The notes below the pieces were generated by a model that was given only the letters and a program-made list of their open reading frames with translations, ran no database searches and had not been told where the DNA came from. DNA of 64,000 nt from Dermatophagoides farinae (lineage: Eukaryota; Arthropoda; Arachnida; Sarcoptiformes; Pyroglyphidae): assembly GCF_024713945.1 (NCBI RefSeq), contig NC_134686.1, positions 2,938,001 through 3,002,000 on the forward strand, written 5' to 3'. Below are positions 1 to 64,000 of the stretch, piece by piece (within the stretch, counting starts at the first letter, position 1; each line of letters begins with the position of its first letter). Position numbers and translations under genes: made by a program.

Positions 1-330
1 TTTTTTTATACTTAATTGCTAAAGCAATTCATTCATTTTTTTTTTATTCGTCGTTGTTCTGTTGCCATCCATGAGCATTTGATGTTTGGTTGTTATCGTT
101 GTAATAAACCACCTATAGGACAATACATATTATATTTCATTCACCAAATTTTCAGCAGCAGCAATAGTCCAGAAAAAAATGATACCATCAAAAAAAAAAA
201 TTGATATCCACTAAAATTTCATTCATCAGTTTAGATTTAGATGGAGTCAACTTACTTTTGATTTTAGTTTTCAGTTTTTTTTATTCGAATCCAATCAATG
301 AATGAACATGGGCGGAATTCGAATAGATAG

Positions 331-368
<38 letters not shown>

Positions 369-3300
369 GTAAAAGGAAAAGGAAAGGCATTCCAAGCAAT
401 GTAATCCTATTATTAATATATGTATGTGTATCGGTGATAGTAAGAATAATAATCTATAAAATATATTAAATTATACTCTGACTACAAAAGATTTCTTTTT
501 CATTTCATTTTTTTTTTTGTTCGCTAATTTTTTTTTCTTCATCTCCATCATCATCATTGCATCTTTGTTTGTTATTGTTATTTTTCATTTTTCTCTTTTG
601 CTCTTTGGTTTATACATATGTCTGTGTACGTTTACTATTACTACTACTACTATTATTATTATTAAATTTATTATCATCATCATCAGAAGAAGAAAAAAAA
701 TGGCATTTTCCATCTCTCGATTCTTGATTCTAGTGTTGTTCCTATTTCGTTGTTTTTTTCATCATCATCATCATCATTATTATTATTATTGCAATATTGT
801 ATGTTTGCCTGAAATACAATCGCTGCTGTCATTGATTATGATGATGATGATGATGTGATCATGCACATAGAAATAGAAATAGAGAGAGAGAGAGAAGAAT
901 GAATTTTCATTTTCATTTTCATAGGCTTAAACATCCAATAGGGTTATGTGTGTGTGTGTGTGTGTGTGTATGAAACAATTTTGGATAATTGTGTTTTTAT
1001 TGTTATTTTTATTTTTTTTTTACATAAAACAGAAAAACAGAAATTTTCAGCATAAAAAATATATATAGAAGGCAAGACAATCTATGGTATATAGCGATAA
1101 TTATGAAATCATTCATTCAATGTTATATCAGTTGGTGTGTGTGTGTGTTTTTTTTTTATTTGGCTGTTAAAGCATTTATATTTAAGCACTTTTTTTCAAA
1201 TCGACATGGCCTAGGCCATGTAATTACTGTTTATAATCATTATATATCAAAAACGTGTACTTTTTTTTCAATTCAATTCATTTCATTATATACAAACAGA
1301 ATGAGCGAGAGAGAGAGAATCTGATGTGTATATATTTTTTTTCAATAGTGCCCATTCTCATTATTCTGAAATTCATTTCTATTGCTGATATGTTTAATTA
1401 TTTGCTGATAGCGCACGAATAATCATCATCAAAAAAAAAACGAAAGAGAATCTAGTCTAGAATTAATATATGTATGAATTTGCCATTGAATAAAAATACT
1501 TTATTCAAACAGAGACATACATAACATGAACGAATTGGAATAGTCCAAATGTTTGCAAACAACAAGTTTTTTTTTTCATCACTAATAATAACATTATATT
1601 AAGGCAAATGGGCAATTGTAGCCGGGTTATTGTTGTTGTTCACTATATATAGTGTGTGTGTGTGTGTATGTGTGAATCGGTACCGTTAATAGAAATAAAA
1701 CACCTTACAATTAAGTGGATGTAATGTTGTTATATGCATTTTCATAAGAAAAAAATTCGAGACTAATGAAATTATATTTTTGTTTCACACATCATCAAAA
1801 TGATTATTATTTACGAATAAACTCTTGTGATGCATGTAATTCATACAATTCCCATGTTTCAGCTGTTGTTGAAAATATTTTGAAAAAGTTTTGGATCATT
1901 TTATGAAAAAAATTCATTCTGGTTAGCAGTGTTTTTGTAACTTATGACAAATATAACAAAAAAAAAATTTTCCCTAATTTTTTTTTGGATTGAAAAAAAT
2001 TTTATCTCTTGCCATTCTAGAATGATGATCCTTATTGCAATCATTAAATGCAATTTGTTCAATTACTGTGTACATGTTTTCATTTTAATGCAGATATCGG
2101 ATTGCATGCATTAATATACTAAATTAATTGTCAATTAAAATGGTATTTTATTAATCGTTGATTCAATAAAAAAAAATCAATAATAAACTACATGATGACG
2201 AGAGGAAATAGATTTGATATATAAAAAAAAATATAAATTGTAACGATGATAATGACAATGAACAACAAAATGGAGAATAAAAAGACAAAAAGTAAACTTT
2301 TTTTTTTATTCTGGCATTCTGCTTATCCTGATATGGAGACAGAAACAATTTTTTTTTGTTGTTGTTGTTGTTGGTGGTGGTATACAGAGAATTCTGGATC
2401 GTTGCCATCGTAATCGGATTTATCGACTCTAATATATAATGGGAATCAAGAAGAAGAAAAAAAAACTTTTTGATCGTGAGATTCTGGCCGTTTTTTTTAT
2501 GGTTGTGTGTGTGTGTGTGTGCAATGAGCATTTTTTTTTTTATTGGTTCCCATTCGAAACAAAACTTTCTTTTACAATGATGAAGAATTTAAATCATCAT
2601 CATCATTTTAATTAATTATTATCATTGGCCATCAAAATGAAATGAAAGTTATTATTAAATCGAATTGAATTTAGTTGAAATTGATGGCTGCAAAAAAAAA
2701 TAATATAAATTGATTGTTATGTATTAAAATGAGTAATAATTGTAACATAAAAAAAAATAACTAGTCCACAAGGGAATGTGATTGGAGAAGAATTTTTTTT
2801 TTTTTTATTACATCATTCATTTAGAAAGAATTCTTTCGCTTGATTGACTGAGTTAGTCGAAGAATGATGATGATGATGATGAGAATAGGTATTAAATTAT
2901 GGCCATATAGCGCAATGGCAATTTGCTCAATTTTTTTTTTATTATTATTATTCGTTGTTTGCAATAATAATGTGGCAAAGTTGAATGAGTTTGCAATGAA
3001 TGATTCTATCTTTCTGGCTCATTCATCTATTTTTATTATATTGGAAAATAGTGTGCCATGTATATATATAGTTATTATAGCGTGTGTGTATTGCGGTGGT
3101 TCATCATGAATCGAGCATCTGGATCTTAATTTAACATGAACATCACATATATATAGACTATTAATTTTATATAAATTTCCTCCTTTTTTTTATCTCTCTC
3201 GTATCTCATTTTTTTTTTCGTTTGATGTTTATTAATGTTTTTCGTTTTTTTTTGTTTTGTTTATTCAATAGGCAATTAAATATTCTTTCTTGTCAGAGGA

Positions 3301-6300
3301 AAAAAGTTCTTAAGGGAATATTTTTTATATTTATATTTGTGTGTGTATGTGTTGGTTATTGAAAAATTGTTTTTTTTTTTTTTTGAAAAATTCTTAGTAA
3401 AATTAAATATAATATAATAATGGGCCTCATCCATTCATTCATCTTTTTCGCTAAGTAATTGTTCAATCTCTTTTTTTTCCAAAATAATTATTATGATTGG
3501 CCTTAGAGAATATTCTTTCTCGAAAAAAAAACTGAAAAACACATTTGCCTATTAATGTTTATATAAGTCCTCTCTCTATCTGTATCTGTATTTGTATGTG
3601 TGTGTGTGTTTTTTTTTTTTGTATCGATCGATATGGCACTCCATTTGGATAAATTAAATCCATTTAGCTTGTGTGCATTCTCTGTTGATTCACATATTAA
3701 ATGCGATTCATGATGATGATGATGATAATGATGAACACATATATATATAAAAACCACTTATATAAGCATTATAAAAACGTTTAAACGATATTATCGTCAA
3801 ACACACACACACACACACACTAAACATTGCAGAATCAGTGAAAAAAAAGCCCAGAGCTGATGTTTAGAGAAAGAATCGATCAAACTTTAGACTAGCTATC
3901 CATTTGTTACGATTGAAACAAATATGCCATGTATGTGTGTATATTATATGTCTATATGGATATAGTAATATATACGTGTAAACACGCAAACGTCACCAGA
4001 GATAACCGATAGAAAAAAAAGCCGTTTACATCATATCAAAAAGAAATATATTTAAAGGCTGTTTGTCCTCGATTTATTCATTCATTCATTCAATCTATCT
4101 ATCTGAAGGCGAATACAATTTGTCTATCTAGTCATCATCATTGTATATATATCCTATCCTATTCTCTCTTCACACAAACAAATACAGTTTAAGTGTTATT
4201 AGAATTAGAATCTAATTTCAGTCCAAAATGTTAGAGGACCAAAGTTATTAACGATGATTGGATATACATTATTATTAAATGTCTATAGTTAATGTAACAC
4301 TCTATTTTTTTTTACTATCAAGCAAAATCAACGTTTTTTTTCCGTTCACTATTAGATCAAATATATTTGTCTAATGTTGTTGCATCTATGGACCAATATC
4401 ATGAATCCATATATACGGTACCAATATATTATATTATCATGAATGTTTGTATAGTCACAGTGATTCAATTGATTTAGTCTCACATTGAACAAATTATTAT
4501 TATTATTATTATTATATCATACAGTCAGTCAATGATGACTGTTGTTGGTTGATTTTTTTTTCTTTATATAAGTGTGTATGTTGTCTAATTTGACAGGCAA
4601 CGAAAAAAAAAAAATAGACTATGCATGCATCTACAAACATTGAATTGTAAATTGTGAATGGAATAAACACACTATAATACGTGTATATGTGTGTGTATAT
4701 GGCTTATCTAAGCAATTTTTTTTATACCAACCATAGTATGATGATGATGATGTGAATAAAAGTGAAATTGATATTGAATGAATATTCGGATGAATTATGT
4801 TTATGTGTGCAATAAGGGAAAAATTGAATGAAAAAAAAAAAGTTTCGAACAACATTGACGACGACGACGACAACATTTTCATGTTTAGCTTGCATTCTTG
4901 ATATATTAGTTTTATTATTATTATTATTATATCGTTATAGATTCTATATGGATTCGAAATATTTCCATTTGTGTGTGTGTGTGTGTGTGTGTGTGCAATA
5001 TGATATAATCGGTCGGCATCTTGAATTTATTCTTTCGATTATCATCATCATCATCATCATCATGTAACTACAGTGAAGATGACACACACGCACACACACA
5101 TGGAAAACTTTGCATTATAAAAAAATATTTCATAGGGAAATGAATTAATTTCAGAAGATTGTCGATCGATTTCCTAAATTGACTCAGTTTTTTTATTTTT
5201 TTATATATATATTCTTTTTCATTATTTATGGGCAAAATATTTTTGTGTGGATCAAATTGAATCAAATCAAATCAAAAGACTTGTAAGAATTGATTTTGAA
5301 TTGAATTTATATTATTTTTATTGCTCTTATATTGAACATTTCTTTTTTTTTCTTTTATCGTTTTTTTTCTTCTTTTTTTTTGGTTATCACATTTTACCAT
5401 TTACCAATTAGCCGCTTTAGATACAATAAGCTAAATAAAACAGTTTGGTACAGACATTTCTTTTTGTATATATAGACCATTTGATAAAATTTTTTCTCCG
5501 TTTTGTTATACCTCAATTTCATTCAGTTTGATTTTACAATTGAATGTGAACATTCACTCTTAGTCTTTGGTTTTTTTTTAAAAAGAAAATCAGGTTTATT
5601 TCTATTTACACACACTGCATTGACAGATGGAAATCCTATTGGCTGTTATTGTTTTTTTTCTGATATTGATGTGATGATGATAATGATTGCAGCAATTCTT
5701 TCACATTATTATGTCTATAGATCATCATATTTTTATTGTTTGTTTGTCTGGTTATTCTAACCAATCATCATTCAATCATTAATGTGTGTGTGTGTTTTTT
5801 TTTATTTATCTTATACGTGTTTCAACAATGAGATTGGATAAAAAATACAATTGCATATATATACTATTGCTATTACATGCAGTGAAATATAATAATTATT
5901 ACAGATTACAGATGATTATTATATGATGTTTTTTTTCGAGATTTTTTTTTGCATTATAATACCGTTTTCATTTATTATTTTTTTCGTTTCGTTTTGTTTT
6001 GCTTTTGTTTTGTTTTTTGCTTTTGTTTTTGTTAGAGATGATGATGATGATAAAAACGAGACATTTCTCATCATAATGAGATGAAACAGCTTTAGCAGTT
6101 TTTTTTTAATTATTATTATTATGATGATGATAATTATCATTCATTCATTCATTCATTCATATAGTAAATATTATGGAAAATATGGAATGTGTGTCGAGAA
6201 TTGAAAAATATGTCGTCGTCGCCTTTGTTTTATTATATGGTGGCAGATATCAAAAAAAAAACTTTTTTTTTTTGCTCCAAATTTATTTTTTCTTTCTGCT

Positions 6301-9300
6301 GCCATGTTGCCATGTTGTTGTTATTGTTGTTGTTGTTGTTGTTGTTGTTTATGATGGTGATGATAATTAATGAAGATTTAAAACAATTAATAATTTCAAA
6401 CACCATTTTTCTCTATTTTTTTCCATCATAATGAGAATAATAATGTTTAGGGTGTGAAAAGCAATGAAAAAAAAATATCCTAATGATGATGATTCGACAT
6501 TGAAATTCCTATTGGCAAACAACGACAACGAATTTTGTTTTGACAAAATTTTTGACATGCACACACACACATTTATAATGACGATGATCATATGACAATG
6601 ATAATCATCATCATTTATATATTCTATTTAAGCATGTATGTGTAGGTGGATGTTTTTTTTTCTGTGCATGCATATATCTTTCACTTTCACCCAAACAAAC
6701 AAACAAACAAGAAACACCTCAATTACGTCATTGTAATTATTAATGTTGTCAAGTTTATCCAATAATTTGTATTGTCAATCTAACAACATTGGATGAATGA
6801 TTGAATGAAAATGTTGTTGTTTACATCATATAAATGCTATATTTATTTATGTAAAATTTACAATCGACAATTTATTATCCTATTTATTGGATCATCAAAA
6901 TCAGACAAAAACAACAACAAACTATGTGATGATCCAATTCAATATTTTATAAATGATAAATTGCTCATAAAACACAACGATGACGACAATAATAATAATA
7001 ATAATTCCGGGTTGTTGGAATTTATGGACGAAAAAAAAATAAAATGTATTGTGCATATTGATGACAACAACAACAACAAAAAGGCCATTTCATATTGAAT
7101 GCATTTTTTTTATTGTTACGATTCCATTTCATTTCATTTCATTTTATATCGAGATTCGATTCGTTCATTCATTCATTCATTCGTGTATGGGCCCCATCAC
7201 ATCCCATCACATAAAATCATTGCTTGATTTTATCGACAAATATTTACCAGTTGAAGTTTTTTTTTTTGATAATATTTACAATTGGGAATTTGCAATTGAT
7301 TGCATTTTTTTTTTGCTGAACATTTCGAACATTACACACATCTCATTATTAATGTGCATGTGTGTGTATATGAATAAAAAAAAAAAGACAATCGAATGAA
7401 AACATCTACCAACTTACGCGATTGGATGTAAATTAGATTAAAATTCTGATTTTTTTTCTTTTTCGTTTGAAAATTAAAATTATTAAATTCTTTCCATTTT
7501 TTTTGTTTTGTTTTTGAAGGTGAACAAAATTTTTTTTTTTTTTGACTGAATGATTTCAAAATTGAAACAATTTCAAATGATTAGTATTCGAAAAGCAAAA
7601 CAAACAGACAGCAAAAAAAAATGATCAAAATCGTATTATTATTATTGTTGAGAATAATTTTTTTTTTTTTTGGAGAATGAACGGCAAAAAAAAATGGTAA
7701 CATGTTTTTTTCCATCTCATTCCATCTATATCTATATCCATGTTGCTGTTATATTGTTATTGTTATTATCATTATTGTTTGAAACATGACAACATAATGT
7801 TGATATATATTGAATTTGAACATTTGGCCTGGGCATACAAATAATGGTGTGGACGACGAAATGGTTTGAATGAATTTCACCCCTCCCCCCAATGTGAATG
7901 TAAAAACAAAACCGAACTGAATTTTTTGTTTTTGCATTCACAAAAAAACTTAACTATAGTGAAATTTTGGCCTTTTTTTTCTCATCACATCAGCTGGCGT
8001 TTTTTTTTATATATATATTGTTATCCGTTATGTGATGATGGTATAGTGGATATATATCACGAATATAATGTCAGTCTTTTATATGTGTGTGTGTGTGTGT
8101 GTGAGAATCAATACATGTGGTGTACGCGTGAATCTTTTTACGTAGTGAATTACGAATGACATACGGAATCTTTCCGAATTTTTTTTGCCCCTTACATCAA
8201 TGCAACGACTTATTCATCCATGAATTGATTGTTGCAATGATGATTTTTGAGAGCCATGAAAAAGAAAATAAAACAATTCAGAAATTGAATTTAACAACAA
8301 CAACAACAACAAAGATATTGGCTATAATCAATAATGAATTGATTTTTGGCTGGAATAAATTGTTTTGTATTTAACACCATCTCACCATTGTCATTGTTGT
8401 TGTTATTGATCATTATTTGATTGTTAATCAATGATCAATATGATGATCATCATCAATCCAATCATTCATGATAATGATTATTACATAGAAAAATGGCAAT
8501 TATATTTAATCATCATCATCATCATGTAATTAGTAGCTCAATAGTTTTTCTTCTTTTTTTTATATTTGATTGCACTTTCATTTGATTCTATTATATATTA
8601 TATCATATTCTCCAAATATTTGCTTGCTATGGTTGCTTATATATTTTTTTATTATTATTAAAAATATTAATAGACTGATAATTTGCTCTCGATGAATCTA
8701 GAATTCTACAATGCATTTATTGCTCTGAATGAAATCGTCAATCAAAAAAAAATGATGATGACGATTTTTTTTTTGTTTGTTTCCATTCCATTCCAAAATT
8801 GACGTTATCGTTTATTGGCCAAGTATTTGTAATTAATAATAAATAAATTATGCCGATTTTTGTCGATTGTCGATGATGATAAAATGTTTGAATGCAGAAA
8901 TAAAACAAAAAAACATTGTTCGTTGTATATTAATTATAAATGAAAATTGCAAACAAATGATGTGTCTGTATTATAAATATAAATTAAATTCAATTAAATG
9001 TAAATATAGAGTGTATTTCTGTGCATGTCTCTTTAGTAGCGACTGTCACTATGGAATGTTCATGTGATTGTTGTTGTAAATAATAATTGTTAATAAGATT
9101 CATGCAAAAATGAATGATTTTAGAATAACACGCACATCACAGCTGTATCCGTCGAACATGTATTATATAAACGATTTAAGTGTTTAGAATTGTGAATCAA
9201 AAAAAAAAACCGATCCAATCAATATAGTCACATTGGTGGTGGTGGTGGTGGTGGGTAACATTTTATTTAACTTTATTATGAACATGGTAAGAAAAATCTC

Positions 9301-10403
9301 CTCTCACTTGAAATCGTTTTGTTAAAACAGCGCCTAAATGAAATGAAAATTTTTTTTTCTTTTCCCATTCGGGTTCCAAGTATAGTTAATTCCTTTGGCA
9401 CTGGTGATGGTGGTGGTTTCCTATTCATTTTGTTGTTGTTGTTGTTGTTTCATTAATTGCTTTTATACTGTAACTATAATTTTTTTTTCTCTCTCTCTCT
9501 CCCCGAACTCTAACTGAAAAGCCCAAAATATATAAAAGCAATTAAGTTATATATATAGTGGAATTATATAAGAATTTTGTTAAATGATGCTGTATGAATC
9601 GTTTATACTAGCCTTGCAAATTTATGTGTTCACTTATCAAGCTGCCATTGTTTAATGGTGGTGGTGGTGGCTGGCTAGATGGCTGGATGGCTTAATTGAT
9701 TGATAGGCCCAATTGTTCCGATGGATTTAATTGCATTGAGATTAGATCGCTTTAAATGTGCAAACTCAAATCTATAAATTGTATCATACACACACACACG
9801 CACATTGTTATTGAGTTTTTCCTGCTATCTGGCCAAAAAAAAATAACAGTCTTGACAAATAAATAATCTTGACTGTTATGAATTATAATAACGCCCAAAG
9901 CTATTTGCAACTTTTAATATTATTATCGTCATTATTTACCAATGTTATCGATTATGATGATGATGTTACAGTAACAATTTTTTTTTTCATTATTTATAGT
10001 GGCTGCTAGTATGGCCAACTCAAAAATGCTTTCATTTAAACACATTGAATCATTAATTGACCGATTGACTTAAAGCCCTTAGACAAGTGATTGCATTTTC
10101 CAGTCACATATATTCTGTTGTAACGATATATTGATTAAAATAAAAAATCCATCATCAACAAAGAATAAAGAATAAAAGAAGAAAGAGAAGGAGAAAAAAA
10201 ATAGAAGCTAAATCAAAATTAAAAGAAATATATAATAATTTCATTTATTTATTTTCATTGTCATCATTTCATTTCACATTCCACTAGAATCATATCATAT
10301 CATTAGTTTTATTTACTTTTCATCTTGTTGTTGTCTTTTTCATCGTTTCTTTAATTTATTGCAAAATTCTCAAGAATATGGGTTCAAATCAAACAGAAAA
10401 TTG
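1..10403. other. Non-coding repeat-rich stretch (intergenic or intronic)
   Basis: I see no recognisable gene here. The open frames are mostly translations of ATG/ATC triplet runs, GT/CA runs and poly-T/poly-A tracts, giving poly-Met, Ile, His, Cys-Val and Phe peptides. No splice-flanked conserved exon, tRNA or rRNA was recognised on either strand. The stretch could be an intron or intergenic space of a gene lying outside the window. Confidence 0.6.
324..368. repeat. GATA microsatellite running into a GA microsatellite
   Basis: Tandem GATA units (about six) pass directly into about nine GA units. It is a compound simple repeat in the non-coding left flank, with no associated gene. Confidence 0.9.
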
Positions 10404-10734
10404 ATGGCCAAACATGTCATTGATTATTATGATCGTGATAATGATTGTAATGTCATTCATTCAATGAACCAAAACGATTTAATTTTGACTCATACAAATT
10501 TGATTCTTGTTCCAACCGCCTATTCCGAACATTGCTGTTATTCTGGTAATTAATGCATTCTGGCTACGAATTTGATTTTCTCTCTCTCTCTCCCTCTTTG
10601 ATCCGCCATTGTTATGAGCTTGAATAACATGAAACTTTGTTTCAGCTAATGTGTGTCAGCTGAATGTACTCTGCTGTTGTTTCAGAGACCAACCAGAACA
10701 CACAAAGTGGCAATTTTTTTTTTTTGACAAATAA
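10404..10734 (+). CDS. Possible two-exon small protein, unidentified
   Basis: A frame opens at ATG 10404 and runs through non-repetitive codons to a donor after 10545 (G|GTAATT). It can be joined in frame to an acceptor ending TTTGTTTCAG at 10645, reading on to a TAA at 10732-10734. The joined product would be about 76 residues with a Cys-rich stretch (CCYSANVC, then CCC) near the junction. An AATAAA overlaps the stop at 10730-10735. I recognise no family, see no signal peptide, and the frame may also be open upstream of the ATG. Sequence complexity and the matching splice phase are the only support, so chance is a real alternative. Confidence 0.22.
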
Positions 10735-11117
10735 ATAGATTCTTTGTGATACTATTTGGCTTGCACACAATTAATGTCAATCGCTATCAATTGATATATA
10801 TGAAGTGAAAACGAAAAGAAACATATTCAATTAGTTTTTGTCCGATTCTGCAAAATGAACATGAACGTAAATGGTTAGCTGTGTTGGCAACTGAGAAAGA
10901 AAGATCCAGAATATCAATATCGAGGAGTCAAATTACGACAATCAAATGGATGAATTAAGATTTAATTTATTTATTGTATTCTCTTTCATCGTTTCATTGC
11001 TACATCCATTATCAACGATTGGAAGGTAAATTGGATATGGGTTGAATGTTGTAACGTAACAAGGCACTGGTTTTGTATGTTTTGTTTGTTATCTAAAAAA
11101 AAAATTCATCCGCTGAT
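10735..11117. other. Short intergenic stretch containing the 3' end of the TAB-like gene
   Basis: No coding sequence is seen. It holds the likely 3' untranslated region and polyadenylation signals of the minus-strand gene that ends at 11118. Confidence 0.6.
10966..10975 (-). terminator. Candidate polyadenylation signals of the TAB-like gene
   Basis: On the minus strand, two overlapping AATAAA hexamers lie about 145 nt downstream of the stop codon at 11118. This is a normal position for 3' end formation of that gene. The motif is common in AT-rich DNA, so position is the main support. Confidence 0.45.
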
Positions 11118-12092
11118 TCAATGATTATGTCGTTTGTTCCATTTTTTACCGTGATGTCCATGTGTTGGCGGCGATGGCGATGTTGGTGAATGTTTGGAAT
11201 CGGCCAATGTATGTAATGAATCCAGATTATTCGTTATGATCGTATCTAATGGCGGTACTAATCGTGCAAATTCACAGACTTCACATTTGTTAAGACTTTC
11301 GCTATTTTCAAATGTACAACGGGCACATTTCCATTTACGTTGTTGACTATCATTGGTCATCATCATTGGATGACGATGATGATCATGACCTCCTGATTTG
11401 TATTGAGAAGACGATGGTGGTGGTGGTGGTGGTGGTGATCGAGATGGATGTTGTTGTCGATTTGGTCTTGGTGGTAATGGTGGTGATTTTTGATTATTAT
11501 TATTATTAGTAGTAGTATTAGTATTGGATGAAATCAATTTACATGGTTGTAAAGTGGCCGCAATCTGATTTGAATGTGGTAATCGTCTTGACAAAATATT
11601 GTTATCAATATCTAAACATGGTTCAACTTGATTTCGATTGATCATGAATGATGGACCAGCTATCATATCAGGAATGGCAATAAGTGGACGTGATGGAACC
11701 ATACGATTCATATAAGGATTATTGAATCTTGATGGTCCATATCCATATGGATTGTTTTGTGCATTTCGATTATTGTTGTTATTATTATTAAAAGTTAATA
11801 AATCACATTGATAGGAAAGTAGATGTACATCCAACATCAGTTTCAGATTCTCTTCAGTTAATGTAGATATCTGATTCACATATCTTTGTTCATAAACTTC
11901 TTTTTCCAATTCTTTGGTTCTATCACGTAAACGTTGTCGTATTTGTTCGACTTTATCCATTTCATCTTGAAGAATGTTGAATTTTTCAATTTGGTTATTT
12001 AATCCTTTTGTAGTCAAAAAAAAAAAAATATTGTTTGATTATTAATAATCACAATAGAAATCGTTGCTTCTAAAAATACCTTCAAATTCCAT
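11118..12092 (-). CDS. TAB2/TAB3-like coiled-coil and NZF zinc-finger protein
   Basis: Two exons: 12092-12080 (ATGGAATTTGAAG, then GTATTT) and 12004-11118, with a 75-nt intron between. They join in phase to a 299-residue protein. An in-frame TAA directly precedes the ATG. Residues about 6-75 form a charged coiled coil ending in ISTLTEENLKLMLDVHLLS, which resembles the helix before the zinc finger of TAB2 and TAB3. Asn/Gly-rich and Pro-rich segments follow (PPLPPRPN, a seven-proline run). An NPL4-type zinc finger lies at 229-252 with Cys 231, 234, 245 and 248 in the pattern W-K-C-x2-C-T-F-x-N-x6-C-x2-C. In TAB2/3 this finger binds K63-linked ubiquitin and brings TAK1 kinase to ubiquitinated partners; that role is inferred here. 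The N-terminal CUE domain of TAB2/3 is absent and the protein is under half the usual length. Another NZF protein cannot be excluded. Confidence 0.7.
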
Positions 12093-12512
12093 ATTTTAGT
12101 TTTCGTGTATTTTGATTAATAATTTCACCATAATAAAAAAAAAATTTCATTTGTTTTTCCATCACCAAAACAATGTTTGGAGTTACTAACTGCGTGCATT
12201 CATATGATGGTTGAATAACTTTCACCATATTAACTAGGATTTTATCGAAATAAAAAAAAATTAGCAAAGAATATAGTTTTTATTCAATACAATACACTTT
12301 TAGATAAGTAGAATAATAAAGGTAAAGAATGTTAAAAAAAATGGGCAAGAGTAAAATATGAAAACAATATATAATGGAAAAAAAACAAGAGAAAAATATT
12401 CTTCAAAGTTTGTTTGATGTGTGATTAATTCAAAGTAAAAAAAATCGATCCGAATGATTCATCGGAAAATTTTAAATGTATTTCGTCAGTTGATGATTAT
12501 TATCGAATGATT
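12093..12512. other. Intergenic spacer between Myb and the TAB-like gene
   Basis: About 420 nt separates two genes on the same strand. It should hold the 3' untranslated region of Myb and the promoter and leader of the TAB-like gene. An open frame of 61 codons on the minus strand overlaps the start of the TAB-like gene in another frame. I see no CUE-domain similarity in it and treat it as leader sequence. Confidence 0.5.
12279..12284 (-). terminator. Candidate polyadenylation signal of the Myb gene
   Basis: An AATAAA on the minus strand lies about 230 nt downstream of the Myb stop codon and upstream of the next gene's start. The assignment rests on position only. Confidence 0.35.
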
Positions 12513-15500
12513 TTACTGTTTTTTGTTGTGACTGTTCATACGAAGGAGGGGAACGATTGGTGTACGTCGTTGTTCCGGTAAACAATGAAGAGGAACATTG
12601 TTTTTCGATTGAAGAAAAATTCGCGCTTGTTTCGTCACCTCTTTCTGTGCGGCTGTTTGTCCGGTTGCCAATAAAAACCATTGGTTGTTGGCCACAATAT
12701 TGCTGGGATGTTTCAGTTCCATGTTCGATTCGTTGTCCGATGTGATGGGACTGATTACCATGGTTGTTTCTGATTCCGAATTGACTTGGTCCGAGGAAAA
12801 AAGGCGCATTCGAGATCTTGTCGTACGAAGTTTTCGTCGACGACGAACTCTGTTCGGTAATGTTCTTGTGAATGTTACTGCTGTTTCGTTGCTGGTAGTA
12901 TTGGTCATCTTTGGTAAGATGTACAATGGCTTTGGTCGAGGTTCGGTTGTTGTGTCCGATTCTTGTATTGCTGCAGTTTGAAATGGGATTACCGGTCCCA
13001 TATTGACCAATTGTATGGGATAATAAGCTGTTGTGTCCATTGACGATGATGGCATTGTCAATGTAATTATTGTCGATGTATTTGGTTCCACTGATTGATT
13101 CACGTTTTCCGTCTATTTAATGATGAGAATAGATCAACAGTTAGAATCTCTCTAATGATAATGAACATGCAGGTGAAACATGCAGTGCAAAAAAGCAAGA
13201 CATTTATGGTGAAGGAAATGAAAATTTTTTGTCTGGTGACATAGTGTTGAGGAAAGGAATCATCATCAAGTTTGCTTGAAAACCGATCAAAAATTAGAAT
13301 GTGCAACCCTTGTGTATTGAAAGGACAATTCAATGTGTGTGATTGTGCAAAAATACAAACAAAACCGATATATATTGCTGGTGCCGAAACAAAACAAAAA
13401 CAGTGAAAAACAAAGCAAGCAATCTCAAATACCAAAAAACTTACAATCAATGGATTGTCCATTCAATGATGATAATGATGTCGTTGTAGATTTAATTAAT
13501 TTAATTTGATCATGGTTTTGATTGATCGATAGGGTTGTATTATTATTATTATAATGGATTGTATTGAAACTATCTGTATTTATGTTATTATTGGCTGTTG
13601 TCATTATGTATCTATTGCTACTATCATCATCAGATATTACATAATTATAGTTATAATCATTATTAAATGAAACATTATTGTTTGTCAATGGCAATGACAT
13701 TGGAACATTATTATGTTGTTCCAATAATTGTTCGGCTGCTAACCCTTCCCCAACACTATGCATTTGATTATTTATATATGACTAAAGCGTTTGTTGTTGT
13801 ATAATGAAATTGATAAAAAAAAATTGAAAGCATAACGTTAAAATAAATCATAGAATTGAATAGAAAAATGGTTAATGATTGATAAAATGATGAATGTGTT
13901 GCTGGAAAATTAATACTTACAATATCTCGATTATTGGATTCGGATGGATTAGATATCACAGAAATATTAGACATTGGTGTCAATGGTATATAACCATCAT
14001 TATGTCCATTGTCCATTATCGATGCATTATTGTTATAGATAGCCATCGAGTATGGTGTACTACTGTTCAATTGACCTACTAATTCTGTTTTATTGCCAAT
14101 CAATGATGATGATGATGGTGGTCCCATTTGACTAATAATACCATTGTTATTATTATTATTGGTTACTGTTGGAGATGTATGAAGGATATTCTTGTTGACT
14201 GTTGATACTGGTTGCTTTTTCAAGAATGTTCCCACACCAGGTGACATACATTTAGTGGGTGATATTGTCGATATGACGAATGATGATTGTGGCGAGAATA
14301 ATTGATCATCCTGAATGAATGATTTACTCTGAATAAATGGTGATCATTTCAATCAGAATTGGAATGGAATATATTATTATGGAAAAATCTTACCGGTGTT
14401 TCAAATAAAATTTCCTCGCTATTCGATTCGATTTGTATTTTTTCATTCGTTTCGGTGGTCGGCGAACGAACACATGAATTGATGAATGGATTGCTACTGT
14501 TACTTAGCATTACATCCATCATCGCATACTGTTTATTTCGATTTGATCGACCATGATTCATCGTTGTTTTTAAAGGTGAAACATTCTAAAAAATAATTAA
14601 AGGATTAAACAAGAATGGAACCATACACATGAAGGTTACCTCTTTGTTTTTCGATTTAATCATCATAATCGAATGATCCGATTGTGATGGTGGTGTATAG
14701 AGGTATGGTGTTGATATTGAATTCGTAATAACTTTAGATGATATTGGCGTATCAAATTGTAACGGAGTGAATGGTTTTTTTCCTGACGGTTGATGTTCAT
14801 CAATATCAGTCATATTCATTTTGATTGGCGAAATGAATGATGAAACATTCGACATGTCTGGCTGTGTTTGATATCCACTACTGAATGCATCAATATAGCA
14901 GCTAGCATCAGTGTTGATTCGTTGTTGATGATCATCATCATTGATCAGTGTTGAATTTTTAGTGGGTGAAATCATCAAACTACGTAATGGTGATGATTTG
15001 ATGGCCGAAACAAGATCATTTACATCCTGTATTTCGGATAGTTCACATTCAAGCATTTCTCTTTGGCTCGAATCGAAAAGATCGCTAAAATCATTTAAAT
15101 CGTCGTCGGTATTTGACGTACTATTTACAGTGTTTGTTTCATTATTGTGGTTGTTAGTGTTATTATTCGGCACGTTTGTAATCGAATAAATCAACGTTGA
15201 TGTGACGACTTTTTTCTACAGAAGAAATAAACAGCTGATTAGTTTTTATCGATTTGACAATAGTGTTTCTTACCATAGGACTAGTTGTTGTTGTTGTCAA
15301 AGTGGAAGTCTTTTTCTTTTTAATTCGTTTCTTGAATTCGGCAAATGGGATACCTTCTTTCATAGCTTGAGCTTTACGTTTCAATGTAGAATTCCAATGG
15401 TTTTTGATTGCATTATCAGTTCGACCGGGTAATAGCTTGGCAATCTTTGCCCATTGATTGCCATGTATAGTATGTGATTGTATGATCGTTCGCTCTTCCT

Positions 15501-16154
15501 GATCAGTCCATGCAGATTTTACAATATCGGGATTCAGATGGTTATGCCACCTTTCACGACATTGTTTACCGATTCGACCATCCAAATATTTCGCTATGAT
15601 GGTCCATTTTTTGGGGCCATATTTCTTGACCAATTCGATGATTTTTTCATCCTCCTACAAAACACATTTGAATTATTGAAATTAGTAAAATTTGTGATTA
15701 ATACTTTTGGTGTCCAAGGTCCTTTAATTAGTCTAGGATTGAGAACTTTACACCAACGTTGTTGACATTGAACATCGGAACGATCGGAAAAATGTGTCGC
15801 AACTTGATACCAATCTTCATTATATTTTTCCACTAATCGTTTTAATTTATTATCCTCTTCTTTTGACCATCGTCCACGATTAACAGATTTTTTTAAACAA
15901 ATTGAGCCAATATTACTTTTCGATATTTGAATAGTATTCAATTTTCGTTCCAATAATACTTTTTTCCCATTTGAAGACATTTTTAATGATTGTAACGAGG
16001 AATTATCACCGACAATCCTCACCGATGAACATGGTGTCGTCGTAGTTGTATTACAATCAATTTCCGTTAAACCCGTAATCGATTCGAATGGCAGATTTAT
16101 AGTTGTGGTTGATGAAACTTGAGTTTCAGAATTTTCATCATAATATAATGACAT
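12513..16154 (-). CDS. Myb: Animal Myb transcription factor (three-repeat, A/B/c-Myb family)
   Basis: Seven exons: 16154-15705, 15654-15274, 15215-14640, 14585-14394, 14328-13921, 13781-13445 and 13090-12513. They give 973 residues with phases agreeing at every junction. Three tandem Myb repeats carry the tryptophan triplets W96/115/134, W147/167/186 and W199/218/237. R2-R3 are near the animal consensus, including [14 protein letters not shown] with the conserved Cys182 and [15 protein letters not shown] long Asn/Ser/Thr-rich middle follows, with acidic patches (about 305-325) and TP/SP sites such as SPLKTT and ISPTK. A C-terminal block near residues 918-944 (WFLLATGQT, then TKQARIFL) resembles the conserved Myb tail that binds the MuvB (LIN9/LIN52) complex. 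Expected role: nuclear activator of G2/M genes. The last intron (13091-13444) is the least certain; an alternative acceptor at 13113 has a better pyrimidine tract but breaks frame with the chosen donor. Confidence 0.93.
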
Positions 16155-16444
16155 TTTTAAAACTTTTTTTCAAGTGTCTTTAATCAAACCATTACCACAA
16201 TCATCATAAGAATGAGGTAGAAATATTGTAAAAAAACCTATGAAACATATGAAAACAAAATATAAACACAAAAAATGGATAATAATAATTCACAATCATT
16301 CCGCAAACACCAGAATGTCAACATGTGTGTGTTTTGAGCCAAGTCGTTCTAAAGACGATATGCGCTTTCCAATCATCAGAGTATACTAACCAAACAAGAA
16401 GAGAGAGGTACCTAGCTAGTCATGCTGAAACAATGATGGCTAAA

Positions 16445-16452
16445 GCGCGAAA
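16445..16452 (-). promoter_or_regulatory. Candidate E2F site upstream of Myb
   Basis: GCGCGAAA on the plus strand reads TTTCGCGC on the Myb strand, matching the E2F consensus TTTSSCGC. It lies about 290 nt upstream of the Myb start codon. A near copy (GCGCGAAC) follows at 16460-16467. CpG-containing GC octamers are rare in this AT-rich window. Confidence 0.45.
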
Positions 16453-16970
16453 CATTTTAGCGCGAACTTTCTACTATGGTTTCATGTGTGCATGTCGATA
16501 TAATCATCAGACCCTTTAGGGCGAGGTTTCGCAAATTCATTGGCTAAAGTGTGGTTTATAAGGGGCCAAACTCTGTGTCTTTCCCTCTGTCTGTGTTTGA
16601 ATGGCAATATTTACAACATTCCAACAAGAAACATTGGTGGAAAGATACACACACACCTTGGTTGATGAACGATTAACTTTGAAATGTGAAAAACAACCCA
16701 ATCACTAATAAACGTACGCTGTAATCACAAGCAAAGACCTTGTGTTGCTAGGTATAAAGCAAGAAAAATTTGAAAATACATAAACATTCTGATATTGATC
16801 GATGCGAAATATACACAGAAGATACACAGGAAACCAGACCGGTTTCATCATCATCACCATCATCATCTTGATAATGGTCAAGAGCATCTCATGATGTTAA
16901 CAGGGTAAATCAGAGTTTTTCGTTTATCATACGATCTAATTGGAATGAATTTTTTATTTTTTTTTTTTTT

Positions 16971-16978
16971 GCGCCAAA
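16971..16978 (-). promoter_or_regulatory. Second candidate E2F site upstream of Myb
   Basis: GCGCCAAA reads TTTGGCGC on the Myb strand, a textbook E2F site. It lies about 820 nt upstream of the start codon, next to a poly-T tract and close to another CpG cluster (ACGCGCG near 16991). Confidence 0.4.
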
Positions 16979-17899
16979 TAAAAAAATTTTACGCGCGTTG
17001 TATTATTGTTTGAAATTAATAAACTGAATAGCCTGCTGGATCGATTTCGTTCATTTTATGTACACACATATGAACCACCATGACCTAGCTGAACTGCTGC
17101 TTGGCTGGCTTAAATTTTATGGCCAATGTTTTCGTGGTTAATGGGAGCAGATGTTCGACCCTATGTAAAAATGAGTTGCTAAAATGTTAACCAAGAAAAA
17201 AACCAGATGCCCGATTCGAATGATAATGATAGTCCTCATTGAGATTTTCAACATTTTACATTGTGTGTGTATATTTGTGAACAATATAAACACATAGACA
17301 CATCTGTTGCATTTCAAACATACTTTGATATTTGGAGCACGCAATATTTGACATCTGGCATGAATTTTCCAATGACCAAATGACTTGGCTCCCAATTATT
17401 ATCATATCATTAAATTAAATTTAAAAAAAAAGAATCGTTATAAAACTTACCAAACGAACCGGTGATCGATTAATGGTTGATTCGGTTAATCAGACTGATG
17501 ATTGATCAGAAAAATTCAACGGACCACAATTTTTATAAATACCGGTCGATAATTTTTCTCTTATTTTTGGCTTCTTTTGTTGTCAATATATAGATAAATA
17601 ATGTTAATATTAATATAATACTTTCACTTGTATAGATTGATGATGAAATCAGTTAAAGAAAAGAGAAAAAAAAATTTTCATCGTGAGAATATTTTTGACA
17701 AATGTTTGCGATAAGAACTTGATGGTTAAGAGTTTGTTTTTTTTTTGCAAAAAAAAAATAAATTCAACGGTCGTCTGTCGATGTGTGTGTGTGTGTATCC
17801 ATCACAAATCTCTCTCATGTTTTTGCATGTGTTTGTTGCTTCACAAAACAGGATTGTGTACTGTCGCTACATGCATGTACACATCATTGATGTGTATGG

Positions 17900-18061
17900 A
17901 TGGATGAAGCAGCTTCGTGGTGGCATCCAGTATCGTGGCTTGTACTGGCGGTGGCATTTGATGATTGCAATGAATTTGTGTCGCCAATTTTCAAATCACA
18001 ATTCAAAGTTGCCATTCTTTTTCATTCATTCGAAATGATTCAATTTTATTTTGTCGATGAT
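17900..18061 (+). other. Possible coding exon with a strong donor, unidentified
   Basis: From ATG 17900 a GC-richer open frame of 54 codons (beginning MDEAASWWHPVSW) runs to a consensus donor, GAT|GTAAGT. It could be an upstream exon of a short transcript or part of the AGL leader. It cannot extend AGL directly because an in-frame TAA precedes the AGL start codon. No family is recognised. Confidence 0.2.
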
Positions 18062-18805
18062 GTAAGTTTTGATGTGGAATCTTGGTTGATTTAGGTTTGT
18101 TTTCCTATTTAGTCATCTGAAACATTCAGATGAACATTCGAATGAAAGTGCGCGCCATTTTTTCCTTCTCTCTTGTATTTTCACAAATGCATAGTTTCCA
18201 CCATTCACTGTTCAGATTAGGCAGTTTTCTAAGAACGGAAATGCTAATAATGTGTGTGAATTCGTTGTGTTTAGATTTTTTTTACGATATTTTGTAGCCA
18301 TCATCATCAGTCCACCATTCCATGATGTCGTTTGCTAATGGATTTATTTGTACAGACAAATTTTTTTGGTGAGAATTTTTTTTTCATTTTTAATAACACG
18401 ACGATGATGGGTTGTTTGATGATAAAAATCGATCAACCATAGAAACCAATCTGCCAAAAAAAAACATGAAAATGTGAGAAATTTTGATGGGAAACAACTT
18501 TTTACAATTGTTTGTATGGTCATGTCAAACAAACAAACAAACAAACCAACTCTTTACCTTTTTGATGGTCACCAATCAATCAAGCAATTGAATTTGATTT
18601 TTTTTTTTTTTGGAGATTCATTCATTCTTTGTTGACATTTAGCCGATCGTGAGAACGGATTTTTATTTTGTTCTTATTGTTATTGTCGAACGAATTTACA
18701 AACTGTTAATCTTGTAGACTACTGTTTATGTGTTTGTTTATTTTTTGTTGATGATTACCGCAGAGTTGAGTATCATATGACTAAAAACCGTTTTTTTTTC
18801 TACAG

Positions 18806-19080
18806 AATAAAATAGAATGAAATACCTTTAGTTTTATCAATTTCGAAAATTGTCGAAAAAAAACAATTTCGAACACATTATTATGAGGATGATTTAACTG
18901 CCATCTCATGGTGAACATTGCCACTAACATCGAAGAATAATATTCTCCCATTTTGGCAATGTGACAGAATCGTATGGCTAGATTCGTGATTATTTTTCGA
19001 AAATAATCATATTGAATAACCGAATTCATTGATGGAATAATCGAATATAACTTTGACGACATTCAAATGACTTTATCCAT
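18806..19080. other. Segment with plus-strand exon borders and a minus-strand open frame
   Basis: On the plus strand it is bounded by a strong acceptor (nine Ts then CTACAG, ending 18805) and a consensus donor (CAT|GTAAGT at 19081). All three plus frames contain stops, so it would be a non-coding leader exon. On the minus strand an uninterrupted, non-repetitive frame starts at ATG 19062 and runs past 18806 (begins MSSKLYSIIPSMNSV, contains MRWQLNHPHNNVFE). I recognise neither. It may be a leader exon of AGL, an exon of an unrelated gene, or a gene remnant. Confidence 0.25.
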
Positions 19081-19272
19081 GTAAGTTTTGTCTAAACAAT
19101 CATCTTTATGCAGTGCATACATCACCGACTCAATGATGATAATCATGATGATAATAAAGAAATGAGTTTGTATAAAAAAAAATTTAAATCATTTCATGAT
19201 AAGATTCATCTTCATTGACAATTGAATTCATCACATACATTCACATCCATCCTCATCGTCAATGAATAAAAA

Positions 19273-22200
19273 ATGTCATTTGAATCAATCTGTTCGGAAT
19301 CTTGTCGATCGGAAATCGACAACAATCGACTGTTGCTCATCTATTCATTGGAATTGAATGGATTTAATGAAACGAAATTATTTCGTTGTGAAAAATACAA
19401 CCGAATACGTTTTATGATTGGCTCATCATTGTATGGACGACAAATTAACCTCAAAACCAATTATACCGATGATTATACCCAGTTTAACAGGTTAGCATTT
19501 ATTTTGATCTTGATCAAATTTTAACTCATTTTCTAATTTACAGAACTAAACTCACAGAAATTGATATTGGAGAAAATCTTCAATTAAAGTCTTCCGGATC
19601 ATTTCATTTTGTTTATGTGGATAAAAATGATGAAACTGGTAAAGTGCTCGGATCTTTTTTCATTGTCGTCAGTCCTGAAATAATCATCACTTGTGCCCGA
19701 TCAAAAGAGCCAATTAGCTTATCCATAAATGCATTGCAATGTCAAACGGTTTTGTCCAAATTAATGGGCCCAATCGATACATGGAAAGATAAACTACAGG
19801 TATCGATTCAATGTAATTACAATATGATACATTGGACTCCTATACAAACGCTTGGTGGATCTAATTCAGCTTATTCGTTAGCTGATCAACTTCGATTAAA
19901 TCCATTGTTTCGTACTGAAGCTATGATCAACGCAAATGAAGACTGTACCATTGATAATGTTTCCAAATGTATCGAATGGTTACGACAAGAACATGGTGTT
20001 ATTTCCATTATTGATATCGTGCTTAATCATACGGCCAATGAATCCCATTGGTTACAGCAACATCCTGATTCGGCTTATAATTGTCGAAATTCACCATGGC
20101 TACGGCCAGCTTTTCTTCTTGATCGTATGTTATACAATGTCACCTTAGATATTGAACATGGCTGCTGGATTGATCGAGCAATCACTTCAGATATTCATAG
20201 CCTTGACCAATTGGAGATCATACGAAATATAATACATGAACATTATCTGCCTTCACTCAAATTGGAAGAATTTTATCTTTGCAATACGTCCGTATTGGTG
20301 GAAAAATTTGAAAAATTTCTTACAAATTTGATTTATGCAAATTGTGATCCTTCGAACTGTGATTCCGATCAAATTCAATTGCCACAAAAAAATTGTCATG
20401 ATAATTTCGCTGAAATATTCTTGGAACAAGATCCACAATATCGTCGATTAAGTTGTACGGTGGATATGGACAATGCATTTAAATTCATAACAAATCAAAT
20501 TGATTACCAACCCACTCGAGATTCGATTGGAACTTGGATGGACCAAGCCATCTCTCGTTTTCTACAGCAATTGATTCAATTGAATGATCATAAACGTCAA
20601 CAGATGGTCCATCATATTAATTCGGCAATCGATAATGTATTGAAAGGCGCACAATATGAACGATTCGATCCAAACGGACCCAAAGTGACTGAATTAACCC
20701 GTAAACATCCGTTGACAACGCAATATTTTACCGATAACAATGACGATTTTACCGGCGAAAAAATGGCCGAAAATGAATCAAAACTGTATGATGATTCGAA
20801 TTGTTGTTTCTATATGGCTCATAATGGTTGGGTTATGGGCGATGATCCACTAAGGAATTTCGCCGAAAAAGATTCTCAAGTTTATCTTCGCCGGGAATTG
20901 ATTTGTTGGGGTGATTCAGTCAAATTACGTTATGGCCAAAATGCTAATGATTCACCATTTTTATGGTCACATATGGAACGTTATGTCACACAAATGGCAA
21001 CAGTTTTTCAAGGATTACGATTAGATAATTGTCATTCAACTCCAATTCATGTTGCTCAACATATGATTGATGTGGCTCGTCGTGTTAATCCAGATCTTTA
21101 TCTGATAGCTGAATTGTTTACATCGAGTGAAGATTTGGATAATATTTTCGTTAATAAATTAGGAATAAATTCTCTTATTCGTGAGGCAATGTCGGCCAGC
21201 ACTCCATTCGAACTTCAGCGTCAGGTTTATCGTTTTGGTGGTCAACCAGTTGGTTCATTTATACCAGGTAAAGTAATGATAATTATGACTAATAATAGTA
21301 ATTGTTTTATTCATTACTCTTGTCTTATTTAGATCTTATAAAAACAGGCGACACAGAAGAAATACTTTATTCACGGCCAATGATACCATCCGTAACCCAT
21401 GCAATTTTCTTTGATCAAACTCATGATAATGAATCACCGATTGTTCGACGAACCGCTTATGATCCATTGCCAAGTAGTGCATTGATTTCAATGACTTATT
21501 CAGCAACCGGATCAAATCGTGGCTACGACGAACTAGTACCACATCATATTCATGTTGTCGATGAACAACGATCATATCTTAGCTGGAATGATGATCCAAA
21601 AATGTGTGTGAATTTATCGAATGGGATTTTACATGGAAAACAAGTTCTAAATCATCTCCATTATATATTGAATTCACGTGGATATTCCGAAGCTTTTGTT
21701 GATCAACGTGATAGAGATACAATTGTCATAACACGACATAATCCAGTAACTCATCGATCGATTGTTCTAGCTGCTCGAACTGCTTTCTATCCCATCGATC
21801 AAAACTGTAGCCAATACTTGGCACCATTAAAGATTGAGGGAAAATTTGAGAAAATTTTATTCGAAATTCAAATGATCAAATCCACTGATGATGATGATGA
21901 TGATTTCAAACGAGATGAAAAATTTATTAATGGCCTCTGCAATCTTCAATCACTTGTCAATTTGAATGTAGAAGGAACTGAAAGTGAAATGGTCAAAGTG
22001 AATGGCAACAACAATGAAGAGAACATTTTCAATATAATAGAGTTTAAAAAATTTCCACCATCTTCAGTGATTGCCTTCAGTTTCACATTACTTCCTCGAC
22101 AAAATGATGCTTTGAATTTCATCAAAAACCAAATAAATCAATTTGATTTGATTGATAGTGATATTTCAAAAATTGTCAACAAATTGAACCTCATTGATTT

Positions 22201-24167
22201 GAATTACATTTTGTTTCGATGTCAACAAGAAGAATTTGATGAAAATTCCAGTGGCACTTATCAGCTATCGAATGGTCCACTAGTCTACAGTGGTCTGGCA
22301 GGCATCATGTTTTATTTGGCCAAAATTCGCACCCATAATGATCTTGGACATCCACTGTGTGAAAATTTACGTCAAGGAAATTGGCTATCAAATTATATTG
22401 TCCAGCGATTAGCCAAACGCGCTCAAACAATGGATTTGTCCAAATGGCTGGAAAAAGCTTTCGAATCATTAGGCCAATTACCGCGATATCTGATTCCACG
22501 TTATTTTGATTCGATTCTTTGTCCATTATGGACAATGTTATTGGATAAAATTCGACTGCTACATTCGGATTTTGTTCGAAATGGCGATGAATTCGTTCGC
22601 CGATTGACGTTGGGTGGTGTCGCCTTGATTGGTTCACATTCTCCTTCGCCATTACCCCCAATGCATCCTTCAGCAATGTCAAAAAGTCTAAACTCAACCC
22701 ATCTACCGACAATGGCTGCAGGATTACCACATTTTAGTACTGGATATATGCGAAATTGGGGTCGTGATACATTCATCTCATTGAAAGGATTAACTTTATT
22801 AACTGGACGATTTATTGAAGCTAAAATTATTATATTAGCCTATGGTGGCTGTCTACGTCATGGTCTGATTCCTAACCTATTGGACGGTGGAAATAATTGC
22901 CGTTTTAATTGCCGTGATGCTGTATGGTGGTGGCTACAAGCCATTAAAGAATATATTCAATTAGTCCCAAATGGTCATTCGATACTTAATGAAAATGTTT
23001 ATCGAATTTTCCCTCGAGATGATTCGCTGGCTTCATTAACATCAAATAATGAACATAAAAGTCTAATTGAACCATTACATCGTACGATGCAAGAAGCATT
23101 GAATAGACATTTTAATGGTATTGATTTCGTTGAAAGAAATGCTGGAACCGGAATCGATGCTCATATGACCAAAAATGGTTTTCACATCCAAATTGGTGTC
23201 GATCGTAGCACAGGATTTGTGTATGGAGGCAATCAATGGAATTGTGGAACATGGATGGATAAGATGGGTTCATCCGATAAAGCTGGTAATCGTGGACGAC
23301 CAGCAACACCAAGAGATGGCTCAGCTGTCGAAATTGTTGCATTGTCACAATCAGTGATTGAATTTTTGGCAACATTGCATCAGAATAATCATTATCCATA
23401 TGAAGGTGTAAGTTCAACTGATGAATCATGGACATTCAGATTTTGGAGTCGAAAAATTTGTGAAAATTTTGAAAAACACTTCTATGTCAGCGACGATTGC
23501 AGCGATCAATATGTGAATCGTCGTCATATTTATAAAGATACATTTGGATCAACAATTTGTTGGATGGATTATCAATTGAGACCAAATTTTTTGATTGCAA
23601 TGACTGTTGCACCCACAATGTTTAACAAATCAAATGCAATCAAAGCTTTGGATATTGTTTCGAAAACGTTGGTGGGTCCATTTGGAATTAAAACACTTGA
23701 TCCTAGGTATGGTAATCGTGTTTCGTTTCATTTCTTTTTGTTTCAAATCAATTCTATTTTATTTAGCGATTGGACATATAGAGGCGATTACGATAATAGT
23801 AATGATTCGAATGATGCAAGTGTGGCCAATGGATTCAACTATCATAATGGACCGGTATGTTTTTCATTTGAGTGATTGATACGAACTTATTTGCCTATTA
23901 ATTTCGCAGGAATGGTTATGGTTGATGGGCTATTATTTGATGGCTCGTTTGATATTCAACAAAGGAGATGCTAAAATCTATGATTCTGAACGACAAATAT
24001 TGTCCAGACATTTTGAATATTTATGTCAAACACAATGGTTTGGATTGCCTGAACTAACCAATTCGAATGGTTCATATTGTCAACACAGTTGTACGATACA
24101 GAGTTGGTCACATGCAACATTGATTGAAACTTTGTATATGATGCGATCAATCAATAAAGAAATGTGA
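19273..24167 (+). CDS. AGL: Glycogen debranching enzyme (4-alpha-glucanotransferase / amylo-alpha-1,6-glucosidase)
   Basis: Five exons, 19273-19490, 19544-21267, 21333-23706, 23767-23854 and 23910-24167, join to 1553 residues, close to the usual 1500-1550 of animal debranching enzymes. All introns (53, 65, 60, 55 nt) are GT-AG and keep frame. The start follows an in-frame TAA at 19267-19269. The N-terminal GH13-type half transfers short glucan chains. It carries FQGLRLDNCHSTP (candidate nucleophile D567), LIAELFTSSEDL (candidate acid/base E596, 29 residues later as expected) and QTHDNESP (D679). Family landmarks MAHNGWVMGDDPLRNFAE and RGYDELVPHH are intact. The C-terminal GH133 half cleaves the alpha-1,6 branch glucose. 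It carries NWGRDTFISLKG, NCRDAVWWWLQ, GTGIDAHM (D1256), CGTWMDKMGSSDKAGNRG, ATPRDGSAVEI and GPEWLW (E1469). No frame break or missing key residue was seen. The product should be a cytosolic enzyme of glycogenolysis acting after phosphorylase. Confidence 0.98.
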
Positions 24168-24260
24168 CATGTAAATTTGATACATAATATAATTTGTATT
24201 TGTATTTAAAGCTTGTTTTTCAAACTTTTATCACAAATCAAAATGAATGCCGCTCGAAGC

Positions 24261-24266
24261 AATAAA
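24261..24266 (+). terminator. Candidate AGL polyadenylation signal
   Basis: AATAAA lies 94 nt downstream of the AGL stop codon and is followed about 25-50 nt later by a GTT/TG-rich stretch, as expected for a cleavage region. Confidence 0.55.
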
Positions 24267-24757
24267 ATAATGATGTTGGCCTACGACCTTGTTGTTGTTT
24301 TGTTTTCGTTATCAATCGCGTAATCAAAATGATTATCAAACAATTAAAATTCATATCGACTTGAAGGCATAAATCGATTTAGCCAATTCAATGATTAATT
24401 GATTAATTTTACCATTATTGATATGATCGACGATAAATGAACTAAAAACATATATATATTCCAAGCAAACAATGTCATTAGTGAAAAATTTCTTAATAAC
24501 AAACATTTTCTGATGTGAAATACAACGAAATACGAACTTCAATTTTTTATTCATGTCCATATTCGGAAGATTCAAGACTAATGTACATTTGCAGACCAGT
24601 AGCAGAAAAAAAATAGAGTTGATGTGATTTGAAACAATTATGACAACAAATTAGCTAATGATTTGATGGACGGACATGGGAGAAAATGAATTCAATCATG
24701 GATGGATGAATCTAGTTGCAATTTTTTGAGATAGAACTGGTGTGAAAGATTAATTCG

Positions 24758-24761
<4 letters not shown>

Positions 24762-24792
<31 letters not shown>
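24762..24792. repeat. GT dinucleotide microsatellite
   Basis: About 15 GT units end in a poly-T tract. A second, longer GT array begins 76 bases downstream. Confidence 0.9.
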
Positions 24793-24795
<3 letters not shown>

Positions 24796-24866
24796 TTTTT
24801 TTTTTTTCCTTTTATTTCCACCAACCACATCACATGCAATGGAAACATAAAAGATGTGTCAGTATC

Positions 24867-24867
<1 letters not shown>

Positions 24868-24914
<47 letters not shown>
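24868..24914. repeat. Long GT dinucleotide microsatellite
   Basis: About 23 uninterrupted GT units, the longest dinucleotide run I found in the window. Alternating purine-pyrimidine tracts of this length can adopt Z-DNA, but nothing here shows a function. Confidence 0.9.
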
Positions 24915-24917
<3 letters not shown>

Positions 24918-26880
24918 TCATCTGTTTAGCATAACAACTCTTGGATTGGATTCGGTATGAATATATGTTTTTTTTTTTTTTTGCATCACATAGTTTTGCA
25001 GGTACCATAATTAATTGTTTCTATTTTTTTTCTATTATAATTGTTGTGTATCCTGTGTAAATTGATATCTAGTCTCTTTGCAATGAATGAATAGTTTTGT
25101 TTTGTTTTATTTTTGGCTAAAAATACAGTCTTGCATCTCATTGTGTTCATATAAAAAGATTCACATCATTCTATTGTCTGTTGATAATCTGCTGATGATG
25201 TTAATTGAATTTAATGTCACTTGTTTTCTGTTCGTTGTAATAATTATTATGGTCATTCTATTATTATAGTTCAAGCGCAACCAAAAGACACAAAGTGATG
25301 GGTTTTTGCATAACAACAACAAACAAAAAAACTATGAAATTTTTATATGGAAAAAATAATTACATACAGGATCGACGATTTAATTGTAATCAACCTGGTC
25401 ACCTATTTGTCAACGGATTTATTTTGCAATACAATCGGCTAACGATGAGTTTACTAAAATAGCTACTTTATATGAAATCCTGTTGATTTCAACAACATGA
25501 TGGTCAGTTTGATGACTACAGATCATCAGTTGAAAAAAAAGAGTTACCACTGTACACATTTATAAACAATCTTGTTCGATATTTTATCTTTTTTAAACAG
25601 GTTACCCTGTTTTCTTAATCCAAAATTTGAAAATTATGTTCATGATGATAATGATTGTTGTTGTTGTTGTTGTTTATGCCTTTTGTTTGTCAATTCATGA
25701 TGATGATCACGATATGAAAATTTTTAAACGGATCTAATATATTCGTCGATATATATGCGAAAAACAAACTACTTATAATCCAATGATTATTGTGCCTCTG
25801 CCAAACGCCAAAATATAATGAACGCTTAATTACCGACAAATGTAATCAAATCTCGTTTTTTTGGCGTTAATTTCTTTTCCACAAATAAAATAAATATAAA
25901 AGAAAACTACAGTTTTCTCCTTAATCCACCTTTAATTAATCAGATGATGGTGTGTCTGAGAAAAAAAAATTGGATCAACTTTGACTAATAATAAAGCTTA
26001 AGCTGAAAATGAAAATTATGAGGATATGATGATAAAATTAAGATTAACAATCAAAAGATCAATCAATGTTTACGGACAAAAAAAAATTACATTAAAGCTG
26101 CAAATGAATTCACATGAATCATATTGGACATGATTATCATTTGAAGAAATCATCATCATCATCATCAGATTAACAAAACAAAACAAAAAATTACAGCTAT
26201 TTTGAAACACAACAGCATATAAATGAATCCAAAGCGAACATTATGATAACTAAAAACAACAACAACAACAACAACACATCATCATAAATTTAAAAATTCA
26301 TTCGCCGATTCAAACAACTAAACAAATTCGTCGACTTTAATATCTCAGAAATTATGACTGATTTTCCTCATTTTTTTTTCTTTATTCCAACAATCAATCC
26401 AGTGTCTGTGTTTGTGTGTGTGTGTGTTAGTTTTGCTTTCTTAATTATGTTCATCATCATCATCATCATCAGAAGTTTTATATTAGATTAAACTTGATTG
26501 AAGATGCAGTGTTGTTGTTGTTGTTTTGTAAATCGTGTGGAAGCGATAGATTCAAAAAAAAAACAACATATCCAACTTCTCTCATTGATATGGATGAATG
26601 GATCACAGGCCCAAAAAAAAAATGACGACAAAACAGCCCAAAGCGGAATCTTTTCACTTTTCAATAGTTTTTCTTTTTCTTTTTTTTTGTAATGTTTCAA
26701 CTTTCATGTTGGTTTTCATTTTCTGCCGAAAAAAATGACCTATTTTTTTACATTTTTTTTGTTAACATGACGATGAATAAGAAGAAAAAAAAATGAGAAA
26801 AATCAACATCGACATCGGCCATCAATCAATCAATCAAACAAACGAACGAAACGTTATATCGTAATATATGTTGTTGTAGA

Positions 26881-26970
26881 TATAAAATCGATCGATTCGT
26901 TCATATCAGGTATTGAAACATTCATCCTTTCATCTTTCTCAATCAATATATTGCCATCCTCATCATTATG
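26881..26970 (+). promoter_or_regulatory. Candidate promoter and first exon ending in ATG|GTGAGT
   Basis: TATAAAA at 26881-26887 is followed 27 nt later by an initiator-like ATCAGGT (A at 26908). A short pyrimidine-rich leader then leads to ATG immediately followed by the consensus donor GTGAGT at 26971. The combination looks like a small first exon. It could be a non-coding first exon of the ephrin gene, splicing to the acceptor at 29703; the ATG would then open a 12-codon upstream frame. It could equally be an unrelated promoter or chance. Confidence 0.3.
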
Positions 26971-28344
26971 GTGAGTTTTTCACTAATTAATGTTGTTGTT
27001 GTTGTTGTTGGATTATTCATAATCTTGTCCGTCTATCCTACTATCAGACATGGATTGATCGTGAGATATATAATATCTATGATCGCATTTATTGTTCAAA
27101 AAAAAAACGGATATCGATTTTCCCCAATCCGTTAGAGTAGCATTAGCAACATTTAATGTTTACATAAATTTGAATGTTCGTTTTTTTTGTATTGATGTGA
27201 ACAACGTTTTTCTGATTACAACGATGCGTTTGAATAGTAGTTATTATTATAAAATGGATATATGTGATGATGATGAAATTGACATTGAACATTTTGATTA
27301 TCGCCATAGTAATCATCATAATGATAATAATAATAATAACAAGGTGTCGGCCTCAATTCTATTGAATCGAGTTTGATTCGATTCGATTCGATTCGTTGAT
27401 GATGATGGTGATGAACTTCAAAATTTAATTGATAATCATAATTTGCCTATAGGCCTGATTGTTAATTGATTTTCTCCTACATCCTAGTGAATGAAATCAT
27501 TCTTTTTTCCTCTTTTCGTCGATCTAAATTCAAAATATTTAGATTGATATTGACACAATGAATATATCAGTTATTGGATCACGATATATATTCATGTCAT
27601 CAATCGATTGGCCAAATCAATCTAATAATAAGAAAAAAAAATGTAATTAATGTCGTGTGAATGAATATAATATCGTCATCATAGTTACATTGAATACATG
27701 ATAGATGGCCATTGTCCATGAGAAACGATCATCATCATCATCATCATCTCTTGTTCATTTATATGATATGATCAATCTCATCATCATCATCAATAATCGA
27801 AAAATCTGGCCGTTTTTTTTCACCATCATCATCGATGATCGTGATCGTTTTGATATGCAGTGAAAAAAAAATTATTTTGTTTCCATTGTAGCTAAAGAAT
27901 AGATCTGAGATATGCCTGCGAAAACTGGTGTGTTAGATCAGATGATAATGATGACAAAATATATCCATTCAAATGATTTCTTTTGCGATCGATCGATATT
28001 TGATGTGAAGGCACAAGTCATGGTTATATTGATGAATCAAATATTCGATGCAAATGAGAAACAATTATGAAAACAAAAGCAAATTCCCAACACATTAATG
28101 AATCTTTTTCGGTCAAATTGATTGCCATGAGCGTTCGTTGTTTGATTAGTGAATGTGTCAACAATTGTTAATGAAACAAATTATACTAGAAATGGATTTA
28201 AAATTGATTTTTAATAATAATAATTATTATTATTATTCAGTCATTCAATTACATTTACAATGTTGTTTACATTTTCAAATCGATCCGGTCGATCGAACAA
28301 CGACTCCCACGTAATAATTAATTTTCATTTTTATTTCCAAAACG

Positions 28345-28479
28345 ATGAGATTTTTTCCCAGTTATTATGATCTCTATTTACGAAATTTTCAAACTTTAAT
28401 GAACACGGAAAATGTCATCATCATCATCGATGATAATAATAATTTTGATTATTATGAAAGTAGAAGTCTATCATTTCAG
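28345..28479 (+). other. Possible coding exon, unidentified
   Basis: An ATG-initiated frame of 45 codons beginning MRFFPSYYDLYLRNFQ runs to TTTCAG|GTAATC, a usable donor. It then stays open in the same frame to a second possible donor near 28579. The first third is non-repetitive and the middle is Ile/Asp/Asn from triplet repeats. No family is recognised and no matching downstream exon is seen, so it may be chance. Confidence 0.15.
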
Positions 28480-29700
28480 GTAATCATGATGAAATTTCAC
28501 TGTAGATGGCAGCATTTAAAAATTTTCATTCAAATCAATCATAAATTTGAATGTATGGATGTGTTCATTTATTTTAAGGTAAAATCATAAAACAATAATT
28601 TAGCAATATTTAAATCTTTTTGAATGTTTGGACCACGTACAATACAATCTTGCTGGTTCTACCGGAACCTGTTATATTTTTCTTTTTTTTTTTTTTAATT
28701 AAGAAAACACAAAGAAAAAACCGACATCCTCAAATGGACTCTCCTTCGGCAAGATGAAACAAAATGAAATGAACAATGTTCGTGCTATGCTACTACTACA
28801 TAAAAAAGGGGAAATCATGATTTGTGTGTTTCAGTCATGCTTCTTGCTATTGTCGCCCACGTCATGATATTGGTGGTGGTAGTGGTTTTTCAACTACCAT
28901 GATCAGTGTTTCGATGAATAGCCCGCCAAACTTTTCATTCAGTGTTCAATCTCCGTAGTGGATGCATATTTGTCTCTCGTTGATACAGAAATTTTGTTTT
29001 TTTTTTCGTGTTTAATATCAAACTGCAACAAATTCATTTACAAGCCAACGACCAACAAGCCAATTCTCAATTTATTTCGATTTTCTCAATTTATTTCGAT
29101 TCCTTCCGGTCAAATAGTGTTTGTTTAATTGCAATGATTATTACTAGCACTAATGATTTTTTTTGTGTGTGTGTTTGTGTGTTTAGCCATGGCCTGAAAT
29201 CAGGTGATATTTGCCTGTAAATTATTTTGTGGCTACTTCCGTGTGACAACAGTCCTAATGATAATCACCGTGAACTTCAATCGCTGTTGTTGTTTGGATA
29301 AAATGTCCTGACATTTTTTTTATGTTTGGACATTGTTATTATCTTTTCCATTGATAATGATCGATTCAAAATAATAACATGACAATCATTGATTATTGAT
29401 CTGAAGACAATATTTATTTATTTAATTTATTGTGCATGATGTTGATTTTTTCTTGTGGTGTGTATGGGTGTGAGTCGAATTGTTTTTTCTTCTCTACTGC
29501 TGCCCATTATCAAGTGTTGGTTGTGTAAGACCAGCACAGGGTGACCGTTATATATGCAACAATTTGTCAAACAGGGTTTTTTCAATTTTTGGTGATAATT
29601 TTTCAATGTTTGTTCGTGTGTATGTGTGTGTGTTTGTTCTACCTTGATCAATATCAAAGCATCCGTTTTGTTTCTTTTTTTTTGAATTTCAACAACAATT

Positions 29701-29703
29701 CAG
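29701..29703 (+). promoter_or_regulatory. Candidate splice acceptor in the ephrin 5' leader
   Basis: A long T-rich tract (from about 29670) ends in CAACAATTCAG, 151 nt before the ephrin start codon. This suggests the 5' leader is itself spliced from an upstream non-coding exon. The evidence is the local sequence only. Confidence 0.35.
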
Positions 29704-29854
29704 CCTGTCCAGCCAAGCAACCAATCAATTTCGAAATAAATAATCTCATCGCATCTGATCTGATAATTGTTATCAATCACCATCATACCTCACTGTCCAC
29801 CACAATATAATAATCGTTGCTATCAACAACAAAATCCCCGAATAAATAGCCAAA

Positions 29855-29982
29855 ATGAGTAAATATCTGGCAACAACACCTTTAACCTTTTCACTTCTAT
29901 TCTACACATCGCTTATCACATCGATCTTCGAGGTCATGTCAGCCAGGCTGCCAGATATTTATTGGAATTCGACGAATCCAAT
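29855..29982 (+). CDS. Ephrin, first coding exon (signal peptide and start of receptor-binding domain); partial
   Basis: ATG 29855 sits in a good initiation context (GCCAAAATGA), with an in-frame TAA upstream at 29843-29845. It opens 42 codons plus two bases and ends at AAT CCA AT|GTAAAT. Residues 1-30 form a signal peptide with a hydrophobic core (LTFSLLFYTSLITSIF). Residues 32-42 read LPDIYWNSTNP, which matches the first strand of the ephrin domain (YWNSSNP in vertebrates, HWNTSNS-like in flies) and includes an N-glycosylation site. Without splicing the frame would stop two codons later, so the exon must continue elsewhere. Animal ephrin genes commonly break at this point before a long first intron. 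Ephrins are membrane-anchored ligands of Eph receptor kinases used in axon guidance and boundary formation. The rest of the domain and the membrane anchor are not in the window, so the subtype cannot be told. Confidence 0.78.
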
Positions 29983-32900
29983 GTAAATTTTTATTCATTT
30001 TCTTTTTTGCTTTCTTTCTTTCTTTCTTTCTCCTTTTTCAGTCCACAAAGTGTTATTGAATTCATCAATTTATCTTGATGACTTTTCTATCACTTTTGAG
30101 GATTTTTTTTTTCGTTGTTGCTTATCATTGCTATACATTTGGTCTGAGAACCAAATCACATATGATGATGATGGTGAATAGTGAATGAGTATAGAAAATG
30201 ACAGGCCATTTTATTTTATTTTATTTTATTTTATTTCATTTCATTTTTTTCCAACTCCATACATGTATTGTCATCATCATTTTTTTATTGAGTTCATTTG
30301 ATTGTAACCAATAATGAATGAATGATGATGTAGTTCAAAAATAAATCCATCTGAATATATAAATATAAATATTATTGGAAAGTTTTTGTCACTATTTACC
30401 ATTTCATTTTTTTTTCTTGAATTTAAATCTCTATTCATTTGAATAGCGAATCACAATATGTGTAAGATATGTTTTTTTTTCAACATCATCATATGTGGTG
30501 ATGCTTGGTCTGCCAAATACAATAAGACCGTATTGTATAGATTTTAGGGTTATTTTTATCTTTTACCAATTTAAAATAACCACAAAATTCGCATTTTGAT
30601 GATGATGAAAACGATGTGAATGGATGTAGTTTAACACTAGAGTTTTTTTTTGTTGGATCAATGCCGAACAATACAAAATATTATTCATGAATGAGAATGA
30701 ATAGTAATGGTATTTTATCGCCCAAAATTATTATTGTGATTGTATGATTACATTTTCAAAAAAAAAAAAAATCAAATCCTAATCTAATCTAATCTAATGG
30801 ATGGATGTGTGCTGCATGCACAGCATAGTAATCATGTATTCATATCTGCTATTTTCATTATGAATTTTATTTATTATTATTATTCATTGCATCCAGGTTT
30901 GATAAAGTCAAGTGGTGATCATCATCGATTGTGGTTCAAAATTTTTTTCAGTAGAATGGTTTTTTTTTGGCATCACACGACGATATGATGATGATGATGA
31001 TGTGAATTAATAAAAACTAGTAGCAAGTATGAGTAGATGGGATACCTACTTTTTTTTTCTTGACAATGATGATACTTGAATCATTGATCATTGATCTACT
31101 TATTATTATTTTTTTATTTTTTATCTTTCTGCATCTTGTTACTGGTTTCATTATATATTTAGCTCAAGTACCTTTTTGAATCAAGAATCATTTTGGATGA
31201 TTCAACTGTCATTGTTTGTCAGTTGTGTATGTAAGTCATTCATTTGTGGTACTGCACATCAACATGTCAAACATTGTTGTTGTTGTTGTCTTGAGAATCA
31301 AAGTGAATATGATGCATTTTCTTTTTTTTTTTCTTGACAGATCAATCAATGAAATCGTTTTGTTTTATTTTTCCTCTTTACATTACAAAAAAAAAATAAT
31401 CTAAAAATACCATGTTCGATGTCGACGATTAGGTCAACATGCATGCATTCAGCCACGTGGATGTATATGTTGAATAGTGCAACAATGTGTAGCTTATGGA
31501 TCAAATTGTTTCTCATAAACACAATCATATACACACACACACCTGTGAATCGTATTTGCAGCAACAACAATATGATCCAGTTATTTGAAATTTATTCTTC
31601 TTAAAATTTCAAAGTCAATTTATGCAGCATGCATTAATGGTCTGTATTGTATGATGATGATGATGTAGTGTTGGATTCAAATTTTTTTTCTGTATAAAAT
31701 GACTATCTTTGTAATGGTTCATTGGCCACAAAATAATGAAACTGAATGGAATGAAATTAACCAAGGTCAAAATATCACTTCTGATGATGATGCTGATGTG
31801 ATGGTTGTGTGTTGTTTGGGTTTGAACATTTTTTTTTTCTCGCCATTTCACATACATTCATTCCGCATCAATTCAGTTCAAAGATGATGATCAATAATTA
31901 TTATTCGACCATTCGACAGGTAGTAATGGATGAATGAATGAAGATGAGTGAAAGAAAAGAAAAGAAAAGAAAAAAGGTTTCAATAATGGTGAAAGGTGTC
32001 CGAATCTAAAAAAAAGAGAATAAAGACGGTGAACAAGATTATAACAACGATGAACGAAAAAAAATGGGCATACAGAAAGCAATGCTCAATAGTTGACCAC
32101 ATAAGCCGGTTCCATAGTGGCCAACAAGATGTGTGTGCATCCATCATTCTATCGAAGTCGAAAAAGATGATCGCGACCAGTTTTTTTTCTTTTTGTTGTT
32201 GTTGTTGTTGGCCTTACCTTTTTCTCACACGTCTTGTCGTCGTTGTTGTTGTTGTTGTTGGCTTTCAATTCTTTTTCTCATTTGTGTATTTGGTATGGAA
32301 AACGTTTTTTTTCCCCTTTACTTTCTGAATAACACTTAATCAATTCAATGATCTTCTTTAATAATAATCATTCATAATCATCATAATCCATCATCAAAGT
32401 GTGATCCGATTATTATTATTATTATTAGCTTTTTTCATAATATCAGAAAAAAAAGAAATAACGCTATATGGTTATTATTATCGTTTTAATTTTGCTGATG
32501 ATGATGATGATGATGATAATAGTGATAATAATATCCTTATTGGTCAAAACATGGTATCTATTAAATGAAAAAAAAATCGGATTTTAAAAGCTGTTGTTTT
32601 TTTCCGTTTTTGTTTCTAGCACTGATTCGCTCATTTGAAAATATTATGATGATGATGAGGATTTTTTGAAACTAGCGATAATTTTTTTTTATTTTATTTT
32701 AGCAACAAGTGAAAAGACACATTCAATTCTTATATAATGATTATATACAGCCAAACATATACATACATATATTGATTATGTTTCAGGTTTCTATAGTGCT
32801 ATGAGAATTTCTTTTTTTTTTCTTTTAAATTTTTTTTCCATGATTCTCATCTAAAAATCCAACCGATAATATCAGATTGTATTTGTTCATACACTACTGC

Positions 32901-35900
32901 TTGATGGTTATTTATTTCTGTTTATTGTAAACCGTTTCTTTTTTTTCTTTGTCAAGAATTATCATTATCATGATGATAATATGTTGTCGAAATAAAATTG
33001 TGTGTATGGATGTTTGACATGGCCCATGATGAACATTAACCGTTACCATAGTCTTGTCTTGTCTTTCTATTTTCTTTTCATTGTGTTTTGAATTTCTTTG
33101 TGTTTTTTTTGGTTCCCATCTGGTATTCATTGTAATCATAAATGAATATCATTATATTATTACATCACATGGGGTATCATCACCGTAATTATTGTTATTG
33201 TTGTGGTATGGCCTGAGCCTGTGGTCAAAATGTTGTTTCTCGTTGCCTTTAATTTGATTCGATAACATTCAACAACGATGATGATTGATCAAATTCGATT
33301 CACAGCAACAATGAATTGAATGTCGATGCTTTTTAGGTTCTGGATGATATGTTATCGACCTAGAAATATAATCTAAATATTTCTGGGACCCATGTAAATC
33401 TTATTTATTCATTCATCTTGTTTCATCATCTTGTCTGTTATCTGTTCACTTTTTCAAGTTTGTCATCGTTTTCCTTCATCATTTGTCTGTTGTATGATTT
33501 TTTTTTTGGTTTTGTTTTGTTTTCGAATGTTGAAGCAAAAAAAAAACAAGTTCAAAAGAAAAAAAGCCGATTCGAAGCAAAGTTTATTTCGAATAATTAA
33601 TAGGGGATCTCTTCTCTTTTTTTTCACTTTACGAATATATCTGCTAATTAGTTTTTTTTCCTCTTGGCCTCAAGATTCTTTGCCGTCGTTTTGCCCCCGG
33701 TTCATTTGCCAAGATGTTGATGATCTGGTGTGGAGAAGGAAAAAAGTTTCAACTTTGAAAACGAAATGAGAATTGGTATTTCCTTCTTATTTTTTTTTTT
33801 CACTTAAAACTTTTGATATACTTCTGGCGGCAATCATGGATGATACCATTTTCAATGATATGGCTGCCTGTCTAATTACCGACTTGTATACAGGTACGAC
33901 TCTTTGAATACGCTCAGTTTTTTAGCATCATCTTCATCATCATCATTTTTTGTTTTGCTTGTGTCAAGATAAGCTTTTCACATTTTCTGTACTTGTATTG
34001 TCATTGTTATTGTCATTCATGAACGAAAAAAAAGTATGAAAATTTCCAAATTCCATATAATGAATAAATGGCCGTTACCATTATTATGTAGCTTACTACC
34101 TGATGGCCATATTTATAATATACAACAATAAATAATGGATACATACATTATCGTATAACACGCACAAACTTCGTGCAGTAGCAGATGCATTTGTTGCTAT
34201 TGGTGTGTTATCTGTACACATTGTGACCAAACTTCTGTCCTTCTGTTATATATTGTATTATAAATCGGAATTTTTTTTTATGCTTCTGTATGGCATACAC
34301 AATAATGATCATCATCCGAATGAATGATGACCATCCATTCAATCAAATGAATGGATGAATGTCTTAAACCGGCCATGACCATCGATGATGATGATGATGA
34401 TGATGGCCATCAAAAAGTCGTAGGATGCCATAGTTTGAGTAATACATTTTCCAACCACATGCACGCATTTTATTGATTGGTCAATCCATTGTGTCTGTGT
34501 GTGTGTGTGTGGAAAATTGTCTTACCCAAATGATGGAAAATGTTGTAGAAATTAACTTGGACATTACATTGATTCCGGTCAAAAATCACAAATCGTTCAT
34601 GTCAACGTTTTTTTTTTACTGGTCACGAAATTCGTTGTTCCGTTTTTGTTAAATGTTTTTCTCTGTTGATTGTTGATCATAATAATGGCGTCTGTCTTCT
34701 GGTGTGTTATGACCAATCCAATTTCTTAACTGAAATTGGCCACCTTTTTTTTAATGCAATTAGTTTGTATTTATAATACCTTAATAATTTCATTGAATCT
34801 GTACACATAATAATCTTGTCGTTTCTCATTATCATCATGATCATTCATTTTCAAATAGCTGACCATAACCATCAAATTTGAAAGGAATCAAACTTTATCT
34901 TTGATTTTTTTTTTTCGTTGTTTCGTCGTTCCAGTTATCATTCCACTCCTTATTGTATGTTGATTGATTATTGACATTTTTCTCCACTAGATTTACTTTA
35001 CTGCTTGAATGTGAACATATCTATCTATCTATCTATCAAACAAATGCAATTTCTTCCTGGAAGAAAAAAAAATTTCAGTTTGATTGACTCGACTCGAAAA
35101 AAAAATTTATATTTTAATTAGAACTTTTGCTGGTTTGGTTTAGTTTTTTTTTTTTTTTTTTGCAAAACATTTTCGACATTATCATCGATAGACGTAGGCG
35201 TCAATAGTGTCCACCATTTAAATGAATGCTGCTGCTGTGTAATGCTTCAATCACAATCCAAATGCAACACACACACACACACACACTTGTCACATTGCAT
35301 GATGGTGATGTTCATCATCATCATCTTATGATGTTGAATATGAGATATGTAGCGATTCATTCATTCATTCATAGAAAATGATCGATTTAAAAATATTCCT
35401 TGGTGATTAAGACGAAATGATTCAACGAACGAATGATAAAATGATAATGTGGTGTGTGTGTAGTAATACATCAGCATAGGGTCAATCTCAACGTCACCTC
35501 TCATATGCACATCAATCATAATATCAGCCTCATGATGTTGGTGTAGTTCGGGAGTATAAATTTTTTTTTCTGAAAAAAAAAGTTTCATAGCTTACTGCTG
35601 CTGCTGCTGCTTGTACCTTTCTTACCATCCGATCGGATCCGATCAAATTTACGAATGGCAGTTTTTCTACTTTTAGCCAATGGCAATTTCTATATATACT
35701 TGACAATGAGCAGATGTGTTTTGAACAAAATTTTCTGTTTCATCATCATCATCATCATCATCATGATCGTTGAATAAGATCATTTAGGTAGAATTATTAT
35801 CAATGTATGACAGATTACTATGTAGTTATATGATCGATTGTATTCAATCGATCAATTCATACGACAATTGTTTTTTCTTATGTATCCAATGTTGATATTG

Positions 35901-36924
35901 ATTGGCAGAACAAATTGTCGTTCATGTTTATTATCGATGTGTATTTCGATTTATCAATAAATATTCTTCAGTATTGTTTTGCGATGAAAACATTTTTATC
36001 AGAATCGATTTGATTATTGTAAATCCATTGATTATGACAATAACAATCAAGGAATGAATGAATGATTGTGATCCGTTTCGAATAATTTGTCACGATTTCT
36101 TTCTTTTCAAACATCATCAAATTACAACAATGATGGGTATGTGTGTGTGTGTCGTTGTACCGGCTTCCTTGTATTTTGATAATGAACGGTTTTCGGTTTT
36201 TTGTCCAACATTCTTGTTGTTGTTGTTGTTGTTACTAATCTTTTTTAATTGCCAAATGTTCTTCATACATAAAAATTGGTTAGTGGATAATAACACAGAA
36301 GAAAGGAAAAGATGCAAAAAGTTTTTCATCATGAATGGATGATGATGATGATGATGATGGGTCAAAATAAAAAGCTGTGACCAACCATATCAATCTGAAT
36401 TGTCTATCCATGAATTACCTGGACAACGAATAGAAACAGATAGAAAGACATGTAACATTCATGGTCATATCATTTTGCGGAATGAAAATCATCATCAAGT
36501 CAAGTTTGGTTTAGATGACTGGATGAAGGGAATAATTTGATTTGTCGTTTTTCTAATAGCATTTCTTTCTCTCTCTCTCTCAGATTTCCTTGTAATAGCC
36601 AAATGGTCATTCTAATTTGATTAAACTAATGATGTTTTTTTTGCATGTTGTTTTGTCCATATATATTTGATGACCAAAATCAAATGAATCTCGACAATGA
36701 AAAACAGCAATAGTTGAAGAATTGTCTCAGGATAATGATGATGGTAATGAATATAATAATGATTCAGCATTCAGCTAGCAAACAATCCATCTGTTTTGTT
36801 GTATTGAAGGTTTGATCCACATCCAACAACATTGATATGGATTTCTCACCTTGCCCATTTGGTCAGTTGATTGGTCGGTTTTTTTGTCGTCCTCTGTCTT
36901 ATTGACCGAATGATGATGACGATC

Positions 36925-36969
<45 letters not shown>
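36925..36969. repeat. ATG/ATC trinucleotide microsatellite, 15 uninterrupted copies
   Basis: This is the longest perfect copy of the triplet repeat that recurs throughout the window. It produces a 15-residue poly-His frame on the minus strand (in 36775-37104), which I regard as an artefact. Confidence 0.9.
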
Positions 36970-38648
36970 GGTGAAAAGAATTAAAATAAAAAGACTTTGA
37001 AAACAAAAAAAACTTGCTACATCGTCAACTGTATGTTGATTGTATTCCAGAAGACCTGTTTTTATTTTTTTCTGTTTCTTAATTTTCATTACCATCCTCA
37101 TCATACATTATATTGCCAATTTTGAAAGGTTCGTCATTTTTTTTTTTTATTATTATTATTATCACAATTTCTTTCATACTAATGAATAGCGCATCTTTTC
37201 TATTTCTATCATAATATAAATGATGATGATGATGGTGATGAATAGATGGATGGGATAGATATATAGACGAATGAATAGGGTACTATTTGGTGGCTGTTCA
37301 TCATCATCACTTTATTTTTTTTTTTTTTGTCTTGTAAAATTATTTTTTATGACCATTTTGAATGAATTCAATTCAAACTATGACGACGATGACATTGAAG
37401 GTCTAGGATTAGATTTTAAGATTTTCATCACTTGTAATGTCTATATCCATTGGTCAGCATTTAGCTAAGGTATATATGTAAAATTCATTCATTCTCGCAC
37501 TGATTCTGATGATGATTTGTGTTTTGTATTTTTGGATTTAGAATTGAATAAAAATTGAATTTTTTTTAAATACACAACGTGGCCATAAATTTTTCGGCAT
37601 TCAAAAAAAAAAATATGAAGATTTTTTTTCCCCCAATTATGATCAATGGTGATTTGGCGTTTTTTTTTAAAAAAAAAGAATGATCAACGAAGAATATCAA
37701 GAATCCGTAGTCTGTATTTTTTATTTCAAAAATTTTCTTCCATAAAGTCTGGCGGTAATATTCGGTCCCTTGATATTTTTGTCGGTTTGCTTGTTTTGTC
37801 CAGTATAAATTGAATAAATTAAATTAGCATATATACGTATAAGCTAATGGAATGTATTCGATGTTTTGAATGTGGTGAATTTCTTTATTTTATTTCTATT
37901 TATTTTTTTTAATGCTATCCGGTCCATATGTTGTTGTTGTTGTTGTTCGAAGTTGAAGTTTGTCGGCTTTTTTCTTTATTTATATTTGATGATCATGATC
38001 ATGATGATGATGATACACATTCATCATTGATTCATTCATATTCATAAAAATAATGAAAATATTCATTCAGTGGATATATTCATCTTGCAGCTTTGAATAT
38101 TAATGTTTTTGTGTGTGTTGTCCTATTGTCAGTGATGAGAAAAAAAATGAATATGATAATGAATGAATGAATGGCAGACTTTCCTATTGTGTGGAGATTG
38201 TGCTACCCTACCTACCTGTTTAATGATTGTCGAATTGATCGATTTTGTTTCACAATTCGATCATTGTCGTCATACCGCATAATAGTGTTTTTCTATTTAT
38301 ATTTTGTTTTGACAATTGTCTGTTGTTGTTGAAAAAAAAAATTCATAACGAACCTAGAAAATCATTTATTCACTTTAGCTTTGGTCCATTTTGTTTAGTT
38401 TTCAACTGATCTGATCTCGTTTTGTTGTGTGTGTTGGTCCATAGTTTTATCCATCCAAAAGATTCCCATTTCACATAAACAATACACATTGACATTGATT
38501 TACCGTCAATGTGAATGTTGCTCAACTTTTTTTTTGTCCTTGATCAACAACAACTCCTCCCCAACATATTGGGAACAATTGTGATGACATAGTTTGTTGA
38601 CCAAATGATAATAATAATGGTGATGATGATTCGCATACAAATCGGTTT

Positions 38649-38855
38649 TTATACGCTAAAATGCACCCATTTTTTCATGGGGAGAAAAACTGAATTGATG
38701 CGTAAAGCACAACCATAGTAATTATCTAATCGATGAAGCCACTGATTGTGTCCATCGATCCATTCACAGACAACAATGGTGCACATTTTTTTTTCATTTG
38801 ATTGATTTCTCTCATCATTGTCAATTAACATGAAACAACGTTGCTGCTTCTCCAT
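38649..38855 (-). CDS. Possible small protein of 68 residues, unidentified
   Basis: An ATG-initiated, non-repetitive frame (starting MEKQQRCFMLIDNDERNQ, ending MKKWVHFSV) with ordinary codon variety lies on the strand opposite ephrin, inside its presumed intron. No signal peptide, motif or splice-matched partner exon was seen. It may be a nested small gene or chance. Confidence 0.18.
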   Translation of the reverse strand: MEKQQRCFMLIDNDERNQSNEKKMCTIVVCEWIDGHNQWLHRLDNYYGCALRINSVFLPMKKWVHFSV

Positions 38856-41800
38856 TCTGTTTAAAGATCCTTTGATTTTAATTTATACAATACAATGTAG
38901 TACTATGCGTGTGTCTGTATAAACGTTCCATTCATTTAATGATGATGATTGTTCAATTGTTGAACAGAATACAGCAACTTGATCATCGTTAGTTTTTCGC
39001 ATTTCCCTGCTGATTTTTCATTATTTAGTCTGTAGTAGTACGTGCTATTTCTATGTTGGTGATGACTATTAATCAGTATTAAACCATACGATTGGTCTGA
39101 TTAGTTTGTAAATGATGTTTCTATTGATACAAAAATAAAATTTTCAAGATTGGATTAGCCCCGGCGATTTGGATGATCTTTCATCCGTAGGATGATGATC
39201 TTATTATTCAGTTACTACTAGATTATTTGCAATTTTTAATTTTGTTTTTTTTTTGTTTCTTTGAATAAAAAAAAATGAAACCAAAATTCTGTCAACTTGT
39301 TACACATACATACATTTATTGTGTGTGTGTGTGCGTGTGTGTTTGTGCTTGTTTGAATAGGATCATATTTCCGTCGTTGTTTGGTTCCTATATAAATTGT
39401 CCACATAAAAGAATCAAATTACTGCCCGAATGAATCCATTTGGTTGTAATCCGATCCTCGATCCGTATTTATAACGGATACGGTTATTGACAATAAAGAT
39501 GTCATACAAGCCCGGCTGATAATAAATCCAGCTATATATGTATTGTATTATCGATAATTTATTTATTTTATTTTTTCTTTTTGTCAATTATGGCAAGTGC
39601 ACACATTGTCCACTGTTCTGTTCTGTTCTGTTATGTTTGTTTATTCAATTAAATTATTGGCCATTATTTTCTTACTGGCCATCATCATCATCATCATCAT
39701 CATCATTATTGAAACATTGTAATTTGAGTTCAGCATATGGATAATCCATAAATTCTGTGGATCCATTATTTGAGATGATGATGATGATGATGATAATGTG
39801 GACATTGAAAAAAAATTTATCATCCAAAAAATTCATTCATTTTTAGTTTAGTAATTTAAATGGAAAAAAATCATTTATTTTTTTGTTCGTAATCCCATAA
39901 TCATCAACATCATCGGTGGCCATAAATTTATTTGAATTGATGACAAGTTTAAGAAACCAGACGAATATGGCTTTTTTTTGTTTTTTTTTCACTTTTTAAA
40001 ATGATTAACATTGATGATGATGATGTGGACGACATCCCCATTGGAATTTGTTTTCTTTTTTTTTTCTTCTTCTTGAAAATGTTTATTAATAGCAGCTAAA
40101 GACATTTGAAATTTGTGTGTGTGTATGTGTCGAGTATGAAATGTTTTTTTTTTGATAGTAGCAAATCACAAACACACACACACACCGTGTCTCGTTGACT
40201 ACCCATTTTTTATATTCCCAAAAAAAAAAAAAATGTTCAGCAAAAAAAATATCCGTATTGATCACCCAAATTGATGTTTATATGTTTGCGTGATGGAAGG
40301 CAAAGTTGATTGACTGATTGATTTTCCTGTTTTGGTTATTTTTATTTTTTTTTTTTGAATTCATGAAACAAACCGATTGATGCAATTTCGACTACATTTT
40401 CGTTGTATTATGGTTTGGAATTTTAATTTTAATTTTTATTTGTTTTTTCTTTACTTTTTCATCATCATGATGAATCGTTCAATAATTCTTGTTTGTTTGC
40501 GTTGAGCTTTTATTATTACTCTACCTGTTTGTTTGATTATTTTTTGTTGTTGTTGTTTTTTGTTCGAATGTTGGCGCCATTTAATTGTCGCAATGAATGA
40601 ATTATTTGTAGTGATCCTCATTGGTTTATTTTATTTTTTTTTACACCACACACGCACACATACAAAGGGTTATTATTTAAGTTACAATTTATTCATTTGC
40701 AAATTAATTTGTTTTTTTTTCAAAACTATAAAAATAACAACAACAACAGCAACAAAAAAACCAGTGTTTTTCAATTTATTTACAGATCATCATCAACCGG
40801 TCGGTCATCTGGTCTTCATTCGTCGTTAATGAATTCATGATGATGATGAAAACAATACAGAAACATCACAGAAAGCCATCATCATCATCATCGTAGTCAT
40901 GAGGAGAAATCCAATTTATACAAACACTTGATGTATGACTATTTTTTATACACGATTTTTTTGTTTGTTTGTTTGTTTCAAATAAATTACCGAAATGGAT
41001 TATTGTCTAGAAAAAAAATGAGTTTGATTGTTTGGCTATTCGTTTTTTTTTAGAAACAAATCAAATATATAAAATGGACCACGATGTTTTTTTTTTACCA
41101 ACTTTTCACATTTCATTTTATTTGGCCATTGGCCATCCTATTTATTGTGATGTGTAACAATAATTAATAGACATTTTATAATTGAAATTGCTAATGATGA
41201 TGATGATGATGATGAGTTTCCTGTTTTCTATTCCTATATAGACTGACTGACCACCACACCAGATGTTTGGCAGTATAGGCGTGAAAATTGATGATGATGA
41301 TGATGATGATCTATACACACATTTTGAATTTCATTTCGTTTCGCTTCTGTAAAACACAAAAATTTTTTTTGTAAAATAAGGCAATTTACTGAAATGAAAT
41401 GAAAAAATTCATTTCATTTGATACAACAACAACAACAACAACAAAAAGTTTGGCAGGTGAATGTTTCGTTTGTTTGAACCACCAATCTCGTGACCATTAA
41501 TATTTGTGAAAGATTCGTGTGGTTCTTTAAAAAAAAAAAAAAATATTTCGCCATCTCTACCCAATTAGTTATTTGTCAATCCACGAATATCAATGGAGAT
41601 GGAGATAGATAGTTAATTAGATCCATTTAACTTATTAATGTTTCGTTTTTTTTTCTTCTTCTTCTTCGTCTTTGGGTGCCATTTTGATTGATCGTTCGTT
41701 AGTTTTTTTTTTTTTTTTTTTTGGCCATTCCAGTGAAGGTAAAACCACAGCCATCAATTCGTGAATTTTTTTTCCCCATCCACACATATACACATATAAT

Positions 41801-44800
41801 AATTGATTCGATCATTTTCTCTTTGTCAGTTAGTCAGTCAGTCAGTTTATTTTTTTTTGTGATTGCTTTGCTATATATAATGATTATAATCACTATTAGT
41901 CGACTACCTATGGATTTATTTGGTATCTGGTTTGTCTGTGAATTTAAACTTTTCTTTTTAATTTTGCTTTTGTTTACAAGATTTCATTGTCAAGTTTTTC
42001 AACATTTTTTAGATTTTGATCTAGTTAAATTGGTTGATCATTTCATCATCATCATCAGTAGCATATAAGTAGTTTATTTATTATTTTGAATCATGAATCA
42101 CTTTTTTTGGCCTATTTATTTTTTTTTGTTGTGTAATAAATTGCTTTCGTTTATTATAAATGAAAGAATCGTATTTCGTATTCCATCATCATCATCATCA
42201 TTTTGATGATATATTTTCATATTCATCATAGTCGTGGAGGTGGTCATGATTTATGTACATTGCATTTTGGAAATTTCCTATAAACTTTTTCTCATTTGAA
42301 TCACGATTTTGTTGGGAACAATTTTTCTTTTCATGTTGGAAAATTAAAATCAAACAAGAAACTTTTGACCTCCGGTCAATTCCTTTTAGCACATTTATTT
42401 GGGATTTTTTTTTTGTTTTGTTTCGTTGTGATGTTTACAATGTGTCTGAGATTTTGACCACCAACCACCATCATCCTTTTTTTCTGGTTGTTTTGTCGGT
42501 GATGAATTTTCAGTCATTTTCTTTGTTGTTTTTTTTTTATTGTTATTGCATTGCTTTTAGCACTGAAATAAAAAAAAAATTGATCAGAACTCTCTCTGTT
42601 TTTTTTTTTTTTTTTTTTTGAAACAATTCTTGACGATTATTATTAGAGAAAAAAAAACAACAATAACATTTCGTTGTTGTTTGTGTTTGTGTTTGTGTGT
42701 TTGAATTTGAATTTGAAGCAAAAATAAAATAAATGTCTGGCCATCACATCATACACACATTCAGTGTTTGCACATGTTTTCTATCCATTTCCTTTTCAAG
42801 AATTTTTTTTTTTGTTGTTCTCTAAATATTTTCAGTCGCTTGACCATATATGAAAATAGAAAAACAATGAAGACTTTTTGATTTTGACCACTCATCAAAA
42901 ATTTGATCTGTTTTTTTTTCTTCTTCTTTGAATTCTGGCTTTCTTTTTTTTGCCGCTTTTTTTTGTTCGTTCGATATCCGGATGAACATCAGTCGGGTTG
43001 AACAGAAAAAAAATGAATTAAGTCATTGAATTTTGTGAAAGTAATTAAGTTATTAGATTAGTTGTGTGTCCGGTATGAATTTTGAAACAAACGAAAAAAA
43101 AAATTGATATTGCTTATGATCATTACAAACATATACAGCCGACCAATTGGATGATGATCATCATCATCATCAAATTTATTTGGCCACCTAATTTGATTGT
43201 GTTCACACACACATACACATCATATGTGTGTGTCGATTATACATTGGGTTGTGTGCGTTTTCTTCTTATGTCCATCATGATGATGATGATGATCAATTCC
43301 CGTAAAATTTTTTTCTTTTGAAAGATTAGAATTTTTCTTTTTTTTTCTGAAAGGACTTTGTCCTAAATACATTACATTACATTGAGCTATGAATGAATCT
43401 TCGTGAAAATATGTTGTTGTTTTTTTTTCATTCAACCTTTGTTCAGGTAGAGGCCAATCATGCTTTTCACCTTTGACCTTGCTTTTTTTTGAATAGGTGG
43501 GTTTCATAGGTTTCATTCTTTTTTTCTTTATTCACAATCATTTTGGTATTTTCGTGGAGAAAAATGACCAGAAAAAAAATGAAGAAAAATGAAGAAAAAC
43601 GTATACAACACTAGCCACCGTAATAAAAGCATGTTGTTTGTGTGTTATTCATGGCTTATATGAAAAACTAACTTCATTGTCGATGTGAGCCGTTTAGGTT
43701 TTATGCTTTTATTTAATTTGTGCTAAATTATTGACGGCTACACCAGACCTTGGAGCAGGCAGCAACATGTCATGGATATGGACACGTACTACACTTTTTG
43801 TGGTACACGTACGTTTCTGTCTTAACATTGATGATAGTCCCGCTTTGTTATTAATATTGTAATGGTCAAATTTTTGGCTTATTATTATTATTTTGGTTGT
43901 TCATTAGTCAAATATATATATGTTATTAATGTCGGTGGGTAAGGCGTTGTTTTTTCTTTTTTCTTCTTACATTCTATTATATTATGGGCGTAGACGGTTT
44001 ATTCATTCAAAGACATTGTCAATCTCAATCATTGCATCCTCATAGCATTTGTTCTTTGTCTTGTTTTTGAATTGCCGAAAAATAACACGTCGTCGTGCAA
44101 AACAGACATATATAAATACTGATAGATAGATAGCTATAAAGAGAGAGAGAGGTGTGAAAGGTCAAATCTTGTCGAATATGTGGTGGTCGCCTTTCTTTCT
44201 TGCTTGATGATGATGGTTGTTTTTTGTTGTTGTTGTTGTTGTTCATAATGATTGCCGCCAAACACACACACACACACTTTATAACAGAACTATGGATGAC
44301 CATTATTTTATCATACCGAACCGAATAATTAAGTCTCTCTTTGGTTCTCTCATTTCTATATCTTTCTGGTCGGCTTTTATTCTTTTGACCAAACATTTTT
44401 CTTGATTTTCATCATTCATTGTTTTTTTTTTTGTTGGTTGGTTGGTTGATTGGTTGTTTAATCCACTGTATATATCTTTGCATTTTTAGATGTTTTTTTT
44501 ATGAATCGAAACGTGTCTTCAGTATCTCGGTGTTTATGTGGAAAGCGAAATTAGCCAATGATCTGATCAACAGAATGGCATTTCACCTTTGTTCTTTCAC
44601 TATTCTCGCTCAAACATAACACACACACACACCCGAAGATTTAAGAGAAATAAATCCATAGATTCTAACCAAGTTTATGTGAATAGTATGAATGAAATGA
44701 TCATACACCATGGTCAACAGTTGATCACACCACCACAACTACTACTAACGATACTGTTTTGGATTTGTATTTGTCTGTGTCTATGATCACCCGGTATGAA

Positions 44801-47800
44801 AGTCTATATTTTTTCCTTGTCTATTTTTTTTTCTTCATTTTTTTTCATGGAGATCAAACTTTATCGATTAGGAATGTGCTTAATCTTCTTGATCGTTTTT
44901 CCATCCCTTGTCGTTATTGTTGGAAACCAAAAAAAAAAAAAAAAATTCAGGCTAGGCCACAATACATTTTGTATTATGGCATAAATATAAAAAATAGTTT
45001 TAGTTAGGTAAATCGACTTTGACCTTTAAAAATAATTTCTTTTCCATCATGGTTATGCTCTGGTTTTGTTATTTATTGTGTTGCAAATAAGGAAAATGAT
45101 TTCTTTGGTTTGGCGATCGAAGTGATAGAATTCCCACTGTGTGGTGTGCTAGTTGTCCATTATTTATCTATCTATTCACTTGTGATTTTTTTTTTTTTTT
45201 TTTGGTTTTTGTTTTTAAAAGTGCGAATTTGACAGTTCTACATTGCCACATACATACATACATACATACAGTCTAGTTAAGATGATGATGGTGATCATTG
45301 ATGATCAACAATAACAAATCGAAAGTCGTTACTGAATGTGAATGTTTGAATGAATTGAACATATATTTCCATAAACGGTTACATGCCGTGCAGGTTTCAT
45401 ATGCAGAATCTCTCTTTCTATATCTGGATCAAATGAAAATGACCCCCTTTTTGTTGTTGTTGTTGTTGTTGTTCATGTTGTTTTTCTTTCAGAAAAAATA
45501 TAAGTCATACAAAAAAAAAGAAACCTAAGGCCAATTTTCAATGAATTCGACCATTTGTTTGTCTACAACTCAGTAATAATGATGGAAAAACAGTTTAATT
45601 TTGATTGACTTTGAAGAAAAAAAAATCGATTCGGTTCAAGTTATTCAATTCGAATCCAATGAACCATATATACCGTATATATTCACACAAAGAAAAATTT
45701 CAATCAACCAACCGATTGATAACAAAATATATAAAAAAAATGTCATGACGAATGAAATGTAAATGGAAAAAGCCTTTGAAACCATTATTTCATCGACTGA
45801 AGTGTGTTTGATCTGTGTGTGTGTGTGTATTAGAAAAGAATGACAATTTCAAATAATCAATTTTTGCATACAGTTGTTGTTTGTTTGTTTGTTTCTATGT
45901 CATATATCTTGTGATCTATAGAACTACTACGTACAAAATGTGCGCGTACCCGAAACGATTTTCATACTGTCTTGTGTTTTGTTTGTTTGTTTGATTCATT
46001 TTATTGTTCTCTCCATTGAAAACGGTGACTTATTTTTTTTTTTTATTTGACGACAAAAAAAGTGAGTGTTTTTTTTCTCATTGAAGAAAAATTGAATTGA
46101 ATTGTGCTGCACTATTATTGAATACTATGGAACTTTGTCATTCACTTATCATCCCTTTTTTTTCGTTTGATTGTTGCTGTTCACATATACAAACCTTATG
46201 TTTTTTTTTTGTCTTTTATTCAACTTTAACTTTAACTTAAAAATTCAATTTCTAGATCAACAACGATAGTAATCAACAACAATCTTGGCCCTGTTTTTTT
46301 TTTTTTTTTTGGGCCCAGCCATGAAATTCCAGGTCTATTATTGAACATTGAATCAATTTGATTAGCTCTTCAATGATATTTATCGATACAAACTGTGTTT
46401 GTGTATAGTGTCACGAACCAAAAGTAAAAAAAAACATACTGAAGTGGTACTTGAGTTGAGAAAACAAAAAAAAATTGACAAGAAAGACCCAGTTTATTAT
46501 TTTTTTTCCCGTAACTTGTGTCTTTCATTCAGACTTTGATGACAATGAGCTTGGTTGGTTTTTCTTTTCCGTTCGGATAAATAAAAAAAAAATCTTTTCT
46601 CCCGTCATTATTGTCATTGTTGTTGTTGTTGTTGTTATTGTTGTTGTTGGCCATTGAAAATTGAATTTGTCTCCAGTGATTCGAAAATATCTTTTCCATT
46701 TTTTTTTCCACTAAAATGAAAAATTCAATTCATTATGTTTGGCCATTCTACATTCTTCAGATCTACTTTACAAAATCGTTTGTCATCATCATCATGATCA
46801 TTGTTCTGAGTTGGTCCAAAAGTTTTATTTTATTTTTCATTGATTTATTATTTACTGTTTTCCATTGTTATTGTTTGTTGTTATGGTCACAAAACGAAAG
46901 GATGATGATGATGATGATGATCGGTGGCCATCATTTCCTGTTCGGACATTTGGACATTTGGACATGTCTAATAACATGACCATATTGATACTTTTGAATA
47001 AATTATCAAATTTTTTTTTGATTTTTATGAATGATATTTTTATATATACCTGTATTCAGGAAAAAAAATCAAAAATTGGTTTCTTCGGCTTTTCATTTAT
47101 TTTCAGAAAAAAAAATCGTCTTTGGATTATTTCTACGTCTTTTGATTTAAATTAAACATCCATTTACATTTACATATACGTTTGTGTGTGTGTGTGTGCA
47201 TGTTTGCCATAATACCCATATACGCGCTACAGGGAGTTTTATTTTCTGAATTGAATTTCATTTTCTGTTTTAATACATTAAGAAGAAGAATTATTATTCA
47301 TCGAAGCAAAAATTTTCATACAACACACACACACATACATCACAAATGTATCGATATTATTGAATAAAAAACTAAAACTAAAAACGGAAAAGGAAATCAA
47401 AAACGTTCAAAACGGAATCATGCATCATGTAATAAAAAATTTTCTGTTTTTTTCTCATTTCAATTCTATTGTTCAGTTTGTCTGAGTCATCATGATTCAA
47501 TCCTTTTTTATTGAGAAAAAAAATTATTCAACATTCATTCATTTACCCAAAACGTTTCGAACCGGAATTCACTTTATGCAACATCATTCTTTCCCAGGGT
47601 CTTTTGATCAATTTTGGACCATCTGAATTTGAATATATGTTGATAATTGAATCATTAAACCAGAAAAAAAATACGAATTGAAAACATTAGTCACCTATGT
47701 TGTTTTTTGTTTTGATATGGTAATCATCATCGTCTTAGTGTTTTTTTTTCTCATTTATTTCATGCTTTTTTTCAACATTGTTACCATCCAAATACTGATG

Positions 47801-50520
47801 ATAATCTTGATGATGACCGTCAGGATGTATGAAAAATAAAATTTCGTTTCACACGGTCCAACCACATCAGAATCGACAAGTTGACTATGTGATGATGATG
47901 GTGGTTGCTGTGTGACTTGTTTCTTTGTATTTAATTCTCATATTTTGAATTTAGAATTAAATATTCATCGTTATCGTTATCATCATCATCATCATTATGA
48001 TTATGATTGCTGCGGTCTGTGATGACATGACATTTCTTTTGGCTTGAATTCATAACTTTTTTTTTGTTGGCTTCTGTTTGAAAGATTGAATTTCTTTTAG
48101 AATAAATTTTTTTTTTCTATCAAAGATTGTTGATTTTGGCTTATTTCACCATCCTTTTTTCTGTCTTGAATTTCATTCTTTTTATTGCCATCATCATCAT
48201 CATCATCATGAAATTTTTAGCAATATTCAATGACATAGATTCTGGTATAGAATTTGTCAACTCTTCTTGCTTTTTTTTCCTCTTTGACAATATAAGATGC
48301 TTGTTGATTCTATAAACTTGAGTTTGTCATTTCATTCAAGATTTGGATCATGTTTTTAATTGTCGTTTGGGCATAACATTGTTTTCAAATTTTAAATCAT
48401 TGAATTTCAATGATGAAAAAAAAGTCAAAAACACAAAAAAATGGCAACTTATCAAAACAAACAAACTTTTCACTATTCACAACAAGTGGACAAATTTAGA
48501 TTTCTTTCAAAAAAAAAAAAAAAAAAATGTCGAATCTGTTTTTCCTCATAAATGGTGATTGAACTGAATTTAATTTTTTTTTTTTTGAGAATCACCACTG
48601 AATTGAAGAAGATTTGAATTTTTCAAAACAAACATCATTCATCCATTGAATGCTGATGCTGTATAATGTCTCAAGTCTGTTTGTATGTAACTTGATCTTA
48701 TTTATGTGAGTCACAAGTAACAACAACAACAAGCGAGACAAATCTTAATGTAAATCTTAATCTAAATTTTGTTTGACGTTTCCATCATCATGAAGAATGT
48801 CGATGTTTGTTTGTTTGTTCCAGAATGAACTGTAAATTTTTATTTTTCATTTTTTTTTTTGTTGTTGTTGCTGAGAATTTCATGCACGAATATCTTGATC
48901 ATTTATTTCATTTCCATGAAAATTATTACGACATTTATATATTCAGTCGATTAACTGTCACCATCTCATCATCATCATCATCGTTAGTGATGATGGTTAT
49001 TATGGTTTTTTTTTCTTCATAATGTTTCTTGACTACAGAAAGAATAATATTTAAGATGTGGGGAGCTGGTGATGGATAAATTTAGAATTTGTCACACACA
49101 CACACACACACCTTACTGTTTATTCAATAACGATATATTGAAATTTCAATTTCAATTCAATTTTTCTTTATTTATTTACCACAAACATTTTGGTTAGCAC
49201 AAAAAAAAATAAAACAAGTTATGCTTGAAATTAAAATTAATGTTCATGGTTGTTGTTGTTGTTGTTGCCTCATTCGAATTTGAAATGGATTCATTTGATT
49301 TGATTTTTATTTTCTGCGTTTAATCGAATGGAAACTATGAGAACAACAAAAATTTGCAACCAAAACCAATGTATCTTGTTTGCTAGTTTTGTTTGTGTCT
49401 TTTCCAATAGGCACGTAGAAAGTTTTCATTTTTTTTTTTGTTTCTGGATCAAATTATCCGTTTTTTTCCGTTGTTATGAGCGCCCAAATATTGACAAGAA
49501 AAAAAAATAACCGCCATATTCAAATGGCTAATTACATTACATTAATATATCTACAACAGAAACAAATTATCTATACAACAATCTATTATCGTTTAACAAC
49601 AATATTTGTCTGGTAAAAAAAAAAACAAAAAACAAAACGGTGATTAGCATAATGGATTTTTCATAGAAGAAAACTGAATAACAATACAATGATGATGATG
49701 ATTACTAGTGATTAGTAGTGATTGGTAATTAACGATCAACCCAAAACACAATCAATTAATTTTTCAGAAAGCTACTTCAGCTTGCCTGTGTAAAAAATGA
49801 TAACATATAAATTCAGTGACTGTGATGACGATGATGATTCAATTATTTGATTGAAATTTTTCCTGTTATATGAATGATACATTCGGAACAACAAAAACAA
49901 TAATCATGAATCATGATGGATCATTAGTGAGAAAATTCAAAGAAATTCAAAATGGATGATGAACATTTTTAATGACATCTTTCATTCGACTTACTACTGC
50001 CACTATCATCATTATCCTTCAGGCGAAAAGGTTTTAAATCTTTTTAGGTTGAATGTCAGTGACACACACACGCAGTAATTCAGTGGTCACTATAGTACGA
50101 ATTTAATGTCTTGCTTCTGCGGAAAACAAGACAAGACAAGACTATAGTTATTCCCGAATATAATAGTTATTTGAATTTTTTTATTTTTTTTCTGTTTGTC
50201 GATAAATAAAAATGACACTTTTTTGCATTGTATTGTCATGATGCTGTCATCATCTTCCATTGTCTTGATTACATTCGAATGAATGAATTGCTTCTATGTT
50301 TAATTTAAATCTTCTTTTTTCATCGCCTAATCAACCTGTCACCTGTGTTTGTTGTTGTTGTTGTTGTTGTTCCACTCATATGCTAATTTAATATAATATA
50401 ATGTAACATTACTACTGTCTGTATGATCTTTGTGTGAAGATGTCATCATCACCGTCTTTCCTCTACTATGTTTGTCCACACATGATAATTATCAATATTT
50501 CATTTCATTTTCGTTCTCAG

Positions 50521-50536
50521 CTACAATCAAGAGACG
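50521..50536 (+). other. Candidate 16-nt microexon
   Basis: Sixteen bases are bounded by a good acceptor (TTTTCGTTCTCAG) and a donor-like GTAAAT on the ephrin strand. Sixteen is not a multiple of three, so inclusion would shift frame. If joined to the ephrin exon it would give NP-IYNQET, which is not ephrin-like, so it is probably not a coding part of ephrin. Confidence 0.15.
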
Positions 50537-51495
50537 GTAAATCTTTTTCTTTCTCTTCTCCATTTCCTAAATAATTCATTTCTTTTAGTTGAAAACATGA
50601 AATGACATCGACCTTCAAAATATCATTTCTTTCCTAAACAAAACAAAAACAATTAGAATCATTTGCTCCATTACATTATTATCATCATTTTAATATACAT
50701 AATAAAAATGGTGAATCGTAGTTTGAAGAAAATGAACCGTCAATTGTAAGGCTATCAATTTTAACCAACCTGCCAAATATATTTTTTCAAAGCATATTCG
50801 TATTGAATAAAAGTGTCGGCTATAATCATTATTTCATTATTATTTTGTTCTTCAAAATTAAACCCTCCTTATACAGCATCAAAAAAAACAAGAAGTGTTT
50901 CATCAAAAAAAAAAACAAACCATTTGTAGGTTGTTGGCTTAAATATAAAACCTTAATTGAATTCATCCTTCTTTTTCAGGCACAAAAACACACACACATA
51001 CACTATGTGTATGATCCATTCAAATTGATGTGATATTGCATCCACCTAGTACACAATAGCTTTTGATGATGATGATGATTCAACAGAAAAAAAAATATTT
51101 AATGTTTGTCGTCTTTATTCAATCTTGTTGTTGTTGTTGTTGTTATTCGTGTTATACGATAACGATGATGCCTACGATGAAATGTTGATTGAAATTTTTT
51201 TTTCTATCCCGTTTATATACAATGAATAATACACACACACACTGATTACTGACAAAACTATGATTATAATGAACACCATGTTTCCATTTTCGCCTATAGG
51301 TTCATCATCATCATCAATGTTTGTGTGTGTCTGTATGGATCAGTTTTAATGATTGATTCACTTTTCTGTTCTGTTGTTGTCGCTGAACGTGTCGTCGTCG
51401 TCGTCGATGTATTCACCATTGTTCATTGTTGGATTTTTTTTTTTTTAATATTCTCCTTTCCCAGTATTTCTATGTGTGTGTTTTGTGAATTCAAT

Positions 51496-52553
51496 TCACC
51501 ACAAACAAAGATGATGATGATGATGATGATGAAGGGAAAATTTTCTTTTTTTCTTTCCATTCAATTTTTCTATAATGTTATCATCGTGATATTTCAATGA
51601 AAAAGATCCATTCGAAATATTATCATCATCATCGATTGGATCGGTGGGCCAATTAGATTGGATTGACTTAATGATGATGTTTAGATGTTCTTCAATTTGT
51701 CCATAAATCATTGTTGGTATGTTTGTAGGTGTTATTGAATTTGTAGAATTATAAAATGTTAAATGATAATAGTTCATAATAATTATCATGGATGGATTGA
51801 TTGCAAGATTTATTCGTTGAAAATTGTTTGTTTCAGGTCGATTCATAGTGTTTTTACTGTGCGAAAAAAAAATCGAAATTGTTGATGTTGTTAATTAGTG
51901 TTGTAATGCCATGAAATCAATTACGCCTCTGTGTGTTTGTGTGTGTGTGTGTAATTGAAAAATGTTGGCAAAAAATGAAGGCGTAATTGATTTTCTCTAT
52001 ATACAAATTTAACTTTATAATAATTGGTGTTGTAAAGTGGTGATGATAAAACAAATTCCTTAAATGAAAATGAAACTGTTTCATAATTTCATTTCACACA
52101 CATACGTTTGTTATGTTTGTTTTTTTTCAATATTTGTCCATAATAGATCATCATTACATTCATCGAAATGATCCAAATGAATGAATATGATTCACACAGG
52201 AAACAATAGTTTTTGATTATTTGCAACAATAATTAACATATATCCACACACGTTGACCCATTTGTTGACCCATATGTTTTGCCATTGTTTCAATGATTTC
52301 AATGTAAATGTTAAGAATTTTTAATGAGAATTTTTTTTCCTGTTCTGGAACAATGACCATGTTATATTTATCACCTTTATCACACCTGAACGTGTGTATA
52401 TATGTCATTCTTGTGATGTTCATAAAATTCTTTTAATGTTTTCTTTCTGAAAAATTTTTGTTTTTTTTTATTTATATTGAAAATTTCGCTTTCAGTGAAT
52501 GGTGAATTTTTCATGAGAAAAAAAAAATTTTTGAGAATTTCAGCTTCAATCAT
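51496..52553 (-). CDS. Possible three-exon nested gene, product unidentified
   Basis: Three non-repetitive open segments follow each other on the minus strand and can be joined in phase: 52553-52386 (56 codons, beginning MIEAEILKNFFFLMKN), 52339-52248 (beginning EKKFSLKILNIYIEIIE) and 51856-51496 (entering through a good acceptor, TTTTTTTTCGCACAG, and containing MNRPETNNFQRINLAINPS). The joined product would be about 206 residues, Lys/Asn/Ile-rich, ending in a His run from a triplet repeat. Introns would be 46 and 391 nt, but both donors (GTGTGA, GTGGAT) are weak. An in-frame TGA lies just upstream of the first Met. A TATAAAA on this strand lies near 52795. It would be nested in the ephrin intron on the opposite strand. 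I recognise no domain; it could be a decayed gene or chance. Confidence 0.25.
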
Positions 52554-53482
52554 CCAAATGACAATGCAATTTTCTCATGTTAATAAGAAAAATAATCTTT
52601 GAGCCAAATTTTTCAAAGATTTCTCCATTTCCAATAATGATGGCGATTCCATTGTTTTTTTTTGTCGTTGACGAATGGAAAAGAGGATTTAATTGTCATA
52701 AAACTTTTTGCTTTCCTTTGTGTGTATGCCTGTGTGTATGTTTGCAATGGGAACCTCTTTTCCGATTCTAATGATGATCGGATTTGAATTTTTTATAAAA
52801 TATAATTTTTTCGGTAGAAAATCTTCTTATGAAAGATCCTAGACCTAGAAAGAGGTGTTTGAATAAATGAAAAATTTTCGTATTTTTTGTTTACTTCGCT
52901 AAAATCATTGACATTTTTTTTTGTTCGGCCTGAATAATTAATCAATTGATCAGTATTGTGTTTGTGGATCAAACACTATGCTATGACAAAGAATATTGGG
53001 TGCAGTGATGATAAATTTTAATACTTTTTTTTAGTTATTCAAACAAAATATCAAGCTGTGTTTTGTGTTTGTTTTTTTCAATATTCTTCATGATTCGGTG
53101 ATAAATTACAATTTTTTTCGTTGCCAGAATGAATATAACAATTCATAACCATCTTTGTTGTTGCTCGACTTGAATTTCGAATATTTTTGTCTGACAATTA
53201 TGACGATCCACAATAAACAACGAACATCCTTTTCGTTTGATGTTTTTTTTTTTGGTTTGGTTTTCCTGTGTTGTATTCTATGATGATGATGATATGATGA
53301 TAACAGAGAGAATGAATTTATCTATCTATCTATCTTTATGGAGATGATGATCATTTATTTCACATCATGATCATCATCTATATCGTTAGAGAAAAGAAAA
53401 AAACCTGAACAAGATTGAAAAACCTTGTTGTTGTTGAACTGTATGATGATGAGCTTTATATTTTATTTTGCCAGTCATATAG

Positions 53483-53508
53483 CACACACACACACACACA
53501 CACACACA
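53483..53508. repeat. CA dinucleotide microsatellite
   Basis: Thirteen CA units. It is one of many GT/CA runs in the presumed ephrin intron. Confidence 0.9.
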
Positions 53509-54037
53509 TGGATTCATAATTAATAATCAAAATGGATCGGATTTTTCGTTTGGTGAAGAACAAAAAAAAATTAATGTTTCACAGAATATAAAAAAAAGGA
53601 GAATAACCGGTTAATATTGTCATTTTTCATTTGCTAATAGATTCTGGGATTTTTTTTCACTACTACGTTTTGACAGTTTGTCATTGCGTGTGTGTATGTA
53701 TGTGTATGTCGTGAACACGAACACGATGCTATTGTTAATTAATTGAAACCGTGTGCATGATTCGAATGGAATGGAATGGAATGACTAGTGTAATGTGTCT
53801 GTTTCAAACTTTCATCTTTTTTTTTACTTGGATCTAAAATTCCGTTTGATTTTCGACATGTTTCGAATCAAGCAAGCAGGACCGACCTTTTTTTCAAAAC
53901 ATTTGAGCAATAACTACAACAACAGCAACAACGATTGAAGATTTCTTTTCTTTTTCCTTAATCCCCTTATTTATTTTCATTGCCGAAATAACTAATTCTT
54001 TTTTTTTGTTTTCTTTCTTTCTTTTTTTTCCATATCT

Positions 54038-54045
54038 AGGTGAGT
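54038..54045 (+). promoter_or_regulatory. Candidate recursive (ratchet) splice site in ephrin intron 1
   Basis: AG (54038-54039) is directly followed by GTGAGT (54040-54045), so a complete acceptor abuts a complete donor with a zero-length exon. Upstream lies an almost unbroken pyrimidine tract (about 53996-54030) preceded by AATAACTAATT, a good branch-point match. This is the architecture of ratchet points known from long introns of flies and vertebrates. It lies on the same strand as, and 24 kb downstream of, the ephrin first exon. Function is inferred from sequence alone. Confidence 0.55.
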
Positions 54046-57000
54046 TTCAATAATTTTTGTTTTTCATTATTTATGATTGCCTGAAATGAATGGATTGTGC
54101 AACTGTACAAAACTTGGTTCTGTATTGGTATTTTTGATCAACAACAACGATGATGATGATGATGATAAGAAGCTTGAAATTTGGAAAAATTTTTTTTTTC
54201 TCAAGTTTGTCATTGAACACTATATTATTAATTTAGTTTTAACATTTTCCAATTTTAATTTATTATTTGCTAAACAATTATTAATCTCCTATAGTAGTGG
54301 TTTATAATAATTGATGATGATCAATCAGTCATGATCATTTAATAGTTTGCATATATATAGTGAAATGAAAACAATTATTGTTGTTTGACAATAAATTTTT
54401 TTACTTTCCATGCGTATAGTTTTGCATTGTGTCCTGTTTATTGTACAAAAATGTTTACCCTTTGAATTATTATTGCAGCCAATCATATTTATACACATGA
54501 TCGAAAACATCCCATGAATCGAATGAAAATATTTACATCCTGTTCAGTTGTATAAAAATCCATATTTAGATTTAGATGATGATGATGATGATGATCATTG
54601 TTGCAAGACTGTTATTTTTTCGGGCGAATTTTTTTTTACCAACATTCATTTTGTTTTGTTGCCTCCAATTTTTTTTTTTTTTTTTTTGAATGTATGAACA
54701 TCCCTTGTGTGTAATATATTGAACAACATGGTGGTGGTAAACATTTGACTATAGTCCTTTGAGGATGATGACGATGACGATAAACATAACTTTGTCCAGA
54801 TATTGACATTGTAAAACAAACAATTCGATGGAAAACAATGATTTTTCTTCGTTTTTTTTTACGCAATGATAAAATTTATTATTACAAGTACCTAGCCTAT
54901 GTACAATTCGTTTCGTTTACTTATTCATTGACTGCAACAACAACAAAAAAAAATCAGCGAAAAGTAGTAAAATACAGTGGAAAAAAGGTTTGGTCAGACA
55001 AAAAAATGTTTATGCAAATATTGAATTTTCTGGAATTTTTCCCTTTTTTTTCTAAATATTTTTTTTTATCAAAAAAAAAAAAAATAAGTTCCTTTGTGTT
55101 GTGCAAACAAACTACAAACTAAAAAAAAAAAAAAATTCTAATGACACAGGGAATTGTTTTATTATTTCTACCATCAGAATCGTACAACATTCAACACATT
55201 GATCGATCGATCGATCTATCGATTTGTTGTTTTGTTTTGTTTTGTATCCCAATTACATTGATGACAATAATAATAATAATAATAATAACGAATAATCGAT
55301 TGATTAAATCCTAGATCCAAATGTTTCATTTAGATTCGTTTCTAATTCCAATTCAATATATTTTTTTGTTTTTTGTTTTTTTGCACAACTGAATTGTTGT
55401 CAATCACACAAACACGAACAAACTAATAGCCCCTTGATGAACACCGAATTTTTATTGTTTAGTCTGCAAAATTTTGTTTTTCGTTTTCATGTGTTGTCAA
55501 ATGATTGTTGTAGCGGCTGTTTCTCGTTAGTTTTGATTGCACATTTATGTTATGTTAGTTTTATTGATTGTGTAAACATCGTTTTATTTTTTACATCATG
55601 TCCTATAGGAATGTATTTGCTTCCATTCACTGGTAATTAATTTCAATTAACATGCAAAGAATTTACTATGTGCATGTGTGTGTGTGTGAATCAGAGAATA
55701 ATAATTCTAGTCAATGTTGGAATTTGCCGAATCTTTGTGTGGTCAATCATCATTATTATGTTCATGGCTAGATGCAATTATTATTTTTTCGATGATCATC
55801 ATTGATTCTCTAATCTTGAAGGTATCGACTTTTTGACCTTTTTCTCTCTCTCATCACAATTCAAATTCAATTTGTTGGGATGGCTAGCCTGACTTTGCTT
55901 GTTATTATTGTTCATTGATTGAACTTTTAAAAGTTGAATTTTTTTTTCTCTGTCCCCGGAATCAATATCATTTGCATTGATCTATCATTATTTTACTGAT
56001 TGTTCGGTGTTCGGTCGATCAAATGAACGTTTATGAAAGCGAATATGAAGATTGAAGCCTCATCGATTGATTGATTCTTTCTCTCGTTTTGCATTTCGAT
56101 TTCAATTTATTGAAAAAGAATAAAGAAAAATGATAATAATAATCATAATAATAAAAGATTGCCAAAAGGAGAAAGCAATAATCATCATCATCATTCTGGA
56201 CGATGATGATGATGAATACCATAAAGAAAAAGATAATTGACACCTTTGAACCTTTTTGAATTGAATGTGAATTTTAAAAAAAATGACTGAATTTCTCCGC
56301 CGAACACACACATACACATACACACACACACATAGAGTCAGTCAGTTTGTGTAAAAATGTACATTTTTATTTTTTTTCTCACTAAAACTCTCCATTATTA
56401 TTATTATCATCATCATCATCATCATAAAGCTTAGATGCATAATACCTGAATATTTGGTCGAACCTACCTATCCTATTCATATATGATATACATCTGAATA
56501 AGAAAAGTTTCAATCTTCTTATCTTTATCATCATCATCATCATCATCATCGATGGCCATCATCTTTATTCATATAAAATGAATGTGTTCTCTCTCTCTTC
56601 TATTCGTTTTGAGAAGCGTAAAACTTATTCACAATCAATAACACCTGAGTTCTGGTCTGAATTCGTGAATTTGGTTTTTCTTGCTTTCTTTCTTACATTA
56701 CATTATGTTTCAATATTCGATTCGCGCCTTCATCTTTGCCACCTTTTTTTATATTGGCTTTTTCGGTGAATTAGTGTTTTGATTGATTGTATCATGGCTT
56801 TTTTTTCTATTTCTGCTGTATTCAATTTCAATCAATGATGGCCGGGTATACACAATTCATTCACTTGCATTTTTTTTTTAATGATATGATATGATTTCGA
56901 ATGAAATTCATATCTTTTTTTTCAAAAATTTAGTTTGGCAATTTTCTTTGGGCGAGTTGCATATTTTGATTTTTGCCATCTAAGAAAGTTTATCAATTCT

Positions 57001-58666
57001 ATATATATATACAGAGATATATTCTTGTAGTTTAATTTTTTTTCCGGTTTCATCGTTGTTTGATTATGATTGAATCGAATCGATTAGTGTAGGCGTAGGT
57101 GACACACACACACACAGATATTTTATTTTGATAATAATCATAATTGTCACCTGGCTGACCTGGTTTCATTTTTTTTTTTTCATTCATTCATTCATTGATA
57201 TCAAATGAATCAAATGTCCACATTTATTAATAGTTGTTCTTAAGTAAAACAAGTTTTTTCCTGATATTACCTGGTGTGTGTATTATCGATTGAAGTGAAA
57301 GAAAAAAAAAATAGAGATTCACTCTCAATTGTGTGTGTTTTTCATCCATATAGATAGATAGATGGATGAATGAATGGATGGACCAAAAAAAAAAAAAAAA
57401 ATTCGTGTAGCCAATATTTTTCACACATAAATAAATTTTGATTACGTTCGTATCACAAACATTTGATCATTGCGTTGTGTGTATTATATAATAATAATGC
57501 ACCAACATGGTTAACAATTCAGATTGAACTTGTTTTTTTTCTGCCCATTTCGATGAAACAAATTCTTTCATCTATCTATTTTTTTCAGATCACGAAAATG
57601 ATATACCTGCTGTGTGTGTGTGTGTGTGTTTGTGAACACACAATTCAGGTTTTATCGTATTGTTTGGTTGGTTTTGTGTGTGTGTGTGTGTTTGCAAATA
57701 CTCACGCATACAATAACAAAAAAAAAGGTTCTCCACATTTGGGTGATGATGATAAAAATCTAAAAATTGATGCAATCCTTTTTTTTCGTCTATTATTATT
57801 TTTGGTGAATCAAAAAAAAAAAAAAAAAAATAATGATCCTTTATTTTGGATCCCAGTTTTTTTTTTCATTTTTTTTTCACAATTGTTCAAATTTTTATAT
57901 TTGCTTGAAAAATACATTTTTTTTCTCCTCATTCTCACAGTGTTTATCACTTGTGTGTGTGTATGATGGTAAATAAATAAAAAATAAAATAAAAACTCAT
58001 GAACGAAACTGAAAAAAAAATAAAAAATTATCACATCTGTGAACTATTATTAACACTGTGTGTCTCAGCGAATCAGGTCCGGTTTTTTTTTATTGTGAAT
58101 GTTTGTTTTTTTTTTTTTTTTTTTTGGTCAATGAAATTTCATGCCTGATCATCGTCACTAATCAGGTGTCAATCACGAAATATAATCTACAAATTAAAAT
58201 CCATGTATCATGCTATAGTACATAAATATAAACACATAGACAGCAGACAAGATTAAAATCATAATTTTAATTATGATGATGCTGGTGATGATGATGATGG
58301 TCCAGTTTGATCTAGTCCACGATGAGTTTGATTATCAATGTTTGTGATCAATAATCATATTTTACGATAATGTTCATGTGTGTTTTATGTGTTTTATTAT
58401 TGTACACATACGAAAAAATTCCATTCAATTTTCTTACACATTCACATTTGTATTAGATCCGGATCCATTGATCAATTTATTGGTTCGGTGTTTAATTGTT
58501 TAACGCTTAATTAATTTATGACTGGTCATAATGACGATCACATACTGAATGTTTGTCTTTTTTGTGCTGGGCTTAAATCTTGATTGAAGAAATCAATAAA
58601 AAAAACTGAACTGAACTGAACTGAATGAAATGAATAAAATACCACATCACATCCGATAAATCCATG

Positions 58667-58958
58667 TTAGATTATGATCCATGGTTGATTGGCTTCATCA
58701 ATGCGTAATACCAGTGTAGTCAATTGCAGTATAGCATCTTTTTTTTCATTCGTAAAAGGATGAGAGTTTCCTAATTTAATACTTCCGATTATTCGTCTTT
58801 CAATCATTGTCATTTTCTTTAGTCCTTTATTCATTGCATATGATGCAAGTCACTTTTTTTTCACTATTATTAATCCCCAAGCATTAGCTAAACATTGTCC
58901 ATATGCGTTTTATTGAATCTGATTTTTTTTTTGCTTCAATGAAATGTTCAAATTGCTT
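58667..58958 (-). pseudogene. Possible decayed BED-finger/hAT transposase fragment
   Basis: One minus-strand frame reads KQFEHFIEAKKK, then IKRIWTMFS, a stop at 58884-58886, then CLGINNSEKKVTCIICNE and a second stop at 58827-58829. The W-x2-F followed by C-x2-C spacing is like the first half of a BED zinc finger. A second frame (58834-58667, 55 residues) ends in LRIDEANQPWIII, then a stop and HGFIG. This is reminiscent of the D-x-QPF-x-IVE-x-x-GF motif near the start of hAT transposases. Frames are interrupted and the BED histidines were not found. No terminal inverted repeats or 8-bp target duplications were identified. It is a suggestion from motif spacing only. Confidence 0.22.
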
Positions 58959-59020
58959 CTGGAGTTTTTTTTTCCTTTTTTGTATTTGAATATATATCGA
59001 TTATAGAGCTTTGTCATTTT

Positions 59021-59329
59021 TTACCTTCTTTTGGTTGATTCATATTTTTTTTTCTTGTTCAACGCTATGATTCTGTCTTGATCCACTTGAACATTTATAT
59101 TTTTTTTTCTACTTTTGTTTGCATCCACAAATATGAATGTTGAATATTTATCACTTGAAAACACTTGACCATTTTTTTTTTGTGTGTTTCTCAATTGATT
59201 TCTATGCAGCGGTCCATCATCATCATCATCATTTCGATTGACATTTGTATTGATTGAATCGAATGAAACAATAACAAAGACTGACATGAAGATCAAAATC
59301 CTGGGATAAAGTTTTCTAATCTTGAACAT
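59021..59329 (-). CDS. Possible small secreted protein, unidentified (may be a first exon)
   Basis: A 102-codon frame from ATG 59329 begins with a plausible signal peptide (MFKIRKLYPRILIFMSVFVI, then VSFDSINTN). A short acidic run encoded by a GAT repeat and a basic hydrophilic remainder follow, ending ESTKRR-stop. The stop overlaps a possible donor (AAGAAG|GTAAAA), so this could be a first coding exon rather than a whole gene. It lies just upstream of, and on the same strand as, the BED/hAT-like fragments. No family is recognised. Confidence 0.25.
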   Translation of the reverse strand: MFKIRKLYPRILIFMSVFVIVSFDSINTNVNRNDDDDDGPLHRNQLRNTQKKNGQVFSSDKYSTFIFVDANKSRKKNINVQVDQDRIIALNKKKKYESTKRR

Positions 59330-61219
59330 GAATTTTCTTTTTCTAGATACAATATTCCGGAAATCCCGTATGATTGACTTTAGTTTTTTTTTATTTTACA
59401 AGTTTCGCATCTTAAGCAAAAAAAAAATCTCTATAGATTCAAATAGCAGCAGCTAATTTTTTTTTTGCTCGTCACCGTCAACAATGTGTGATCCAAATAA
59501 GAAGCTCATCATCGGAAAAGTTCATTTTGCTTTTCGTCGTTTCAGTCAAAAGAATCTCTAATGGACTTTTTATTCTTTCTAATGATGATGATGTTGATGT
59601 GGATGTGGATGTGGATGATGAAAATCAATTTATTATTTTTTTTCGACTTTTTTTCCATCGGTGTCGTCTTCATTGGCATCAACATCTAGTCCATTTTGAT
59701 CATTTCTTCGTTTTTCTTTACCATTTAATTGAGTCACGATCATCAGTGGATAGAAAATGGATTGAAAAATGAATGGAAAATGTCTTCTTCGTAAGAAAGC
59801 TCGTGAAAACTTTATTATTATTATAATTATCATCGCATTAATAGAGAATATGGCTAAAAGCTTAAACTTGAGCCAAAAAAATTCATGCAAAATCTTCAAC
59901 AACAATCCACATTGTGTGTCTTCATTTGAAGCTTTTTTTTGGCAAAAAAAAAAGAAATGATTATGTTCATCGTGAATGCATATAATAACTTGAATTGAAT
60001 TTTTAAATTTCAAACAAATCTTGTGAGAAAACAACAAAAATAGATGTTTTCGGTTTGAGAAAGAGAGAGCGAGATAGAGAAAAAGATTTGTTTATTATAT
60101 CAAATGTATTTGTGTATTCGATTTTACGATATTTTTTTTTTATATATATATATATTCGATTTGTAACCTGGTTGAATTTTTTTTTTATTCGGAAAAACAA
60201 AACTGATGACCTTAATTGATGACATGATGACCGGTATCTCTTGTTTTTTTTCCTCCCGGAACGATGATAATTGTCATTGAAAATGAGATAAAAAAAAATT
60301 TGTTTATTTGTTCAAACTAATCAAAATAATGATCTGATTTGATTTGATATGTGTGGATGATGATCATCATTCATTCATTCATTCATTCATTCAAAACACC
60401 AGGTGATATTTGGATATTCAAAATTCACACCCATTTGAATTGCATGATGATGATGATGATGATTCAGGTTAAACTGTAATGTTTTGATGATAATTTAAAT
60501 TTTCGGTTTAAAAATCTCAATTTCTCCCATGATGAGTGAATAACGTGATCGACCTGTATCTGTATCTACATAAAGTCCCACAATTTAAAAATCTGATCTG
60601 ATCTAATTTCTTCATTGTTTTTTTTTAAAAAAATCAACGACAACAACAACAACATGGTGATGTTGTACAACCAGTCATTCATTGCACATGCCGGCAAACA
60701 AACAAGTCTTATGAAGCAAAAAAGATGACGAGAAATGGTCACATACCAATAAAAAATTTTTTTCCAACCAGAAACAAAATTTTTTCTATTGAATGACTTG
60801 ACTTTTTTTTTCTTCCATGATTGACAAGTTACGTGATATTATTCGTACCATTGAAATTATTCTGAATGAGATTCTCATATTCACTTTTTTTTCATATATG
60901 TGTATGGTATGGATCCAAGTGTATTTTGTATGTTTGTTTGTCATCTTCTTTGGTGGCCCTAAACTAACCTGACCCACTACAACAACCACTTATTTCATCA
61001 ATTTGAATTACCATTTTTTTACCAAACAATTGACCACATTCATTTATTCCCATCATTATCATCATTTCATAAAGATTACTGTATTACTAGTTATTTTATT
61101 TTGTTTGTTTGTTTGTCCAATTCAATTCATTCGGTGTATGCGCGATGTGTAATTGTTTTGAAAATCAAGTCCATTCATCAGTTTGTTTGTTCATCATCAA
61201 ATATTGACATTGCTGATTA

Positions 61220-61252
<33 letters not shown>

Positions 61253-64000
61253 ATTGTGGTTGAATGTGGCCATTTCTTCTCTTTAAAATGTTTGGAATCT
61301 AATCCATCCATCATCACTATTGGCGACCTTTCAAGATTTTTTTTCATCAAAAAAAAACGAAAAACGAAAAAATTCTGCTCTCATAATGAGTGGTACATCA
61401 TTTTAGATTTTAAAAATGATGTTTGATTTTTTTTTTACATCACAGGTCTCGTGCCATTCATTTTTGTTTGACGAATAACAAAAAAAAAATTGAAAATATT
61501 TTTCATTCCAAAAATAATGATCAAGTAGTACGAAAAAAAAAAAATTCAACCTTGGTGGAAATCGCAGAAAATTCTGGAACCAATATGCGTCAATATAATA
61601 TGGTTGTAGAATTACTATTACTGAAACCAAAATTGGATGAACTCATTTTCTTTTTTCCCGTTTTGATCCAAAAGAAAGAAAGAACAAAAAAAAACTCATC
61701 GATCATAATTCTTTATCTTTTACTACTACTAGTAAACTAGAAATGAGTAGGCAGAGTTTCGGTACTTTTCGGGCAAACACACACACACACACACACACAT
61801 TCATTGTTAATTATCGTTTTTTTTTTTGGCGTGTTCACAAACACAGTTTGTTTCTAGTTTTGAAAAAAATGAACTTGTTTCACTGAAGAAAAAAATATTA
61901 ATGATGATGGTGGTGGCGGTAGGATTATTCTGTAAAACCAATCAATCCAAATCAATTCGTTTTTCATCAAATAAAAGCGAGATTTGAAAGCATAGAATGA
62001 ATACATTTTTTCAACTTTTGAGTACAAAAAAAAATGGATAGATGATGAAACCGAATATATTATTTTCTATGCATTATCATTGTTGAGTTGTTTTTTTTTC
62101 TGTTGTTATGTAAACTATTATTCTGTGTTTATATTACATGAAAGTTTTTTTTTTGGACAATTTAGGATTTATATTCTAAAAAATCCGATTCTAAACATAT
62201 TGACATATGGAAATCATTTACATCATGTTGTCTGTTTATTAAAATACTAGCTGGCTATATATATATATAACCAATGAGTAAAATAGGAAGACTAAGTTTG
62301 TGTGTCTGGTATATTATAAATATCAAATCAATTGATCAATCTTTTGATGTTCATCATCATCATCATTTTTTTTGTTTTATTGAACTGAAACTTGTTGTTT
62401 ATTATCTGTTGTTGTTTTATTTGCTTGTGCCAATAGCAACACATTCAATCAGTTTAGATTTGGATTCAAATTTCTTTTCCATTCATTCATTCATTCGATT
62501 CAATTCAATTCAATTCAAATCTTATGATCATGATCAATGATGATTGTGTTTGTAATTTTCTTTCAGTTTTTTCATCATCATCGAAATATGAGTGTTGTGT
62601 ATATATATATATACAAGAATAACTTTCACTACTACTTTTGTTTCATTGCAAATGAATTTACTATGAAACAAAATCCTAGTTAGTAGTAATGTAGTAAATG
62701 ATGGCATAATATGTAGGCCATTTGTATCTAGCCGACCGGAATCTAAATCTTAGCAATGGTAGCGGCAACTAATTCATTAATTATATGTCATGACAAAGTT
62801 TTTTTTTCGGGTTTCTGGTGTCCCTTGGTGGATGTCCAACAGACCAACCAACCAACCAGCCAACCAACATTTCATTGTGAATGAATGTCAAACGAATTTC
62901 AGTTAACATCATTATTTGGCTCTTTCTTTTCGAAGGATTTTTAATTACATTTTTGTAGTTCATTAACAGTTTGTATCATCATCATCATCACAAAAAAATG
63001 GTTGTCCGTTTTCATCGGTCCATATATTGATTCATATTGATTGAATATTCGAATAATAATCATAGAATAAATCAATGATTAGAATCTGATTGAATTCTGT
63101 GAATGTGAATCATTTTTCTTTCCGGCATCGTTAAACTTTATCATTCATTTGCAGTTTGTTGTTCATTGATGTATATAATACACTGGTACTGGATTTTTGT
63201 TTTGTTTTGTTTTTTTTTTTGCATCCATCGAAAGAAAAACAACAGAAGAATATTTTTTTTTTTGCCGTTGTCTATTCTGTTTTTTTGTGTGTGTGTGTGT
63301 TATTATTACATTATGTTGTTTTCATGGAATAAGAAGAAGAAAAATGAAAAAAAAAACATTATTTCTTTCCCTGTTGTTCGCATATTTTTTTTTGCCCTTT
63401 TTTTCCTTACAAATGTCTTGGCAAAAAAAAATGTCATTAGACAGTCGGAGAATTTTCTTCTTGGTTGAACTCACCACCACCACCACCACCACCAATATCA
63501 TTGCTATATGACCATCTTGTGTGTGTGTGTGAGTTTGGTTTGGTTTGGTTGGGCTTGATTTTTTTTTATTGTTATCATCATCAATGTTCCTTATCATCAC
63601 CATCATCGACCGACATTATTATCAAATAAGGGGAAAGTAATAAAATCTATTTTCATATGTTTCACAGAAATATAGAAGATATATAGATCATTTGTGTTTT
63701 GTGTGTGTTCCGGAATATTTTTATGATATTTTCTTCTTCTTGGAACAAGTTATGATTTTTCATCAAAGAAAATTTTTTTTTTTTATCATTGTAAAATGTG
63801 GTCTATCGATTCAATTAGGAAATTGTTTTCTTTAGTTCATCAATCGGCAATCATTTCCATTTAAAATGATGAAAATAATGTCAAATGATTTCCGATTTGA
63901 TTGTTGATTTAAATATGTTCATGGTTATATTATATTATTATATATAGAATGATGACATTTGATCTGATTACAATTGATGATGATTGTTGCTAATTGCATC

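What the first reader, a model, noticed from the sequence alone, without database searches (positions are those of the whole stretch)
29855..29982. A hidden ephrin first exon explains the 'gene desert'
Seen: a 42-codon exon with initiation context, signal peptide and LPDIYWNSTNP, cut by a donor in phase 2. Known: ephrin domains begin with a YWNSSNP-like strand, and ephrin genes often have a long first intron after it. Inferred: the remaining 34 kb on the plus strand is ephrin intron 1, very long beside the 50-140-nt introns of most neighbouring introns. An exon this short is easily missed by ORF-based annotation.
Basis: partly seen in the sequence, partly recalled or inferred. Interest (0 to 1): 0.75.

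Follow-up and report, generated by a model that had tools for sequence, protein, structure and literature searches.

The report
First exon of dust-mite ephrin gene
The short stretch is the first coding exon of the house-dust-mite ephrin gene, separated from the rest by a 62,000-base intron, and the one database model of this gene that was read lacks it; the gene itself is an ordinary, conserved cell-contact signal.

Summary
Confirmed. Window 29855-29982 is a 42-codon exon with an in-frame stop upstream, a hydrophobic leader and ARLPDIYWNSTNP, ending in a phase-2 GT donor. Downstream DNA shows this: an exon 27.7 kb past the window end begins AT|A-TTC-CGC (I-F-R) and contains NIICP. Three more exons complete a 468-residue ephrin with a hydrophobic, GPI-type C-terminus. 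Intron 1 is 61,722 nt with no N; the tests made found no nested gene or Rfam RNA. Orthologous models in Dermatophagoides pteronyssinus and Sarcoptes scabiei carry the same leader joined directly to IFRIDNTD. The genome is almost certainly D. farinae: exons 2-5 differ from deposited protein HUG17_10625 by one Gln in a Gln run. That record lacks exon 1; its first 12 residues come from two mini-exons inside intron 1, so it has neither leader nor first strand. The Blomia and Tyrophagus models seen lack exon 1 too. The gene is a normal ephrin, one copy found. New are a corrected gene model and an intron about 870 times the published dust-mite median. What the intron does is inference.

The parts
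29843..29845 (+). in-frame TAA stop upstream of the ATG
29855..29982 (+). ephrin coding exon 1: 42 codons plus 2 nt; hydrophobic leader, then first ephrin-domain strand RLPDIYWNSTNP; phase-2 donor
29983..64000 (+). part inside the window of ephrin intron 1, which runs on to extended coordinate 91704 (C10:2967983-3029704, 61,722 nt). Exon 2 = C10:3029705-3029846, exon 3 = C10:3035342-3035666, exon 4 = C10:3037520-3038179, exon 5 with stop = C10:3039440-3039591 (C10 coordinate = window coordinate + 2938000)

Best explanation
The exon is the first coding exon of the ephrin gene (one copy found) of a house dust mite, almost certainly Dermatophagoides farinae. It encodes the secretion leader and the first strand of the receptor-binding domain. 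It splices over a 61,722-nt intron to exon 2 (IFRIDNTDH...NIICP...), then to three more exons, giving a 468-residue ephrin with a hydrophobic C-terminal tail and no cytoplasmic part, as expected for a GPI-anchored ligand. Shown here: the exon, the matching phase and splice sites, the homology, and one copy found by search. Inferred: splicing in vivo, secretion, GPI anchoring, contact signalling to the one Eph receptor gene found in the genome, and any regulatory role of the long intron.
For: Pfam Ephrin on the own genome gives two matches, C10:3029685-3029855 and C10:3035333-3035584, both plus strand and downstream. Joining exon 1 to exon 2 keeps the frame: AT|ATTCCGC = I F R, with acceptor CTGCAAACAG. 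The protein of exons 1-3 matches Pfam Ephrin at 7.7e-35 from residue 30, inside exon 1, and solved ephrin-A5 from residue 26 (2x11, E 2.8e-14). All four introns are GT-AG and frame-consistent. D. pteronyssinus P0123 and S. scabiei P0124 carry the same leader joined directly to IFRIDNTD. Of 151 listed homologues (the best 120 rows of each of two searches that found 726 and 645), 146 hold the FRIDNTD-type junction and 142 of those have (Y/H/F)WN within the 12 residues before it; the four without are P0119, P0122, P0127 and P0135. Three adjacent matches to the Eph ligand-binding domain on C1 point to one Eph receptor gene. The intron holds no N.
Against: No transcript data were available, so the splice over 61.7 kb is inferred from phase, consensus and orthologous protein models, which are themselves predictions. 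The deposited D. farinae model HUG17_10625 starts differently. Exon 1 alone gives no Pfam match. The intron holds 142 stop-to-stop ORFs of at least 70 aa against a mean of 70 in 20 first-order Markov sequences, the longest 174 aa against a mean maximum of 146 and a highest of 186; I attribute the excess to simple repeats and T-rich strands, untested. The ten longest ORFs in the window part gave no Pfam match above cut-off, three of them weak ones below it at E 0.006-0.08; the other 132 were not tested.
Confidence: 0.97

Rival explanations
1. The deposited model is right: ephrin starts at mini-exons just upstream of exon 2 (MANEVIFRFTHL), and 29855-29982 belongs to nothing or to a minor isoform.
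For: Record HUG17_10625 (P0122) begins MANEVIFRFTHL-FRIDNTD. Those residues are reproduced by 91075-91095 and 91331-91344 of the extended window, each followed by GT, the second preceded by AG.
Against: That N-terminus has no leader and no (Y/H/F)WN strand. The two mini-exons are 21 and 14 nt and are not seen in P0123 or P0124, which carry the exon 1 leader instead.
Confidence: 0.02
2. The assembly has wrongly placed exon 1 or inserted foreign sequence, so the intron is not really 61.7 kb.
For: Only one assembly could be read; the median intron of D. pteronyssinus and S. scabiei is 71 bp (PMC7591027, passages read).
Against: No N in the intron. A 6-kb piece of it matches only itself and stretches shorter than 90 bases elsewhere in the genome (40 of 78 candidates scored), and there are no internal duplications. 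Strand, order and frame fit.
Confidence: 0.03

Closest known systems
Ephrin of Sarcoptes scabiei (P0124, named Ephrin-A4) and D. pteronyssinus (P0123, labelled 'Myb-like protein AA isoform X2')
   Same: Same leader, same YWNSTNP-IFRIDNTD junction, same domain and a similar low-complexity C-terminal part; 72% and 87% identity on alignment A1.
   Different: Species differences only; their intron lengths could not be read here.
Dermatophagoides farinae HUG17_10625 (P0122)
   Same: Same gene: exons 2-5 identical except for one extra Gln in a Gln run.
   Different: Exon 1 is missing and replaced by 12 residues from intron 1.
Ephrin-A5 of solved structures (PDB 2x11, 4bk5)
   Same: Receptor-binding domain with a YWNSSNP first strand; aligned over query residues 26-166.
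   Different: Distant (56.3 bits); the mite protein has a long low-complexity stretch after the domain.

Membership tests
Ephrin (PF00812) | ephrin receptor-binding domain above the Pfam cut-off | tested here: met
   120.3 bits against a cut-off of 25, residues 30-171
Ephrin (PF00812) | YWNxSNP-like first strand joined to the rest of the domain in frame | tested here: met
   phase-2 join giving YWNSTNPIFRIDNTD, as in P0123 and P0124
Ephrin (PF00812) | conserved domain cysteines | tested here: met
   C71, C99 and C113 invariant, C160, C172 and C173 nearly invariant, among 12 aligned sequences
Ephrin (PF00812) | N-terminal signal peptide | tested here: inconclusive
   hydropathy peak at residues 9-30; no signal-peptide predictor was available
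GPI-anchored (A-type-like) ephrin | hydrophobic C-terminal tail without cytoplasmic domain | tested here: inconclusive
   hydrophobic windows at about 440-468, then stop; the anchor itself not testable here
Ephrin | binds an Eph receptor | not testable with these tools
   an Eph ligand-binding-domain gene is present on C1; binding not tested

The most novel reading that the evidence does not exclude
The 61.7-kb intron, single-copy in the 6-kb sample tested and without a detected nested gene, takes up about 0.1% of a compact 62-Mb genome. It may be kept across astigmatan mites as a large cis-regulatory domain of the sole ephrin gene, which would also explain why gene models in several of these species lose exon 1.
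Probability: 0.35. Interest if true: 0.4.

Novelty: new member of a known kind. Interest (0 to 1): 0.27.

Why it matters
It corrects the start of the dust-mite ephrin gene. The one deposited D. farinae model that could be read would encode a protein without a leader and with an incomplete receptor-binding domain. The same loss appears in 3 of the 5 named astigmatan models seen among the listed hits (that these five are Astigmata is recalled), so long first introns may systematically remove leader exons of secreted signalling proteins in otherwise short-intron mite genomes (inference). The biology itself is ordinary.

Tried and rejected
Nested genes in the intron: the ten longest ORFs of the window part, out of 142 of at least 70 aa in the whole intron, gave no Pfam match above cut-off. 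No Rfam match at gathering scores in the 104 kb searched. Length by transposon insertion: no self-matches inside the intron at E 1e-10 with the low-complexity filter on, tandem arrays over 613 of 61,722 bases, and a 6-kb piece (window 40001-46000) found besides itself 53 matches, each shorter than 90 bases; the other 55.7 kb were not searched that way. A second exon 1 or a second ephrin gene: none found. Organism identification by allergen families was dropped once the ephrin hits named D. farinae; the script stopped with an error after five of its twelve loci.

Papers (listings unless said): ephrin with Dermatophagoides, 6 papers, none by title about a mite ephrin; Dermatophagoides with intron length and genome assembly, 8 papers; D. 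farinae with chromosome-level and introns, 1; ephrin gene structure, 18, nothing used; ephrin with chelicerate and Eph receptor, 1, nothing used. Passages of PMC7591027 gave intron statistics; passages of PMC7738191 gave no number for dust mites.

Full report
Observation. Window 29855-29982 reads MSKYLATTPLTFSLLFYTSLITSIFEVMSARLPDIYWNSTNP, followed by two bases (AT) and a GTAAAT donor. An in-frame TAA lies at 29843-29845, nine bases before the ATG. A search of the own genome with the peptide gives one match, itself.

Prediction tested. The window is C10:2938001-3002000 of a 62.4-Mb, 22-contig genome. A Pfam Ephrin search of that genome gave two matches, both on the plus strand and both downstream on the same contig. 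The DNA there shows an acceptor CTGCAAACAG followed by ATTCCGC. Exon 2 is C10:3029705-3029846, so intron 1 is 61,722 nt, with no N in it. Exons 3, 4 and 5 follow at C10:3035342-3035666, 3037520-3038179 and 3039440-3039591, with GT-AG introns of 5,495, 1,853 and 1,260 nt in phases 0, 1 and 1. Exons 4 and 5 were placed by hand from open frame and splice consensus, then agreed with the deposited protein.

Identity. The joined exons 1-3 match Pfam Ephrin at E 7.7e-35, the match beginning inside exon 1, and match solved ephrin-A5; exon 1 alone gives no Pfam match. Exons 2-5 equal D. farinae HUG17_10625 except for one Gln in a Gln run, which names the organism with near certainty. D. pteronyssinus P0123 and S. 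scabiei P0124 start with the same leader as exon 1 and run straight into IFRIDNTD. Of the 151 homologues listed (the best 120 of 726 and the best 120 of 645), 146 had a FRIDNTD-type junction; 142 of those have (Y/H/F)WN within the 12 residues before it (70 HWN, 69 YWN, 3 FWN). The four without are P0119 (partial), P0122, P0127 and P0135. A stricter pattern counted 136. The five without such a junction (P0065, P0090, P0109, P0115, P0145) do hold a (Y/H/F)WN somewhere.

Annotation. HUG17_10625 lacks exon 1. Its first residues, MANEVIFRFTHL, are reproduced exactly by a 21-nt and a 14-nt piece inside intron 1 (91075-91095 and 91331-91344 in extended window coordinates) spliced to exon 2. Blomia tropicalis P0127 (named partial) begins at the first F of FRIDNTD in exon 2, and Tyrophagus putrescentiae P0135 has an N-terminus without the YWN strand. 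So 3 of the 5 named astigmatan models seen lack exon 1. P0122 and P0123 stand for clusters of 8 and 11 sequences; other members, including other D. farinae annotations, may hold the right start and were not seen.

Intron. Published median introns are 71 bp for D. pteronyssinus and S. scabiei, with means of 464 and 334 (PMC7591027, passages). This intron is about 870 times that median. One neighbouring intron, in the glycogen-debranching-enzyme gene, is about 65 nt by best splice consensus. The intron is 30% GC and T-rich. It holds more open frames than first-order Markov sequence (142 against a mean of 70 of at least 70 aa), but the ten longest in the window part have no Pfam family above cut-off. 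There is no Rfam match, tandem arrays cover 1% and no internal duplications were found. A 6-kb piece finds besides itself only matches shorter than 90 bases. This favours unique, possibly regulatory sequence over transposon growth, but a regulatory role is inference.

Mechanism. Exon 1 supplies the leader (by hydropathy) and the first strand of the receptor-binding domain. The C-terminus is hydrophobic up to the stop, pointing to a GPI anchor (not shown). Three adjacent matches on C1 mark one Eph receptor gene, so a one-ligand, one-receptor contact system is likely (inferred). That vertebrate ephrin genes also break after YWNSSNP and often have long first introns is recalled, not tested.

Noticed in passing
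P0123 (D. pteronyssinus): The ephrin orthologue is labelled 'Myb-like protein AA isoform X2' in the database, a misleading name; its only precomputed Pfam domain is Ephrin.
   Followed up: partly
P0126 (Oppia nitens): A model named latrophilin Cirl-like holds an ephrin domain together with latrophilin-type domains; probably two gene models merged (inference).
   Followed up: no
P0136 and P0148 (Halotydeus, Brevipalpus): These ephrins end in a hydrophobic stretch followed by a short basic tail, unlike the tail-less form here; the anchoring mode may have changed within mites.
   Followed up: no
window 15166-16169 (-) and 19488-23872 (+): Upstream neighbours: a Myb-domain gene on the minus strand and a glycogen debranching enzyme on the plus strand.
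   Followed up: partly
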